Assembly: GCA_019244185.1 (NCBI GenBank)
Contig: JAFATB010000006.1
Location: 553,614 to 617,613 of the forward strand
Source: Acidobacteriota bacterium
GTDB lineage: Bacteria > Acidobacteriota > Thermoanaerobaculia > Gp7-AA8
Length of the DNA stretch: 64,000 nt
Reading direction: 5' to 3'
In this document: positions 1 to 64,000 of the stretch, in pieces
How the letters are laid out: every line of letters starts with the position of its first letter
Position numbering within the stretch: position 1 is the first letter of the stretch
Translations under genes and position numbers: made by a program
Notes under the pieces: model-generated
Told to the model about the DNA's origin: nothing
Seen by the model: the letters and a program-made list of their open reading frames with translations, nothing else
The model's database searches: none

Positions 1-1656
1 CTCGATCTCGCGCTCGATCATGCGGATCGTCCACGCGAGGTACTCCATCGGCGAGACGATGAACCGCTTCGGCTGCAGCGCCGGCTTCTTCGACGCGATG
101 AGCTCCTGCACGCCGGCGACGCTGAAGCCGGTCAGCAAATTCATGAGCTGCGCCGCGTCCGCGCCAAACTCCGCGTCGCACGTGAAGAGATCGATGTCCG
201 TGTACAAACGTCCCGTGATGGCGTTGTAGTTGCCGGTCGACACGTGCAGATAGCGCCGCAGCGCGCGCCCTTCACGCCGCACGACGAGGCACAGCTTGCA
301 GTGCGTCTTGATGCCGACCAGGCCGTACACGACCTGCACGCCGGCCTGCTCGAGATGCCGCGCCCACGTGATGTTCTTCTTCTCGTCGAAGCGCGCCTGC
401 AGCTCCACGACCGCGGTGACTTCCTTGCCGCGCTCCGCCGCATTCGCGAGCGCCTCGACGATCGGTGAGCCGGGGTCGGTGCGGTAGAGCGTCTGCTTGA
501 TCGCCACCACGTCCGGATCCTCCGCCGCCGCCTGCACGAACTCCACGACCGCGGTGAACGAGTCGTACGGGCGGTGCAGCAGGATGTCGCCGCGGCGGAT
601 GATCGAGAAGATGTCTTCCGACGTCGCCAGCTCGGTCGGGATGCGCGGGTTGAACGGCGGCTCGAGCAGTGCGGGATCGGGATTCTCGCGATAGATCTGC
701 ATGAGATCGCGCAGCCGCAGCGGCCCGTTCGCGATGAACACGTCCTCGGCTTCGAGCCCAGTCGCCAACACGATGACGTTCGGCAGCGCTTCGAGCGAGT
801 CGCTCTCGACTTCCAGCCACACCACTTCGCGGCGCTCGCGGCGGCGCAGTTCCGTCTCGACCGACTTCAACAGATCCTGGACGTCGTCTTCCTTGATCGC
901 GAAATCGGAGTTGCGGATCACGCGGAACGGCACCGTGCGCCGCAGCCGCAATCCGGGGAAGAAGCGGATCGCGTGCGAGGCGATGACGTCCTCGATCGGC
1001 ACGTAACGGCGCGAGTCGCCGAGGCGCACGAAACGCGGGAGCGTCTCGGGGATGCGCAGGACGACGACGATCTGCGTGTCGCCGCGCTCCGATTCGAGGA
1101 CCAGCGCGAGGTTCAGCGCGAGGTTCGCGAGCAGCGGAAACGGATGACCGGGATCGATGGCCAGCGGCGTGAGGATCGGCTCGAGCTCGCGCCCGAAGTA
1201 CTCGCTCACGAACGCGAGATCTTTCTTGCCGAGTTCCGCGACGCGCTCGATACGGATGCCGGAGTTGCGCAGCTCGGGGAGGAGCTGCTCGTTGAGACAC
1301 GCGTACATGCGGCCGAGGAGATCGCGGCAGTGCGTGCGCACGGCGTCGAGACGTTCGGCCGGCGCAACCGTCTCGTGCCGCACGTCGGCGGCGATGAGGT
1401 CGCGGATCTCGCCGACGCGGATCATGAAGAACTCGTCGAGGTTCGACGCGGAGATGCTGAGGAACTTGAGGCGCTCGAGCAGCGGCACGGAGCTGCTCTT
1501 CGCTTCGGCGACGACGCGGCGGTTGAATTCGAGCCAGCTCAACTCGCGGTCGAACAGCGGCAGCGGCGGCGTGGGGGCGTTCTCGCGCGCGGCGCGCACC
1601 GCGTCCGCGGCCACTGCCGCAACGGCGGCTTTATTTCCTTCCGGCACAGCCGTCAT
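1..1656 (-). CDS. ppk: Polyphosphate kinase 1, C-terminus cut by window edge
   Basis: Reversible transfer of the ATP gamma-phosphate to inorganic polyphosphate. The minus frame is open from the ATG at 1656 to the left edge, giving 552 codons of a family of about 700, so the last roughly 150 residues lie outside. The N-terminal domain begins with LFDRELSWLEFNRRV, typical of PPK1. The catalytic phospholipase-D-like region includes IKTHCKL; His452 there matches the phosphorylated histidine of E. coli PPK1 (His435), and STGNYN and RLYTDIDLFT follow. An in-frame ATG at 1665 is an alternative start. It is divergent from the KdpD-like kinase, with about 130 bp between them. The identification rests on read-through translation of the frame; longer ORFs on the opposite strand are shadows. 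Confidence 0.93.
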   Translation of the reverse strand, partial: MTAVPEGNKAAVAAVAADAVRAARENAPTPPLPLFDRELSWLEFNRRVVAEAKSSSVPLLERLKFLSISASNLDEFFMIRVGEIRDLIAADVRHETVAPAERLDAVRTHCRDLLGRMYACLNEQLLPELRNSGIRIERVAELGKKDLAFVSEYFGRELEPILTPLAIDPGHPFPLLANLALNLALVLESERGDTQIVVVLRIPETLPRFVRLGDSRRYVPIEDVIASHAIRFFPGLRLRRTVPFRVIRNSDFAIKEDDVQDLLKSVETELRRRERREVVWLEVESDSLEALPNVIVLATGLEAEDVFIANGPLRLRDLMQIYRENPDPALLEPPFNPRIPTELATSEDIFSIIRRGDILLHRPYDSFTAVVEFVQAAAEDPDVVAIKQTLYRTDPGSPIVEALANAAERGKEVTAVVELQARFDEKKNITWARHLEQAGVQVVYGLVGIKTHCKLCLVVRREGRALRRYLHVSTGNYNAITGRLYTDIDLFTCDAEFGADAAQLMNLLTGFSVAGVQELIASKKPALQPKRFIVSPMEYLAWTIRMIEREIE

Positions 1657-1788
1657 CCCTCGCATTATGGCCCACGGCGCGTACAGCGCGTGTAAAGCGG
1701 ACCTGGAGCGCGTGTCATTTCGGAATGCATGCCGATCTTTCGGTTCCCTTAACGACCTTGCGCCGCGATTCGTGTTATCGGTGTACGG

Positions 1789-3276
1789 ATGACTTCGCGC
1801 CGCATGCTCGCAGGCATCGCGCCGTGGCTGCTCGCCCTCGGCGGCACGGCGCTCGTGACGGCCGCCGGCCGCGCGATGGACGTCAACGCGAACGCCGCCG
1901 GCTTCGCGTTCCTCATCGTCGTGCTCGTGGCTTCAGTCCGCGGCAGTCTCCTCGGCGGCATGGTCGCCTCGATCGCGGCGACGCTCTGCTACAACTACTT
2001 CTTCTTCCCGCCGCTCTACACGTTCACGATTCACGAGGCGGCGAACTGGGTCGCGCTCGCGGCGTTCCTCGTGACGTCGGTGACGGTGAGCCGGCTCGTC
2101 ATCGCCGCGCGCGTGCAGGCCGAGCGCGCCGAGCAACGGCGCAACGAGGTCGCGACGCTGTACGGCCTCAGCGTCGAGCTCTTCACGGCGACCAATCGCG
2201 TCGGCGCGCTCGGCGAAGCGGCCGGCCGCGCGCTCTCGCTCTTCGGCGCGCGCGAGGGCGGGCTCGTGCTGTTCGAAGGCACGCCGTACCGTCAGAACGT
2301 CATCTGGTGGCTCGGCGACAAACCGGACGAGATGGAAGACCTCATCGCCGGCGTGGGCCGTCATCAGGAGCCGCTCGAGTTTCCCTCGCCCCTCGGCCGC
2401 GACGTGCATCTTCCGCTGCTCGTCGGCGGCAAGACCGCCGGCGCGCTCGTCGCGCGCGGCACGGAAGCGTCGCTCCCCGCGCTCGTCTCCGCCGCGCGTC
2501 TCGTCGCACTCGCCGTCGAACGCGAGCGCTTCATCGAAGAGCACGCGCACATCGAGGCGCTGCGCGAGAGCGAAACGCTGAAAACCTCGCTCCTGCGCGC
2601 GATCTCGCACGACCTCACGACGCCGCTGACCGCGATCACGATTCAGACGGAGGGGCTGCGAAGGCGCGCGGCGAACGACGCGGAGCTGCGCGTGGCGGTG
2701 GCGGGGATCTCTGACGAGACCGCGCGCCTGCACCGCCGCATCGACAACCTCCTCGCGATGGCGCGCCTCGAAGCCGGCAAGTCGCGCCCGCGCCGCGAGC
2801 CGACGCCGCCCGCGGACCTCTTCCACGCCGTTCGCGAGAACCTGCCGCTCGTCTTTCAATCGCGTCCCGTGACGATCCGCGTCGACGATGACTGTCCCGA
2901 CGCGAACGTCGATCCCGCGCTCGCGCTGGAGATCCTCGTGAATCTCATCGAAAATGCACACCGCGTCTCGCCGCCCGACGCGCCGCTCGAGCTGACCGCG
3001 CGGACGCATCCGCTCGATCGCGCGATGGTGCGCATCGAGGTGCTCGACCGCGGCCCCGGCGTCCCCGCCGGACTCGCCGACGCGGACGGCAACCTCGTCG
3101 CCGGTGCCACGAGCGACGTCGCGCAACGCGGACTCGGACTCGAGATCGCCCGCAGCCTCGCCGCCGCGAATGGAGGCAGCATCGGCATCGCCCCGCGGGC
3201 GGGCGGAGGGGCGGTGGCGCGGCTGGACGTGCCGTCCGCGCCGCTGCCGGTGGTGGCGGAGGAAGAAGCGTCATGA
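1789..3276 (+). CDS. Sensor histidine kinase, C-terminal half of a split KdpD
   Basis: Membrane histidine kinase, 495 residues. Residues about 10-105 form the hydrophobic DUF4118 block (four short membrane spans, including CYNYFFFPP) that is the membrane part of KdpD. A GAF-like segment follows at about 120-245, then the HisKA box AISHDLTTPLTAI with phosphoacceptor His274, and a HATPase domain with N box LIENAHRVSPP, G1 LDRGPGVP and G2 GLGLEIARSL. It lacks the KdpD N-terminal sensor and Usp domains, which are encoded separately at 11398-12540. ATGA overlap with the KdpE-like regulator shows co-translation. Likely role: control of the Kdp potassium ATPase downstream. The alternative, an unrelated DUF4118 kinase, is less likely given the context. 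Confidence 0.88.
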   Translation: MTSRRMLAGIAPWLLALGGTALVTAAGRAMDVNANAAGFAFLIVVLVASVRGSLLGGMVASIAATLCYNYFFFPPLYTFTIHEAANWVALAAFLVTSVTVSRLVIAARVQAERAEQRRNEVATLYGLSVELFTATNRVGALGEAAGRALSLFGAREGGLVLFEGTPYRQNVIWWLGDKPDEMEDLIAGVGRHQEPLEFPSPLGRDVHLPLLVGGKTAGALVARGTEASLPALVSAARLVALAVERERFIEEHAHIEALRESETLKTSLLRAISHDLTTPLTAITIQTEGLRRRAANDAELRVAVAGISDETARLHRRIDNLLAMARLEAGKSRPRREPTPPADLFHAVRENLPLVFQSRPVTIRVDDDCPDANVDPALALEILVNLIENAHRVSPPDAPLELTARTHPLDRAMVRIEVLDRGPGVPAGLADADGNLVAGATSDVAQRGLGLEIARSLAAANGGSIGIAPRAGGGAVARLDVPSAPLPVVAEEEAS

Positions 3277-3959
3277 CTCTCGCGCCTCTCGTCCTCGTCG
3301 TCGACGACGACCCATCCATCCGCCAGTCGCTCCAGCGCGAGCTGCACGAGCGCGGCTACACGACCGTCGCGGGAAGCGACGGGCTCGAAGGCATTCGGGC
3401 GTTCGACACGCATGCGCCCGATCTCGTGCTCACCGATCTCTCCATGCCGCGCGCCGACGGCTTCGCGCTCATCAGCGCGATCCGCGCGAAGGCGCGCACG
3501 CCGGTCATCGTGCTCTCCGTGCGCGGCGAGGACGCGGACAAGATCCGCGCGCTCGATCTCGGCGCGGATGATTTCGTGACGAAGCCCTTCTCCGTCGCCG
3601 AATTGCTCGCACGCGTCCGCGCGCAGCTGCGACGCACCGCCGCCGCGGCGAAGACGCTCGCGTTCGACGGCCTCTCCATCGATTTGGAACGCCGTCGCGT
3701 CGTGCAGCACGAGCGCGAGATTCACCTCACGCCCACCGAGTACTCGCTGCTCGAGCTGCTGGCGACGAACGCGGGACGCCCGCTCTTCACCGACCACATC
3801 ATCGGCCGCATCTGGCACGACGCGCCCGGCACGACTGCCGACACGGTGCGCGTGCACATGAGCTCTCTGCGCAAGAAGATCGAGCCCGATCCGTCGTCGC
3901 CGCGCTACATCGTGACCGAGCCGTGGGTCGGCTACCGCTTCATCGCCGAGCCGGTGTAG
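3273..3959 (+). CDS. kdpE: OmpR-family response regulator, KdpE-like
   Basis: DNA-binding response regulator of 228 residues. The receiver (about 5-118) has the acidic pair in VVDDDPS, phosphoacceptor Asp55 in LTDLSMPRADG, and the conserved lysine in VTKPF. The C-terminal winged-helix effector (about 128-226) ends with DTVRVHMSSLRKKIEPDPS and VGYRF, typical of KdpE/OmpR proteins. Its ATG overlaps the stop of the kinase (ATGA). The expected target is the kdpFABC promoter about 1.6-3 kb downstream, but I could not identify an operator. A short 7-bp hairpin spans the stop codon without a T tract. Confidence 0.88.
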   Translation: MTLAPLVLVVDDDPSIRQSLQRELHERGYTTVAGSDGLEGIRAFDTHAPDLVLTDLSMPRADGFALISAIRAKARTPVIVLSVRGEDADKIRALDLGADDFVTKPFSVAELLARVRAQLRRTAAAAKTLAFDGLSIDLERRRVVQHEREIHLTPTEYSLLELLATNAGRPLFTDHIIGRIWHDAPGTTADTVRVHMSSLRKKIEPDPSSPRYIVTEPWVGYRFIAEPV

Positions 3960-4010
3960 GCGTCCCCACGCCTAGGCACGATCCGGCGAGAGCGCGGCCG
4001 GCATCGGACC

Positions 4011-4168
4011 TCATTCTCATTCTGCGTTCTGCGTTCTGCGTTCTTCCTTCGCTTTTCCTCGTACCGACACCTCCCATCCACGCGGCGGCGCGCGAGTGCG
4101 AGTCGAGGCTCAGTCGGCGCGCACGGGCCGGAATGAAGAACGCAGAACGCAGAATGAAGAATTGAGAA
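4011..4168. repeat. Dispersed inverted repeat built of 7-bp AACGCAG units, copy 1
   Basis: The left arm (4011-4050) contains three tandem TTCTGCG-type heptamers. The right arm (4130-4168) carries their reverse complement, AACGCAGAACGCAG followed by AATGAAGAATTGAGAA. About 80 bp separates the arms. A second copy with the same arms lies at 47217-47318. The element sits between kdpE and the yoeB toxin. No coding role is seen. It resembles REP- or MITE-type dispersed palindromes; the class is not established. Confidence 0.75.
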
Positions 4169-4247
4169 GCCCGCCCTGAAGAGACGCCGCGCCTCGGTGC
4201 TCCTCCAATCCTTCATTCCCGCATGCACACCACGCGTTCGGGTCTTT

Positions 4248-4520
4248 TCAATAGTGATAACGCGCCTGGAGAAAGTCGATGCGATCGTTTGTGACGAGAT
4301 ACACGATGCGGTGCTCCTGCGTCAGCCGTCGCGACCATGTGCCCGACGCGAGGTACTTCAGTGGTTCCGGTTTGCCGATGCCGGTGAAAGGCTCGCGAAG
4401 AACGGCCTCGACGATTTCCAGAGCGCGCAACGCCACTCTGCGGTCGGTCTCGACCCAATAGCGGAGGTCCTCGCGGAACTCGGACTGGAACACCGCCACG
4501 CGAGTGCGCTTCGCCGCCAC
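4248..4520 (-). CDS. yoeB: YoeB-family toxin (ribosome-dependent mRNA interferase)
   Basis: Small RelE/ParE-fold toxin of 90 residues; known YoeB proteins are about 84. The C-terminal half is diagnostic: GIGKPEPLKYLASGTWSRR, then LTQEHRIVYLV and the final ARYHY, where the terminal His-Tyr is the family's catalytic signature. YoeB cleaves mRNA in the ribosomal A site during stress. It lies 3 bp downstream of the antitoxin gene, in the usual antitoxin-first order. The pair is on the minus strand, opposite to the kdp genes on both sides, and looks like an insertion between kdpE and the rest of the kdp locus. Confidence 0.93.
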   Translation of the reverse strand: MAAKRTRVAVFQSEFREDLRYWVETDRRVALRALEIVEAVLREPFTGIGKPEPLKYLASGTWSRRLTQEHRIVYLVTNDRIDFLQARYHY

Positions 4521-4523
4521 CGG

Positions 4524-4811
4524 TTACTCTGCAGCGTCAAGACCCAAGTCTGCGCGGAGCTTCTCGAGAGCGTCGGCCCGCCCCCCTCCGGCCTGGGCAC
4601 GGCGAAGGGCCGCGAGAAGCCGTTGGGCATTCCTGGGAGATCTGAGGAGATGGGCGGTCTCGATCAATCCGCGCAGCTCGTCAGCCGCGATGAGCGCCAC
4701 GTCTGCGCCTTCGCGACGATGAATGATGACCTGCTCGCGGTTCTCCGCGACCTCGTCAAGCAGTGTCTTCAGGTTCGCTCGCGCTTGGGTGTAAGTGGTT
4801 TCGATCGCCAT
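4524..4811 (-). CDS. yefM: YefM/Phd-family antitoxin
   Basis: Antitoxin of 95 residues from the ATG at 4811, chosen because the protein then starts MAIETTYTQARANLKTLLDEV, aligning with YefM N-termini, and a GAGAG purine stretch precedes it. A longer reading from 4919 adds an unconserved N-terminus running over the operator-like repeats. The N-terminal domain binds DNA; the segment ETAHLLRSPRNAQRLL matches the YefM linker region. The C-terminus would wrap and neutralise YoeB. Expected to autorepress through the TGTACA palindromes just upstream. Confidence 0.9.
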   Translation of the reverse strand: MAIETTYTQARANLKTLLDEVAENREQVIIHRREGADVALIAADELRGLIETAHLLRSPRNAQRLLAALRRAQAGGGRADALEKLRADLGLDAAE

Positions 4812-4828
4812 GTCGATTCTCTCGCTCA

Positions 4829-4849
4829 CCTGTACAGGCGGACTGTACG
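4829..4849 (-). promoter_or_regulatory. Candidate YefM operator with two TGTACA-type repeats
   Basis: A perfect 10-bp palindrome CCTGTACAGG (4829-4838) is followed by a second half-conserved TGTACG (4844-4849), offset by 13 bp. It lies 18 bp upstream of the antitoxin start. The E. coli yefM-yoeB operator is known to consist of a long and a short repeat centred on TGTACA. The match in sequence, spacing and position supports a conserved autoregulatory site. This is inference from pattern. Confidence 0.6.
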
Positions 4850-4926
4850 CCATATTCCGGTTGCACACAATTGGAGGTCGCCACGTTGTCCGCTTGACAT
4901 GCGCATTCACACCACGCATTCGGCTT

Positions 4927-5304
4927 CACGCGACGCATTCCGGCTTTTACGCGTCCAATTCCCGGATTCATCCGACGCGTTCTGGTTTTCGCGCGTCCAA
5001 TTCCCGGATTCACGCGACGCGTTCTGGTTTTCATGCGACCGATTCCGACTTTCACGCGTCGCGTTCTGGCTTTCACGCGTCCAATTCCCGGATTCACGCG
5101 ACGCGTTCTGGTTTTCACGCGACGCGTTCTGGTTTTCACGCGACCGATTCCGGCTTTCATGCGTCGCGTTCTGGTTTTCATGCGTCGCGTTCTGGCTTTC
5201 ACGCGTCGCGTTCTGGCTTTCACGCGACCGGTTCTGGTTTTCATGCGACTGATTCCGGCTTTCATGCGTCGCGTTCTGGCTTTCACGCGACCGATTCCCG
5301 CCTC
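4927..5304. repeat. Tandem array: 18 contiguous units of exactly 21 bp
   Basis: Eighteen uninterrupted 21-bp units begin with CACGCG or CATGCG and end in TTT or ATT. A degenerate 19-bp unit (4908-4926) precedes them. There are no spacers and no length changes, although many positions vary. Because 21 is a multiple of 3 and the units lack stops, several frames stay open on both strands. In the plus frame starting at 4927 each unit reads as a heptad (H-A-T/S-variable-S-G/R-F/I), and most of the variation at unit positions 3, 9, 15 and 18 is synonymous. Coding is therefore possible (open from a GTG at 4795 to 5319), but no convincing start or ribosome site was found. Twenty-one bp also equals two DNA helical turns. 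Confidence 0.9.
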
Positions 5305-5543
5305 GCCGCCCCCGCGTGACAGGAGGATGCGGCCTCGGCCCGGCCGCGCTCAGCTGCGCGGCGCCACGCGATGAGAAGTCCATGCATGGCAGCGATGTGA
5401 CGGCGCCGTGTCAGCTGCAGCCCGGCGCCGCTTCGCATCTTCACGATTTCTTCCGAAACCATTTCGCGTTTCCGCGCGCGATCCTTCGCATTCCTTAGCG
5501 ACCGCGCGGCGACGCCGCTGTTGCGATGAGTCAGGAGGCCGCC
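5305..5543. other. Gene-free stretch between repeat array and kdp-linked genes
   Basis: No gene, tRNA or clear terminator seen. It is the only sizeable non-coding stretch before the membrane protein, porin and kdpFABC, so the kdp promoter and any KdpE site probably lie here or within the array. I could not recognise a KdpE box, nor the conserved blocks of a c-di-AMP riboswitch. Confidence 0.4.
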
Positions 5544-5963
5544 ATGACGACCCTGACTCACGCACCGGTACCGTTCGCGGACGTCCGCCATCACCCGCTC
5601 ACGACCGCCGGGCTCGTGCTGCTCTTCTGGCTTTTCGCGGCGATGCTCGCCGCGACGTGTCATCGCCTGCTCGACGCGCGCTCGCTCTCCGGCAGCGCCG
5701 TCGCGACGATCTTCGCGGTGGCCGGCGTCGCGTACGCGTACACGCGACTCTGCGCGCGCTGCGCCGGCATCGCGCACGCGCTCGGCGTCGGCAGCGCGTG
5801 GCTCGTGCTGGCCATCGCCGCCGAGCTCGCGATCACGAGCCGCACCGGCCACGGCTGGTACGCGCTCCTCGGCACGCCCGCGCATCCACTGCTGCGCAAC
5901 GTCTTTCTCTTCTTATGGGTCTTCGCGCCGGCGCTGTTCGCGGGACGGGAGCGCGACGCATGA
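5544..5963 (+). CDS. Four-helix membrane protein of unknown function, kdp-linked
   Basis: Hydrophobic protein of 139 residues with about four membrane segments (around LTTAGLVLLFWLFAAML, VATIFAVAGVAYAY, AWLVLAIAAELAI and VFLFLWVFAPALF). An in-frame ATG exists at 5526, but AGGAGG at 5533-5538 sits 5 nt before the ATG at 5544, which decides the start. The stop overlaps the porin start (ATGA), so it is the first gene of the porin-kdpFABC operon. I do not recognise the family. Co-transcription with potassium transport genes suggests a linked role, which is inference only. Confidence 0.8.
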   Translation: MTTLTHAPVPFADVRHHPLTTAGLVLLFWLFAAMLAATCHRLLDARSLSGSAVATIFAVAGVAYAYTRLCARCAGIAHALGVGSAWLVLAIAAELAITSRTGHGWYALLGTPAHPLLRNVFLFLWVFAPALFAGRERDA

Positions 5964-6988
5964 AACGTCTCGCCTTTCTGCTGTTCGCGTGCTGCGCCGC
6001 GTTGCGAGCGCACGCCGAAGACGCGCCCACGTTCTCCGGATTCGTCGACGTCGCGGCGGTCTACAACGCCAACGCGCCGGCGAGTCACGAGAACTTCATC
6101 CCCGGCACCGGGACTTCGGCGAAGCGGGCGAACGAGCTCGCGCTCAACCTCGCCGAACTGCAGTGGACGCGCGCGGTGAGCGCCGAGCAGCCGGTCGGCT
6201 TCACGCTCTCGGTCGTCGCCGGCGACGGGGAAACCGTCGTGCACGGCAGCGACTCGCTGCGCTACGTCTACCAGGCGTCGGTCGCATACCGGCTGCCGGA
6301 CGGCGTCGTGCTCGAAGCGGGCGTCTATCCGTCGCACATCGGCTTCGAGAGCCTCTTCTCGAAAGACAACTGGAACTACACGCGCTCGTGGCTCGGCGAG
6401 CTCTCGCCGTATTACCAGACCGGAATCAAAGCGAGCTACGCGTTCAACGCGCACTGGTCGGCGCAGCTGCACGTGCTCAACGGCTGGCAGCTCGTGCACG
6501 ACAACAACGACGCGCGCGCGTTCGGGACGCAGCTCGCGTACACGAGCGACCGCCTGACCGCGTCGCTGAACACGTTCATCGGTCCCGAGCTCGCGGATGA
6601 CAACAAATCACTGCGCACGCTCGGGGACGTCGTCGCCATCTATCGACTGACACCGCGACTCCAACTCGGCGGCTCGTACGACCGCGGCTCGCAGCAGCTG
6701 CCTGAGACGCGGGCCGCGCGCTGGCGAGGGCTCGCCATGTATGCGCGCTACACGCTGAATGCGCGTCACGCATTCGCACTGCGCGCGGAGCAATTCCGCG
6801 ACGACGAAGGCGCGATCAGCGGAACGGGACAGACGCTGCGCGAAGCGACGCTGACGTGGGAAATGCGTCCACGCGACGCGCTCGTGCTCAAGCTCGAAAC
6901 GCGCTACGACGATTCGAACACGCGCGTCTTCGCCGAGGACGCACGTGGCCGGTTCCTCGCGCTCATCGGCGCGGTGGTGACCTTCTGA
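5960..6988 (+). CDS. Outer-membrane beta-barrel porin (BBP2/OmpL-like)
   Basis: 342 residues with a signal peptide (MKRLAFLLFACCAALRAHA, cleavage after AHA) and a mature chain of alternating hydrophobic beta strands rich in Tyr, Trp and Gly, ending in a terminal Phe (ALIGAVVTF) as expected for BAM-inserted barrels. Segments such as GVYPSHIGFESLFSKDNWNY and LGELSPYYQTGI resemble the putative beta-barrel porin-2 family. It overlaps the preceding gene (ATGA) and the following small ORF (TGATG). Its place in front of kdpFABC suggests an outer-membrane route for potassium or another small solute. The exact substrate is unknown. Confidence 0.82.
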   Translation: MKRLAFLLFACCAALRAHAEDAPTFSGFVDVAAVYNANAPASHENFIPGTGTSAKRANELALNLAELQWTRAVSAEQPVGFTLSVVAGDGETVVHGSDSLRYVYQASVAYRLPDGVVLEAGVYPSHIGFESLFSKDNWNYTRSWLGELSPYYQTGIKASYAFNAHWSAQLHVLNGWQLVHDNNDARAFGTQLAYTSDRLTASLNTFIGPELADDNKSLRTLGDVVAIYRLTPRLQLGGSYDRGSQQLPETRAARWRGLAMYARYTLNARHAFALRAEQFRDDEGAISGTGQTLREATLTWEMRPRDALVLKLETRYDDSNTRVFAEDARGRFLALIGAVVTF

Positions 6989-7071
6989 TGCTCGACCTTC
7001 TCTTTCTCGCGCTGACCCTCGCGCTCTTCGCCGTCGCCGCGGCGTACGTGCGCGCCTGTGAACACCTATGA
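6988..7071 (+). CDS. 27-residue single-span membrane peptide upstream of kdpF
   Basis: ATG at 6988 overlaps the porin stop (TGATG) and its own stop overlaps the kdpF start (ATGA), so the frame is embedded in a translationally coupled chain. The peptide is one hydrophobic helix (LLFLALTLALFAVAAAYV) followed by RACEHL. It is not KdpF, which is the next ORF. I recall short helices ending in a VRxCxxL-type tail near kdp genes elsewhere, but I could not check. Possible accessory subunit of the Kdp complex. Confidence 0.7.
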   Translation: MLDLLFLALTLALFAVAAAYVRACEHL

Positions 7072-7157
7072 ACTTCGAATCGCTCGCCGGACTCCTGCTC
7101 GCACTCGCCGCACTCGTCTATCTCCTCTTCGCGCTGCTGAAACCGGAGAAGCTGTGA
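7068..7157 (+). CDS. kdpF: KdpF, small stabilising subunit of the Kdp ATPase
   Basis: 29 residues, the same length as E. coli KdpF, with a single membrane helix ([19 protein letters not shown]) and the typical short C-terminal KPEKL tail. KdpF stabilises the KdpABC complex in the inner membrane. It overlaps the preceding small ORF (ATGA) and kdpA (TGATG), and lies directly before kdpA as in other kdp operons. Confidence 0.9.
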
Positions 7158-8838
7158 TGGCGTTCACCAAAGTCGCGCTCTTCTTCCTGCTCGTCGCGGT
7201 GACCACGAAGCCGATCGGTCTCTACATGCGCCGCGTCTTCTGCGGCGAACGGACGTTTCTCGACCCGCTCGCCGCGCCGCTCGAACGCCTCATCCATCGC
7301 CTGGCCGGCATCGACGCGAAACGCGAGCAGTCGTGGCAGGCGTACGCGCTGGCCATGCTCGCGTTCAGCATGATCGGCCTCGTGCTGACGTACGCGCTGC
7401 TGCGTCTGCAGCACGTCCTGCCGCTGAATCCCGATCACCTCGGCGCGGTCGGGCCCGACCTCGCGTGGAACACCGCGGTCTCGTTCACGACGAACACCGA
7501 CTGGCAGGCCTACGTGGGCGAGTCGACGATGTCGCAGCTCTCGCAGATGGCGGCGCTCGCGTTCCACAACTTCGCGTCCGCCGCGACCGGTATCGCCGTC
7601 GCCATCGCCGTCATCCGCGGCGTCGCGCGCCAGCGCGCCGCGACGCTCGGCAACTTCTGGGTCGATCTCGTTCGCGCGACGCTCTGGATCCTCCTGCCGC
7701 TGTCGCTCGTTGCCGCGATCGTGCTGCTCTCGCAGGGCGTCGTGCAGAACTTCGACACGAGCACGCGCGTGCGCACACTCGAAGGCGCGACGCAAGCGAT
7801 CGCGCAGGGACCGGTCGCGTCGCAGGAAGCGATCAAGGAGCTCGGCACGAACGGCGGCGGCTTCTTCAACGCGAACTCCGCGCATCCGTACGAGAACCCG
7901 ACGCCGTTCACGAATCTCTTCGAGATGTTTCTCATCCTCTGGATCGCGGCCGGGCTCACGTACACGCTCGGCTCGATGACCGGAAAGCCGCGCCACGGCT
8001 GGGCGGTCTTCGCCGCGATGTCGCTGCTGTTTCTCGCGATGACGTCGCTCGGCGTCGCGGCGGAAATCCGCGGCAATCCGCTGCATCACCTCGGCCCGAA
8101 TCTCGAAGGCAAGGAAACGCGCTTCGGCGCCGCCGACTCCGCGCTCTTCGCGTCCGTCACCACCGCCGCGTCGTGCGGCGCCGTGAACGCGATGCACGAC
8201 TCCTTCACGCCGCTCGGCGGCTTCGTTCCGCTGGCGAACATCCTCCTCGGCGAAGTGGTCTTCGGCGGCGCGGGCGCGGGCCTCTACGGCATCTTCGTCT
8301 TCATCATCCTCGCGGTCTTCATCGCCGGCCTCATGGTCGGCCGCACGCCGGAATACCTCGGCAAGAAGATCGAGGCGAAGGACGTGAAGCTGGCCATGCT
8401 CACGGTGCTGATCTTCGCCTTGTTCGTGCTCGCCGGCAGCGCGCTCGCGACCGCGACGAATGCCGGCCGATCGTCGATCAGCAACGCCGGACCGCACGGT
8501 CTCTCGCAGATGGCGTACGCGTACACGAGCGCCGCGGGCAACAACGGCAGCGCCTTCGCGGGGCTCAACGCGAACACGCGCTTCTACAACATCGGACTCG
8601 GACTGGCGATGTTCTTCGGCCGCTTCTTCATGATCATTCCGGTCCTCGGCATCGCCGGCTCGCTCGCGGCGAAGAAGCGCATCGCCGAATCGGCGGGAAC
8701 GTTTCCCGTCGACGGCGCGCTGTTCGCGATCCTCCTCGCCGGCGTCATCGTCATCGTCGGCGCGCTCACGTACTTCCCGATGCTCTCGCTCGGCCCCGTC
8801 GTCGAGCATTTCGTCATGCAGAGCGGAAAGGTGTTCGG

Positions 8839-8842
<4 letters not shown>
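7157..8842 (+). CDS. kdpA: Potassium-transporting ATPase subunit KdpA
   Basis: Channel-like subunit that binds and conducts K+ through the inner membrane, 561 residues. All four selectivity-filter loops of this superfamily of K+ transporters are visible: [40 protein letters not shown] and [10 protein letters not shown]. Around ten hydrophobic segments surround them. The start at 7157 overlaps the kdpF stop; a longer reading from 7058 would run across kdpF and is rejected. The stop overlaps kdpB (ATGA). Confidence 0.97.
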
Positions 8843-10835
<1,993 letters not shown>

Positions 10836-10839
<4 letters not shown>

Positions 10840-11414
10840 AAGAGCATCTCGTCATCGCCACGCGCACGACGCTCGTGCTGCTCGTGCTGGTCAGCGGCAT
10901 CTATCCCGCGATCGTGTGGGGAATCGGCCAGCTCGCGTTTCGCGACGCCGCGAACGGCTCGCTCATCGTGCGCGACGGCCGCGTCGTCGGCTCGTCGCTC
11001 ATCGCGCAGCCGTTCACGAGCGCGCGCTACTTTCATCCGCGACCATCCGCCGTCGATTACAACGCGCAGGGTTCCGGCGGAAGCAACCTCGGTCCGACGT
11101 CGCAGAAACTGCGCGACCGCATCGTCGCGGACGTGCGCGCACTGCAGACGACGACGCGCGCGACGAACATCCCGCCCGACGCCGTCACGACGTCCGCGTC
11201 CGGACTCGATCCGCACATCTCGCCCGAATACGCGCTGCTGCAAGTGCCGCGCGTCGCGCGTGCGCGGCATCTCGACGAAGCCAACCTCCGCGCGCTCGTG
11301 CGCGGTCACACCGAGGGACGCTTTCTCGGCGTGTACGGCGAGCCGCGCGTCAACGTGTTGCAGCTCAACCTCGCGCTCGACGCGCTGGTCTCCCGCGATG
11401 GCGCGCGCGAGTGA
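10836..11414 (+). CDS. kdpC: Potassium-transporting ATPase subunit KdpC
   Basis: 192 residues: one N-terminal membrane helix ([21 protein letters not shown]) and a periplasmic domain with the family blocks [46 protein letters not shown] and [18 protein letters not shown]. KdpC assists K+ loading of the complex. ATGA overlap with kdpB; the next gene begins 17 bp inside its 3' end. Confidence 0.97.
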
Positions 11415-12540
11415 GCCGCGCCGGCCCGACCCCGACGAGCTGCTGCGTCTCGCCGGCACGAGTCGCGATGGGCGCGGGCGCCTCGCCGTGTACCTCGGCA
11501 TGGCCGCGGGTGTCGGCAAGACCGTGCGCATGCTCGACGATGCGCACGCCGCGCGCCGCGCCGGCATCGACGTCGTGCTCGGCTTCGTCGAAACGCACGG
11601 CCGCATCGAGACCGCGCAACGCATCGGCGAGCTCGAACAGATCGCGCGCCGGACCGTCGTGCATCGCGGCGTGACCATCGACGAAATGGATGTCGACGCG
11701 ATCCTCGCGCGGCACGCCGATCTCGTCGTCGTCGACGAGCTGCCGCATACGAACGCGCCGGCGTCGCGCAACGAAAAGCGCTGGCAGGACGTCGAGGAGA
11801 TCCTCGCCAGCGGCGCGTCGGTGATGACCGCGCTCAACGTGCAGCATCTCGAAGGCGTGCAGGACGTCGTCCGCTCCGCCACCGGCATCGACATCCGCGA
11901 GCGCGTTCCGGATCGCATCCTTCGCGACGCGCACTCCGTCGTGCTCGTCGACATCCCGGTGCCGGAACTGCTCGAGCGACTGCGCGCGGGAAAGATCTAT
12001 CCGCCGGAGCAGGCCGCGCGCGCGCTCGGCAACTTCTTTCGCGCGGAGCTGCTCACGCGTTTGCGCGAGCTCGCGCTGCTGCAGACGGCGACGTTCAGCG
12101 GCGCCGCGCAGAACGGCGACGTCACGAGCGAAGTGCGGCTGGCGGTCGCGGTGCCGTTCGATCCCGAGATCGCGCGTCCGCTGCTCTTGCGCGCGTCGCG
12201 GATCGCGGGACGGATGAACACGCGCTGGTTCGCGCTGTACGTGCGGCAGGAGCGCGAACATCCGCGGAACATCACCGCCGAGGAGCATCGGAAGCTCAGC
12301 GAGAACGTGCAGCTCGCGATCGCGCTCGGCGCGACCGTCGTCACGCGCGAATCGGAAGACATCGCCGGCGCGATCTGCGCGTTCGCGGCGGAAGCGCGCA
12401 TCAACCTGCTCGTCGTCGGCAAGCCGACGCGCCCCGGCTTCTTCAGCCGCTTCGTGCCGAGCATCGTGCACAAGCTGCTCGACCGCGGCGGCGGCTTCGA
12501 TCTGGTGATCGTCGACACCGCCCGCGCCGAGCGACCTTAA
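11398..12540 (+). CDS. KdpD N-terminal sensor protein (KdpD domain + Usp), no kinase
   Basis: 380 residues. The N-terminal KdpD domain (about 18-225) has Walker [10 protein letters not shown] and a Walker B-like [16 protein letters not shown], with [10 protein letters not shown], as in full-length KdpD. A Usp-like domain follows (about 240-375; LLVVGKP and [11 protein letters not shown]). The chain stops there: no membrane block, HisKA or ATPase domain. These missing parts are encoded as a separate kinase at 1789-3276. Start taken at ATG 11398, overlapping kdpC by 17 bp; upstream extension of the frame has no family similarity. Probably senses intracellular signals and acts on the split kinase or directly on Kdp. 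Confidence 0.9.
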
Positions 12541-12593
12541 GAAACCATTAAGATCCATCGTATCAACGACTTCCGGCGTTAGACTCGAAGTCG

Positions 12594-14612
12594 ATGTCGA
12601 GCGCACAGAGACACGAAGAACCCTCGGATTCCCTCCTTCCCGGCGAGTCGTTCGCCGACCGCGTGCAGCGCAGGATTCTCGGCGAACGGCGCGACCTCAC
12701 CGATCCGCACGCGCTGCACAAGATCTCGCTGATCGCGTTTCTGGCGTGGGTCGGCCTCGGCGCCGACGGGCTCTCCTCGTCCGCGTACGGTCCGGAAGAA
12801 GCGTTCCGCGCGCTCGGCGAACATCACTACCTCGCGCTCGGCCTGGCGCTGGCCACCGGCATCACGGTGCTCATTCTCTCCGCGTCGTACTCGAGCATCA
12901 TCGAACAGTTCCCGACCGGCGGCGGCGGCTACGTCGTCGCGTCGCGCTTGCTCGGGCCGCGCATCGGCGTCATTTCCGGTTGCGCGCTCGTCGTCGACTA
13001 CATCCTCACGATCACGGTCTCGATCGCGTCGGGCGGCAACGCCATCTTCAGCTTTCTGCCGGCGTCGTGGCACGCGTGGAAGATGGCGATCGAAGTCGCG
13101 GCGATCGTGCTGCTCATCGCGCTCAATCTGCGCGGCGTGAAAGAGTCGGTGAAAGTGCTGACGCCGATCTTTCTCGTGTTCCTGGCGACGCACGCGCTGC
13201 TCATCGGCTGGGCGATCTTCACGCACGCGGGCGCGATCCCGGAAGTCTCGCATCGCTTGTCGACGGAGTACGCGGGCGGACTGGCGACGCTCGGCGCGGG
13301 CGGCATGCTGCTGCTGTTCCTGCGCGCGTACTCGCTCGGCGGCGGCACGTACACCGGCATCGAGGCGGTGTCGAACGGCCTTCAGATCATGCGCGAGCCG
13401 CGCGTGCACACCGGAAAAAAGACGATGGTCTACATGGCCGTCTCGCTCGCGCTGACCGCGTCCGGAATCCTCATCGCGTATCTGCTGCTGCAGACGCGGC
13501 CGCTCGAAGGCAAGACCATGAACGCGGTGCTCTCCGAGACCGCGTTCGGCGCGTGGCACCTCGGCGCATTACCGGTCGGCTACTGGCTCGTGCTCGTGAC
13601 GCTGATCTCCGAGGGGTTGCTGCTCTTCGTCGCGGCGCAGGCAGGCTTCATCGACGGACCGCGCGTCATGGCCAACATGGCCGTCGACTCGTTCTTCCCG
13701 CACCGTTTCGCCGCGCTGTCGGAACAGCTGTCGATGCACAACGGCGTGATGCTGATGGGCGGCGCGGCGCTGGCGATGCTCTTCTACACGAAGGGCAACA
13801 TCCACGTGCTCGTGGTGATGTACTCGATCAACGTCTTCCTGACGTTCACGCTCTCGCAGCTCGGCATGTGGCGCTTCTGGTGGCCGCGCCGCGGCGATGG
13901 TCAACGTGCGTACCACATCTTCATTCACGGTCTGGCGCTGGCGATGTGCGCGGCCATTCTGGTCGTCACGATCTTCGAGAAATTCGGCCACGGCGGCTGG
14001 GTCACGGCGGTCATCACCGCGCTCTTCGTGCTGCTCTGCCTGCGCGTGCGCAGGCACTACGACTCGATCCGCGCCGGCCTGCGCCAGCTCGACGACATCC
14101 TCGGCAGCATTCCGACGAGCGGCACGCCGAACGACCAGCCGCTCGCGCCGAACGCGCCGACCGCGGTGATCCTCGTCAGCGGCTTCAACGGCCTCGGCGT
14201 GCACACGATCCTCTCGACGCTGCGCTTCTTCCCCGGCCTGTACAAGCAGTTCATCTTCGTCTCGATCGCCGTCGTCGACTCGGGCCACTTCAAAGGCCGC
14301 GAAGAGATCGAAGCGCTGCAGCGCGAGACGGACGAGCAGGTGCAGCGCTACGTCAGTCTCACGCGGCGCCTCGGCTTCCCCGCCGAAGGCGTGACCGACA
14401 TCGGCACCGAGGTCGTGGCGGAGGCGACGATCGTGTGCGAGCGCGTCGCGCGCGACTATCCGAAAGCGACGATCATCTCGGGCAAGCTCGTCTTCCGGCA
14501 GGAGCGGATGTTCAACCGCCTGCTCCACAACGAAACGCCGACGCTCATTCAGCGCCGCCTGCAATGGCTCGGCGTGCCGATGGTCGTGCTGCCGGTGCGC
14601 GCGAGCGTCTGA
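12594..14612 (+). CDS. KimA-like APC-superfamily potassium importer
   Basis: 672 residues, about 12 membrane segments over residues 45-500 and a cytoplasmic C-terminal domain to the end. The first helix carries GADGLSSSAYGPEEAF, the hallmark of KimA/YdaO-type K+/H+ symporters, followed by QFPTGGGGYVVA and SLGGGTYTGIEAVSN. The C-terminal part (from about 515) resembles the region that binds c-di-AMP in Bacillus KimA. It is 53 bp downstream of the KdpD sensor gene and on the same strand, giving two K+ uptake systems side by side. An amino-acid permease is the alternative; the motif and context favour potassium. Confidence 0.8.
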   Translation: MSSAQRHEEPSDSLLPGESFADRVQRRILGERRDLTDPHALHKISLIAFLAWVGLGADGLSSSAYGPEEAFRALGEHHYLALGLALATGITVLILSASYSSIIEQFPTGGGGYVVASRLLGPRIGVISGCALVVDYILTITVSIASGGNAIFSFLPASWHAWKMAIEVAAIVLLIALNLRGVKESVKVLTPIFLVFLATHALLIGWAIFTHAGAIPEVSHRLSTEYAGGLATLGAGGMLLLFLRAYSLGGGTYTGIEAVSNGLQIMREPRVHTGKKTMVYMAVSLALTASGILIAYLLLQTRPLEGKTMNAVLSETAFGAWHLGALPVGYWLVLVTLISEGLLLFVAAQAGFIDGPRVMANMAVDSFFPHRFAALSEQLSMHNGVMLMGGAALAMLFYTKGNIHVLVVMYSINVFLTFTLSQLGMWRFWWPRRGDGQRAYHIFIHGLALAMCAAILVVTIFEKFGHGGWVTAVITALFVLLCLRVRRHYDSIRAGLRQLDDILGSIPTSGTPNDQPLAPNAPTAVILVSGFNGLGVHTILSTLRFFPGLYKQFIFVSIAVVDSGHFKGREEIEALQRETDEQVQRYVSLTRRLGFPAEGVTDIGTEVVAEATIVCERVARDYPKATIISGKLVFRQERMFNRLLHNETPTLIQRRLQWLGVPMVVLPVRASV

Positions 14613-14629
14613 CGCGCGTCACGGCGTTC

Positions 14630-15715
14630 TCATGGCGTCAGCAGGGTCACCTGCTGCGTGTCGTTGTTCGTGACGGAGACATACGCCCAGAACGGCGCGT
14701 CGCCGTCGAGCGGCTCGATCTGCACCTGCACGTGTGGCGTGCTCGCCGGAACGACCGGGAGCGCGAGCGTCGCGAACGCCACGTCCCACACCGAGCCTTC
14801 AAAGAGCGGATCGAGCTCCGTCGTCACCGGCAGCTCGAGCAGCGTGTCGACCGGAAGCGGCGTCGTGTATCCCTCGAACGCCGGCACGAAGACGTCGGCC
14901 TGGGTCAGCACGCGCACGCGGTACGGATGCGCGTGGCCGTCGACGCTGAACACGCGCACGTTCGCGCGGAAGCGGCTGCCCATGGGCACGCCGGGAATCG
15001 TGGTCGCGCCGTGGCGGAAGTCCGCCTCGCGCACCGCCGGCACGCGCGTGCCGAACGTCTGGTCGTCGCGCGAGGCATCGTAGAGGCGCGTCTCGAACGT
15101 GAGCTGCGACGCGAGCGCCTTCGGCACCATGACGCGCACGGGAGCGTGCGCGTTCGCGAGCTCGAGATTGACGGTCGCGTGCGGCGCCACCGTGAGGAAC
15201 TCGACGAACGACGGCGAGATCAGCACGTTGTACGGGAACAGCGGCAGATCGAAGCGCATCGACCACGCCGAGTCGTTGCGGATGAAGCTCTCCGCGCGCC
15301 ACACCGAGCCGTTCGCGCCGAACACGTCCTCGCCTCCGCCGGCATGCGGAAGCAGGATCGTCTCGAAGTCGGAAGGAGCGACGAACAGCATCGCGTCTTC
15401 GACCGCGGCATTGCCCTGCGCGGTGTGCACTTCGAGATTCGCAACGCCCGGCGGCATGTCGTCCGGAACGCTGATGAGGAGCTTCGATCCGTTCCCGAAG
15501 AAGGGCACCGCTTCGCCGCCGACCAGCACCGAAACACCCGGACAGTTCGTCCCGCAGATGCCGAGATCGACGCCGGTCAGGACGACGCGCGCGTAACGGT
15601 TCCCGCCCTGCGTGGCGAAGACCGCCGGGTCGATCGCCTGAATCGCCGGCGCGGCGAATGCCGCGGTCGAGAGCGCGAATGCGAGAGCGAGAGAGAAGCC
15701 AAACATGCGGCGCAT
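14630..15715 (-). CDS. Secreted protein with IPT/TIG-like domain, unknown function
   Basis: 361 residues with a clear signal peptide (GFSLALAFALSTAAFA, cut before APAIQ). The mature N-terminus (about 22-105: PAIQAIDPAVFATQGG, VVLTGVDLG, LLISVPDDMPPGVANLEV) looks like an IPT/TIG immunoglobulin-like fold. The remainder is beta-rich with no recognised catalytic motif. Convergent with the KimA-like gene (17 bp apart). Likely exported to the periplasm or surface; no function assigned. Confidence 0.75.
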   Translation of the reverse strand: MRRMFGFSLALAFALSTAAFAAPAIQAIDPAVFATQGGNRYARVVLTGVDLGICGTNCPGVSVLVGGEAVPFFGNGSKLLISVPDDMPPGVANLEVHTAQGNAAVEDAMLFVAPSDFETILLPHAGGGEDVFGANGSVWRAESFIRNDSAWSMRFDLPLFPYNVLISPSFVEFLTVAPHATVNLELANAHAPVRVMVPKALASQLTFETRLYDASRDDQTFGTRVPAVREADFRHGATTIPGVPMGSRFRANVRVFSVDGHAHPYRVRVLTQADVFVPAFEGYTTPLPVDTLLELPVTTELDPLFEGSVWDVAFATLALPVVPASTPHVQVQIEPLDGDAPFWAYVSVTNNDTQQVTLLTP

Positions 15716-15767
15716 GTGCGCATTTTATGGCGTTACAGCATGACCGTCAAACGGCGCTTCCGCGCGA

Positions 15768-16172
15768 TCACGATTCAGAGTCGGACACGGTCTGAATGTC
15801 CGGCCACTGCGCGCGCGCACTGCAGTACGCGGCGACCGTCGCCTGCAGCTCCGCGAGATGAAACGGCTTGAGGAGAATGGCGTCGGCATCGGGCGCATAC
15901 CGCGCCGCATTCGGCGTGGTGGTGAGGATGATCTTCGGACGCTGCGGCGGCGGCGCGTGGCGGAACTCGCGCAGCAGCGCGTCGAGCTCCGGCGTATCGC
16001 TCGACACGATCACCGCGGCGTAACCGCCGAACCGCAGCGCATCGGCGGCTTCGAGCGCGTCGCTGCTCGCGGTGACCTGGAGCGCGCAGCGCCGCAGGAC
16101 GGCGACGAGCAACGCGCGGATCGAAGGATCGGGATCGAGGACGAGGACGTGGGCGAGCGATCGGCTGGTCAT
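15768..16172 (-). CDS. Stand-alone receiver-like protein, probably degenerate
   Basis: 134 residues with a CheY-like fold: acidic pocket in VLVLDPDPSIRALL, conserved Thr in IILTTTP and Lys in LLKPFHL. The position where the phosphoacceptor Asp is expected (four residues before the Pro of VIVSSDTPELD) is Ser57; Asp59 is displaced. It may therefore not be phosphorylated normally. Start at ATG 16172, where similarity begins; the ORF extends further upstream but loses receiver features. It is followed in the same direction by nothing but the secreted-protein gene and lies downstream of cheB. Confidence 0.7.
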   Translation of the reverse strand: MTSRSLAHVLVLDPDPSIRALLVAVLRRCALQVTASSDALEAADALRFGGYAAVIVSSDTPELDALLREFRHAPPPQRPKIILTTTPNAARYAPDADAILLKPFHLAELQATVAAYCSARAQWPDIQTVSDSES

Positions 16173-16293
16173 GAGCGCGTTCCGCGGTCGAGCGGGACGA
16201 TCAAGATAGGGTCGCCGGTGCAAACGCAATATCGGGAGAGATGCGCAGCGGTCGGGTGAAACCCCTACACGAGCTGGAGCGTGCGATGCGCCG

Positions 16294-17304
16294 TCACGCC
16301 CCGGCGCCGCTCGCTTTCGCGTGTTCGTCGAACACCGCCTGCCGCACGATGTCGGCGCGGCGTTGCGTCTCCTCGGCGAACTCGAGCAGCGCACGCGCGT
16401 CTCCGGCGTGCGCCTCGCGCGCGTGCGCGGCCGCCTGCCGCATCAGCATGGCGCGCTCCTCGAGCGCGCGAATGGCGCTCCACAGCGAGTCTTCGATCAC
16501 GTCGTCCATGTCCGCGAGGAGACTCTCGAGCGTGTAGGCGTGACCCGTGTGGCAGCGGAAGCGCAGCGGATTCGCGTCTTTCATCTGCAGCAGAACGCCG
16601 TGACACTCCGGGCAGGCGTACATCGACGGCGTGCCGAGCTTCTGCACGCCCACCGTGGTCGCTTTGTCTTCCTTCGCGATCTTCACCTCGATCTCGATGT
16701 CCTCGGGCACAGCCAGTTCTCCTTCCCGCGCGTCGGCGCGCGTCGCGGCGAGCCGCACGAGCAGCGGTGCGAGCTCCGCGACGCGGACCTTGTAGTCGAC
16801 GCGCACGTAGGTCAGCGCGCTCAACGGCATCGACGGCGCGAGCGCTTCGTCGGGATCCTGAACGACCGTCGTGCCGCCGAGCTGCTTGATCGTCCACAAA
16901 CCGTTCACTCCGTCGTCGAGCCCGCCGCTGAGAATCACGCCCACCACGCGCGGTCCATACGTCTGGGCGGCAGAGCGGAACAAAGGATCGATGGCAGGGC
17001 GGAAACGGTTCTCGCGCGGGCCGCGGGTGAGCTCGATCTTTCCGGGAGCGACCAGCATGTGATGGTCCGCGCGCGCGACGTAGATCCATCCCGGCTCGAT
17101 GCGCTCACCGTGCACCGCGTACTTCACCGGCAGCGGACCGGCCTCAGCGAAGATGTGCGCGAGCACGCCGGGCGAGTCGGGCGAAGTGTGCAGGACGACG
17201 AAGATGGATGCCGGAAAGTCGGCCGGCAGGCTGCCGAACACGCTCCGCAGCGCCTCGATGCCACCGGCGGAAGCGCCGATGACGATGATGTCTTTCCCGG
17301 GCAT
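16294..17304 (-). CDS. CheB-type protein-glutamate methylesterase with Zn-ribbon tail
   Basis: 336 residues. Methylesterase domain (about 4-190) with the catalytic triad Ser12 (IGASAGGIEAL), His39 (FVVLHTSPDSP) and Asp131 (LSGGLDDGVNGL). No receiver domain is attached. The C-terminal third has CPECHGVL and RCHTGHAYT, a putative zinc-binding module seen in stand-alone CheB-like proteins, then a helical tail. Start is the ATG at 17304; the frame stays open far upstream through the neighbouring gene but that is a shadow. Divergent from the CheB-CheR kinase with 72 bp between. Confidence 0.87.
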   Translation of the reverse strand: MPGKDIIVIGASAGGIEALRSVFGSLPADFPASIFVVLHTSPDSPGVLAHIFAEAGPLPVKYAVHGERIEPGWIYVARADHHMLVAPGKIELTRGPRENRFRPAIDPLFRSAAQTYGPRVVGVILSGGLDDGVNGLWTIKQLGGTTVVQDPDEALAPSMPLSALTYVRVDYKVRVAELAPLLVRLAATRADAREGELAVPEDIEIEVKIAKEDKATTVGVQKLGTPSMYACPECHGVLLQMKDANPLRFRCHTGHAYTLESLLADMDDVIEDSLWSAIRALEERAMLMRQAAAHAREAHAGDARALLEFAEETQRRADIVRQAVFDEHAKASGAGA

Positions 17305-17376
17305 GGGGAACGGCCCCGCACGATCGGTACCACCGTGGCGGCCAACATGCATGATCCGCGCTGCTACCATCGCGTC

Positions 17377-20300
17377 ATGAGCGAACGCGAGACGATCGGA
17401 ACCGAGCCGGGCGAGGACACCGCGCAGAAGAAGTTTCTCGTCGTCGGCGTCGGCGGTTCGGCCGGCGCGATCGCATCGTTCCGCGAGTTCTTCCGCCACG
17501 TCCCGTCGACGAGCGGGATGGCCTACGTCGTCATCCTGCATCTCTCTCCTGAATACGACAGCCATCTCGCCGAGGTGCTGCAGGCGGTGGCGAGGATCCC
17601 CGTGGTGCAGGTGCGCACGTCGGTGCACGTCGAGCCCGATCGCGTGTACGTGATTCCGCCGAACAAGAGTCTGGAGATGAACGACGGCCAGCTGATCGTG
17701 TCGAGCGTGACCAGCTACGAGGAGCGGCGCGCGCCGATCGACATCTTCTTCCGCACGCTGGCCGACACGCACGACTCGAGCGCGGTGTGCGTGGTGATGT
17801 CCGGCAGCGGCTCGGACGGCTCGATGGGGCTGCGGCGCGTCAAGGAGTACAACGGTCTCGTGCTGGTGCAGGACCCCGCCGAAGCGGCCTTCGGCGAGAT
17901 GCCGCGCAACTGCATCGCCACCGGCCTCGTCGACTTCGTCGTCCCGGTCGCGGACATGCCGCAGCGCATCCTGCACTACCGCGATCAGCTGCGCACGCTG
18001 AGCGTGCCGGACGACACGAAAGAACGCCCCGAGGACGACGAGCAGGCGCTGACGGAGGTCTTCACGTTGCTGCGTCTGCGGACCGGCCACGACTTCACGA
18101 ACTACAAGCGGCCGACGGTGCTGCGGCGCATCGAACGCCGCATGGCCGTGCGCGACGTCGACACGCTGCCGGCATACGCCGCGTTCCTGCGCGAGCGGCA
18201 CGAGGAAGCGCATGCGCTGCTCGCCGAGCTGCTCATCAGCGTCACGAACTTCTTCCGCGACCGCGAGGTGTGGGAGAAGGTCGAGCTGAACATCCTCCCG
18301 AAGCTGCTGGCGTCGAAGCGCGCCGAAGACCATCTGCGCGTGTGGGTGCCCGGCTGTGCGACCGGCGAAGAGGCGTACTCGATCGCCATGCTGCTGGCGG
18401 AGAAAGCGCCGCCGAATCTGCAGATCTTCGCCACCGATCTCGACGAGCACGCCATCGCCCGCGCGCGCGACGGCTGGTACAGCGACACCGAGGTCGCGGA
18501 CGTGCCGCCCGAGCGCCTGCGCCGCTTCTTCCTCAAAGACGGCGCCGGCTATCGCGTGCGGCGCGAGCTGCGCGAGATCGTGCTCTTCGCGCACCACAAC
18601 CTGATCAAGGACCCGCCGTTCTCGCACCTCGATTTCATCTCGTGCCGCAACCTCCTCATCTATCTCAATCGCGGCGCGCAGCAGCGTGCGCTCGAGGTGA
18701 TGCACTTTGCGCTCGAGCCGGACGGCTATCTGCTCCTCGGCACCGCCGAGGCGGTCGACGGCTCGCCGTCGCTCTATTCGCTCGTCGACAAGGAAGCGCA
18801 CGTCTATCGCGCGCGTGCGGTCGAGCGGGCCATGCTGCTCCCGCCGCTCCCGCGCGCGATCGCGCCCATCGATACGCCCGCGCTGCTCGCCACGGACGTC
18901 ACGCCGCCGGAGCTCAAGGCGCGGGACCGCTTCGCGCCGATCGATCTGCATCACCGGCTGCTCGAGGAGTACGCCGCGCCGTCGGTCGTCGTCGACGACC
19001 AGTACAACATCGTGCATCTCTCCGAGCGTGCCGGCCGCTATCTGCAGTTCCCGCGCGGCGAGGCGACGTCGAACGTGTTGAACGTCGTCCGCCAGGAGCT
19101 GCGCATCGATCTGCGCTCCGCGCTCTTCCAGGCCGCGCAGAAGCGAACCATCGTCGCGGCGCGCAACGTCGTGGCGCATACCAGCGACCGCGAGGAGCGC
19201 ATCGACCTCGTCGTTCGTCCCGCGCTCACCGCCGACGATCCGGCGCGCGGCTTCTTTCTCATTCTCTTCGAGGAAGCGAACCGCGGGACGGAGATGCCGG
19301 CGCACGAGGCCACGGCCGTCGAGCCGGGCACGCGCCAGCTCGATGAAGAGCTGCTGCGCGTGAAGGCGCAGATGCGCGCCACCATCGAGCAGTACGAGGT
19401 GCAGGCGGAAGAGGCACGCGCCGCGAACGAAGAGCTGCAGGCGATGAACGAGGAGCTGCGCTCGACCGCCGAGGAGCTCGAGACCAGCCAGGAGGAACTG
19501 CAGTCCGTCAACGAAGAGCTGCAGACGGTCAATCAGGAGCTGAAGGTCAAGATCGACGAGATCTCGCACGCCAGCGACGACCTGCGCAATCTCATGAGCT
19601 CGACCGACATCGGCACGATCTTCGTCGATCGTGCGCTGCGCGTGAAGCTCTTCACGCCGGGCGCGCGAGAGGTCTTCAACCTCATCTCCGCCGACGTCGG
19701 CCGTCCGCTCTCCGACATCACGCACAAGCTCGACATTGACGGGCTGGGCGACGCGATGGCGCGCGTGCTCGAACGCCTGCAGACCATCGAGCAGGAAGTG
19801 CAGACGCGCGACGGCGCCTGGTACCTGATGCGCCTCCTTCCGTACCGCACATCCGAGGACCGCATCGACGGCGTGGTGCTCACCTTCCTCGACATCACCG
19901 AACGGCACAAGGCCGAAGCCGCGCTACGCCGCACCGAAGAGCGCTATCGCACGCTGTTCGTCTCGATGGACGAAGGCTACGCCGTCGTCGAGGTGATGGC
20001 GAACGCCGACGGCGCGTGGAGCGACTTCCGCTTCCTCGAGGTCAATCCGGCATTCGAGAAGCAAAGCGGAATGCACAACGCCGCCGGACGGACCGCGACG
20101 GAGATCCTCGGCACGCCCAATCCGCGCTGGGCGCAGATCTACGGCAAGGTCGCCGAAAGCGGCGAGCCGTCGCGCTTCGAGGAAACGGAGCCGGTCCTCG
20201 GCCGCACGTTCGATCTCTACGCCTTTCGCCTCGGCGACCCGCACAACCATCGCGTGGCCGTGCTCTTCATGGACATCACGCGGCGCAAGCGCGATGAAGC

Positions 20301-21387
20301 GGCGCTGCGCGAATCGCAGGCGCAGTTCCACGCCATCGCCAACGTCGTTCCCGATCTGCTCTGGATGAGCGAGCCGTCCGGCGAGACGACCTGGTACAAC
20401 GACCGCTGGCTCGCGTACACCGGGCAGAGCCGCGAACAGGCGCGAGGCTGGGGCTGGACGGAGGCGATCCATCCCGAGGATCGCGCGCGCTCGGTCGAGC
20501 AGTACGCGCGTGCCGTCGCCGAGGCGCGGCCGCTGCAGCAGGAGCATCGCATCCGCGGCGCATCGGGCGAGTACCGCTGGTTCCTCATCAACGCCGCGCC
20601 GCTGCGCGATCACCAGGGACGCGTGATCCGCTACTACGCCGCCGCGACCGACCTGCACGCGCAACGCATGGCGCGCGAGGAGCTCGAGGAGCGCGTCCGC
20701 GAGCGAACGCAGGCGCTGCTCGATCTCAGCTTGAACCGCCAGCAACTCCTCGAACGGCTCGTCACGGCGGCCGAGGAAGAGCGGCAGCGCATCGCGCGCG
20801 AGCTGCACGACGAGATGGGCCAGCACATCACCGCGCTGCGTGTCGGGCTCGAGTCGCTGAAGCCGCGCGACGAACGCATCACGGAGCTGAAAGCGATCAT
20901 CACGCGCATCGATCAGAGCATCGACCGGCTCACGCTGGAACTGCGTCCGCCGGCGCTCGATCAGCTCGGACTGCACGGCGCGATCTCTTCGCTGGCGGAC
21001 GAGTTCTCCGCCGCGAGCGGCATTCGCGTCGCCGTCCACCTCGGCATCGGCGACGGCGACCGCTTCTCCGACGCGATCGAGAGCACGCTCTACCGCGTCG
21101 TGCAGGAGTCGCTCACGAACGTCTGGAAGCACGCCGCGGCGACGACCGTCAGCGTGATTCTCGAGCGCGAGCGCGACATCCTGCGGCTCATCGTCGAAGA
21201 CAACGGACGCGGGTTCGACGCGGCGCCTTCCGGTGATGGCGTCGCGCCGCGCGGACGCTTCGGACTGCTCGGCATCCGCGAGCGTCTGGCGCTCGTGCGC
21301 GGCACGCTCGACCTCGAGTCGCAGCCCGGCAGCGGCACGACGATGTTCGCGCGCGTGCCGCTCCCGGAAACGGAGAGCGCGGGATGA
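17377..21387 (+). CDS. CheB-CheR-PAS hybrid histidine kinase
   Basis: 1336 residues, one of the longest chains here. Order: CheB methylesterase (about 20-205; Ser28, His55, Asp147), CheR methyltransferase (about 215-490; VPGCATGEEAYSIAMLL, DFISCRNLLIYL), PAS-like region, a coiled coil dense in Glu/Gln/Leu (about 655-740; EELETSQEELQSVNEELQ), two or three further PAS/PAC domains (LDITERHKAE, MDITRRKRDE, DLHAQRMA), then a HisKA_3 box RIARELHDEMGQH with His1144 and a HATPase domain (VEDNGRGFD, GLLGIRERL). The kinase is NarL-partner type and overlaps a NarL-type regulator (ATGA). It probably links methylation-like sensing to transcription; no chemotaxis receptors are nearby. Confidence 0.92.
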   Translation: MSERETIGTEPGEDTAQKKFLVVGVGGSAGAIASFREFFRHVPSTSGMAYVVILHLSPEYDSHLAEVLQAVARIPVVQVRTSVHVEPDRVYVIPPNKSLEMNDGQLIVSSVTSYEERRAPIDIFFRTLADTHDSSAVCVVMSGSGSDGSMGLRRVKEYNGLVLVQDPAEAAFGEMPRNCIATGLVDFVVPVADMPQRILHYRDQLRTLSVPDDTKERPEDDEQALTEVFTLLRLRTGHDFTNYKRPTVLRRIERRMAVRDVDTLPAYAAFLRERHEEAHALLAELLISVTNFFRDREVWEKVELNILPKLLASKRAEDHLRVWVPGCATGEEAYSIAMLLAEKAPPNLQIFATDLDEHAIARARDGWYSDTEVADVPPERLRRFFLKDGAGYRVRRELREIVLFAHHNLIKDPPFSHLDFISCRNLLIYLNRGAQQRALEVMHFALEPDGYLLLGTAEAVDGSPSLYSLVDKEAHVYRARAVERAMLLPPLPRAIAPIDTPALLATDVTPPELKARDRFAPIDLHHRLLEEYAAPSVVVDDQYNIVHLSERAGRYLQFPRGEATSNVLNVVRQELRIDLRSALFQAAQKRTIVAARNVVAHTSDREERIDLVVRPALTADDPARGFFLILFEEANRGTEMPAHEATAVEPGTRQLDEELLRVKAQMRATIEQYEVQAEEARAANEELQAMNEELRSTAEELETSQEELQSVNEELQTVNQELKVKIDEISHASDDLRNLMSSTDIGTIFVDRALRVKLFTPGAREVFNLISADVGRPLSDITHKLDIDGLGDAMARVLERLQTIEQEVQTRDGAWYLMRLLPYRTSEDRIDGVVLTFLDITERHKAEAALRRTEERYRTLFVSMDEGYAVVEVMANADGAWSDFRFLEVNPAFEKQSGMHNAAGRTATEILGTPNPRWAQIYGKVAESGEPSRFEETEPVLGRTFDLYAFRLGDPHNHRVAVLFMDITRRKRDEAALRESQAQFHAIANVVPDLLWMSEPSGETTWYNDRWLAYTGQSREQARGWGWTEAIHPEDRARSVEQYARAVAEARPLQQEHRIRGASGEYRWFLINAAPLRDHQGRVIRYYAAATDLHAQRMAREELEERVRERTQALLDLSLNRQQLLERLVTAAEEERQRIARELHDEMGQHITALRVGLESLKPRDERITELKAIITRIDQSIDRLTLELRPPALDQLGLHGAISSLADEFSAASGIRVAVHLGIGDGDRFSDAIESTLYRVVQESLTNVWKHAAATTVSVILERERDILRLIVEDNGRGFDAAPSGDGVAPRGRFGLLGIRERLALVRGTLDLESQPGSGTTMFARVPLPETESAG

Positions 21388-22031
21388 CGAAGACCCGCGT
21401 GTTTCTTCTGGACGACCACGCGGTCCTGCGCCAGGGCTTGCGCCTCTTGATCGATGCGCAGGCGGACATGCAGGTGATCGGCGAGGCCGCGCGCGGACGC
21501 GGCGCGGCGGATGCCGTCACGCGCGCCGGCGGTGCCGACGTCGTCGTGCTCGACCTCTCGCTCCCCGATGCGAGCGGACCGGCCGTGGCCGCCGAGCTGC
21601 GCGCGGCGTTGCCGGAGACGAAGGTCGTCGTGCTCACGCGTCACGCGGAGAAGGCGTACGTCCAACAGGTCCTGCAGAACGGCGCGAGCGGCTACGTGCT
21701 CAAGCAGACCGCCGGCGACGAGCTCGTCTCCGCGATCCGCACCGTGCTCTCCGGCGGCACGTATCTCGACCCGACCGTGGCGGGCAAGATGTTCGAGTCG
21801 GGAACGGCGATCCGCGGTGCGGCGAGCGACGAGCTCACCGCGCGCGAGCGCGAGGTGCTGACGATGGTGGCGTACGGACATACGAACAAGGAGATCGCCG
21901 CCGTCCTCGGTATCACCGTCAAGACCGTCGAGACGCACAAGGCCAACGGTATGCAGAAGCTCGACATCGGAAGCCGCGCCGATCTCGTGCGCTACGCGCT
22001 GAGCCAGGGCTGGCTCGAGCGGCCGGCCTGA
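21384..22031 (+). CDS. NarL/LuxR-family response regulator
   Basis: 215 residues. Receiver with acidic pair in LLDDHAVLRQGL and phosphoacceptor Asp57 (VVVLDLSLPDASG), conserved Lys in YVLKQT. LuxR-type helix-turn-helix near the C-terminus: LTAREREVLTMVAYGHTNKE followed by ITVKTVETHKANGMQKL. ATGA overlap with the preceding kinase makes it the cognate partner. Target genes are not evident. Confidence 0.93.
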   Translation: MTKTRVFLLDDHAVLRQGLRLLIDAQADMQVIGEAARGRGAADAVTRAGGADVVVLDLSLPDASGPAVAAELRAALPETKVVVLTRHAEKAYVQQVLQNGASGYVLKQTAGDELVSAIRTVLSGGTYLDPTVAGKMFESGTAIRGAASDELTAREREVLTMVAYGHTNKEIAAVLGITVKTVETHKANGMQKLDIGSRADLVRYALSQGWLERPA

Positions 22032-22033
22032 CG

Positions 22034-22747
22034 TCAGTGACTGCGCGCGTAGGCCGGCAGCGGCGCGGGCGCGCCTGCGAGCTCCGCCGCCGCGCGCGCG
22101 GCACCGAGCAGCACCGCCGCGCGCTTGCGGTCGCGCTCGAGCTGCGCCGCCGCATACAACACGTTCGCGAGCTCGAGCGTCGTGCGCCGCATCTCGTTTC
22201 CGAGCAGCAGCTCGTGCATCGTGCGCGACTCGCTTCCCAGCAACGCGCGCAGCTTCGGCACGCTGCGGAGGAAACGCTCCACGCGCGCGACGTTCACCGT
22301 CGCCGCGCTTCCCTCTTCGAGATCGGCGCCGCGGTGGCTTCCGCGCACGCGATGCTGCCGCGACTGCTCGCTGCAACGGCGCACCGCGTCGACGAGCGCG
22401 CTGACCTCGAACGGCTTCCGCACCACCGCGAATGCCTTCGCGAGTGCCGCGTTCTTCACGACCGCAGCCGGCGCCGTGGTCATGATCACCGTCCGCCGCA
22501 ACACCTCGGCCGGCACGCGCTCGATCTCCTCCAGCGCCGCCGCGCGATTGCGCGCGGAGAGATCGACGTCGCGCACGATCGCGGCCGCGGTCTGCTCGGC
22601 GTCCGCGCCGATCGCATCGCAATCCGCGTAACCGCGAGTGGTGAAGCCGGCGCGGCGCAGCAAGGCGGCGACCATCGTGCGCACGGCCTCGTCGCGGTCG
22701 ACGATCAGCACGACGCCGCGATTGCCTTTCTGCGGGATTTCCGCCAT
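22034..22747 (-). CDS. Receiver-domain protein with unknown C-terminal region
   Basis: 237 residues from ATG 22747 (MAEIPQKGN); an in-frame start at 22801 is possible and neither has a clear ribosome site. The N-terminal half is receiver-like (VVLIVDRDEAVRTMV, IVRDVDLSARN, VIMTTAP, AVVRKPFEV). The C-terminal half (about 125-237) is alpha-helical and Ala/Leu/Arg-rich, with no DNA-binding motif recognised. Convergent with the NarL regulator, stop codons 2 bp apart. Confidence 0.7.
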   Translation of the reverse strand: MAEIPQKGNRGVVLIVDRDEAVRTMVAALLRRAGFTTRGYADCDAIGADAEQTAAAIVRDVDLSARNRAAALEEIERVPAEVLRRTVIMTTAPAAVVKNAALAKAFAVVRKPFEVSALVDAVRRCSEQSRQHRVRGSHRGADLEEGSAATVNVARVERFLRSVPKLRALLGSESRTMHELLLGNEMRRTTLELANVLYAAAQLERDRKRAAVLLGAARAAAELAGAPAPLPAYARSH

Positions 22748-22842
22748 GCGTGCAGAATGTCGCACGCGGCGTTTGGTGTCCCTCAGGGAAATGCCTGACA
22801 AACGCGCAGTCGAGGCAGACGCAAGCGCACGTTCATGAGATG

Positions 22843-22876
22843 AAAAACTCTCCCCGCCCGCGCGGGGAGAGTTTTT
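22843..22876 (-). terminator. Strong intrinsic terminator after the subtilase gene
   Basis: Perfect 15-bp stem (22843-22857 with 22862-22876) and a 4-nt loop; GC core CTCTCCCCGC with A5/T5 flanks, so it has a T tract in both directions. It sits 17 bp beyond the stop of the subtilase gene. Confidence 0.9.
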
Positions 22877-22892
22877 GCGAGAACGCCTGAAG

Positions 22893-24284
22893 TTACTGCA
22901 GACCGAGGGCGCGGGGCGCGTTGATCTTCCCCTTGCCGTAGAACGGATCGGTGCCCGGCTGGCCGAGGTCGTCGGCCGACTGCTGCAGGCGCGCCTTCAC
23001 CTGCGACGGCTTGTCCTTGCCGACGTTCTCGACGATGAGCGCGGCCAGACCGGTGACGTGCGGCGCGGCCATCGACGTGCCGTTCGCGCCGACGATGAAG
23101 TTGCCGGTGCGGCAGATCGTCAGGCCGACGGACGCCGCGCTGCGCGAGCACGCGGAGTAGACGAAGCCGCCCGGGTTCGTGGCGCCGCTGCCGGTGCCGC
23201 CCGGCGCGGAGACGTTGATCGACGAGCGGCCGAAGTTCGTGTAGCCGGCGATGGCGTCGTAGCCGTTCGGCCACGGGCCGTTCACGCTGCCCGACGCCGA
23301 AGGTCCGAGCGCGGAGACGCAGACGGTGTTCGGCGCGTCGCAGTACGTCGTCTCGATGTTGCCGTCGTGGTCGAGATCGCGGCCGTCGTTGCCCGCGGCC
23401 ACCACGATGAGTGTGCCCTTGCGATGCGCGTAGTTGAAGACGCGGTTGATCATGCCGATGAAGCGGCCGTTGCCCGCCTTCGTGAAACCGCCGCCGAGGC
23501 TCATGTTCGCGACGTCGGCGTCGATGTCGGCGGCATACAGAACGCCGCTGAGCACGGAGCCGAACGAGCCGCTGCCGGCGGTGCACTGTCCGAACTGATC
23601 GGTCGTGAGTCCGAGCACCTTCACCGGCACGAGGCGCACGCGCGAGGTGACGCCAGCGGTCGCGCGCGCGTTGCTGGAGACCGTCGCGGCGACGTGGGTG
23701 CCGTGGAAGACGAGATCGTCCGTCGCACCGAACGTGAACGGCGCGCCCGGCACGCAGGCCGGGTTGTCGAGCTGGAACTGCGCGCCGAGCGAGTAGTCGA
23801 CGAGGCCGGCCAGATCGACGTGCGGGCTCGCGCTGCGGTCGATGCCAGTGTCGAGGATGGCCACGCGGACGTTCGGCGAGCCGATGCGGCCCGCGGCCCA
23901 CGCGACGTCCGCACCGATGGAGCGCATGTTCCACTGGCGCGCGAAGAACGCGGCCGTCGACGGCACGGCCGTGCTGGTGGCATCGGCGAACGACTGCTCG
24001 GCCGAGGCCACTTCGATCTGATCGTCGAGGACGAAGTTCTCGTCCGCCTGTACTTCAGCGACACCGGAGAGCGCGCCGAGACGGGCCGCGCCGTTCGCGT
24101 CGATACCGGACACGATGGCCATGACCTCGTGCTGGAACGCGACCCGGCCGCCCACGCTGGCCACCGTCGACGAGAAATTCGCCGGCGAGCCGTTCTTGAA
24201 GGCGACGATGTAGTCACCGGCGAACGCGCCGGCAGCCACGGAGAGCAAACACACTACGAACGCACCGCGCATCAGATTCTTCAT
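22893..24284 (-). CDS. Secreted subtilisin-family serine protease (S8)
   Basis: 463 residues from ATG 24284 (a GTG two codons upstream is also possible). Signal peptide MKNLMRGAFVVCLLSVAAGAFA. An inhibitor-I9-like propeptide follows (about 24-90). The catalytic triad is in AILDTGID (Asp), FHGTHVAAT (His) and NGTSMAAPHVTGLAA (Ser), with the oxyanion Asn region VVAAGNDGRDLDHDGN. Several cysteines suggest a disulfide-stabilised extracellular enzyme. The chain ends soon after the catalytic domain, with no C-terminal sorting domain. A strong terminator follows. Confidence 0.95.
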   Translation of the reverse strand: MKNLMRGAFVVCLLSVAAGAFAGDYIVAFKNGSPANFSSTVASVGGRVAFQHEVMAIVSGIDANGAARLGALSGVAEVQADENFVLDDQIEVASAEQSFADATSTAVPSTAAFFARQWNMRSIGADVAWAAGRIGSPNVRVAILDTGIDRSASPHVDLAGLVDYSLGAQFQLDNPACVPGAPFTFGATDDLVFHGTHVAATVSSNARATAGVTSRVRLVPVKVLGLTTDQFGQCTAGSGSFGSVLSGVLYAADIDADVANMSLGGGFTKAGNGRFIGMINRVFNYAHRKGTLIVVAAGNDGRDLDHDGNIETTYCDAPNTVCVSALGPSASGSVNGPWPNGYDAIAGYTNFGRSSINVSAPGGTGSGATNPGGFVYSACSRSAASVGLTICRTGNFIVGANGTSMAAPHVTGLAALIVENVGKDKPSQVKARLQQSADDLGQPGTDPFYGKGKINAPRALGLQ

Positions 24285-24377
24285 ATGCACCTGGACCGAT
24301 CCTTTCGTGATGTGGGAAAGAGCGGCCGTAGTGTAGTGCGGGATCGCGGGATGTCAAGCAGTACTTACGGACGGCCG

Positions 24378-25859
24378 TCAGCTGTTCGGGGTGAGGATAT
24401 ACGTCACCAGTCCGCCGTGGCGCCGCGTGGGATCGGCGACGAGGTGGAACTCCTTCCCGCTGACGTGTTTGATGCCGATGCTCAGATGGGTACAGGTGCC
24501 GTTGATCTTGAGCTCATTTCCGTTGCCGGGAGTGAGTTTGCAGTCGATCTTGTCCCACAGGCTGTAGTAGTCGGCTTTGGCCATCGGGTCGTAATACTTC
24601 TTGAGAAGCTTGACCAGCACCGCGGCGTGGCTCGTAAAGACGAAGAACCCGTCTTTCTTGATGCCGTTGTATTCGATATTGCTCTTGATCTGCGGATCGA
24701 TGAACGTAGGGACTCTCACAATCGCCGACTGGTTCTGCGGGAGTACATAATCCGTCTCGGCGTCCACGCCGTACTTCTGGAGAATCGTGGCGAACGCATT
24801 CGCGAGCGTAATGCAGCTTCCGTAGCGGTCCAGTGAATTCGGGTTCTCCATGAAATCCTCGGCCTGGTCGTCGGTGCCGATGAACGCCGTCCCATTGACC
24901 AGCGCGGACGCAGAGTACCGGAAGCCATAGTTCGTGAATTCTTTGAACAGCCTGTCGACGAACAGCCGCAGGCTGGCCTTGTCGTTTACATGGACGGCCG
25001 TGGATCCGTAATAGAGCTCGCCCTTCTTGCCTTTGGTCACGCTACGCGTGATGTACCCCATCGGATCGCGCTGCTGCCATTGAATATTGCTCCAGCCAAG
25101 GCGCAGGTGCGTCAATCGCGTATCGAGCGTGGTGAGGTCGTTTTCGAGCGCGTTGTACTGCCCTTCGTTGTACGCGGCCCGATCGAGATTGTTGAATCGC
25201 TGCTGGATCTGGACCAATACGGTCGGCGGCCGCATCCAGGAACGGTTCGTCGCAAAGTCATTGAGCGTATTCGCGATTTTCGTGCGCAGATTGTCGCGCA
25301 GCGTATTGATGCGCGTCTCCTGTTCGTTGTAGCCCTGCATGAAGCCGAGCAGCCAATTGAAGCGGTTGTATGTGAGCGGCTGGGCCGTACCCGGCGGGAG
25401 CCGCCGCGGCGGCGCGGCATCCACGCGCTGCACGGCCTGAATCGCCATCCGCTCCGCCTCCGCTTCCAGCATCGCATCCTGCACGACCGCCACGCCGCTG
25501 CCGCTTACATTCCGCACGCGTCCCGTCCGCTGCTGCACGACGTGCGCGAGCTCGTGCGCGAGCGTATGCCGCCCATGCGGCGTGGCCGGATCGTACTGGC
25601 CGGCCGCGAAATGAATGTGCGAGCCGTGCGTGAACGCCTGCGCGCGGATCGCCTGCGCCACCGCGCTCGACGGATGGACGCGCACGTGATCGAACCGCTG
25701 CCCGAACGCCGCTTCCATCCGCTGCCGTACATCGGCCGCCAATGGCTGCCCACCCTGCACCGGCAACCGCGCCGCCTCCTGCGGCGAGAGCCGCGCCGGA
25801 ACCTGTGCCCCGCGAGGAAACCGCCCTTGAATCACCGAGCCGTTCATCGGATGAGCCAT
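24378..25859 (-). CDS. DUF4157 (eCIS-core) protein with transglutaminase-like C-terminus
   Basis: 493 residues. The N-terminal DUF4157 domain (about 35-125) contains the zinc-binding HELAH at 102-106 within HTLAHELAHVVQQRTG. Such domains head many toxins and injection-system effectors. A helical middle section follows (about 160-260). The C-terminal region has SCITLANAFATILQKYGVDA with Cys349, then SHAAVLV with His411, and VADPT with Asp476. This resembles the Cys-His-Asp layout of transglutaminase-like thiol enzymes. Base composition looks less GC-rich than its neighbours and it lies beside a tRNA gene, both hints of transfer. No injection-system genes are in the window. Effector function is inference. 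Confidence 0.78.
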   Translation of the reverse strand: MAHPMNGSVIQGRFPRGAQVPARLSPQEAARLPVQGGQPLAADVRQRMEAAFGQRFDHVRVHPSSAVAQAIRAQAFTHGSHIHFAAGQYDPATPHGRHTLAHELAHVVQQRTGRVRNVSGSGVAVVQDAMLEAEAERMAIQAVQRVDAAPPRRLPPGTAQPLTYNRFNWLLGFMQGYNEQETRINTLRDNLRTKIANTLNDFATNRSWMRPPTVLVQIQQRFNNLDRAAYNEGQYNALENDLTTLDTRLTHLRLGWSNIQWQQRDPMGYITRSVTKGKKGELYYGSTAVHVNDKASLRLFVDRLFKEFTNYGFRYSASALVNGTAFIGTDDQAEDFMENPNSLDRYGSCITLANAFATILQKYGVDAETDYVLPQNQSAIVRVPTFIDPQIKSNIEYNGIKKDGFFVFTSHAAVLVKLLKKYYDPMAKADYYSLWDKIDCKLTPGNGNELKINGTCTHLSIGIKHVSGKEFHLVADPTRRHGGLVTYILTPNS

Positions 25860-25925
25860 GATCCCTCGTCTCCGTCGTTCAGCGTCTCGGGAAGTAAGGA
25901 GATTTTACGACAGGGGGAGTTTTGG

Positions 25926-25998
25926 CTGTGGCGGGAGGGCTCGAACCTCCGACCACCGGATTAACAATCCGGCGCTCTACCAACTGAGCTACACCACA
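25926..25998 (-). tRNA. tRNA-Asn (anticodon GTT)
   Basis: Full cloverleaf on the minus strand: acceptor TGTGGTG paired with CGCCACA, D-arm GTAGCTCAGTTGGTAGAGC, anticodon stem CCGGA/TCCGG with loop TTGTTAA (anticodon GTT), T-arm GGAGGTTCGAGCCCTCC. Discriminator G is followed by an encoded CCA at 25923-25925. Confidence 0.98.
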
Positions 25999-26032
25999 GT
26001 ACGTGCGCGGCGGGAGGGGGATGGTGGCGCGG

Positions 26033-26740
26033 TCAGCGGGGGGTTGTCAAGGCGGTGCGGATGGCGCGCAGGCGCTCCAGCGCTTGCGGCATGTCGGCGT
26101 GGATGCAGATCGTGTCGAAGGCGATCGGGATGCGGGTGCCGTCGCGGGCGATGACGGCGCGTTCGTTCGCGAGCATTACGGCCTGCGCGGCGGCTTCTTC
26201 GATCGTGAGCGTGGAGCCGGTGATGCTGCGCGGGACAAGCGAGCCGTCGGGCTCGTAGCGGCGGTCGGCGAAGGCCTCGCGGATGACGCGCGTGCCGGCG
26301 GCTTGGGCGGCGGCGGCCATCTGCGAGCGATCGGGCGCGACGATGGCGATGGTGGGATCGACGGCACACATTGCGTCGACGATCGTGTCCGCGCGCGTGC
26401 GGTCTTTGTGCGCGTCGTTGTACAGCGCGCCGTGCGGCTTCACGTGCTCCACGCGCGCGAACGCGCGCAGCGCGGAGATCTGCGCGATGAGCGACGCGCG
26501 CAGCGCGTCGGCGTCGAGATCGAGCGAGCGGCGGCCGAAGTGCTCGCGATCGGGATAGGACGGATGTGCGCCGAACGCGACGCCGTAGCGCGCGGCGAAG
26601 GCCGCGGCCTCGCGCATCGAGGTCTCGTCGCCGACGTGACCGCCGCACGCGACGTTCGCGGACGTGATCAGCGGCCAGATCCCGTCTTCGTCCGGCGAAC
26701 CTTCGCCGAGGTCGGCGCTGAGATCGAGATCGAGAGTCAC
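26033..26740 (-). CDS. pxpA: 5-oxoprolinase subunit A (LamB/YcsF family)
   Basis: 235 residues. Conserved blocks: LDLSADLGEG near the start, ITSANVACGGHVGD, GAHPSYPDREHFGRR, VEHVKPHGALYN, EAFADRRYEPDGSLVPR and FDTICIHAD at the end. These are the signature of PxpA, which works with PxpB and PxpC in ATP-dependent cleavage of 5-oxoproline. The start is GTG at 26740, fixed by a GTGA overlap with the upstream transporter stop. PxpB and PxpC are not present in this window, so they must be elsewhere or absent. Confidence 0.92.
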   Translation of the reverse strand: MTLDLDLSADLGEGSPDEDGIWPLITSANVACGGHVGDETSMREAAAFAARYGVAFGAHPSYPDREHFGRRSLDLDADALRASLIAQISALRAFARVEHVKPHGALYNDAHKDRTRADTIVDAMCAVDPTIAIVAPDRSQMAAAAQAAGTRVIREAFADRRYEPDGSLVPRSITGSTLTIEEAAAQAVMLANERAVIARDGTRIPIAFDTICIHADMPQALERLRAIRTALTTPR

Positions 26741-27936
26741 AGCTCGGTTCCTTTCGTTTCGGGTAGGAGCCAGATGAGGACCCCGCCGAGCGCGAAGAAC
26801 GCGGCGTCGGCGGCGAGGGAGAAGCGGAAGCCGTACGTCGCCGCCGCGGCGCCGATCGCGTACGGCGCGGCCGCGGACGCGAGGCGGCCGCCGTTGTAGC
26901 AGAAGCCCTGCGCGCTCGCGCGGATGCGCGTCGGAAAGAGCTCGGCGAGCATCGCGCCGAACAGCGAGAAATAGCCGTGCGCGAAGTAGCCTACCAGCGG
27001 GCCGATGAGCAGGAGCGTCAGCTTCGAGCGCGCGCCGAATGCGAACAGCGGCACCACCGCGGTCGCGGCGATCATGAAGAAGGTGAACGCGGGACGGCGT
27101 CCGATGCGGTCGGCAATCCAGCCGAAGCTCACATAGCCGAAGAACGCTCCGATCTGCAGCACGATCAGCCACGCGGCCGACTTCGTCAGCGTCAGCCCCG
27201 CGCCGCCCTGCGCCACAGGCGTCGCCAGAAACGCGGGCAGCCACGACGTCACGCCCCAGAATGCGACGAGCACGCTGCTCGCGAGGAGCGTCGCCAGCAC
27301 GACGCGCGCGCGGAATGCGGGGCCGAACAGCTCGAGCCAGCGCGACGGCTCGCGCGCGCGCCACACCTCCGGCTCTTCGACGTTGCGGCGAATCGCGAAC
27401 GCGAGCACCGCCGGCAGCGCGCCGATGAGAAACAGCACGCGCCAGCCGAAGCGCTCGAGGACGAGCGCGGAAATGCCCGCGGCGAAGAGCGCGCCGATCG
27501 CCCACCCCGCCTGCATGATCCCCATCGCCTTCGCGCGATGTTGCGCAGGCCACGTCTCCGCGACGAGTACCGAGCCGCAGGACCACTCGCCGCCCATGCC
27601 GAGGCCGACCAGCACGCGCCACGCGATGAGCTGCCAGAGCGCGGACGACGTCGCGAGGCCCGCGGTCGCGGCGGAGTACAGCAGGATGCTGAACGTCATC
27701 GCGCGCACGCGGCCGATGCGATCGGCGAGACGTCCGAAGCCGATGCCGCCGATCGCGCTCGCGATGAGCGCCACCGACGTGAGGCCGCCCATCGTCGACT
27801 TGGCGAGGCCGAACTCCTGCTGGATCGGCACGACGGCGAAGGTGAAGAGGAGGAAGTCCATCGCGTCGAGCATCCAGCCGAGCTGCGCGGCGAACAATGC
27901 GCGCCACGCGCGGCGGTCGACGTCGATGAAGGACAT
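26737..27936 (-). CDS. MFS transporter, aromatic-acid/metabolite:H+ symporter type
   Basis: 399 residues with about 12 membrane segments. Family signature in the loop between helices 2 and 3: GFGRLADRIGRVRAM, with a second copy SFGWIADRIGRRPAF in the C-terminal half. The acidic helix 1 motif QLGWMLDAMDFLLF is typical of the AAHS/MHS transporters. Start at ATG 27936 (MSFIDVDRRAW). Its stop overlaps pxpA (GTGA), so it may import 5-oxoproline or a related acid. Substrate is inference from context. Confidence 0.85.
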   Translation of the reverse strand: MSFIDVDRRAWRALFAAQLGWMLDAMDFLLFTFAVVPIQQEFGLAKSTMGGLTSVALIASAIGGIGFGRLADRIGRVRAMTFSILLYSAATAGLATSSALWQLIAWRVLVGLGMGGEWSCGSVLVAETWPAQHRAKAMGIMQAGWAIGALFAAGISALVLERFGWRVLFLIGALPAVLAFAIRRNVEEPEVWRAREPSRWLELFGPAFRARVVLATLLASSVLVAFWGVTSWLPAFLATPVAQGGAGLTLTKSAAWLIVLQIGAFFGYVSFGWIADRIGRRPAFTFFMIAATAVVPLFAFGARSKLTLLLIGPLVGYFAHGYFSLFGAMLAELFPTRIRASAQGFCYNGGRLASAAAPYAIGAAAATYGFRFSLAADAAFFALGGVLIWLLPETKGTEL

Positions 27937-27984
27937 CGCGGCGGAGTGTACAACGCCGCCGCGATGCCGGTTCAACGCGAGAGA

Positions 27985-28019
27985 TTCATCAGGACGAAAG
28001 GGCCGCGATCATGGCAACC
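27985..28019 (+). repeat. Inverted repeat R1 (outer end of peptide cassette 1)
   Basis: About 35 bp containing GGGCCGCGATCATGGCAACC. It matches the reverse complement of R2 at 28365-28398 (shared TCATCAGGA, then GCCGCGATCA-GGCAACC). R1 and R2 enclose the first peptide gene. R3 and R4 share the same core. Confidence 0.7.
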
Positions 28020-28138
28020 GCTCACAAGCGCCGGATTCAGGGACTGCACCGGCGGCATCTCAATTTGCATTCGAAGTCGGTTTAAAGCCGGAACATCGAC
28101 AGCGGACCGCCGTGCGATCCGCCGAACAGCGCCGAATC

Positions 28139-28261
28139 TTACGCGCCGCCGCAGAGAACCGCGACAGCGATCAGGGCGCCGACCGCAAAACCATTCCAGA
28201 AGTCCGTGGCGGCTTCGCTGATGGGGGCGACGACGTTTTCCATTTCTTCGATCATGAGCAT
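28139..28261 (-). CDS. Candidate precursor peptide A1 (40 residues)
   Basis: 40-residue ORF with a strong ribosome site (AAGGAG, 9 nt before ATG 28261). The N-terminal part reads MLMIEEMENVVAP; the rest has an acidic and aromatic stretch (EAATDFWNGF), then a hydrophobic tail with a GxxxG motif (GFAVG), ending LCGGA. It is about 63 to 75 percent like peptide A2 at 30244 by eye, with substitutions spread as expected for a translated gene. It shares the leader with peptides B1 and B2. Last gene of the proposed peptide operon. Confidence 0.85.
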   Translation of the reverse strand: MLMIEEMENVVAPISEAATDFWNGFAVGALIAVAVLCGGA

Positions 28262-28364
28262 GTGAGTGATCTCCTTTTCCATGTAGTGGGCGATTCGATT
28301 GGGGGTGTAACTGCCGGGGACATGACAACCGGACGCCGAGGGGCTACTGCATCGTGGCGCTGAG

Positions 28365-28398
28365 GGTTGCCGTGATCGCGGCTCTCTCCTCCTGATGA
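28365..28398 (-). repeat. Inverted repeat R2 (inner end of peptide cassette 1)
   Basis: Reverse-complement partner of R1: read on the minus strand it contains TCATCAGGAGGAGAGAGCCG and continues CGATCACGGCAACC. It lies just after the permease stop codon. Confidence 0.7.
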
Positions 28399-28402
28399 CT
28401 CC

Positions 28403-29629
28403 TTATTCGTAACGAAGACATTCGATCGGATCGAGCATGGAGGCTTTCCACGCCGGATACAGACCGAAAAGAATTCCGATGGCCGCGGGGACGAGGAACG
28501 CGCTGCTGACGGCCCACAACGGAATGGGACTGAACGAGCCGAAGAATCCGTGGCTGATCGCGCCGCCGGCCGCATAGCCGAGCGCAACGCCGGCCGCTCC
28601 GCCGAGGAGCGATAAGAGCGACGCTTCAATGAGGAACTGCACCAGGATGTCGCGCGGCTTGGCGCCGACGGATTTCCGGATGCCGATCTCACGCGTGCGC
28701 TCGGTGACCGTGACGAGCATGATGTTCATGATGCCGACGCCGCCGACGAGCAGCGCGATCGACACCATGCCGCCGGCCACGGCGCCGATGAAGCGCGTAA
28801 TGCCGGAGACGATGGAGACGAACTGCCGCTGGCTGAAGACGCGGAAGCCTTCCTGCTCTTTCGGTTTGAGGCCTTTGACGCGGCGTAATGCGGCGGTGAC
28901 GAGCTCCGCACCGTCATCCGCGCTGACCTTCGAGTCGATGCGCACCTGAAAGAACAGCTGATGGCGCTGCTCTTCGGTGAGCATCGGCAGGCCGGTGCGC
29001 AGCGGGATGAGGATCATGCTGTCGGGATCGGCGCCGAGGGTTGCGCCGCGTTCCTCCAGCACGCCGATGATCTCGAGTCCGAGAGACGGCGTCTGAATGA
29101 TCTTGCCGATGGGATTGCCTTTGATGGCGAGCTTCTCGAGCACCTTCGGGCCGACGATGACCACTTTGCTGCCGAGGCGGATCTCCGCCGGGACGAAATT
29201 GCGTCCGGTCTTGACGTTGATGTCGTTGAGCTCGAGATAGGTCTCGTCCGACATCAGCATGTTGACGGAGGTGGTGTGGCCGTTGGCCTTGAGATCGGTG
29301 CTCGTCAATGCGAGGGGTGTGACCTGGGTGACCTGGCGCACGAGGCGTTGCACGGCCTTCATGTCGTCTGCGGTCAGGTCGCGATTGCGGACTTTCCCAT
29401 ATTCCTCGAGCGGAACGTCGCCCGGCAGGAGAGGGCGGACGAGCAGCGTCTGGCTGCCGGCGCGCTCGATTTCCTGCAGGATGCTGCGCTCCATTCCCTG
29501 GACGAGGCTGACCACGGCGATGACGCTGGTCACGCCGATGACGATGCCCAGGGAGGTGAGGATCGAGCGCATTTTGTTCGCTTGGAGCGATTTGAGCGCC
29601 GCACGCAATGGCTCGATGAGGCCGAACAT
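28403..29629 (-). CDS. MacB/FtsX-type ABC transporter permease
   Basis: 408 residues from ATG 29629 (preceded by AAAGGA). N-terminal membrane segment (SILTSLGIVIGVTSVIAVVSL), a large periplasmic MacB_PCD domain (about 45-270), and three C-terminal FtsX helices (around GAVAGGMVSIALLVGGVGI, LIEASLLSLLGGAAGVALGY and WAVSSAFLVPAAIGILFG) with the family loop VTERTREIGIRKSVGAKP. Ends DPIECLRYE, typical of MacB. There is no ATP-binding domain, and no ATPase gene lies in the operon. With the HlyD-type adaptor it would form a MacAB-like exporter, presumably of the peptides. Confidence 0.9.
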   Translation of the reverse strand: MFGLIEPLRAALKSLQANKMRSILTSLGIVIGVTSVIAVVSLVQGMERSILQEIERAGSQTLLVRPLLPGDVPLEEYGKVRNRDLTADDMKAVQRLVRQVTQVTPLALTSTDLKANGHTTSVNMLMSDETYLELNDINVKTGRNFVPAEIRLGSKVVIVGPKVLEKLAIKGNPIGKIIQTPSLGLEIIGVLEERGATLGADPDSMILIPLRTGLPMLTEEQRHQLFFQVRIDSKVSADDGAELVTAALRRVKGLKPKEQEGFRVFSQRQFVSIVSGITRFIGAVAGGMVSIALLVGGVGIMNIMLVTVTERTREIGIRKSVGAKPRDILVQFLIEASLLSLLGGAAGVALGYAAGGAISHGFFGSFSPIPLWAVSSAFLVPAAIGILFGLYPAWKASMLDPIECLRYE

Positions 29630-29678
29630 GGGATGAGGTCCTTTCTGTAAATTAATTGAGCGTTTGTGAACCCGAGGC

Positions 29679-29712
29679 CCCATTACGGCCTTCCGGAGAA
29701 GGCCGTAATGGG
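29679..29712 (-). other. Perfect 15-bp hairpin between peptide genes and permease
   Basis: Arms 29679-29693 and 29698-29712 (CCCATTACGGCCTTC and its exact complement) with a CGGA loop. No T tract follows on the minus strand, so it is not a classical terminator. Its place between the peptide genes and the permease gene fits an mRNA processing or stabilising structure that sets the peptide-to-transporter ratio. Confidence 0.7.
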
Positions 29713-29736
29713 ATGGCCGGAACTGCATGGCGATCC

Positions 29737-29805
29737 GCAGAAAAGAGCCGCGACCACGGCGATCAGCAACCCGTCAGCTTCACACCCACAGCAAAACTGA
29801 CGACG
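29737..29805 (+). repeat. Inverted repeat R3 (outer end of peptide cassette 2)
   Basis: About 69 bp: GCAGAAAAGAGCCGCGACCA, then GGCGATC, CACACCCACAGCAAAACTG and ACGACG. It aligns over its whole length, with one small gap, to the reverse complement of R4 (30434-30497). Its first part carries the core also found in R1 and R2. Confidence 0.7.
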
Positions 29806-29837
29806 ACTCGCCAAGGGACTCTTTCAGCCGAAGCCGA

Positions 29838-29960
29838 TTACGACGAGAGAGCCGCGATGATGATGATCGTCGCCGCGCCGGCGCCAGCACCCGCGAGCCA
29901 CGTTCCGACGCTGGGGGCAACCACTTCTTCCATCTCTTCGATCATGAGCACGTTGTTCAT
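29838..29960 (-). CDS. Candidate precursor peptide B1 (40 residues)
   Basis: 40 residues from ATG 29960, with AAGGAAAG upstream. Starts MNNVLMIEEMEEVVAP, then SVGTWLAGAGAGAAT and a run of isoleucines ending AALSS. Differs from B2 at one residue, with several synonymous changes, so it is a recent duplicate under coding constraint. The Gly-rich GAGAG and hydrophobic tail resemble membrane-active peptides. The leader is shared with A1 and A2 while the C-terminal part is unrelated. Confidence 0.85.
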   Translation of the reverse strand: MNNVLMIEEMEEVVAPSVGTWLAGAGAGAATIIIIAALSS

Positions 29961-30033
29961 TGGAGTCTTTCCTTTTCTCTGAAGTTGGTGAAACGTTGTT
30001 GTTTAGGGACCGGGTCTGTTGGTGGACGACGGA

Positions 30034-30156
30034 CTACGAGGAGAGCGCCGCGATGATGATGATCGTCGCCGCGCCGGCGCCAGCGCCCGCGAGCCACGTT
30101 CCGACGCTGGGGGCAACCACTTCTTCCATCTCTTCGATCATGAGCATGTTGTTCAT
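30034..30156 (-). CDS. Candidate precursor peptide B2 (40 residues)
   Basis: 40 residues from ATG 30156 to a TAG at 30034. Identical to B1 except Met for Val at position 4; third-codon changes and different stop codons separate the two genes. Leader LMIEEMEEVVAP, then SVGTWLAGAGAGAAT and an isoleucine-rich end. An AAGGAAGA purine stretch precedes the start. Confidence 0.85.
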   Translation of the reverse strand: MNNMLMIEEMEEVVAPSVGTWLAGAGAGAATIIIIAALSS

Positions 30157-30243
30157 TGGAGTCTTCCTTTTCTTTCTTTTAGTTAGTTTGTGAAAGGGCC
30201 CGAAATGAATCAATGCCCGTACTGCGTGTGAAGCAGAGGCGTC

Positions 30244-30366
30244 TTATGCGCCGCCGCAGAGGATCGCGCCCGCGATGAGCGCGCCGATGGCGAAGCCCTG
30301 CCAGAAGTCGTTCGCGGCCTCGCTGATCGGGGCAACGATGGTTTCCATCTCTTCGATCATGACCAT
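30244..30366 (-). CDS. Candidate precursor peptide A2 (40 residues)
   Basis: 40 residues from ATG 30366, with AAAGGAG 9 nt upstream. Leader MVMIEEMETIVAP, then ISEAANDFWQGFAIGALIAG and the tail AILCGGA. It is the paralog of A1; most changes are conservative (T/N, N/Q, V/I). A GxxxG motif (GFAIG) and the terminal CGGA are kept. It is the first peptide gene after the HlyD-type adaptor. Confidence 0.85.
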   Translation of the reverse strand: MVMIEEMETIVAPISEAANDFWQGFAIGALIAGAILCGGA

Positions 30367-30433
30367 GTGCGTAATCTCCTTTCTATAAGATGATGTTGCC
30401 GTACTGCCAAAACCGGGGTCCCGTACAACCTAG

Positions 30434-30497
30434 CGCCGCCAGCTTTACTGCGGGTGTGAGCGCTGCGATTGCCTTGGTCGCGGCTCTTTACTGCCGA
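30434..30497 (-). repeat. Inverted repeat R4 (inner end of peptide cassette 2)
   Basis: Reverse-complement partner of R3; on the minus strand it reads GCAGTAAAGAGCCGCGACCA, then GGCAATCGCAGC and CTCACACCCGCAGTAAAGCT. It lies between the adaptor gene and peptide A2, so R3 and R4 enclose peptides B1, B2 and A2. Confidence 0.7.
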
Positions 30498-30525
30498 CCG
30501 GACCACGATTCGATTGATGCCTGAT

Positions 30526-31788
30526 TCAGTTGGCGGAGTGCCGCTCCTGCTCGCGCTGTTTCCGCTCCTCCTGCGAGTCGGACAGGTGATGCAGCGTGAC
30601 GTCCGCCTTGTCCTTGAGATCGCGCAGCTTGCGCAGAGGGCCTGTAATGACCTTGTCGCCTTGTGCGAGACCGTGTTGGACTTCGTAATACTGGCTGTCG
30701 GCGATTCCGAGCGTGACCGTCTTCTCGTCGACCTTGCCGTCTTTGTTCGCGACCATGACCACGGAGCGCGTCTGCGGGACGAACAGACCCTGCTTGCGCG
30801 CGTCGTCCATCGAACCTTCGCGCTCGAGCACCGACTGCAGCGGCACGCGCACGGCATTGTTCGCGTCCGCGGTCAGAATCACCGCCCGCGCGCTCATACC
30901 GGGGCGCAGCAACGCCATGTCGCGGTCGGTGACCGTGAGGAACACCTTGACCTTGTACATGTTCGCGTCCTGACCGGTCGCTTCGGCCGCGGAGGCGATC
31001 TCGCTGATCGTGCCGCGGAAAATGCGGTCCGGCAGCGGCTCGACGCTGACCTGCGCCGGCTGACCGACTTTGAGACGCACCACTTCGTTCTCGTTGACCT
31101 TGATCTCGGCGCACGTGTCGGTCATGTCCGAGACGACCATGAGCACCGCGCCGGGGAGGTTGCTCGTGCCCGGAATGGCCATTTCGCCTTTTTCCGCGCG
31201 CAGTGAGGTCACGCGGCCCACAATGGGCGAGCGGATCTCGGTTTTCGTGAGACCGTCGCGCATGGCCGCGACGTTGGCCTCGTTCTGTGCGACGTTCGCT
31301 CGCGCCGACTGTGCGGTGAACTCCGCGCTCTCCATGCCGATCTTCGCCTGGCGGTCCGCCTCGACGGAGACGAGCCCTTGATGGAACAGCGCGTCGGTGC
31401 GCTGGTACGTTTCACCCGCGAGCCGCCGGGCCGCGTCGAGACGGGCCGCGTCTTTGCGAGCCGACTCGAGCAGCGCCTCCGCTTGCGAGAGCTGCTGCCG
31501 CAGACGCTCCGGATCGATGCGTACGAGCAGCTGTCCCGCCTGCACGTACTCGCCGTCCTTGACCAGGAGCTCCGTGATCTCGCCGGCCACGTTGGTGCCG
31601 ATGTTCACGCGGGTGCGGGCCTGGATCTCGCCGCTGGCCTGGATGGTCTCGCGCACTTCTCCGCGGTCGACCACGTCCCAGTTGAGGGCGTCGGCTTCGC
31701 TGCCGGTCTTTCCGAACGTCAGTCCGAGGCTGAGCATGACCGCGCAGCCGAGGACGATCGCCATCTGAATCTTCGTTCGCTTGCGCAT
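30526..31788 (-). CDS. HlyD/MacA-type periplasmic adaptor protein
   Basis: 420 residues from ATG 31788; a TTG at 31797 that overlaps the YIP1 stop is also possible. One N-terminal membrane anchor (IQMAIVLGCAVMLSLGLTFG), then the biotinyl-lipoyl half-motif GEIQARTRVNIGTNVAGEI, a coiled-coil hairpin (about 95-200) and the second half-motif KTEIRSPIVGRVTSL. Beta-barrel and membrane-proximal domains complete the fold. The charged tail is KQREQERHSAN. It is the partner expected for the MacB-type permease encoded after the peptide genes. Confidence 0.92.
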   Translation of the reverse strand: MRKRTKIQMAIVLGCAVMLSLGLTFGKTGSEADALNWDVVDRGEVRETIQASGEIQARTRVNIGTNVAGEITELLVKDGEYVQAGQLLVRIDPERLRQQLSQAEALLESARKDAARLDAARRLAGETYQRTDALFHQGLVSVEADRQAKIGMESAEFTAQSARANVAQNEANVAAMRDGLTKTEIRSPIVGRVTSLRAEKGEMAIPGTSNLPGAVLMVVSDMTDTCAEIKVNENEVVRLKVGQPAQVSVEPLPDRIFRGTISEIASAAEATGQDANMYKVKVFLTVTDRDMALLRPGMSARAVILTADANNAVRVPLQSVLEREGSMDDARKQGLFVPQTRSVVMVANKDGKVDEKTVTLGIADSQYYEVQHGLAQGDKVITGPLRKLRDLKDKADVTLHHLSDSQEERKQREQERHSAN

Positions 31789-31793
31789 TGGAA

Positions 31794-32561
31794 TCAAACC
31801 CAGAAGTAAATTCGCCAGCCGAGGCTCACCACGAGGGCGAGAGCGGTACAGAGAGCGGCTTCTTTGTTCTTGAGGCGCATGACGTGGCGCGTGGCCAGGA
31901 AGGTCATGACGAAGAAGCCGATGATGAACGGATCGACCTGTGCGAGGAGCGCATAGAGCTTCGGGTTTTCAGGCCGCAGGTAGAAGGCCAGGCCCGACGG
32001 CGCGAGGCGGTCCGGAATCTGGCTGCCGACGTCGCGTAATGCGCTGACGACGCCGATCATGAGGAAGTACGGGACCAGCATGAGGCCCGGCACCGCGGAC
32101 GCGCTGACGGCCTGCAGGAACTTCGGCTTGCGCTCGGCTTTCGTGCCCAGGCCGACCAGCCAGAACATGAGGCCGAAGAACAGCGTCCCGAAGAGATTGC
32201 GGAACGTGACCGCCATGAGCGTCATCGGCATCATGAAGCGCCGCGTGATCTCGATGACGCTTTCGATCTGCGCCGCGGGCATGGAGCCGTTCTTCTCGAG
32301 CACCGGACGGTACAGAGCGTCGGCGTCGACCTTGAGGCTCCAGGGCACGACCCACAGCCACGCGGCGATGATGACCAGCAGGAGCGCTCCACCCCAGCGC
32401 GGCGTGTCGGCGAGCCGCGTGAAGAGCTGCGTCGGCTGCGTGAAGACGTCGACGGCCTGCTCGAGGAGGGTGGGGGCTTTCAGCCGCTTCTTCGTACGCG
32501 GCTGCGGCTCGACCGGCATCGCGTCGGCGCCAACAACAGCGGCAATGGCATTTTCGTGCAT
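31794..32561 (-). CDS. YIP1-family membrane protein in the peptide operon
   Basis: 255 residues. Soluble N-terminus, then LLEQAVDVFTQPTQLFTRLA (the usual opening of bacterial YIP1-like proteins) and about five membrane helices ending GWRIYFWV. GGAGAA precedes the ATG at 32561. Function unknown; in the operon it could act in immunity or in assembly of the export complex. That role is inferred from position only. Confidence 0.8.
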   Translation of the reverse strand: MHENAIAAVVGADAMPVEPQPRTKKRLKAPTLLEQAVDVFTQPTQLFTRLADTPRWGGALLLVIIAAWLWVVPWSLKVDADALYRPVLEKNGSMPAAQIESVIEITRRFMMPMTLMAVTFRNLFGTLFFGLMFWLVGLGTKAERKPKFLQAVSASAVPGLMLVPYFLMIGVVSALRDVGSQIPDRLAPSGLAFYLRPENPKLYALLAQVDPFIIGFFVMTFLATRHVMRLKNKEAALCTALALVVSLGWRIYFWV

Positions 32562-32595
32562 GGGATTCTCCGATTGAATGTCGTGGTGATAGGGA

Positions 32596-33024
32596 TTACA
32601 GAGTCACTTCTTCGAGCACCGCGATGCGGGAGAGGCTGACCGGCAGGGCCACAATGGCGGCGATCCCGGCCACGATCCAGCTCACAATGACGGTGCTCAT
32701 CGCGAGCGAGCTGACGAACATGAAGAACGATTCCGGCGAGGTGAACGGGCTCTGTCCGATGACGGCCGGATTCATGAGCACCGCTCCGAGTCCGATCAGC
32801 GAGAACATCGTCCCCGCAATCACCCCCGCCAGGGCCGCCGCCTTCACGCCTTCCCTCGGCGCGAAGTTGCCGGCCACGAAACCGATTCCGACGGCGAGCA
32901 GCAGCGACAGCATGGCCCGCAGCGAGCCGCTGGCCAGGACGCCCATCCGCATCAGCGGAATCTGCGCGGCCACGCCCGTGAGACCGACTGCCACTCCCAA
33001 TCCGACGACGTGTTTGACGTTCAT
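32596..33024 (-). CDS. Four-helix membrane protein, candidate immunity protein
   Basis: 142 residues from ATG 33024, which overlaps the TAA of the M50-ThiF gene (TAATG). Four hydrophobic segments (VVGLGVAVGLTGVAAQ, LSLLLAVGIGFVAGNF, LAGVIAGTMFSLIGLGAVLM, VIVSWIVAGIAAIVALPVSL). No recognised family. Small multi-helix proteins next to bacteriocin genes are often immunity factors, which is a guess here. Confidence 0.8.
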   Translation of the reverse strand: MNVKHVVGLGVAVGLTGVAAQIPLMRMGVLASGSLRAMLSLLLAVGIGFVAGNFAPREGVKAAALAGVIAGTMFSLIGLGAVLMNPAVIGQSPFTSPESFFMFVSSLAMSTVIVSWIVAGIAAIVALPVSLSRIAVLEEVTL

Positions 33025-35375
33025 TACGCGCTCACCCTTTCCTGCACGGTCCCGCAGACGGTGCACTGTTCATTGCGGGGATTGTCTTGATAGTGGAACT
33101 CGAGGCTCGGGACGTTGATGTAGAGCAGGCGTCCCGCGGTCTTGACGTCGCCGAGCTTGGCGAGGTGCAGGACCACTTCGTTCGACAGCAGTCCGGCCGT
33201 CGCGGAGACCATCGGTCCGAGCGTGCCGAACGCGCCGCGGTCGAATTTCGGGAACTCCAGCGGATTGCATTCGAGACAGGCGGACTGTCCCGGGATCACC
33301 GTGGCGCCGACGACCGTGCCCTGCGCGAGGAAGCCGCCGCCCGAGAACGGGATGCCCTTCCGGATGCAGGCTTCATTGATGAGCGTAATGGCGTTGACGG
33401 GATTGTCGAGGGCGCGCACGACGAAGGTGCTGCCTTCAATGGCCTCGCTGATCTCTTCGACGTTCTGTACGAATTTGTGCGTCTTGCGGATGCGCAGCTG
33501 CGGATTGAATTCGAGCAGGCGCTCGGCGGCGACGTCGACCTTGTAGCGGCCGATGTCGGCGGGCGTGAAGAAGAGCTGGCGATTGAGGTTGGTGAGCTCG
33601 ATCTTGTCGGCGTCGACGAGATGCAGTTCGCCGATGCCGCAGGAGGCGAGGTTCCACGCCACGTGCGTGCCCAGTCCGCCGACGCCGAGGATCGTGACCG
33701 ACGCATTGCGCAGGCGGTCGAGCGCTTCCAGCTCGCTGCCGCGGACGTTCGCGTTCATGCTGAACCAGCCCAGCTGCCGCGAGTAGCGGAGATTCTCCTC
33801 GCTGAGCTCCCACTCCGACGTATAGCGGAGATAGCGGTGATGCCACAGGCGCTGGATGACGTTCTCGAATTCCGGCAGCCACGCGGCCTGCTCTTTGAGC
33901 CGCGGCAGCGTGTACGAGCCATCGCGCAGCAGCGGGATGAATTCGAAGAGCGACGCCGGCGCCTGCACCGTCAGAGAATCGGGCGCGGTCCAGCCGAAGA
34001 TGAATTCCTGGTTGTCCGTACTGATCACGGTGACGTGCGGATTGAGACGGATGGGACGCTCGGGATCGAGCGTGTAGGTGACGAATGCGGCCGGGGCTTG
34101 CTGACGCGGGCGGGGCGCCGCAACCGCGGGCGCCGCGGCGGCGGCCTGTTTGCGCGCCTTGCGCAGTTGCAGTGCGAAGCGGCCGGCGAACGTCAGCGCG
34201 AGGAGGACCACGGCGCCGGCGACGGCCCAGATGCTGGCACGCGACGAGACGCCGAACCAGCTCGCGATGCGGAACAGGAAGCCGAGACCGCCCGCCCACA
34301 TGGCCGTACCGAACCACATCGATGAGATGCCGAAGCAGAACAGGAGCGCGCGGGTCATCGGCGTCAGCGACAGAACCGCGTTGTAGCGAAGACGCGCGCC
34401 CTGTACGGGACGGCGCAGCATCGCGGAGGAGAGCGTCACGCGCACCCACTCGATGCTGCGGTCGCGGAGATTGGTCATCGGCAGCGCATTGGAGAGCGCC
34501 CAATAGCCGTCCAGACGGACGAACGGCAGCACATTGAGAAGAATCGTGGAGAGATTTGCGGCCGCGAAGATGATCAGCAGGTCCGCATTATGGCGGCCCT
34601 TCAATGCCAGCCACAGGAACATCGTCCCGCTGGTCACGAGGGCCTGGACATAAACGCCGGCAGAGGAGATGACCACGCGTTGCCAGCGATTGCGCAATTG
34701 CCACGAGTCTGTAATGTCCGCGTAGGCGGCCGGCTGCAGGTAATACAGCATGACGCCGAGACTGCGCACCGGCGCGCCATAATGGTGGCAGGCCGCCGCA
34801 TGTCCCAATTCATGAATGAAGGTGACGAGGAAAAACAGGCCGACGATCGTCGCGATCTGCACCGCCGTGAAATTCACGGTGCGGAAGACGTGGCCGATCT
34901 CGCCGCCGTGCGAAATCCCAACACCGAGCGCAATGACGGAGATGAGAATTCCGAGCGCGACGACCGAGCGCTTCATCATGACGCGCGTGAAGGGCGACAG
35001 CCACTCCAATAACGGGTCGGGTTTTCCGAGGTGAATGCGCAGCTGGCCGAAACGGCCCCATTCGAAGCGGCGTTGCGCGGCAGGAGTTTCTTCCGCCTGC
35101 TGGACGACCTGCAGCTTCACAGGCTCGGCGCTCATGCAGATCAACTTCGCTGCCTGGAGGCGGCGAAGGAGCTCTTCGCCCATGGACGCCTCGATTCCGA
35201 GGAGCGCTGCGATCTCCTGTTCGGCGACCTGGCCGTCAATGCGCATCAGCCAGTCGAATTCGCGCAGACCGAGCCGCAGGTAACGGCCGGTTTCGTGATT
35301 GAGCACGAGTCTCGAATCAGGCTCCGGCTGCGGGAGATCCATTTGCAGCTTCGGATTTCGATAGGGGTAGGCCAT
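33024..35375 (-). CDS. Fused M50 metalloprotease and ThiF-type E1 with RRE-like domains
   Basis: 783 residues from ATG 35375 (GAGGA 11 nt upstream); an ATG at 35393 has no ribosome site. Order: winged-helix, PqqD/RRE-like segment (about 20-85; GRYLRLGLREFDWL); membrane site-2-protease (about 130-400) with HELGH at 188-192 and NVLPFVRLDG at 281-290; an Ala/Pro linker (410-430); a second RRE-like segment (about 438-520; IRLNPHVTVIS, LLRDGSYTLPRL); and a ThiF/MoeB E1 domain (about 535-783) with GVGGLG at 564-569, LVDADKIELTNLNRQ and a Cys4 zinc site (C700, C703, C771, C774). First gene of the peptide operon. Likely binds the shared leader, activates or modifies the peptides, and cleaves them at the membrane. 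The exact chemistry is unknown. Confidence 0.88.
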   Translation of the reverse strand: MAYPYRNPKLQMDLPQPEPDSRLVLNHETGRYLRLGLREFDWLMRIDGQVAEQEIAALLGIEASMGEELLRRLQAAKLICMSAEPVKLQVVQQAEETPAAQRRFEWGRFGQLRIHLGKPDPLLEWLSPFTRVMMKRSVVALGILISVIALGVGISHGGEIGHVFRTVNFTAVQIATIVGLFFLVTFIHELGHAAACHHYGAPVRSLGVMLYYLQPAAYADITDSWQLRNRWQRVVISSAGVYVQALVTSGTMFLWLALKGRHNADLLIIFAAANLSTILLNVLPFVRLDGYWALSNALPMTNLRDRSIEWVRVTLSSAMLRRPVQGARLRYNAVLSLTPMTRALLFCFGISSMWFGTAMWAGGLGFLFRIASWFGVSSRASIWAVAGAVVLLALTFAGRFALQLRKARKQAAAAAPAVAAPRPRQQAPAAFVTYTLDPERPIRLNPHVTVISTDNQEFIFGWTAPDSLTVQAPASLFEFIPLLRDGSYTLPRLKEQAAWLPEFENVIQRLWHHRYLRYTSEWELSEENLRYSRQLGWFSMNANVRGSELEALDRLRNASVTILGVGGLGTHVAWNLASCGIGELHLVDADKIELTNLNRQLFFTPADIGRYKVDVAAERLLEFNPQLRIRKTHKFVQNVEEISEAIEGSTFVVRALDNPVNAITLINEACIRKGIPFSGGGFLAQGTVVGATVIPGQSACLECNPLEFPKFDRGAFGTLGPMVSATAGLLSNEVVLHLAKLGDVKTAGRLLYINVPSLEFHYQDNPRNEQCTVCGTVQERVSA

Positions 35376-35699
35376 AGACACACGAATCCTCATCGGGAAA
35401 ACACTGCGTTTTTGTTGAAAGGCGGAACCGATTGCCTTGCCAGAGCTTCTGCGTCAGTCGTTGCTGTCGAGGAGTTGGCTATTCGTTGCGTTGTATGGCC
35501 GAACTAACTTATTAGTACCTTTTCCAAATTCCAGCGATCCGGCGTTCCGGCGAAAAGATTTTCGGCAGGTATGGCGCTATGTAGTTAAGGTTGCCGCTGG
35601 TTATGGCTGAGCTTTAAAGACGGCAGGCGGGAATGACAGGAGTGTGCTTGCGCTTTTCATACGGCAAACGTCCAACATTTCTCCAGGAGCCCAAGCACT
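35376..35699. other. Intergenic region upstream of the peptide operon
   Basis: 324 bp between two divergent genes with no coding frame I would support. An AT-rich block near 35500-35540 (including CTAACTTATTAG) is the likely promoter region for the minus-strand peptide operon. No clear -35/-10 or sigma-54 elements could be assigned. Confidence 0.4.
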
Positions 35700-35903
35700 A
35701 TGAATTCGCAGCGAAAAGCTCGGCTGTTCATCCTTCTCGGTATGTTCGCGCTCGCGTTCGCCATGACGGTTTCCACGCGTTTCCACCTCGATTTCGCCGC
35801 CGGCTTCGGCTATGTGCTCGGCACCGGCTTTCTCGGCCTCGGCGTCGTGAAACTGCGGCGCGAACCGACGGCTCAGCTGCCGGAACCGAACGCGCGAAAC
35901 TGA
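35700..35903 (+). CDS. Small two-helix membrane protein, unknown
   Basis: 67 residues from ATG 35700, preceded by CAGGAG at a 10-nt spacing. Two hydrophobic segments (LFILLGMFALAFAMTVS and FAAGFGYVLGTGFLGLGVV) and a polar C-terminus. Convergent with holA. Not recognised; may or may not belong to the divergent peptide locus. Confidence 0.65.
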   Translation: MNSQRKARLFILLGMFALAFAMTVSTRFHLDFAAGFGYVLGTGFLGLGVVKLRREPTAQLPEPNARN

Positions 35904-35955
35904 CGGGCGCGGCGCAGCCGGACCGCGCGTCCTTGAGCGGCTTCAGCGGTGGCGC

Positions 35956-37341
35956 TTAGCGGCTCTGCCGCACGCGCTGCAATAGGAACGTCTCCATCGC
36001 CAGGTCGGCGGGCAGACCGCCCGATTTGCGCTGGATGTCGAGGTCGGCAACGTCGGAGAGTGCGCGGAAGAGCTCGCCCTCGGTGAAGTGACGCGCCGCT
36101 TCCCACTTCTTGTGAAGGGGGAACGGATGCGGCCGCTGACGGACGAGTCCGTTCATCTTCAGATAGTCGCCGACGCGGTCGGCGAGCGCATCCTTGAAGC
36201 GGTTGTACTGCACGGGCGCGCGGAGGTTGACGTTGTGCGCACGCGCGAACGAGTGGATGCCGATCATCTGGCGGATCTCGTCGGCGAAGGCGAAGAGGAA
36301 ACGGCCGTAGTGCATCTCGACCGGCATCTTCGCGTCCTCACGACGCCCCTGGGCGACGAGATCGCGCAGCTTCGCGATGGCCTCGAGCATCTTCCCTTCG
36401 GTGAAGAGCGAGCCGAGCTCGTAGCGGGCTCCGCCTTCGATACTGGCGACCTCGCGCTCGACGAGCTCGGCGGTGACGCGGCCGCCGCTGCCGACGAGCG
36501 TGATGAGGCGCTCAGCTTCGCTGACTGCGCCGCGCAGCTCCGGCACGTCCTTCGAGAACTTGTCGGCGAGCATGCGCTCGAAGCCGAGTCGCTGGCGCAG
36601 CCGCGCGAGCGCGTTCGCGTCGAACTTCACGTCCGCTTCCGCGGCCGCGGCCTGAATCGCGCCGTCGAGCGCGGCGACGAAGCCGTCGCGCGTGAGATCG
36701 GCGACCACGACCGCGCCGTGCTTATCGATCAGCTCGATCGTCGCCGAGTCGCGCGGCACCTCGCCGGTGCGCATGAGCAGCAGCGCGCCGGGCGCACCGC
36801 CGCGCGCGATCGCTTCCATGAGCAGCGCCGCGTCGTCTTCGCCGCGTCCCGCCTTCTTGCCCGTGACGCGGCAGAACGCGAGCATGTCCGCCAGCGGGCC
36901 TTCGAGCGACACGCCAAGCGCGTCGGCGATCTGGCGATCGGTCATGTCGAGATCGACGCCGGCGAGCCCGAGGACGTGCAGCAGTTTCGCGGACGACGAC
37001 GCGCGCTTGCGATCGGTCTTCGCGCCCTTCCAGTCGGCCACCGCCTTGTCGTACAGCGACGCGATCTCTTTCGCGGAGACGAACGCGTTCACCTCGGAGA
37101 CGATGAGCAGGCGGGCACCGCCGAAGAGCGAGCCGGTGCGATACGAGTCGAGGATCGAGGCCAGCTCGGTCCCCGGCTCGTACGTTTCGACGGCGACGGC
37201 AGGGTTCTTCGCCACGATCGCATCGCGGATCGCGTGGAACGCCTGTTCGGAGAGAAATTCAGATGAGCCGCCGACCAGGAGGACGCGCGGCGTGTTGCCT
37301 TTGTCGATTTGCTGAAGAACCGCGGGAAGAGGCTTCGGCAC
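35956..37341 (-). CDS. holA: DNA polymerase III delta subunit
   Basis: 461 residues, longer than the usual 330-350. N-terminal PRVLLVGGSSEFLSEQAFHAI and SYRTGSLFGGARLLIVSEVN match the clamp-loader delta subunit that opens the beta clamp. The C-terminal helical collar domain is present (YELGSLFTEGKMLEAIAKLR, KMNGLVRQRPHPFPLHKKW, DLDIQRKSGGLPADLAMETF). The extra length is an insert around residues 105-210. Last gene of the rplU-to-holA cluster, 15 bp after the DksA-like gene. Confidence 0.88.
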   Translation of the reverse strand: MPKPLPAVLQQIDKGNTPRVLLVGGSSEFLSEQAFHAIRDAIVAKNPAVAVETYEPGTELASILDSYRTGSLFGGARLLIVSEVNAFVSAKEIASLYDKAVADWKGAKTDRKRASSSAKLLHVLGLAGVDLDMTDRQIADALGVSLEGPLADMLAFCRVTGKKAGRGEDDAALLMEAIARGGAPGALLLMRTGEVPRDSATIELIDKHGAVVVADLTRDGFVAALDGAIQAAAAEADVKFDANALARLRQRLGFERMLADKFSKDVPELRGAVSEAERLITLVGSGGRVTAELVEREVASIEGGARYELGSLFTEGKMLEAIAKLRDLVAQGRREDAKMPVEMHYGRFLFAFADEIRQMIGIHSFARAHNVNLRAPVQYNRFKDALADRVGDYLKMNGLVRQRPHPFPLHKKWEAARHFTEGELFRALSDVADLDIQRKSGGLPADLAMETFLLQRVRQSR

Positions 37342-37356
37342 GGCCTCTCCTCCCGA

Positions 37357-37728
37357 CTACGAGAGCAGACCCTTTTCCTGCAGTTCCTGGCAGTCGATGC
37401 AGAACGGCGTCCAGGGAACGGCCTGCAGGCGCTTCTCGCCGATCTCGTTGCCGCAGTTCGTGCAGACGCCGTACGAGCCTTCGCGCATGCGATTGAAGGC
37501 CTCGTCGATGAGCATGAGCAGATTGCGCTCGCCGTCGGAGAGGGAGAAGTTCAGCTCCTTCGAGTAGGCGCTGGCGGCCTTGTCGGCGAGGTCCTGGATG
37601 CCGTCGTCAGGCAGAGCGTTGCCGGCGGCTTTGTCGCGTTCGTAGGAGTCGAGCAGCTCGCGCTGCTTGCTGCGCAGCGCGTCTTCGTGCTGCTGGTACG
37701 GGTTCGCTTTTGCTTTCGTCTTGGCCAT
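37357..37728 (-). CDS. DksA/TraR-family zinc-finger protein
   Basis: 123 residues. An N-terminal coiled coil (QQHEDALRSKQRELLDSYER) and a C4 zinc finger (CTNCGNEIGEKRLQAVPWTP then CIDC). The coiled-coil tip and finger match DksA-like proteins that bind the RNA polymerase secondary channel and work with ppGpp. It lies 14 bp downstream of rlmH. Confidence 0.88.
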   Translation of the reverse strand: MAKTKAKANPYQQHEDALRSKQRELLDSYERDKAAGNALPDDGIQDLADKAASAYSKELNFSLSDGERNLLMLIDEAFNRMREGSYGVCTNCGNEIGEKRLQAVPWTPFCIDCQELQEKGLLS

Positions 37729-37742
37729 TCGAGTTCATCCAC

Positions 37743-38213
37743 CTATTTGTGGTACGGAATGTTGCGCATCAACGTGCACGCCCGATAAATCTGTTCCAGC
37801 AGAATGACTCGAACGAACTGATGCGGGAGCGTCATCGCCGAGAGGCTGAGGAGCTTGTCGGCGCGATGGCGGACCGTGTCGTCGAAGCCGACGTCGCCGC
37901 CGACGACGAAATGCACGCCGTGCGGGCTGTCGATGGTCAGCCTCTCGAGCCACTTTGCGAACTTCAAAGAATCGAGCGTTTGTCCTCGCTCGTCGAGGAC
38001 CACCGTGTACCCGCGATCGGGGATCGCGGCCAGCAGGCGCGCGGATTGAGCGCGCATGATAGCCACATCACTTTGAGCTTGTCTACCGCGCTCGGGCGCC
38101 ACTTCGAGCACCTCGATCGGAAAGAAATGTCTGATCCGATTGAGGTAACGCTCCGCCGCCGCGGCGAGCTCGGCGTCGGCATGGGAACCGCCCGTGATGA
38201 GACGTAATTTCAT
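37743..38213 (-). CDS. rlmH: 23S rRNA pseudouridine-1915 N3-methyltransferase
   Basis: 156 residues, the family length. SPOUT fold with the S-adenosylmethionine knot region HFVVGGDVGFDD and the C-terminal LSLSAMTLPHQFVRVILLEQ followed by IYRACTLMRNIPYHK, diagnostic of RlmH. Start is ATG 38213; the frame is open further upstream through the sigma-54 activator gene but that part is a shadow. It follows the activator by 2 bp. Confidence 0.95.
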   Translation of the reverse strand: MKLRLITGGSHADAELAAAAERYLNRIRHFFPIEVLEVAPERGRQAQSDVAIMRAQSARLLAAIPDRGYTVVLDERGQTLDSLKFAKWLERLTIDSPHGVHFVVGGDVGFDDTVRHRADKLLSLSAMTLPHQFVRVILLEQIYRACTLMRNIPYHK

Positions 38214-38215
38214 CG

Positions 38216-39125
<910 letters not shown>

Positions 39126-39148
<23 letters not shown>

Positions 39149-39532
39149 GGGGCTCGGTTTCCCCGGTGAAGTCCGCGGTCACGTTCGGCGCATCGCCCCA
39201 CAGACGCTCGAGTCCATAAAACCGCCGCACATCCTCGGTGAAGATGTGCACGATGAAGTCGCCGAAGTCGAGCAGGATCCAGCGGCCCGGCGTCGTCCCT
39301 TCGACGAGCAGCGGGCGGACGTTCATCTGCTGCTTGAGCGAGTCGAGGATGTTGTCGGCGATGGCCTGCGCCTGCCGCTCGTTCGACGCCGACGAGAGCA
39401 CGAAGTAATCGGCGATCGAGGTGAGCTCGGCGACGCTGAGCACATCGAGATGGAAGGCCTTCTTGTCGAGTGCCGCGGCGACCGCGAGGCGCACGCGAGC
39501 TTCAATCGAAGCGTTCGAATCGAGCGAATCGT

Positions 39533-39536
<4 letters not shown>
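39126..39536 (-). CDS. rsfS: Ribosomal silencing factor RsfS
   Basis: 136 residues, with the RsfS core DVLSVAELTSIADYFVLSSA, NERQAQAIADNI, EGTTPGRWILLDFGDFIVHI and FYGLERLWGDAP. It binds ribosomal protein uL14 and blocks subunit joining in starvation. Start is GTG 39536: it overlaps the nadD stop (GTGA) and has GGGAG just upstream. Confidence 0.95.
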
Positions 39537-41232
<1,696 letters not shown>

Positions 41233-41302
41233 TCAGCATAAACAAAACGCCGCTCGCAAGAGGCTTGCGGAGCGGCGTGGGGTACGGCGCGAAGAAACGA
41301 GG

Positions 41303-41566
41303 TTACTCGGCAGAGGACGGCGTGACGCTGATGTAGCGGCCGCGCTCGCCTTTGTCGTGGAAGTTCACGACGCCGTCGATCTTGGCGAAGAGCGTGTGGT
41401 CGCGGCCGATGCCGACGTTCACGCCCGGGCGGAACTTCGTGCCGCGCTGGCGCACGAGGATCGAGCCGCCGGTGACGAACTGTCCGGCGAAGCGCTTCAC
41501 GCCGAGCATCTTCGGCTGCGAGTCGCGGCCGTTGCGCGAAGAGCCCTGTCCTTTTTTATGAGCCAT
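41303..41566 (-). CDS. rpmA: 50S ribosomal protein L27
   Basis: 87 residues: [39 protein letters not shown] and [12 protein letters not shown] are diagnostic of bL27. Its flexible N-terminus reaches the peptidyl transferase centre. It follows rplU by 11 bp. Confidence 0.98.
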
Positions 41567-41577
41567 GGCGAGTCTCC

Positions 41578-41895
41578 TTACAGTTTGATGCTGTCGATGC
41601 GGACTTCGACGACGTCCTGACGGTGGCCGTGGGTCCGCTTCGTGTGGTTCTTGCGGCGCTTCTTCTTGAAGACGATGATCTTGCTGCCGCGGGTCTCGCG
41701 GATCACGGTGGCAAGCACGGACGCGCCCGAGACGGTGGGGCTGCCGACCTTCGGCTGATCGCCACCGACCATCAACACTTCACTGAACGTGACCTTGTCC
41801 TGATCGGCAGAGCCGAGAACATCACGCTCGACCTGAAGGCGGTCGCCTTCGGCAACGCGATACTGCTTCCCACCGGAACGAATGATGGCGTACAC
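41578..41895 (-). CDS. rplU: 50S ribosomal protein L21
   Basis: 105 residues from GTG 41895; GGAGG lies 5 nt upstream, and the protein then begins with the standard [18 protein letters not shown] longer reading to 41931 is not conserved. Ends [18 protein letters not shown] and a short tail, typical of bL21. Confidence 0.97.
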
Positions 41896-42014
41896 AACGT
41901 CCTCCACGAAAAGTGCTGCTGCGTGTAACACACGTCGACCGGGCCGGTCAACGCGCGCGGATCGTCTTCAACTCACTGAGGTGGAACGGAATTCCCCTCC
42001 GTTCCGCGTCCAAA

Positions 42015-42042
42015 AAGAAAGGCGGCCGAAGCCGCCTTTCTT
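42015..42042 (-). terminator. Intrinsic terminator after the TonB receptor gene
   Basis: Stem AAGAAAGGCGGC with GCCGCCTTTCTT (12 bp) and a CGAA loop, 21 bp past the stop codon of the receptor gene. Further A residues on the plus-strand left side give T residues for minus-strand transcripts. Confidence 0.88.
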
Positions 42043-42063
42043 CCCACAGATGAGGGTTGGAGA

Positions 42064-44985
42064 CTAGAAGCGGAACCGAACGCCGAGCTGCGCGAGGCGC
42101 TGTTCGCCCTGCAGCGGATCGCCGGCGAAGATCGTCGGCTGGCCGAAGTTCGGATTCGGGGTAATGGTGCCGCCGGCGTTCACGAACGCCGAGCCGTCGG
42201 GACGGGTCGGGTTGCGCGAGTTGAAGAGGTTGAAGATCTCGCCGATCAGCTCCACGCCGTACGAGCCGCCGAAGGTGAACTCCTTCGACAGGCGCAGGTC
42301 GAACTGCGAGAACGAGTCGCCGCGCTCGGTGTTGACGTGCGCGACGCCCGGCGCGAGCTCGTTGTTGTACCCGTCGCCGTTGAGGTCGTTGCCGGCCACA
42401 TAGAACGCGGTGAACGGGATGCCCGAGCGATAGCGGAAGATGCCGGAGACGTTGAGGCCGAGCGGCGCGCGGTAGGTGGTGCTGAGGGTCACGCGATGGC
42501 GCGCGTCGGTGTACAGCGGTCCGAAGTTCTGCGAGGAGCCGAGATCGTAGATGTTGATGAGGGCGTTGGTCTGCGCGCCGGTCTGCAGCGTGCCGTCCCA
42601 GAGGCGGAACTCGTCGGCGCCGGTGAGGACGTCGCCGTTCGCCTTCGAGAGCGTGTAGAAGCCCTGCGCCTCGAACTTGTTGCCGCGCGCGTGGAAGCCG
42701 AGGTTGAAGCCCTTGTAGGTCGCGGAACCGTCATCGGTCCAGACGCGGACGCTGGCCGCGGCCGTCGGCAGGATGCGGACGCCGTTGACCTTCGGGTTGG
42801 CGCGGAAGCGGTACGGGATGTTCGAGTAGTCGATGTGCACGGCGTCGAACGTGAGGCCGAGCCAGTTGGTGGCCTGCCAGGAGTAGCCGAGCGAGATCTG
42901 CTCGGACTCCGGCGTGTCCCACGAGCCGCGCGCGATTTCCGTCGCGGTGTTCGCCTCGCCGCCCTGGTTGGGCGGGAGCGGATCGATGCCGGGGCGGAAG
43001 AACGAGCCGTTCGCGTTCCGGATGCCGTTCGGATCTTCGTTGAAGTAGACGACGCCGTAGTTCGACTGCACCGACGACGCCGGGAAGAGGATCGTGGCGT
43101 TCGTGTACGGGAAGTCGTAGTAGATGCCGTAGCCGCCGCGGAGGATGTGGCGCGAGTCGCCCTTGAGGTCGTAGGTGAAGCCGAGGCGCGGGGCGAAGTT
43201 GTTCTTGTCGTCCTTCAGCTTGTCGGCGTCGCCGTTCGCGAACGACTGGAGCCAGTCGATCTGCGGGTTCGCGGCCGCCGCGGCCTTGTAGAGCGGCAGC
43301 AGCGAGTTGCTGCGCTGGTCGAGATCGAAGCCGCTCCAGAGGTCGTAACGCACGCCGAGGTTGAGCGTGAAGCGGTTGTTCACCGCCCAGTCGTCCTGCA
43401 GGTAGACGTTGTACTGATCGACGGGCGTCTTGTCGCCGAAGAAGCCGCCGAAGACGGTGATGCTGCCGACCGGCGAGTCGGGACGATCCTCCAGCAACTG
43501 GTACTGGCCGGACGTACCGGTGGTGAAGTCGCCGCCGAGAATCGGCTCGTGAATCCAGTTCACGCCGGTCTTGAAGTCGTGGCGGCCGCCGCCGATGCTC
43601 GAAGACCAGGAGAAGTCATCCTTGAACTGCGACTTTTCCTGCGTGGTCGTCTGCGGCGTGTTGAAGTTCTGGCCGCTGGTGACGCCGGAGGGGAAGAGCA
43701 GGTTCGGATCGTCGGAGACCGGCAGGATCGAGTTCTCGAAGCGCGTCCACTGGTAGACGAACTCGTTGAGCTTGTTGTTGCCGATGGTCCAGGAGTGGCT
43801 GCCGAGGATCGACTTGTAATTGTTCGCGATCGTGCCCTGGTTGCTGGGCATGTAGTTCGGTGCGGCGCCGTAGATGTCGGTGTTTTTCTGGTAGCCGTAG
43901 CGAACCTGAATGAGCTGCTTGGCGGTGGCGTTCCACGTCGCCTTCGCGGTTCCGAGCTCGTCGCGGAACGGCAGGCCGACGGACTGTCCCTGGAACTCGG
44001 GGAAGATCGGGCCGAGTCCGCCCGGGCCGTCCGGATCGCTGTCGATGGAGACGGTGGTGTCGCGGTCGGTCTTCTCGTAGGTGGCGAAGAAGTGCGCGTA
44101 GTCCTTGACGATCGGGCCGCCGAGCGACGCGCCGTACTGCTTGCGCTTGTAGTCGCCCTTCGGCAGGTCGTTGTCTTCTTCGCGCGGCGTCTTCTCGTTG
44201 AGGCTCTTGTCGCGGAAGAAGCCGTACGCGCTGCCGGAGAGATCGTTCGTGCCGGTCTTGGTGACGACGCTCAGGACGCCGCCGGACGAACGGCCGTACT
44301 CGGCCTTGTACTGCATCGTCTGGATCTTGAATTCCTGCACCGCTTCGAGGTTGAAGTTCTGCAGCGCGCCGCCGATCGTGTCGTCGGTGTTGTCGCCGCC
44401 GTCGATGAGGAAGTTCACGTTGCGGCCGCTGCCGCCGTTGAGCGCGACCGTGAGCTGGCCCGGCTTGGTCGGGTCGGCGTTCACGGAGAGCTGCGTGCCC
44501 GGCGCGAGCGAGGCGAGGTTCGCGAACTGCCGGCCGTTGAGCGGCAGGTTCTCGAGTTCCTGCTGGCTGACGACCGTGCCCACCGCGGGCGTCGTCGCCA
44601 CGAGAGGCGCTTCGGCCGTGACGGTGATCGCCTCGCTGACCGCCGCCTGCTTGAGCGTGACGTTGACCTCACGCGGCGTGGCGACGTTGAGCTGCACGTT
44701 CTCGGTCTTCACCGTGGCGAAGCCGCTCAGCTCCGCGGTGACGGTGTAGATGCCGACGGGCAGCGACGGGAAGCGATACGAGCCGTCGGACTCCGTGACG
44801 GTCGTGCGCGTGAGACCCGTCTGCGCGTTGCTCGCGGTGATCGTGACGCCCGGCACGGCGCCGCCGGACGAGTCGCTGACACGACCGGACAACTGAGAAC
44901 CGGTCGACTGCGCCAGCAGCATGACAGGGACGAGTAGGGTCAGGGCCATGAAAATGGCGGCCCACCTGAAAGTGCGACTATTCAT
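42064..44985 (-). CDS. TonB-dependent outer-membrane receptor, Oar-like
   Basis: 973 residues. Signal peptide (AAIFMALTLLVPVMLLAQ), then a carboxypeptidase regulatory-like domain (about 32-115; GRVSDSSGGAVPGVTITASN, SLPVGIYTVTAELSGF), a plug domain (about 120-250; LPLNGRQFANLASLAPG, NVNFLIDGGDNTDD, KAEYGRSSGGVLSVVTKTGT) and a 22-strand-type barrel ending in a terminal Phe (LGVRFRF). This layout is abundant in Acidobacteriota. AAGGAAGG precedes the ATG. The substrate is unknown; no neighbouring degradative genes point to one. Confidence 0.93.
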   Translation of the reverse strand: MNSRTFRWAAIFMALTLLVPVMLLAQSTGSQLSGRVSDSSGGAVPGVTITASNAQTGLTRTTVTESDGSYRFPSLPVGIYTVTAELSGFATVKTENVQLNVATPREVNVTLKQAAVSEAITVTAEAPLVATTPAVGTVVSQQELENLPLNGRQFANLASLAPGTQLSVNADPTKPGQLTVALNGGSGRNVNFLIDGGDNTDDTIGGALQNFNLEAVQEFKIQTMQYKAEYGRSSGGVLSVVTKTGTNDLSGSAYGFFRDKSLNEKTPREEDNDLPKGDYKRKQYGASLGGPIVKDYAHFFATYEKTDRDTTVSIDSDPDGPGGLGPIFPEFQGQSVGLPFRDELGTAKATWNATAKQLIQVRYGYQKNTDIYGAAPNYMPSNQGTIANNYKSILGSHSWTIGNNKLNEFVYQWTRFENSILPVSDDPNLLFPSGVTSGQNFNTPQTTTQEKSQFKDDFSWSSSIGGGRHDFKTGVNWIHEPILGGDFTTGTSGQYQLLEDRPDSPVGSITVFGGFFGDKTPVDQYNVYLQDDWAVNNRFTLNLGVRYDLWSGFDLDQRSNSLLPLYKAAAAANPQIDWLQSFANGDADKLKDDKNNFAPRLGFTYDLKGDSRHILRGGYGIYYDFPYTNATILFPASSVQSNYGVVYFNEDPNGIRNANGSFFRPGIDPLPPNQGGEANTATEIARGSWDTPESEQISLGYSWQATNWLGLTFDAVHIDYSNIPYRFRANPKVNGVRILPTAAASVRVWTDDGSATYKGFNLGFHARGNKFEAQGFYTLSKANGDVLTGADEFRLWDGTLQTGAQTNALINIYDLGSSQNFGPLYTDARHRVTLSTTYRAPLGLNVSGIFRYRSGIPFTAFYVAGNDLNGDGYNNELAPGVAHVNTERGDSFSQFDLRLSKEFTFGGSYGVELIGEIFNLFNSRNPTRPDGSAFVNAGGTITPNPNFGQPTIFAGDPLQGEQRLAQLGVRFRF

Positions 44986-45147
44986 GCGTGACCTTCCTTG
45001 AATTGTGTTCCGTTTTGGAGAACTTCCGAGATCGTACTAGCAACGGCAGCGGCTTTACAACGACTTTCCGGCCTGTTTACGGCGGTTTTCGCGGTTCGTT
45101 TTTCCGGCGCGCCGATCCGGATTTGTGAATGCCGTCCGCGACGCGCG

Positions 45148-47286
45148 TCAGCGCGCGGACGTTTCGAGCCGCGCGAGCATGGCCGACACACCCTGCCGCT
45201 GCGCCGCGAACGCGGGCGCGTTCTTCGTCCGCGCGAGGAACGTGCGGTACTCCGCGACCGCGCCGCGCACGTCGCCGCTGAGCTGCAACGCGACGGCGCG
45301 ATTGAGCCGCGCCTCGTGGTAGTCGGGCGCGATGCGCAGCGCGCGATCGAAGCAGTGAATCGCGTCGGCGTAGCGGTTGCGGTCGATGTCGAGCGCGCCG
45401 AGTCCGTTCAGCGGATCGGCGTACGCGGGCGCGAGCGCGATCGCTTTCTGAAACGCCGCCTCCGCGTCCGCATCGCGATGCATCGCCCGCGCGACGTTGC
45501 CGATGTTGTTGTACGCGCGCGCATTCCGCGGGTCGGCGGCGATGGCGCGCTGGAACTCGTCGAGCGCGCCGGCGGGATTGCGCACGCCGAGCTGCACGAT
45601 GCCGAGCACGTTGTGCGCGTCGGCATGTTGCGGATCGCGGCGCAGCACTTCGCGCGCGGCGTCGGCCGCGTGCGCGAGATCGCCCGTCTCCTCGAGCGCG
45701 CTGGCGAGGTTGTACCAGCTCTGCGCGTCGTCGGGCGCGTACGCGACGGCGTCGCGATAGAGCTCGATCGCGCGCCGCTCGTGTCCGCGCTGGCGCTCGA
45801 CTTTCGCCAATGCCCCTCGAAAAATCGGATTCGGCGGATCCTCGCCCACTAGCGGCTCGAGCATCGCCGCCGCGTCGTCGAAGCGTTTGTCGTTGATCGC
45901 CCAGCTCGCGGTTTCAAACTTGCGGAAGAGCGGCACCATCTGCTTCGGATCGGGACGCTGCGCATCGGGACGCGCGGCCGCGGTGCCGCCGACGTAGCCG
46001 AGGCTGGCCAGCTTCGCGAGCGTCTCCGCGTCGAGTCCTGACTTCGGCGGCGCGACCGCGTGCGCGCGCAGCGCGCGGAGGCTCGCGTCGAGCGCGCGCA
46101 TCACGCGCCGCTGATCGTCGAGCACATTGTGCGTCTCGTGCGGATCGCGCGCGAGCTCGTACAGCTCCGGCGACGGCGCGGCGATGTATTTGAAGGTGCC
46201 GCGCCGCATCGCCGCGAGCGGACTCCAGCCGTACAGCGCCGGATACTCCGTCTCCGAATACAAATCCGCGGCCGGCGGCTCTTTGTGATCTTTCAATGCC
46301 GGCGACAGGTCGCGTCCGTCGAGCGTGCCGCCGAGGGCGACGCCGGCGAGTCCGGCGACGGTCGGCGCGAGGTCGGCGAGACTCACCGGCGTGGCGATGA
46401 CGTTCTTCTCCACGCCGGGCGCGGAGATGACGAGCGGCACGCGCAGCGTCGGCTCGTAGAGCAGCATGCCGTGCGTCAGCTCGCCGTGCTCGCCGAGCGC
46501 CTCGCCGTGATCGCCGGTGATCACGACGATCGTGCGCTCGCGCTGTCCGAGCCGCGCGAGCGAGGTGAGAATGCGCTGCACCTGCGCGTCGACGAACGCG
46601 ATCTCACCGTCGTACGGCGACGCCGCGAAGCGCGTGCGATACGGCTCCGGCGGCACGTACGGAAAATGCGCGTCGTACAGATGCACCCACGCGAAGAACG
46701 GCCGCGCGTCGCCCTGCCCGAGCCACGTCAGCGCGCGGTCGACGACGAGATCGCCGCGCCGCTCCGCCTCGAGTCGATCGCCGACGTTCGGATCGCGCGG
46801 GATCTCGTCGTCATAAACATCGAAGCCGCGATTCAATCCGAACTTGTGATCGAGCACGAACGCCGCGGTGAACGCGGCCGTGCGATAGCCGTTCGCGGAG
46901 AAGAGCGTGGCCAGCGTCGCGCGATCCGCCGGAAACGCCCCCTCGCCGTTGTTGCGCAACCCGTGATGCGGCGGCAGCACGCCCGAGAGAATCGTCGCGT
47001 GCGACGGCAACGTCAGCGGCACCGCGCTCACCGCGTGCTCGAAGCGCACGCCGCCCGCCGCCAGCGCATCGATCGAAGGCGTCGCGCCGCTACGGCTGCC
47101 GTACGCGCCGACGTGATCCGCGCGAAGGGTGTCGAGGGTGATGAGGAGGACGTTGGGGCGGGAGGGGGGCTCTTTGCGGGTGCAGGAGAGAGTCAGAGCA
47201 AGAAGAATCAAAAGCTGAATGCAGAACGCAGAACGCAGAATGAAGAATTGAGAAAAGAGACCGGGCTGCGCGTTCCTGTTTCTCAA
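45148..47286 (-). CDS. Sulfatase-fold hydrolase with C-terminal TPR domain
   Basis: About 712 residues. The catalytic domain (about 40-380) has metal-binding VLLITLDTLRADHVGAYG, the nucleophile region VPLTLPSHATILSG and a second site VITGDHGEALGEHGELTHG. The nucleophile position is Thr rather than the Cys/Ser of formylglycine sulfatases. A linker and about eight TPR units follow (for example AIELYRDAVAYAPDDAQSWY). The start is unclear: the N-terminal lipoprotein-like signal (FILRSAFCIQLLILLALTLS, then Cys) is partly encoded by the dispersed repeat at 47217-47318. TTG codons at 47286 and 47319 are the only starts that include it. Confidence 0.85.
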   Translation of the reverse strand: MRNRNAQPGLFSQFFILRSAFCIQLLILLALTLSCTRKEPPSRPNVLLITLDTLRADHVGAYGSRSGATPSIDALAAGGVRFEHAVSAVPLTLPSHATILSGVLPPHHGLRNNGEGAFPADRATLATLFSANGYRTAAFTAAFVLDHKFGLNRGFDVYDDEIPRDPNVGDRLEAERRGDLVVDRALTWLGQGDARPFFAWVHLYDAHFPYVPPEPYRTRFAASPYDGEIAFVDAQVQRILTSLARLGQRERTIVVITGDHGEALGEHGELTHGMLLYEPTLRVPLVISAPGVEKNVIATPVSLADLAPTVAGLAGVALGGTLDGRDLSPALKDHKEPPAADLYSETEYPALYGWSPLAAMRRGTFKYIAAPSPELYELARDPHETHNVLDDQRRVMRALDASLRALRAHAVAPPKSGLDAETLAKLASLGYVGGTAAARPDAQRPDPKQMVPLFRKFETASWAINDKRFDDAAAMLEPLVGEDPPNPIFRGALAKVERQRGHERRAIELYRDAVAYAPDDAQSWYNLASALEETGDLAHAADAAREVLRRDPQHADAHNVLGIVQLGVRNPAGALDEFQRAIAADPRNARAYNNIGNVARAMHRDADAEAAFQKAIALAPAYADPLNGLGALDIDRNRYADAIHCFDRALRIAPDYHEARLNRAVALQLSGDVRGAVAEYRTFLARTKNAPAFAAQRQGVSAMLARLETSAR

Positions 47287-47318
47287 TTCTGCGTTCTGCG
47301 TTCTGCGTTCTTCATTCA
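47217..47318. repeat. Dispersed inverted repeat built of 7-bp AACGCAG units, copy 2
   Basis: Left arm 47217-47254 (GAATGCAGAACGCAGAACGC then AGAATGAAGAATTGAGAA); right arm 47279-47318 is its reverse complement with one extra heptamer; loop about 24 bp. Same arms as at 4011-4168. It overlaps the 5' end of the sulfatase-fold gene. Confidence 0.8.
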
Positions 47319-47340
47319 AGGCGGCGCGACCGCGCCGCCG

Positions 47341-48870
47341 CTATAAAGGTATGTTCCCATGCTTCTTCGGCGGGTTCCGATCGCGCTTGTTGCGCAGCAT
47401 GGCGAAGGCGGTGATGAGCTTGCGGCGGGTGAAGCGCGGCTCGATGATCTCGTCGATGTAGCCGCGCTCCGCCGCGATGTACGGGTTCGCGAACTTCTCC
47501 TTGAACTCCGCCACCTTCTCTTCGCGGTTGCCCGGCGCGTTGCGATAGAGGATGTTCACCGCGCCTTCCGCGCCCATCACCGCGATCTCCGCCGTCGGGT
47601 ACGCGTAGTTCATGTCCGCGCGGATGTGCTTCGAGTTCATGACGCAGTACGCGCCGCCGTACGCCTTGCGCGTGATGACCGTGACTTTCGGCACCGTCGC
47701 CTCCGCGAGCGCGTAGAGCAGCTTCGCGCCATGAATGATGATGCCGCCGTACTCCTGCCCGACGCCCGGCAAAAATCCCGGCACGTCTTCGAGGACGAGC
47801 AGCGGGATGTTGAACGAGTCGCAGAAGCGCACGAAGCGCGCGCCCTTGCGCGAGGCATCGATGTCGAGGACGCCGGCGAGAAATGCGGGCTGGTTCGCGA
47901 CGACGCCGACCGAGTAGCCGTTGAGGCGGATGAAGCCGACCACGAGATTGCGCGCGTAGTGCTGGTGCACCTCGAAGAAGTGCCCTTCGTCGGCGATGGT
48001 CTTGATCAGCTCGCGCATCTCGTACGGCTGGTTCGGACTCTCCGGGATGAACGCGTCGAGCTGCGCGTCGACGCGGTTCACGTCGTCGTTCGTCGCGACG
48101 CGCGGCGCCTCTTCCATGTTGTTCGACGGCACGTACGAGAGCAACTCGCGGATGAGCGCGAGGCAGTCTTCATCCGACTCCGCCGCGAAGTGCGCCACGC
48201 CGGAGACCTGGTTGTGCGTCTCCGCGCCGCCGAGCTTCTCCTTCGTCACTTCCTCGTGCGTCACCGTGCGGATGACGTCGGGTCCGGTGACGAACATGTA
48301 GCTCGTGTTCTTCACCATGAGGATGAAGTCGGTGATCGCGGGCGAATACACCGCACCGCCGGCGCACGGCCCCATGATCGCGGAGATCTGCGGCACGACG
48401 CCCGATGCGAGCGTGTTGCGGAGGAAGATGTCCGCGTAGCCGCCGAGGGAGACCACGCCTTCCTGGATGCGCGCGCCGCCGGAGTCGTTGAGACCGATCA
48501 CCGGCGCGCCGTTCTTCATCGCCAGATCCATGATCTTCACGATCTTCGCGGCGTGCGTCTCGGAGAGCGATCCGCCGAAGACGGTGAAGTCCTGCGCGAA
48601 GGCGTAGACCAGCCGCCCCTGCACGGTGCCGTAGCCCGTGACGACGCCGTCGCCGGCCACGCGCTGCTTGTCCATGCCGAAGTCCTGCGAGCGGTGGACG
48701 ACGAGCTGGTCGAGCTCCTGGAACGAGCCGGGATCGAACAGCAGTGCGATGCGCTCGCGCGCGGTGAGCTTTCCTTCGCTGTGCTGGCGGTCGATGCGCT
48801 GCTGGCCGCCGCCCAATTCGCTCTCGCGGCGGCGCCGCTCGAGCTCTTCGACGTTTTGTTCGAATGCCAT
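47341..48870 (-). CDS. Acyl-CoA carboxylase carboxyltransferase beta subunit (PccB-like)
   Basis: 509 residues, full length for propionyl-CoA carboxylase beta or the methylmalonyl-CoA decarboxylase alpha chain. Blocks: [70 protein letters not shown] and [40 protein letters not shown]. It transfers carboxyl groups from biotin to an acyl-CoA. No biotin carboxylase or carrier gene is next to it. TGATG overlap with the DUF507 gene. Confidence 0.93.
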
Positions 48871-49121
48871 CAGAGGATGAAGTTCCGTTGCGCCGCAATC
48901 CGGCGCATCTCGTTCTCGACATCCGCCTCGGATGCCTTGTCGCCGAGGCGTTGCCGCGCTTCGTGTTCGATCAGCTCCGCGGCGGCGAAATTGTCGCCGA
49001 GCGCTTTGGCCACCACGCTGATCCCCGTCTCCGCGTCGCGGAACTCGACCAGCCCGCGATCCTCGAGGCGGTTCACGATGGCCCGCGCGAGGAACTCGAT
49101 GCGTTTGGCGGTGGCGCTCAC
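48870..49121 (-). CDS. DUF507-family protein
   Basis: 83 residues; [20 protein letters not shown], then GLVEFRDAE and helical [20 protein letters not shown]. Highly charged and helical, matching the short DUF507 proteins of Acidobacteriota and Deltaproteobacteria-like groups. Function unknown. Its stop overlaps the carboxyltransferase start by one base. Confidence 0.8.
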
Positions 49122-49131
49122 GACGCGGGCA

Positions 49132-49956
49132 TTAAAGCATCATCTCCGCGCCGAAGGAACCGGCGCCGTACGGATACCACGCGGCGGGCGGCGCGACCGC
49201 GTCGATCCGCACGAGACGCACCGTCGCCGGGTAGACGCGCGCGGCGTCTTCGACGAGCACGTGCAGCGTGAGACCGTCGATCGGCGCGAGCAGCGCGATC
49301 GCGCGCGGACGCGTTTCGTCGATGTCCGCGACGGCGCAGCGAAGCTGCAGGTTCAGCGGCACGCGGACCGGACGCATGCGATACGTCGGACGATAGACGT
49401 TCGGATACGGCGGCGCGGCGATGCGTTGCTCGAGGATCGCTTCCCCGTTGCCGTCAATGCCGCCGCCCGTCTGCCACAGCTCGACGTTCGGCGGCGCGAG
49501 GCCGGCGAGCGACGGCAGCAGCGCGGCGGTGACGTTCGGCGCGAGCCGCAGCCGCGCGGGAGCCTCGCGACTGCTCGTCGTGCAGCGCGCGAGCGCGTCC
49601 GCGATCGGCGCGATCTCGCTCGTGTCAAAGGTTGCGAGATCGACGAGCGCCCGCAACCCGCGATGCGCGAGCGCGACATGCACGCGCCACGTTTCGTCGG
49701 ACCACATCCGGCCGTCGCATTCGTGCTCCGCGATTCCGGCGCTGACGATGAGGCGCTCGACGGCGACCTCGCGCGCGAGCGTTTCGATCTGCCGCGCGAC
49801 GGCGACGACGTCGGCGTCCGGCCACGGCAGCGCGTCGCGCGCTTCCGGCTCGCAGGAGAAGAGGTCGTGCTCCTCGGTCACGATGCCCGCTTCGGACACG
49901 CTTACGAGCACGCCGTTCTCCCACCGCACGCTGCTGCCGCGTTTGCGGTAGATCAT
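49132..49956 (-). CDS. TldE/PmbA-like protein, degenerate
   Basis: 274 residues. Weak resemblance to the non-catalytic TldE/PmbA half of the TldD-TldE protease: a segment RLRLAPNVTAALLPSLAGL and a C-terminal AARVYPATVRLVRIDAVAPP reminiscent of the family's last strands. No HExxxH motif. It overlaps the TldD-like gene (ATGA), as expected for partners. Similarity is faint; it may simply be an uncharacterised protein. Confidence 0.6.
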   Translation of the reverse strand: MIYRKRGSSVRWENGVLVSVSEAGIVTEEHDLFSCEPEARDALPWPDADVVAVARQIETLAREVAVERLIVSAGIAEHECDGRMWSDETWRVHVALAHRGLRALVDLATFDTSEIAPIADALARCTTSSREAPARLRLAPNVTAALLPSLAGLAPPNVELWQTGGGIDGNGEAILEQRIAAPPYPNVYRPTYRMRPVRVPLNLQLRCAVADIDETRPRAIALLAPIDGLTLHVLVEDAARVYPATVRLVRIDAVAPPAAWYPYGAGSFGAEMML

Positions 49957-50828
49957 GCGAACACCGTCAACATGATCGGCGCGTGCGAGCCGACGACGAG
50001 CTCCTGCCCTTCGCGCGAGCAGATCACGCCCGGATAGCGCAGCGGCGCGCCGGTCGCGCCGCGGAGCGCGCGCGCGACGTCCTCGCGCGTGCGTTCGATC
50101 GTGAACGGCGCGAGCGGCGTCACTTCATCGGCACGTACATGTCGCGCGGCGGCGATGCGCACAGTCACCGTCTGCGTCAGCGGCTCGTACGCGCCGCCGT
50201 CGACGAGCAGCACTTCGATGCGCTCCTCCGGCCACGCGAACGGCGCACCTTCCTGACGCGCGACGAGGTTCGTCATGCGCGGCAGCGGCACGTCGCGGAA
50301 CGTCGCGCGGCGCAGACGCGGCGGCGGCGCGCCGTGCAGCAGATCCGCGCCCTCGTCGTCGACGCGCAGCCACGACGGCCACGCGACCGGCGCGTGTCCG
50401 TGCTCGGCGGCGTGTCCAACCGCCTCGTGCAGCAGCACGCTCGCGGAGCCGTGCAGCCAGATCAGCGGCAGCCGCGCGTCCGCGACTTCGCCGCGATCGA
50501 ACGACGCCTCGCGCAACAGCGCCAGATCGTGCGCGACATGCTCCGGCGTCGTCACGATCGACCGCGCCCCGAGGCGAACGGTCATGGTCGATGTCACCCC
50601 TTCTTCCGTCGCCTCCGCGACGAGGCGCACGCGCGCATCCTCCACGACATGCGCGCGCAGACGCTCCATCGCCGCGTCGCAGGCCGCGACGAGCGCGTCG
50701 TCGCGCGCATCGCTGGCGACGATTCCGCGCTCGTCTTCGACGGCGATCCCGTGCGCGAGGCGGCGTTCGAGCAGGCGGCCGTGCGACCAGAGCTCGTCGC
50801 GCGTGGCGATGGCGAAGCGCGCGGTCAA
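49953..50828 (-). CDS. TldD-like metalloprotease, short
   Basis: 291 residues, shorter than E. coli TldD (about 480). Contains LLHEAVGHAAEHGHAP, matching the HExxxH zinc-binding region of TldD. Next to it are RRATFRDVPLPRMTNLVARQ and DGGAYEPLTQTVTVRI, like the TldD C-terminal domain. Start assigned to TTG 50828, which overlaps the kinase stop (TTGA); no ATG or GTG lies nearby in frame. The TldD/TldE pair processes peptides such as microcins in E. coli; here the substrate is unknown. Confidence 0.72.
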   Translation of the reverse strand: MTARFAIATRDELWSHGRLLERRLAHGIAVEDERGIVASDARDDALVAACDAAMERLRAHVVEDARVRLVAEATEEGVTSTMTVRLGARSIVTTPEHVAHDLALLREASFDRGEVADARLPLIWLHGSASVLLHEAVGHAAEHGHAPVAWPSWLRVDDEGADLLHGAPPPRLRRATFRDVPLPRMTNLVARQEGAPFAWPEERIEVLLVDGGAYEPLTQTVTVRIAAARHVRADEVTPLAPFTIERTREDVARALRGATGAPLRYPGVICSREGQELVVGSHAPIMLTVFA

Positions 50829-52987
50829 TTCAGCTCGTACGTGAATTTCTTGCCCGCGGCGTCGTAGTGCACGACCAGCCGGTGCGCGGCGCCGGGGAGG
50901 AAGCGCACGGCGGGAATCGTGTGCCGCTCCTGCACGCCCGCCGTCGGGACGCTGATCCAGATCTGCACGTCGGCGTTCTTCGACGGGAACGAATGCGTGA
51001 CGCTGATCGCGCGCGGCACGCGCGTCTTGCGGCGGAGGATGCGCGTCTGCCGCTCCTCGAAGAGCGTCTCGTTCGCGACGACGTCGCCGCCGGCGCGCAC
51101 GATGATCTGCCCGTCGGTGAACGGATGCGTGAAGACGGTCGTGAGCTGCGCGGGCTCGGTCGACACCGGGACGGCCGCGACGGGCGGCGCGGCGGACGCC
51201 GTCACCGCGGGGAGCGCGTGCGCCTGCTGCTGTTGCGCGCGGCGGGCGGCGCGCGCGTCGTCGATCTTCTGCTGTTCCTGCTGCGCGAGCCGCACGTATT
51301 CGGCCGCGGTCGGATCGGTCGGATTGATGGCCAGCGATTCCTGGAAGCGCGCGATCGCCTCCGGATACTTTTTCTGGCCGTAGAACGCCATCGCCTCGTC
51401 GAACTTCTGCTTCGCCTGCGCGAGCTGCTGCTTGCCGAGCTCCTCCTGCGTGCGGATGGCGTTGAGCTTCTCCATCATGCCGGTGGCGTACGGCGAGCGC
51501 GGCGCGAGGCGCGCGAGCTCGTCGAACTTCGCGTAGGCGTCGGTGACGCGTCCCTGCCGCAGCAGCGCGTTGCCGTCGCGGCGGAGCGCCTGCTCGCGCG
51601 CGACGCGCGCCGCGGCCGCGGCATCGACCGCCGGTACCGCCGCACGTTGCGCGCGCAGCGCCACGACCGCGCCCGCGAGCCCGACGATGAGCAGCGCCAC
51701 GATGGCGATGAACGCGATCGGCGGAATGCGCGTGCGCCACAGCGGCATCGCGCGCACGTTGGCGAGCGTCTTGTGCAGCTGCGGCGAGGCCGGCTGCGCG
51801 GCGGGCGCCGGAGTCTTCGTGCCCGTCTTCGCGGAGGCTGGAGCATTCGCGGCAGCGATCGCGCCGGTCGCCTTCGACAGCGGACGCGTGCTGCCGCCGA
51901 CTTCCGCCGGTGGCGCATCCGCCTCGGGGAACGGCACTTCCATCGTCGGCACCCGATCGCCTGCCGCGCCGGGACTCGTGGATGGATGCGCGACCGGGTG
52001 CGCCCCGCTCTGCCGCGCGAGATCCGCCGCGCGGTCCCGCGTCACGATCGTCTCCTCCGCCAGCATCGGATCGGAGACGCGCAGCGGCTTCTCGCCGCGG
52101 ATCACCATGCGCAGCGCGCTGGCGACGTCGCGCGCGCGCTGGTAGCGCTTCGCCGGGTCTTTGGCGAGGCAGTTCGCGACCACTTCCTCGTAGCCGTCGG
52201 GGATCTGCGGATTGATCTCGTGCAGCGGCGGGAACGGCTCGTGGACGATCTTGTACGAGATCGACGTCAGCGAGTCGCCGCCGAACGGCTTGCGCCGCGT
52301 GAGGCATTCGTAGAGACAGATGCCGAGGGAGAAGATGTCCGTGCGGCCGTCGACGGGAGCGCCTTTGATCTGCTCGGGCGCCATGTAGTTCGGCGTGCCG
52401 AGGAACTGGCCGGTGGAAGTGAGGTTCGCGCCGCCGGAGGCGATCTTGGCGATGCCGAAGTCGGTGATTTTCGCGCGCGTGCCGTCGAGGAGGATCACGT
52501 TCGCGGGCTTCACGTCGCGGTGGACGATGCCTTTCGCGTGCGCGAAGTCGAGCGCGTCGGCGACCTGGGCGATGATGTCGCCCATCTGCTCGAAGCTGAG
52601 CGTGCGTCCCTGCGCGAGCGCTTCCTTGAGGTTGTGGCCCTCGACGTACTCCATCGCGATGAAGGAGATGCCGCTGGCCTCGTCCTGTCCGATGTCATGC
52701 ACCGTGACGATGGACGGATGATTGAGGATGCCGGCCGCCTGCGCCTCGCGGATGAAGCGCTGCTGGAACTCCTTGGTCTCCTCGTCGTCGACGTGCGCGA
52801 CGGCGCGGATGGTCTTGAGCGCGACGAGCCGGCCGATGAGCGGGTCTTTCGCGAGGTAGACCACTCCCATCGCGCCCTTGCCCAACTCGCGAACGACTTC
52901 GTAGCGCCCGAGCTTCAAGTGAGGCGGCTCTCCGGAGGCAGATCGCTCGCGGGCTCCGGGGTCAGTGGGAGTCCCATAAGCCGTCAA
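50825..52987 (-). CDS. Membrane Ser/Thr protein kinase with TPR-like region
   Basis: 720 residues. Kinase domain (about 28-290): GKGAMGVVYLAKD, catalytic HRDVKPANVILLDG, DFGIAKI and GTPNYMAPEQIKG. A Pro/Ala-rich juxtamembrane linker, one membrane helix (PPIAFIAIVALLIVGLAGAVV) and an extracytoplasmic part with two TPR-like helix pairs (FYGQKKYPEAIARFQESLAI) and a beta-rich C-terminus. Start TTG 52987 is supported by AGGAG 6 nt upstream. First gene of a chain with the TldD-like, TldE-like, DUF507 and carboxyltransferase genes. Confidence 0.92.
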   Translation of the reverse strand: MTAYGTPTDPGARERSASGEPPHLKLGRYEVVRELGKGAMGVVYLAKDPLIGRLVALKTIRAVAHVDDEETKEFQQRFIREAQAAGILNHPSIVTVHDIGQDEASGISFIAMEYVEGHNLKEALAQGRTLSFEQMGDIIAQVADALDFAHAKGIVHRDVKPANVILLDGTRAKITDFGIAKIASGGANLTSTGQFLGTPNYMAPEQIKGAPVDGRTDIFSLGICLYECLTRRKPFGGDSLTSISYKIVHEPFPPLHEINPQIPDGYEEVVANCLAKDPAKRYQRARDVASALRMVIRGEKPLRVSDPMLAEETIVTRDRAADLARQSGAHPVAHPSTSPGAAGDRVPTMEVPFPEADAPPAEVGGSTRPLSKATGAIAAANAPASAKTGTKTPAPAAQPASPQLHKTLANVRAMPLWRTRIPPIAFIAIVALLIVGLAGAVVALRAQRAAVPAVDAAAAARVAREQALRRDGNALLRQGRVTDAYAKFDELARLAPRSPYATGMMEKLNAIRTQEELGKQQLAQAKQKFDEAMAFYGQKKYPEAIARFQESLAINPTDPTAAEYVRLAQQEQQKIDDARAARRAQQQQAHALPAVTASAAPPVAAVPVSTEPAQLTTVFTHPFTDGQIIVRAGGDVVANETLFEERQTRILRRKTRVPRAISVTHSFPSKNADVQIWISVPTAGVQERHTIPAVRFLPGAAHRLVVHYDAAGKKFTYELN

Positions 52988-53099
52988 TCATAACTCCTGT
53001 ACCTGCAACGAACCCGCCTTCGCGACCGCCGCGCCGGGTGCGTCATTTTAGCTTTATGATGTCCGTCCTGTTTCGAAATCGCTTGACGGAGTCGTGCTG

Positions 53100-55202
53100 A
53101 TGAAGGTCTATTCCGGATCGGACATTCGCAACGTCGCGGTAGTCGGACACAACGACACGGGCAAGACCACGCTCGTTTCCCAGCTCCTCTTCGATGCCGG
53201 CGCGCTCACGCGCCAGGGACGCGTGGAAGACGGCACGACCGTCACCGACTTCGATCCCGACGAGATCGAGCGCAAGCACTCCATCTCCGCCGCGCTCGCG
53301 TTCGCGGAGTGGAAAGACACGAAGATCAATCTCATCGACACGCCGGGCTTCGGCATCTTCGTCATGGAAGCGCGCGGGGCGCTGCGCGTCGCCGACGCGG
53401 CGGCGGTGGTCGTCAGCGGCGTGACGGGCGTCGAGGTGACGACCGAGAAGGTCTGGAAATTCGCCGAGGAGTACGCGCTGCCGCGCATCCTCATCGTCAA
53501 CAAGATGGACCGCGACCGCGCGTCCGCCGCGCGCACGCTCGAGGCGCTGCAGAAGAAGTTCGGCAAGAACGTCGTGCCCATCCAGCTGCCGATCGGCGAG
53601 GAGAAGGACTTCTCCGGCATCGTCGACCTCGTGGCGATGAAGGCCTACCGCTATCACGCCGACGGCTCCGGCAAGTTCGACGCCATCGACATTCCGGCGG
53701 AGCTCAAAGCCGACGCCGACGCGTGGCGCGAGCGGCTCATCGAGAAGGTCGCCGAGGGCGACGACACGCTGATGGAGCGCTTCTTCGAACAGGGCGGCCT
53801 GTCGCAGGAAGAGCTGCTCGACGGTCTGCGGCGCGAGGTCGCGCATCATCAGATCTATCCGGTGCTGTTCACGTCCGCCTCGCACAACATGGGCGGCCAC
53901 GCGGTGCTCGACGCGTTCGTGTCGATGCTGCCGTCGGCGGCGGAGGCGAAGACGATCGAGGGCAAGGACCGCAAGGGGGAGACGATCACGTTCGACCGGC
54001 GCCCCGAGGCGTTCCCCGGCGCGCTCGTGTTCAAGACGTTCTCCGATCCGTTCTCCGGACGCGTGTCGCTGTTCCGCATCTATTCGGGCACGCTGCAGTC
54101 CGACCACGCGTACTGGAACACGGCCCGCGATCACGAGGAGCGGGTCGGCAAGCTGCAGGTGCTGCAGGGCAAGCAGCAGATCCCGGTGCCGGAGCTGCGC
54201 GCGGGCGACATCGGCGCGGTGGCGAAGCTCAAAGACACGTTCACCGGCGACACGCTCGCGGCCAAAGACCACGCCATCGTCTTCGAGCACATCCGCTATC
54301 CGGAGGCGGCGATCGCGTTCGCCGTCGAGCCGAAGGCGCGCGGCGACGAGGACAAGCTCGGCGCGGCCATCCACCGCATCATCGAAGAAGATCCGACCAT
54401 CAAGTTCGCGCGCGACGAGCAGACCAAAGAGTTCCTCATCAGCGGCCAGGGGCAGCTGCACGTCGAGATCGTCGTGGCCAAGCTGAAGAAGAAGTACAAC
54501 GTGGACGTGGTGCTGCATCCGCCGAAGGTGCCGTACCGCGAGACGATCACGAAGCCGGCCGACGCGCACGGACGCCACAAGAAGCAGTCCGGCGGCCACG
54601 GGCAGTTCGCCGACTGCAAGATCACGATGGAGCCGCTGCCGCGCGGCGCCGACTTCGAATTCGTCGACGAGATCTTCGGCGGCGCGATCCCGCGGCAGTA
54701 CATCCCGGCGGTGGAGAAGGGCATTCAGGACGCGCGCGTGAAGGGCTACCTGGCCGGCTTCCCGGTGGTCGACTTCCGGGTGCGCCTCAAGGACGGTCAG
54801 TACCACGACGTCGACTCGTCCGAGATGGCGTTCAAGATCGCCGGCTCGCTGGCGTTCCAGCAGGCCATGGAGCTGGCCCGCCCGACGCTGCTCGAGCCGA
54901 TCATGCACGTCGACATCACCGCGCCGTCCGAGTACGTGGGCGACATCATGGGCGACCTCAACTCCCGCCGCGGCCGCGTGGAAGGCGTCGACGCGGAAGA
55001 GGAGACGCAGGTCGTGCACGCGCGCGTGCCGCTCGCGGAGATGCTGACCTACGGCTCGACGCTCCGCTCCATCACCCAGGGCCGCGGCAGCTTCCACATG
55101 GAGTACTCCCACTACGAGGAAGTGCCGAAGCAGCTGCAGGAAAAGATCATCACGGAGTCGAAGAAGGCAAAGGAAGCGCAGGCGGCGGCGCACGCGCACT
55201 GA
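53100..55202 (+). CDS. Elongation factor G paralog (FusA2-like)
   Basis: 700 residues from ATG 53100 (GGAG 8 nt upstream; a GTG two codons earlier is possible). G domain: G1 GHNDTGKTTL, G3 DTPGF, G4 NKMD. Domains II to V follow (KKKYNVDVVLHPPKVPYRET, GQFADCKITMEPLPRGADFE, YVGDIMGDLNSRRGRVEGVD). The catalytic His of canonical EF-G (DTPGH) is Phe84, as in the FusA2 branch rather than the main elongation factor. Likely an accessory or stress translation GTPase. Confidence 0.9.
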   Translation: MKVYSGSDIRNVAVVGHNDTGKTTLVSQLLFDAGALTRQGRVEDGTTVTDFDPDEIERKHSISAALAFAEWKDTKINLIDTPGFGIFVMEARGALRVADAAAVVVSGVTGVEVTTEKVWKFAEEYALPRILIVNKMDRDRASAARTLEALQKKFGKNVVPIQLPIGEEKDFSGIVDLVAMKAYRYHADGSGKFDAIDIPAELKADADAWRERLIEKVAEGDDTLMERFFEQGGLSQEELLDGLRREVAHHQIYPVLFTSASHNMGGHAVLDAFVSMLPSAAEAKTIEGKDRKGETITFDRRPEAFPGALVFKTFSDPFSGRVSLFRIYSGTLQSDHAYWNTARDHEERVGKLQVLQGKQQIPVPELRAGDIGAVAKLKDTFTGDTLAAKDHAIVFEHIRYPEAAIAFAVEPKARGDEDKLGAAIHRIIEEDPTIKFARDEQTKEFLISGQGQLHVEIVVAKLKKKYNVDVVLHPPKVPYRETITKPADAHGRHKKQSGGHGQFADCKITMEPLPRGADFEFVDEIFGGAIPRQYIPAVEKGIQDARVKGYLAGFPVVDFRVRLKDGQYHDVDSSEMAFKIAGSLAFQQAMELARPTLLEPIMHVDITAPSEYVGDIMGDLNSRRGRVEGVDAEEETQVVHARVPLAEMLTYGSTLRSITQGRGSFHMEYSHYEEVPKQLQEKIITESKKAKEAQAAAHAH

Positions 55203-55356
55203 CGATTGGGGACGTCAGCAGCGGCATCCATGCCGTTGCCTGGCGACATGAAAGACGCTTTTGCGTTCCTTACCGTCATTCGTGCCGGTTCCTGCGTCAA
55301 CAATCCCGCACGACTGCCCTGCCGTGCGCGCCGCGCGCTGCGTAGTCTCGTGAGCG

Positions 55357-56103
55357 ATGGATTTCAACGAGCGGCTGCGCAACCTGCTCGCCGAACGGCG
55401 GCTGACGCAGGACCAGGCCGCCGAGCTCACGGGAATTCCGGATGAGACCATCGGCCGCCTCGTGCGCGGCGTGACGAAGAATCCCACCATCGACACGGTC
55501 GTCAAACTCGCCGCCGGTCTCGACGTGACCGTCGGCTGGCTCCTCGGCGAGAAAGGCTTCGAATTCTCGCCCGAAGATCGCATGGAACTGCGGCGGTTCA
55601 TCGAGTGGGCGGACGCGATTCTCAAAGCGACGCAGCCGGAGAAGACCGGCCTGCAGACTTCGAACGTTTCGCCCGTGGCGCTCGGCCGCAAGCCGCCGGT
55701 CCGCACGCCGCGCCGCGGCCGCGCGACGCCGGTCTCCGCGTCCGACTGGCGCGAGACCTTCGGCGACCGGCGCGAGGAGCTCGAGGTCGACATTCCGCAG
55801 CAGTTCGTCACGCGCGGCGCAACGCTCGTCTTCCGCGCGGAAGGCGACTCGATGATCGGCGAGCACATCGCCGACGGCGACCTGCTCTACGTCATCGAAG
55901 AAGGCGATCCGCGCCGCGCACGTGGACGCATCGTCGTCTGCGTCGTCGACGGCACGCCCTACGTGAAGCGGCTCGACTTCGCGGGAAGGAAGATCCGCCT
56001 CGTCAGCGCAAACGAGCGCTTCGCGCCGATGGTGTTCGACGAGAACAGCGTCGCGTGGACGCTCGTCGGTATCGTGGCCGGCTCGTCGCACGATCTGCGC
56101 TGA
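55357..56103 (+). CDS. LexA-like regulator: XRE helix-turn-helix plus S24 peptidase
   Basis: 248 residues. N-terminal helix-turn-helix (about 5-62; LTQDQAAELTGIPDETIGRL), linker, then an S24 peptidase domain with catalytic Ser165 (RAEGDSMIGEHI) and Lys204 (GTPYVKRLDF). Resembles phage CI-like and LexA-like repressors that self-cleave with RecA. It stands alone, not next to SOS or phage genes. Convergent with the DUF72 gene (14 bp). Confidence 0.88.
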   Translation: MDFNERLRNLLAERRLTQDQAAELTGIPDETIGRLVRGVTKNPTIDTVVKLAAGLDVTVGWLLGEKGFEFSPEDRMELRRFIEWADAILKATQPEKTGLQTSNVSPVALGRKPPVRTPRRGRATPVSASDWRETFGDRREELEVDIPQQFVTRGATLVFRAEGDSMIGEHIADGDLLYVIEEGDPRRARGRIVVCVVDGTPYVKRLDFAGRKIRLVSANERFAPMVFDENSVAWTLVGIVAGSSHDLR

Positions 56104-56117
56104 ATGCGCGCTCCTCG

Positions 56118-56933
56118 TCAGAACAGCGACCGCTGTCCCCGCAGCGACTCCGGGTCCACCGGCTGCTGCCCGAGCAGGCGCTGCATTTCGCGCGCGTTGG
56201 CGGGGCTGTGGCCGGCGAAGTGGTTGTTGAAGAAGCCGTAGATCTCTTTCGTGTTCGCGACGCGCTTCAGGACCTCGGCCCAGGCGCGGATCTCTTCGGA
56301 GCGGTCGAACTGGATGCGGGAGTAGTCGGTGATCTCGCGGTCGGGGCCCATCCAGCGGATGTACAGAAAGTCCGCGGTCGGACGCTCGGCGAGCTCCAGC
56401 ATCGTCTCGCGGCGGATCCAGCGGCCGTCGCTCAGCGCGAGGGCGACGCCGTGCGTGCCGAGGACGTCGAGGAGATGGGGCAGCACGTCGGAGCGCATCC
56501 AGCGGCTCTGGCGCACTTCGACGGCGAAGCGCAGCTCGCGCGGCAGCGCGCGGAGGAAGGCCTCGAGCGCGGGCAGCTCGTCGGGCGCGAAGTCGGGACC
56601 CATCTGCAAGAGGATCGGACCGAGTTTCGTCTCGAGCTCGCAGGCGCGATCGAGAAACTCGCGCACGAGCGCGTCCGCGTTCTTCAGCCGCAGCTCGTGC
56701 GTCACGTCCTTCGGCATCTTCAGCGCGAAGGTGAAGCCGTCCGGCGTGCGCTCGCGCCACGCGCGCACCGCGCGCGCATCGGGAATCGCGTAGAACGACG
56801 AGTCGACTTCGACGCCGCGGAACATGCGCGCGTACGTGGTCAGAAACTCGGCCGCGCGCGTGCCGGGCGGATAGAACGGCCCGACCCAGGCCGCGTAGTT
56901 CCAGCCCTGCGTGGCGATGAGAGGCGCGCTCAC
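56118..56933 (-). CDS. DUF72-family protein
   Basis: 271 residues, TIM-barrel DUF72 protein: GWNYAAWVGPFYPPGTRAAE, VEVDSSFYAIPDARAV, FTFALKMPKDVTHELRL, GPILLQMGPDF, ELRFAVEVRQSRW and the end region GFFNNHFAGHSPANAREM. Function unknown in the family. Start is GTG 56933, which overlaps the upstream stop (GTGA). Last gene of the selD operon. Confidence 0.92.
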   Translation of the reverse strand: MSAPLIATQGWNYAAWVGPFYPPGTRAAEFLTTYARMFRGVEVDSSFYAIPDARAVRAWRERTPDGFTFALKMPKDVTHELRLKNADALVREFLDRACELETKLGPILLQMGPDFAPDELPALEAFLRALPRELRFAVEVRQSRWMRSDVLPHLLDVLGTHGVALALSDGRWIRRETMLELAERPTADFLYIRWMGPDREITDYSRIQFDRSEEIRAWAEVLKRVANTKEIYGFFNNHFAGHSPANAREMQRLLGQQPVDPESLRGQRSLF

Positions 56934-57532
56934 TCGAGCTTCGCGTTGATGCGCGCGATGTCCTGCTTCGCGTCCTCGGCCGCGGTGACGACGAACGTGC
57001 GCGTCTTGCCGCCCGGCGCGACGAGCCTGATGTTGTAGCTCCCCGCCTCCGCGAAGTCGTAGACCTCGTCCATCGTGTTGAACTGCCGCACGGGACCGAT
57101 GGGCAGCTCGTTGACGTAGACCATCGTGTCGTCCGGCAACACGTTGAAGACGACGCCGCGGCGCGCCCAGATGCGCACCGTGGCCTCGACGCCGCTCGCG
57201 TTTCCGGTGACGACCGCGCGCGACGGTCCCTCGATAGGCGCGTTTGCCTCGGGCGTGTTCTCGCCGGCGTCGCCGTGAAACACGAGCGACGCGCCAGCGC
57301 CGGGCTCGCCGGGCGGCGCGGGGGCGGTGGTGCGCGGACGGGTGGTGTGCGTGGCCGGCTTCACCATGCCGACGAGCGTCTCGTCGTCATCGTGATAGCG
57401 CAGCCCGGTCAGCACCGCGAGCGCCGCGAGCACGACCAGCAAACCGCCGATGAGCATCGGGACCCAGCGCGGCATCGGCGCGGAGTCGGCCGGCGGCTCG
57501 CCGGATTGCGGATCAGGAACCGGCTCCGTCAT
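56930..57532 (-). CDS. Single-span membrane protein with PEGA-like periplasmic domain
   Basis: 200 residues from ATG 57532, overlapping the DUF2007 gene by 20 bp. One membrane helix (VPMLIGGLLVVLAALAVLTG), a Thr/Pro linker, then a beta-rich domain (ATVRIWARRGVVFNVLPDD, YVNELPIGPVRQFNTMDEVY) that resembles PEGA-type repeats. Unknown role. Confidence 0.75.
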   Translation of the reverse strand: MTEPVPDPQSGEPPADSAPMPRWVPMLIGGLLVVLAALAVLTGLRYHDDDETLVGMVKPATHTTRPRTTAPAPPGEPGAGASLVFHGDAGENTPEANAPIEGPSRAVVTGNASGVEATVRIWARRGVVFNVLPDDTMVYVNELPIGPVRQFNTMDEVYDFAEAGSYNIRLVAPGGKTRTFVVTAAEDAKQDIARINAKLE

Positions 57533-57890
57533 CGTCTTCCGCCTGCGCGTTCTCGTCGACTTCGGCCGGACCCTCGTCGGTGACGAGCGTCTCGTCGTCA
57601 TCGTCGAGATTGCGATACTCGATGTCGCGCTGGCGCAGCAGCTCGAGCGCGCGCGCCTCGTCCTCCGCGCCGACGTAAATGCGGATGTCGCCCATCGTGC
57701 CGAAGTTGATCGGCTCCATGCTGAACTTCACGTTCTCGATCTGCGCGGGAATCCCCTCGGCCTCGAGGAATCCCTGCAGCAGCCGCGCCTCGTCGTCAGT
57801 GCCGCTGCTGGCGATCTCGACCCAGGTCGTTCCTCCCTCGGCGGGCACCGTGTTCACGCTGTCGGGAAACCCCTGATTCGAATCGGCCAT
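57513..57890 (-). CDS. DUF2007-type putative signal-transducing protein
   Basis: 125 residues. A ferredoxin-like domain: WVEIASSGTDDEARLLQGFL, AEGIPAQIEN, IRIYVGAEDEARALELLR, as in DUF2007/GlnB-like small proteins, followed by a very acidic tail (DDDDETLV, EDDDGAGS). Lies 11 bp after selD. Confidence 0.78.
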   Translation of the reverse strand: MADSNQGFPDSVNTVPAEGGTTWVEIASSGTDDEARLLQGFLEAEGIPAQIENVKFSMEPINFGTMGDIRIYVGAEDEARALELLRQRDIEYRNLDDDDETLVTDEGPAEVDENAQAEDDDGAGS

Positions 57891-57901
57891 TCGGATGCTC
57901 C

Positions 57902-58963
57902 TTACGCTTCCACAGTAATCCGGCCGCGATCGGCCGTCATCGTTCCGATCTTTGCATAGAACAGGCCGCTCTCGTCGAACGCACTCGCCAGCGCCGCCGC
58001 GCGCTCTGGCGCGACCGCGATGAGCAGGCCGCCCGAGGTCTGCGCGTCACAGAACAAATCGAACTCCGAGTCGGGCACGCGCAACTCGACGCGCTCGCGG
58101 AAGTTCTTCGCGTTGCGCTTCGTGCCCCCGGAGCAGAAGCCGAGCGCGAGGAACTCGCGCGCGCCGGCGAGCACCGGCACGTCGCTGGCGCGGATGGTCG
58201 CGCCCACGCCCGCGCCCTCGCACATCTCGAGCAGATGGCCGATGAGACCGTAGCCGGTGACGTCGGTGGCCGCGTCGACGCCGACGCTCACCATCACACG
58301 CGCCGCATCGCGGTTGAGCATGGTCATCCAGCGCGTGGCCTCGTCGAGCAGCGGCTCGCTGGAAACGTTGCGCTGCTGCCACGTGCGATGCGCGTTGACG
58401 AGAATCCCGTTGCCGATCGGCTTCGTGAGAAACAGCACGTCGCCGGCGCGGCCCGTGGAGTTGCGCACGAGCTTCTCCGCGGAGACGATGCCTGTCACCG
58501 CCAGTCCGTACTTCGGGACGTCGTCGATGATGGTGTGCCCGCCCGCCACCGCAAATCCCGCCTCGGCCGCTTTGTCCGCGCCGCCGCGCAGGATCTCCGT
58601 CAGCACGTCGAGCGGCAGCTTGTCGGTCGGGAAGCCGGCGATGGCCAAGCCCAAAATCGGCGTCGCGCCCATCGCGTAGATGTCGGAGATGGAGTTGGCC
58701 GCGGCGATCTGGCCGAATAGGTACGGGTCGTCGACGATGGGCGTGAAGAAGTCGACGGTCTGCGCGATCGCGGTGTCGCCGACGATGCGCAGCACCGCGG
58801 CGTCGTCGGAGGTCGCCGTTCCGACAAGAAGATCCCCGACCCCTTCGCGTGAGGGGAGCTTCGCCAGAACGGAACGCAGGTCATCCTGACCCAGCTTGCA
58901 GGCTCAACCGCCGGTCGTCGCGAACGACGAGAGCGGCGGATACCGCGCGATGGCGTGCTTCAC
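57902..58963 (-). CDS. selD: Selenide, water dikinase containing selenocysteine
   Basis: Makes selenophosphate from selenide and ATP. 353 residues when the in-frame TGA at 58904-58906 is read as selenocysteine (residue 20), in GG-U-ACKL, which aligns with the catalytic Cys site GCGCK of other SelD proteins. Downstream blocks: TSDDAAVLRI, TVDFFTPIVDDPYLFG, AANSISDIYAMGATP, AVAGGHTI, DVTGYGLIGHLLEMCEGAGV and DAQTSGGLLIAV. Start is GTG 58963, which overlaps the upstream stop (GTGA). Without TGA decoding only a 297-residue fragment from 58795 would be seen. Confidence 0.93.
58876..58895 (-). promoter_or_regulatory. SECIS-like hairpin after the selD TGA codon
   Basis: Begins 9 nt after the TGA: GCTGGGTCA pairs with TGACCTGC, leaving one bulged T and a GGA loop at nucleotides 18-20 after the TGA. 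Bacterial SECIS elements have a bulged U and a G-containing loop at nearly the same distance. Predicted to recruit SelB. Confidence 0.7.
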
Positions 58964-59235
58964 GAGACGATCTTATCGTCTTCGCCGAGGACTGCCGCAC
59001 GCGCCGCGGTGACCGCGTCGAGAACTTCCTGGTAAAGCTCGTAGCGCGCGTTCTCGCTGAGCTGCACCTGCGCGCTCACGATCTCGGCGATCTGCGACGC
59101 GTAATGCGACGGCACGGGCAGTCGCACGCCGGACAGGTGCATGTCGCGGAAGCCGATCTTCAGCTCCGCTTCGAGCTTGCGGCGAAAGGCGCCGTCGAAG
59201 ATGTCGCGTTCGAGCGCGGCGTAGTCGATGTTCAT
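58960..59235 (-). CDS. Small conserved-looking protein of unknown function
   Basis: 91 residues, MNIDYAALERDIFDGAFRRK then ELKIGFRDMHLSGVRLPVPS; charged, mostly helical, no recognised motif. Overlaps the peptidase stop upstream (ATGA) and selD downstream (GTGA), so it is translated in series with both. Confidence 0.75.
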   Translation of the reverse strand: MNIDYAALERDIFDGAFRRKLEAELKIGFRDMHLSGVRLPVPSHYASQIAEIVSAQVQLSENARYELYQEVLDAVTAARAAVLGEDDKIVS

Positions 59236-60359
59236 GATTTGGCGGTGTACTTCGCAGTCACGATATTACCCGCGCGCGCGACGTGCGCGTCGACGTTGCG
59301 CCTGGCGAGGAACGCCGCGTACGCCTCCGCGAACGCGGCGGCGCGCTCGGGCGACTCCCACTTCGTGGTCACGTCGACGCGGCCGTCTTTGTACACGACC
59401 GCGCGGTCGTTGACCCAGCCGCGCGAAGCATCGGGGCCGACCAGAAAACGCCAGTGAAACTCGCCGAGGTGCTCGGCGGAGATCGCGCCGTCGGGATGCG
59501 AGGTGTCGAAGGACTCGGGCTTGAATGTCTGCGCGAAGTAGTCGTCGGGATGCAGGATCTGGCGCGTGGTCAGCGGCGGGCGCGCGTGCACGGCGTCGAG
59601 CGCTTTCCAGCCGCCGCGGCGATACGCCTCGACGACGAACTTCAATCCTTCGAGGTACGGAAACTTCAGCATCTCCGCGAAGTACTTCGGCGTCGACGGA
59701 TCGATCAGCTGCTCGGCCGCGGCGGACGAGCTGAGCATGGCCAGCATCTGGTCGTTCTTCATGATCTCGTCGAGATCGACGCCCGATTTCTGGAGCATGT
59801 GCGCGAGCATGACCAGCACGGCCTCGCCTTCGAGCACGGAGTGATACGCGAGCGCGGCGTCGCTGTCCTTCAGATACGCCTTCTCTTTTGCGGAGAGGCC
59901 GAAGTGCTGGTCCTGAATCGCGTGCGTGAGCTCGTGGACCATGACCATCTCTTCGAGCTGTTCGGGATCGACGAGCTGCTGCGTGCCGTCGGGAAGCTTC
60001 GGCAGCTGCTTGATGGAGTAGTAGACGTGCGCCTGCGCGTCGTAGAACGCGAGCACCTGCGATTCGTACAGCGAGAGCAGCTTCGGCATGAGCTGCTTCG
60101 GCTCGACGTCGACGAGCTGCAGCGCGCGCAGAATGCGGCCCCACTCGTCGAGCGAGTACGGCACCGACTGCGCCATCTGCTCCTGGAGTTTCGCGGAGAG
60201 CTCGCTGCGGTCGATGGTGACGTTGCGGACGGGATGGAGAAACTTGCGGCCGCGGATCTGCTCGACGGCCTTCATCCCCGGGTCGAGCGGCGAGGATGCC
60301 CACGCGCACGACGCCGCGAGAAAAACGAGCAGAAGGCGGGCCGAACGGAGCCGGATCAT
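59232..60359 (-). CDS. Secreted zinc metallopeptidase-like protein
   Basis: 375 residues with a signal peptide (LRSARLLLVFLAASCAWA). A zinc-type motif MVMVHELTHAIQDQHFG (HELTH) with a downstream Glu in SVLEGEAVLVML about 35 residues later, typical of gluzincin-like peptidases. The C-terminal part (WESPERAAAFAEAYAAFLAR) is helical. First gene of the six-gene operon that includes selD. Cellular substrate unknown. Confidence 0.82.
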   Translation of the reverse strand: MIRLRSARLLLVFLAASCAWASSPLDPGMKAVEQIRGRKFLHPVRNVTIDRSELSAKLQEQMAQSVPYSLDEWGRILRALQLVDVEPKQLMPKLLSLYESQVLAFYDAQAHVYYSIKQLPKLPDGTQQLVDPEQLEEMVMVHELTHAIQDQHFGLSAKEKAYLKDSDAALAYHSVLEGEAVLVMLAHMLQKSGVDLDEIMKNDQMLAMLSSSAAAEQLIDPSTPKYFAEMLKFPYLEGLKFVVEAYRRGGWKALDAVHARPPLTTRQILHPDDYFAQTFKPESFDTSHPDGAISAEHLGEFHWRFLVGPDASRGWVNDRAVVYKDGRVDVTTKWESPERAAAFAEAYAAFLARRNVDAHVARAGNIVTAKYTAKS

Positions 60360-60424
60360 GGGCTGCGCAACGGCTCGTTTGCGCGACCCATTCCGTTCCC
60401 TTAGAATGCGCGGCGATTCAGTCC

Positions 60425-60880
60425 ATGCAACGCGGCGACAGCGAGCGTATCGAAATCACGATCAGCAGCCGCTTCGAGAACATCGAACTGGTACAAGTGA
60501 TCGCGGAGCACCTCTGCGAAAACGCGGGTGTGGACGAGGATGGGTCTCACTGGATCGGCATGGCGGTACGCGAAGCGGTCGCCAACGCCATCAAACACGG
60601 GAACAAACTGGACGTACACAAGAAGGTGAACGCCACCTTCGATCTCAACGGAGCGGAGCTGGAAATCACGATCTCGGATGAAGGCGCAGGCTTCGATCCG
60701 GAGAAAGTGAGCGACCCGCTCAATCCGCAGAACCTCATGAAAACGAGCGGCCGCGGCATCTTCTACATGAAAACTTTCATGGACCAGGTCACCTACTCGT
60801 TCCAGCCCGGCGGCGGCACGTCGCTGGTGATGACGAAGAACCTGACCGGCGGCAGCGGCATCGCCAGCACGAAAGCCTGA
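60425..60880 (+). CDS. RsbW-type anti-sigma factor / serine kinase
   Basis: 151 residues. GHKL ATPase: N box REAVANAIKHGNKLD, G1 DEGAGFDP and G2-like SGRGIFYMKTFMD. RsbW-like proteins bind a sigma factor and phosphorylate a STAS antagonist. The STAS gene follows 22 bp downstream. Start at ATG 60425; the longer upstream frame overlaps the divergent peptidase promoter region. Confidence 0.9.
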   Translation: MQRGDSERIEITISSRFENIELVQVIAEHLCENAGVDEDGSHWIGMAVREAVANAIKHGNKLDVHKKVNATFDLNGAELEITISDEGAGFDPEKVSDPLNPQNLMKTSGRGIFYMKTFMDQVTYSFQPGGGTSLVMTKNLTGGSGIASTKA

Positions 60881-60902
60881 ACGATCGAGAAGGAGAAACG
60901 AA

Positions 60903-61238
60903 ATGAAAGCCACTACTCGCAGCGTCGACGGCGTCGAGATCATCAGCCTCGAGGGGAAGATCACGATCGGCTCCGGTGACACGCAACTGCGCGAGATCAT
61001 CAGCAACGCCATCAACTCCGGCAAGAACAAGATCCTGCTCGAGCTGAGCAAGGTCACGACGATCGACTCTTCCGGCATCGGCGAACTGGTCGGCTCCTAC
61101 ACCACCGTCACCAACCGCGGCGGAAAGCTCAAGCTCCTCCACCTCCCGGCCAAGCTCAACGAGCTCCTGCACGTGACGCAACTCATCACGGTGTTCGAGG
61201 TCTACGACAACGAACAGGAAGCCGTCTCCAGCTTTTAG
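60903..61238 (+). CDS. STAS-domain anti-sigma-factor antagonist
   Basis: 111 residues: VEIISLEGKITIGSGDTQLR and the phosphorylation region TTIDSSGIGELVGSYTTV, where the conserved Ser in DSSGIGE would be phosphorylated by the upstream RsbW-like kinase. AAGGAG precedes the ATG. Partner switching probably controls a sigma factor located elsewhere. Confidence 0.93.
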   Translation: MKATTRSVDGVEIISLEGKITIGSGDTQLREIISNAINSGKNKILLELSKVTTIDSSGIGELVGSYTTVTNRGGKLKLLHLPAKLNELLHVTQLITVFEVYDNEQEAVSSF

Positions 61239-61423
61239 CCGGTCCGACCGGCTGCGGTCGGCGCGGCCGACAGCGCTGAGGGCATAGCCTAGCTACACGT
61301 GCGGCTGCCCTCGAGTGCATTCGTCGTAGACGCGAGGCACGGCGGCATCCGCGCCTCGCGAACTCTTCAGGCAGCCGTACGCGCAGCCTGGCTATGCCCT
61401 TAGCGCAGCCGGCCGGGCCGGCT
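61237..61423. repeat. Large nested palindromic element
   Basis: Outer ends AGCCGGTCCGACCGGCT (61237-61253) and AGCCGGCCGGGCCGGCT (61407-61423) are themselves palindromic. Inside, a roughly 39-bp imperfect inverted repeat (61271-61309 with 61371-61409; shared GGGCATAGCC and CGGCTGCC) encloses a smaller hairpin (GCGAGGC and GCCTCGC). About 187 bp overall. It overlaps the ends of the two flanking genes. Probably a mobile-type or structured-RNA element. Confidence 0.72.
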
Positions 61424-62082
61424 CAGCCGCGCGTCGTGCGCCGGCGCACGCTGGGGGCCGTCATCGACGGTTCGCCGCCCATCACCGGACCGCTCCAGCG
61501 CATCGGCACCGTGTTCGTGTACACGACCTCGGTGTGCTCGAGCCAGATCGGGAACAACTCGTCCGCGCGCTTCGGGTCGTTCACCGCTTTCTGCGCGATC
61601 CCGACGAGCTCCGCGAACGGCTTCGTGTCGCCGAGGAAGCTGACCTTCAGCCGCAGTGCATTCGGAAAACGCGTGCGCGCGGCTTTGTCGGTCGGCGCCT
61701 GCGCGGCCATGTACGCGAGACGCGCCGACGTCGTGATCACTTTCTTCTCGCCCGGTCCGATGGCGATGAGGCGCGGCAGCAGCGTCGCTCCCGGCATCTC
61801 GGAACCGACGTTGACGGTGACAGTGTGCGTCTCGCGGTCGTACGTCGTCTCGGAGACGATGTCGGCGATCGCGATCGGCTCGCTGCGATGGTTCGTGATC
61901 TCGACGACGATCGGCACGGCGACGCCGGAGCGCATTTCATCCGAGCGGATCTCGGCGTCGACGCGCACCGCGTCCTCGGTACCGACCACGCGCCGCGGCT
62001 CCTTCATGTTCACCGGAGCCGTCGACGTACATCCGAGGGCGAGGAAGAGAGCTGCCACTGCGAAGCGGCGGAGAGTGTTCAC
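61423..62082 (-). CDS. Putative lipoprotein, tandem paralog 2
   Basis: 219 residues from GTG 62082, giving a lipoprotein signal (LRRFAVAALFLALGC). Conserved blocks shared with the next gene: EPRRVVGTEDAVRVDAEI, VPIVVEITNHRSEPIAIADI, TYDRETHTVTVNVGSEMPG and IGPGEKKVI. Beta-sandwich-like; no enzymatic motif. The 3' end overlaps the palindromic element. Confidence 0.75.
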   Translation of the reverse strand: MNTLRRFAVAALFLALGCTSTAPVNMKEPRRVVGTEDAVRVDAEIRSDEMRSGVAVPIVVEITNHRSEPIAIADIVSETTYDRETHTVTVNVGSEMPGATLLPRLIAIGPGEKKVITTSARLAYMAAQAPTDKAARTRFPNALRLKVSFLGDTKPFAELVGIAQKAVNDPKRADELFPIWLEHTEVVYTNTVPMRWSGPVMGGEPSMTAPSVRRRTTRG

Positions 62083-62123
62083 GAACGTATGGTACGCCGC
62101 TTCGCAGAGATGGGAGTGGGGCG

Positions 62124-62762
62124 CTACATTCCGCTCTGCGCGGCGTCCGCGCCGCTCATGCGCGCGCGCGGCGACCACTGCACGGGCAGCGCGTTGAGGT
62201 AGATCGTGTCGTTCGATTCGAGCCAGCGTTCGAAGAGCTCGTCGGGCAACGTCTGCGCGACGGCGGGCGCCTGCGCCTGTTTCTGAATCATCGCCAGGAA
62301 CGGCGTGAGGTCGCGCAGGATCGTCACCTTCACCTGCACGTAGCGCGGCACGCCGGCCATCGACGTGCGGATCGCGGCCGCGTTGAGCGCGACCATCGCC
62401 GCACCGCGCAGCACCTTCTTCTCGCCCGGCGCGATGAGCACCATGTGCGGCAGACGTCCCGACGGAATCTCGGAGCCGAGGGAGACGGTGATCGTGCCCG
62501 AGTCGGAGTCGTACGAGGCGTCGCTCACCTTGTCGGCGACGGCGACGGGGCTCGTGGTGAAGTTCTGGATCTGGTACGTGATGCCGATGGGCGCGCCGGG
62601 CGAGATCGAATCCTGCACGAGCTGCGCGTCGACGCGAACGTCGTCTTCACGTCCGAGGGCGCGGCGCGGGTCATCCATGTTGATGCTGGCGCCGTGCGCG
62701 GCGGCGGCGTGAAGGAGCACGATGGCGAAGAAGAGAAGGAAGAACAGCCTGGTCGATTTCAC
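62124..62762 (-). CDS. Secreted protein, tandem paralog 1
   Basis: 212 residues with a signal peptide (LFFLLFFAIVLLHAAAAHG, cut near GAS). Shares DDPRRALGREDDVRVDAQL, APIGITYQIQNF, VADKVSDASYD, TVSLGSEIPSG and IAPGEKKVL with the neighbouring lipoprotein, so the two arose by duplication. Family not recognised. Confidence 0.78.
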   Translation of the reverse strand: MKSTRLFFLLFFAIVLLHAAAAHGASINMDDPRRALGREDDVRVDAQLVQDSISPGAPIGITYQIQNFTTSPVAVADKVSDASYDSDSGTITVSLGSEIPSGRLPHMVLIAPGEKKVLRGAAMVALNAAAIRTSMAGVPRYVQVKVTILRDLTPFLAMIQKQAQAPAVAQTLPDELFERWLESNDTIYLNALPVQWSPRARMSGADAAQSGM

Positions 62763-62871
62763 GCGACACCCCCGCAGATCTCACGGTCGCGTCGCGCGTT
62801 GGCCACGCGCCGTCGGGGGAGCCGGGGAGCGCGAAGCGTGCCAGATTATTTGCAGAGTGTGACAGCGGTCA

Positions 62872-64000
<1,129 letters not shown>

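Follow-up and report, generated by a model that had tools for sequence, protein, structure and literature searches.

A protease–E1 fusion enzyme and its small hydrophobic peptides: a candidate RiPP operon in an Acidobacteriota bacterium

An operon of an Acidobacteriota bacterium encodes an M50 protease fused to a ThiF-type E1 enzyme together with short peptides. A preliminary description had read the operon as a RiPP pathway. This is by far the best reading, supported by conserved short precursors, two predicted RRE-like modules, an MccB-like adenylyltransferase, an M50 protease resembling those of daptides and epipeptides, and transporter parts. The accompanying statement that it matches no known class has to be narrowed, because relatives exist on both sides (the daptide-like leader and protease, and the E1 of ThiF-like adenylyltransferase RiPPs); it is the combination of these two known kinds that is undescribed, as far as our searches show.

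Gene content of the operon and its fusion enzyme

All parts of the operon were found in the 64-kb window (the whole stretch of DNA that was analysed), with every gene on the minus strand (Table 1). They include the fusion itself, for which the matches to both domains exceed their cut-offs, and, as had been described, two small membrane proteins (a 142-aa multi-pass protein and a Yip1-domain protein) and an HlyD-type, MacA-like adaptor. The ATG of the 142-aa protein overlaps the stop codon of the fusion (TAATG).

Table 1. Features of the operon, with their positions in the window.
Feature	Position	Strand	Evidence
Fusion enzyme of predicted RRE–M50–RRE–E1 architecture, 783 aa	33024..35375	-	PF00899 172 bits, PF02163 36.5 bits, both above cut-off
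Predicted RRE1, residues 1-90, N-terminal to protease	35106..35375	-	Model secondary structure: beta-strands then three helices
M50 site-2-type protease part, residues 121-411; HELGH 188-192, LDGYW 288-292	34143..35015	-	Alignment
Predicted RRE2, residues 430-522, N-terminal to E1 domain	33810..34088	-	Model; superposition with N-terminal part of MccB
E1/ThiF adenylyltransferase domain, residues 523-780	33036..33809	-	Alignment
142-aa multi-pass membrane protein	32596..33024	-	Hydropathy peaks
Yip1-domain membrane protein, YknW-like	31794..32561	-	PF04893 29.0 bits (cut-off 28.6)
MacA/HlyD-type periplasmic adaptor	30526..31788	-	TIGR01730 172.8 bits (cut-off 94.9)
Precursor, type 'beta', core ISEAANDFWQGFAIGALIAGAILCGGA	30244..30366	-	Profile E 2.5e-17; daptide_Mpa2 E 0.008
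Precursor, type 'alpha', core SVGTWLAGAGAGAATIIIIAALSS	30034..30156	-	Profile E 7.4e-14 (frame containing it); daptide_123 E 0.078
Precursor, type 'alpha', second copy, core SVGTWLAGAGAGAATIIIIAALSS	29838..29960	-	Profile E 3.3e-13
MacB-type ABC permease without ATPase domain	28403..29629	-	PF12704, PF02687
Precursor, type 'beta', second copy, core ISEAATDFWNGFAVGALIAVAVLCGGA	28139..28261 (28282 with earlier ATG)	-	Profile E 1.5e-18 (47-aa form)
Inverted-repeat arm bounding three-precursor cassette	30467..30500	.	Partner 29731..29764
Inverted-repeat arm bounding last precursor	28365..28401	.	Partner 27983..28019

In an alignment of 40 rows, the protease residues H188, E189, H192, D289, G290, Y291 and W292 and the E1 residues G564, G566, G567, G569, R599, Q600, K612 and D657 were invariant, and the E1 cysteines C700, C703, C771 and C774 were kept in at least 90%. 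The spacing of R599, K612 and D657 (13 and 45) is identical to that of EnfB Arg167, Lys180 and Asp225, which are needed for ATP/Mg according to PMC12250964. The modules in front of the protease and of the E1 were labelled RRE-like by their predicted shape; RRE1 is mostly covered by a daptide_HExxH match, and RRE2 superposes in the predicted model with the N-terminal part of MccB. MccB was also structurally closest to the E1 half, the top entry being MccB bound to modified MccA. An intact ATP site and an RRE joined to a ThiF/MccB-type adenylyltransferase, a feature of ThiF-like adenylyltransferase RiPPs, are thus indicated for the fusion by alignment, model and structure comparison.

The 142-aa protein resembled no Pfam or NCBIfam family at E<=1 and no PHROG family at E<=0.01; ORFs of 153 aa (locus L004) and 146 aa (L100) stand at the same place. 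The Yip1-domain protein scored 32 bits against NF052650 (YknW_fam), under the cut-off of 110. With the YknWXYZ/MacAB transporters the operon shares the Yip1 protein, the MacA-type adaptor and the MacB-type permease, but a motif scan found no ABC ATPase (YknY) in the operon, in the whole window or in L004, so that only the adaptor and permease of the set were recognised. In L100, the Yip1-like gene is followed by neither an adaptor nor a permease.

The precursor family and its association with M50 and E1

The four 40-residue peptides described earlier are all present (the last has 47 aa with the earlier ATG), but they form two dissimilar pairs and not one set: beta at 28139 and 30244, and alpha at 29838 and 30034. 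The two alpha copies are 95% identical in DNA over 140 nt, and the beta copy at 28139 is 82% identical to 30242-30382 over 141 nt. Each precursor is preceded by an AGGA/GGAG-type Shine-Dalgarno sequence. The conserved leader is IEEMExVVAP, and in all four peptides the conserved stretch terminates in Ala-Pro, no double glycine precedes the core, and the C-terminal residue is Ala or Ser, with none ending in Asn. Inverted repeats bound the three-precursor cassette and, separately, the last precursor. Such repeats were dropped as a general trait, since L004, L005, L016, L032 and L034 showed little beyond their shuffles (five each). Rfam matches over 25000-38000 held nothing accounting for the repeats, the sole credible one being a tRNA at 25926-25998.

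Statistics on the wider family were taken from 120 listed of 152 matching members, of fusion- and split-type sources, with some counts made on 115 cores. Precursors are mostly 34-47 aa long, and a C-terminal Cys, Ser or Thr is characteristic: the last residue of the 120 is Cys in 50, Ser in 45, Ala in 21 (all CGGA), Asp in three (all CD) and Thr in one. A Cys lies near the end in 102 of the listed cores and outside the last five residues in only two; the sole late Cys is the very last residue in 40 and the second last in 24, and 18 cores lack a late Cys and terminate in Ser. The cores are hydrophobic, with two Lys in total across the 115 counted, of which four carry Asp or Glu after residue 10. 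GxxxG occurred in 119/120 listed cores, where shuffling gave 50.6 ± 4.6, and in all 32 cores of a less redundant set, where shuffling gave 11.9. Two precursor types, as assigned by eye, were paired in eight of nine M50+E1 loci.

Several streptococcal sequences deserve separate mention. One precursor cluster spans 1000 contigs named after Streptococcus, and the streptococcal member P0115 bears a class IIb name in UniRef. The precursor P0151 of Streptococcus cuniculipharyngis is encoded on 17 kb of DNA that contain neither M50 nor E1, in a genome that gave no M50 match at 1e-10, and is apparently a remnant.

Of the 125 sources scanned with the precursor profile, all nine independent M50+E1 loci gave matches at E<1e-6 and the remaining sources gave none, a test that is partly circular because the profile was built on database peptides including some of those tested. 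In each of the nine, a precursor gene adjoins the enzyme, as in ThiF-like adenylyltransferase RiPPs. A check for loci that keep the fusion and miss the leader peptides found these peptides in 3/3 fusion loci with longer flanks (the window, L004 and L005, of 44 fusion clusters from the protein search), and they were likewise present near M50 and E1 in all six loci where the two enzymes are split. In addition, 8 of the 44 fusion clusters have a longest contig identical in size to that of a precursor cluster, in a comparison of 21 of the 120 precursor clusters that were picked by eye, with no chance control.

The fusion is rare. At E<=1e-30 it matched in the query genome alone among 100 genomes, and at E<=1e-60 again in the query genome alone among 396 of the phylum, among 200 of the class of G450 and among 147 of the class of G449. 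With the single fusion protein as query, genome contigs gave no match; an alignment-based query worked, and two of the best 80 of 204 relatives kept were fusions. M50 matches at E<=1e-20 occurred, starting genomes included, in 5/299 Lachnospiraceae, 3/216 Streptococcaceae and 6/130 Anaerococcus relatives, and their context yielded one extra M50+E1 locus (L114). Several other candidates were set aside: L101 and L103 look daptide-like, with no E1 match adjoining M50 (a 253-aa protein of L101 matched weakly, at 1.1e-5); L102 and L104 have M50 and no E1 in the short stretch examined; and in L105 and L115-L120 the M50 adjoins other enzyme genes, with no E1 match alongside. On plasmids, no record was common to the E1 matches (30 of 83 records listed) and the M50 matches (6/6); of three matches examined in context, H1 and H5 have no M50 beside E1, and H34 falls in a cluster annotated as daptide. 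Viral contigs gave one weak E1 match only.

Fused and split pairs failed to form one clade in either tree, and a single origin gave AU p values of 0.19 and 0.088, so that by sequence a common origin is neither shown nor rejected. The case for a common function is therefore based on the order of the genes and on the precursors. The split-locus E1s have a hydrophobic peak beyond residue 320 in all six loci, with helices in that region in a low-confidence model of one, which we counted toward a predicted co-localisation of M50 and E1 at the membrane. The Lachnospiraceae E1s of L034 and L066 lack the zinc cysteines and a YcaO gene adjoins the E1 of L066, and the E1 there could therefore be a docking partner.

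Comparison with known systems

No description of an M50–ThiF RiPP was recognised in the literature searched, although clusters of the enterofaecin network may include the split version. In daptides (Nat Commun 2023, PMC10036551), clusters hold 2.3 precursors on average, an RRE is fused to the intramembrane site-2 protease MpaP, and the C-terminal carboxylate is lost by decarboxylation. Here too, an RRE-like module is predicted to be fused to such a protease, several hydrophobic precursors occur per cluster, and the C-terminal end is probably where the peptides are modified. The leader motif reads ELExMEAP in daptides and IEEMExVVAP here. The invariant C-terminal Thr of daptides ends only 1/120 listed precursors here (Ala or Ser in the window), and MpaB, the MpaC dehydrogenase, the MpaD aminotransferase and the MpaM methyltransferase described there are absent from the window operon genes, with an E1 fused instead. 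Fusion residues 17-401 scored 228.1 bits against the daptide model NF041824 (curated cut-off 300), and the fusion M50s group near Streptomyces virginiae MpaP with weak support (91/50). The best daptide precursor models for three of the window's peptides reached E 0.002, 0.008 and 0.078, all below cut-off, and our precursor profile picks up the daptide precursors of S. virginiae with E values from 9e-5 to 0.028. The scores lie below the NCBI equivalog cut-offs, and, given the missing invariant Thr and Mpa enzymes, we rejected a daptide assignment.

ThiF-like adenylyltransferase RiPPs include microcin C (MccB), pantocin A (PaaA), GRC, enterofaecin and IndF (PMC12250964, PMC12150305). No M50 was seen in the sections of these two papers that were covered, and the protease of the IndF pathway is an M16 (PMC12150305), whereas here an M50 protease at the membrane is fused to or paired with the E1, and the precursors differ in size, AP leader and GxxxG core. 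In microcin C a short peptide is adenylated at a C-terminal Asn; all 120 listed precursors end otherwise. M50 proteases that act in RiPP pathways, as proposed here, are EpeP/YydH of epipeptides and TglG of pearlin (PMC10885120), but neither a radical SAM epimerase nor a tRNA-dependent ligase was recognised in the window operon. The LiaK/YydH model scores 43 bits on the fusion. Neither a YcaO gene nor a C39 peptidase-transporter was found in the operon. Class IIb bacteriocins consist of two unlike, unmodified peptides encoded together, each with GxxxG and a double-glycine leader. Unlike peptides side by side, each with GxxxG, also occur here; the double-glycine leader and the C39 transporter do not, and the peptides are likely modified.

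Proposed maturation and its alternatives

We consider it fairly probable that the fusion binds the leader, activates the C-terminal carboxylate with ATP for a ring or another cap, and cuts the leader at the membrane. The RRE modules would bind the IEEMExVVAP leader and the E1 domain would adenylate the C-terminal carboxylate, the only carboxylate in cores without Asp or Glu (13/120 listed cores, and the alpha core of the window). A nucleophile of the same peptide may then displace AMP, and M50 may cleave after Ala-Pro. The preferred closure would be head-to-tail, by the amine freed on leader cleavage, because a single polypeptide carries both the protease and the activating enzyme, and because many cores offer no thiol near the C-terminus save that of the last residue. 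The MacA/MacB-type pair would export the peptides with an ATPase encoded elsewhere, and two unlike helices could pair through GxxxG in the membrane. In this form, which we put forward tentatively, the fusion would be a membrane-bound cyclase that closes cores of 24-27 residues into a pair of circular helices lacking termini, and would define a class of E1-driven RiPP ring closure encoded by one fused gene in Acidobacteriota and two genes in Bacillota. No single nucleophile accounts for all observed C-termini.

Several alternatives have to be weighed against this cyclase. The E1 might cap the C-terminus without a ring, leaving AMP on or using an outside amine to give an amide, thereby removing the negative end of the helix, as decarboxylation does in daptides. 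This possible though doubtful outcome is consistent with MccB as best structural match, with the ability of EnfB to amidate its C-terminus (PMC12250964), with removal of the same carboxylate in daptides (PMC10036551) and with the hydrophobic, nearly Lys-free cores; yet the MccB substrate ends in Asn, and the strict C-terminal Cys/Ser/Thr is left unexplained. A small C-terminal (thio)lactone, formed by reaction of a late Cys or Ser with the activated carboxylate like the rings of GRC peptides or autoinducer thiolactones, seems unlikely. The frequent late Cys argues for it, GrcB forms a Glu–Cys thiolactone (PMC12250964), and a CGGA end would yield a four-residue ring, but where the only late Cys is last or second last a ring to its own C-terminus is impossible or strained, other cores end in Ser without a late Cys, and the scarcity of Asp and Glu after core residue 10 makes a side-chain partner rare.

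The peptides could also serve in signalling or envelope stress on the producer's own membrane, and not in antagonism. YknWXYZ shields Bacillus subtilis against a toxic peptide, and the Yip1, MacA and MacB proteins might protect in the same manner; their joint presence in one operon fits this, and the missing ATPase puts full export in doubt. To this reading we assign a low probability, as four of the six split loci (L016, L027, L032 and L034) run directly into genes that by their look are an ABC ATPase and permease. Finally, that the E1 is a mere leader-docking scaffold, as ThiF-like partners of YcaO enzymes are (PMC12150305) and as the YcaO of L066 might suggest, with peptides that are exported after trimming but without modification, as a two-peptide bacteriocin, is improbable, given that YcaO is absent from the window operon genes and was not recognised by look in L004, and that a scaffold would not need the ATP-site conservation.

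Production of paired peptides by a protease–E1 fusion would be a route to membrane-active peptides that has not been described, and would link two separate RiPP worlds, the daptide-type leader and protease and the ubiquitin-E1-type activation of a carboxylate. The precursor family provides a searchable signature. If the enzyme cuts one end of the peptide and activates the other, it would mature hydrophobic peptides with a single chain. It would then offer a practical means of producing membrane peptides without termini, and an example on which the closure of circular or capped bacteriocins could be studied.

Operon layout and the fusion enzyme

The preliminary description had placed a fused M50 protease/E1 enzyme, an adaptor, a permease and four short peptides in one minus-strand operon, and this observation was borne out, with all parts located in the order listed in the table. 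All four window precursors have a Shine-Dalgarno sequence and share the leader MIEEMExVVAP, and their alpha and beta names were assigned by eye. Of note, the permease and adaptor also occur with no ABC ATPase found nearby by motif scan in L004, a fusion locus in another genome (permease L004:14964-16187), as they do in the window.

Features of the operon in the window
Feature	Coordinates	Strand	Place
Fusion enzyme, 783 aa	33024-35375	minus	first gene in transcription order
142-aa multi-pass protein		minus	second gene; start overlaps fusion stop
Yip1-domain protein		minus	third gene
MacA-like adaptor		minus	fourth gene
Precursor beta1		minus	directly after adaptor
Precursors alpha1, then alpha2		minus	after beta1, before permease
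MacB-type permease	28403-29629	minus	after alpha2
Precursor beta2		minus	last operon gene, after permease
Inverted-repeat arms	27983-28019 / 28365-28401		bracket one precursor cassette
Inverted-repeat arms	29731-29764 / 30467-30500		bracket other precursor cassette

The repeat arms are 34-37 nt long and 85-86% complementary, with RNA duplex energies of -58.7 and -52.5 kcal/mol for the two pairs. With up to 3 mismatches allowed, a 21-mer common to them has just these four copies across the whole 5.3-Mb genome, against 0 in the reversed control. The repeats may be stems used in processing, or they may mark where a duplicated cassette ends; five related loci (L004, L005, L016, L032 and L034) had no inverted repeats well beyond shuffles.

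The fusion matched 63 database proteins at E ≤ 1e-10, of which 44, the window's own included, scored at least 553 bits, with the next match at only 117 bits. Both domains were annotated in 42 of these 44 and the other two were partial; the closest named relative was P0003, 70% identical and from Thermoanaerobaculia, which makes an acidobacterial source likely for the window. In an alignment of 40 rows (the window's fusion plus 39 of its 43 high-scoring relatives, all except P0032, P0037, P0043 and P0044), the M50 HExxH and DGY residues and the E1 GxGGxG, Arg599, Gln600, Lys612 and Asp657 were invariant, while the four zinc-type cysteines of the E1 were conserved at 90% or above. PMC12250964 describes Arg167, Lys180 and Asp225 of EnfB as ATP/Mg residues, and in both proteins the Arg and Lys lie 13 positions apart and the Lys and Asp 45. 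Because the ATP-site residues are invariant and spaced as in EnfB, the fusion E1 is expected to be catalytic.

Fused and split loci

A scan of one genome per species (best 80 of 204 relatives) found the fused gene in two further acidobacterial genomes. By look, L004 has the window's gene order, differing in that its precursors precede the fusion and in one extra 54-aa membrane ORF. The contig of L005 stops within the fusion gene; another contig of that genome (L100) carries the rear end, followed by membrane ORFs of 146 and 63 aa and a 250-aa Yip1-like ORF, with adaptor or permease absent from this stretch. The fusion gene is rare: four genome searches matched it in the query genomes and nowhere else (1/100, 1/396, 1/200 and 1/147 genomes searched).

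A split version, with an M50 gene followed by an E1 gene, was found in Lactococcus chungangensis (L016), a Saccharibacteria bin (L027), Anaerococcus (L032), Lachnoclostridium (L034), Shuttleworthella (L066) and a genome in the family of L016's (L114), where the M50 frame is interrupted (L114:5514-8518). Since the L027 proteins are 72-78% identical to those of L016, this locus was transferred or mis-binned. Judged by look, four of the six (L016, L027, L032, L034) have genes for an ABC ATPase and a permease directly downstream, and L066 has them further downstream; none was found directly downstream in L114.

The 12 fusions in each tree formed one clade, for M50 and for E1 alike (100/100 in each), and split members fell outside it. 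A single clade of fused and split members was not rejected (AU p 0.19 for E1, 0.088 for M50). Either the pair is old and fused once, or an E1 was recruited more than once to the leader and protease system. Elsewhere (L105:4634-7389, L115, L116-L119, L120) the M50 gene adjoins a different protein of 378-456 aa, radical SAM by look, and no E1 was found beside it; L105 and L116-L119 also have short Cys-rich peptides.

The precursor family

A profile search with 15 precursor peptides retrieved 152 proteins, and the 120 of these that were listed gave a second profile, with which 14,637 short ORFs from 125 sources were searched. At E<1e-6 it matched only the window, L004, L005, L016, L027, L032, L034, L066, L114 and their second copies, that is, all nine independent M50+E1 loci and none of the E1-only or M50-only loci, in a test that is partly circular because some matched peptides were among the 120. 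Sources without a match include short-flank copies of the window fusion (L001, L003, L084) and L100. Against the RiPP reading stands a precursor in S. cuniculipharyngis (L127), where the 17 kb examined hold neither M50 nor E1; an ABC ATPase there is in pieces by look, the genome had no M50 match at 1e-10, and the locus looks like a remnant. In 8 of the 44 fusion clusters the longest contig was exactly as long as that of a precursor cluster, in a comparison with 21 of the 120 listed precursor clusters, picked by eye, and no chance control.

Next in the profile scan, at E 9e-5 and weaker, came Streptomyces daptide precursors, which hints at a possible distant kinship between the two precursor families. 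NCBI already labels one family member from Paenibacillus dendrobii, P0165, 'daptide-type RiPP'. Among the matches listed, the family extends to Streptococcus, S. pneumoniae by name included (P0112, P0115), one Streptococcus cluster being found on 1000 contigs.

Two unlike precursors (types by eye) occur in 8 of the 9 M50+E1 loci. Counted from the AP (or YG/YS) boundary, the 120 listed cores are 20-28 residues long. GxxxG is present in 119 of them, versus 50.6 ± 4.6 in shuffles, and in 32/32 less redundant cores versus 11.9 (0/1000 shuffles as high); it begins at core residue 7, 8 or 11 in 102 of the 120. The final residue is Cys in 50, Ser in 45, Ala in 21 (always CGGA), Asp in 3 (always CD) and Thr in 1. 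Lys is absent from 118 cores, and a Cys lies outside the last five residues in only two.

Proposed C-terminal activation and product

RiPP E1-type enzymes, according to PMC12250964 and PMC12150305, adenylate a carboxylate, and the nucleophile sets the product: phosphoramidate, bicycle, thiolactone, imide or indolylamide. Asp and Glu are both absent from 13 of the 120 listed cores, the window alpha core among them, and the C-terminal carboxylate is therefore the only core carboxylate available to the E1 there. The carboxylate that this system activates is likely the C-terminal one.

The E1 would adenylate the C-terminal carboxylate, an M50 cut at the other end would free the amine of the core, and this amine would attack the activated C-terminus and close the core. 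We infer this closure as a route compatible with all cores that gives a reason for protease and E1 to be fused or co-anchored, but it leaves the conserved C-terminal Cys/Ser/Thr unexplained. Co-anchoring of the split proteins is suggested because all six split-locus E1s bear a hydrophobic peak past residue 320, modelled in L016 as helices with low confidence. A small C-terminal thiolactone is ruled out as the common product by the positions of late Cys, since the final residue is the only late Cys in 40 of the 120 listed cores and 18 have no Cys near the end.

PMC10036551 describes daptides, which lose this C-terminal carboxylate by decarboxylation, as synergistic hemolysins. At L066 (L066:8973-18438), the M50+E1 set occurs with a YcaO, a second M50, a daptide-type aminotransferase (334 bits versus a cut-off of 450) and an SDR-like protein, by look, and the precursors end in Cys or Thr, peptides two and three in Thr. 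We interpret this locus as two adjoining branches, one built on E1 and the other of the daptide type, although its E1 may serve the YcaO instead.

Altogether, the window operon is a real RiPP-type operon that joins two known kinds, the daptide type and the RiPPs of ThiF-like adenylyltransferases, and its mechanism is partly constrained. Two helices that carry GxxxG and lack a free carboxylate would fit a membrane agent made of two components.
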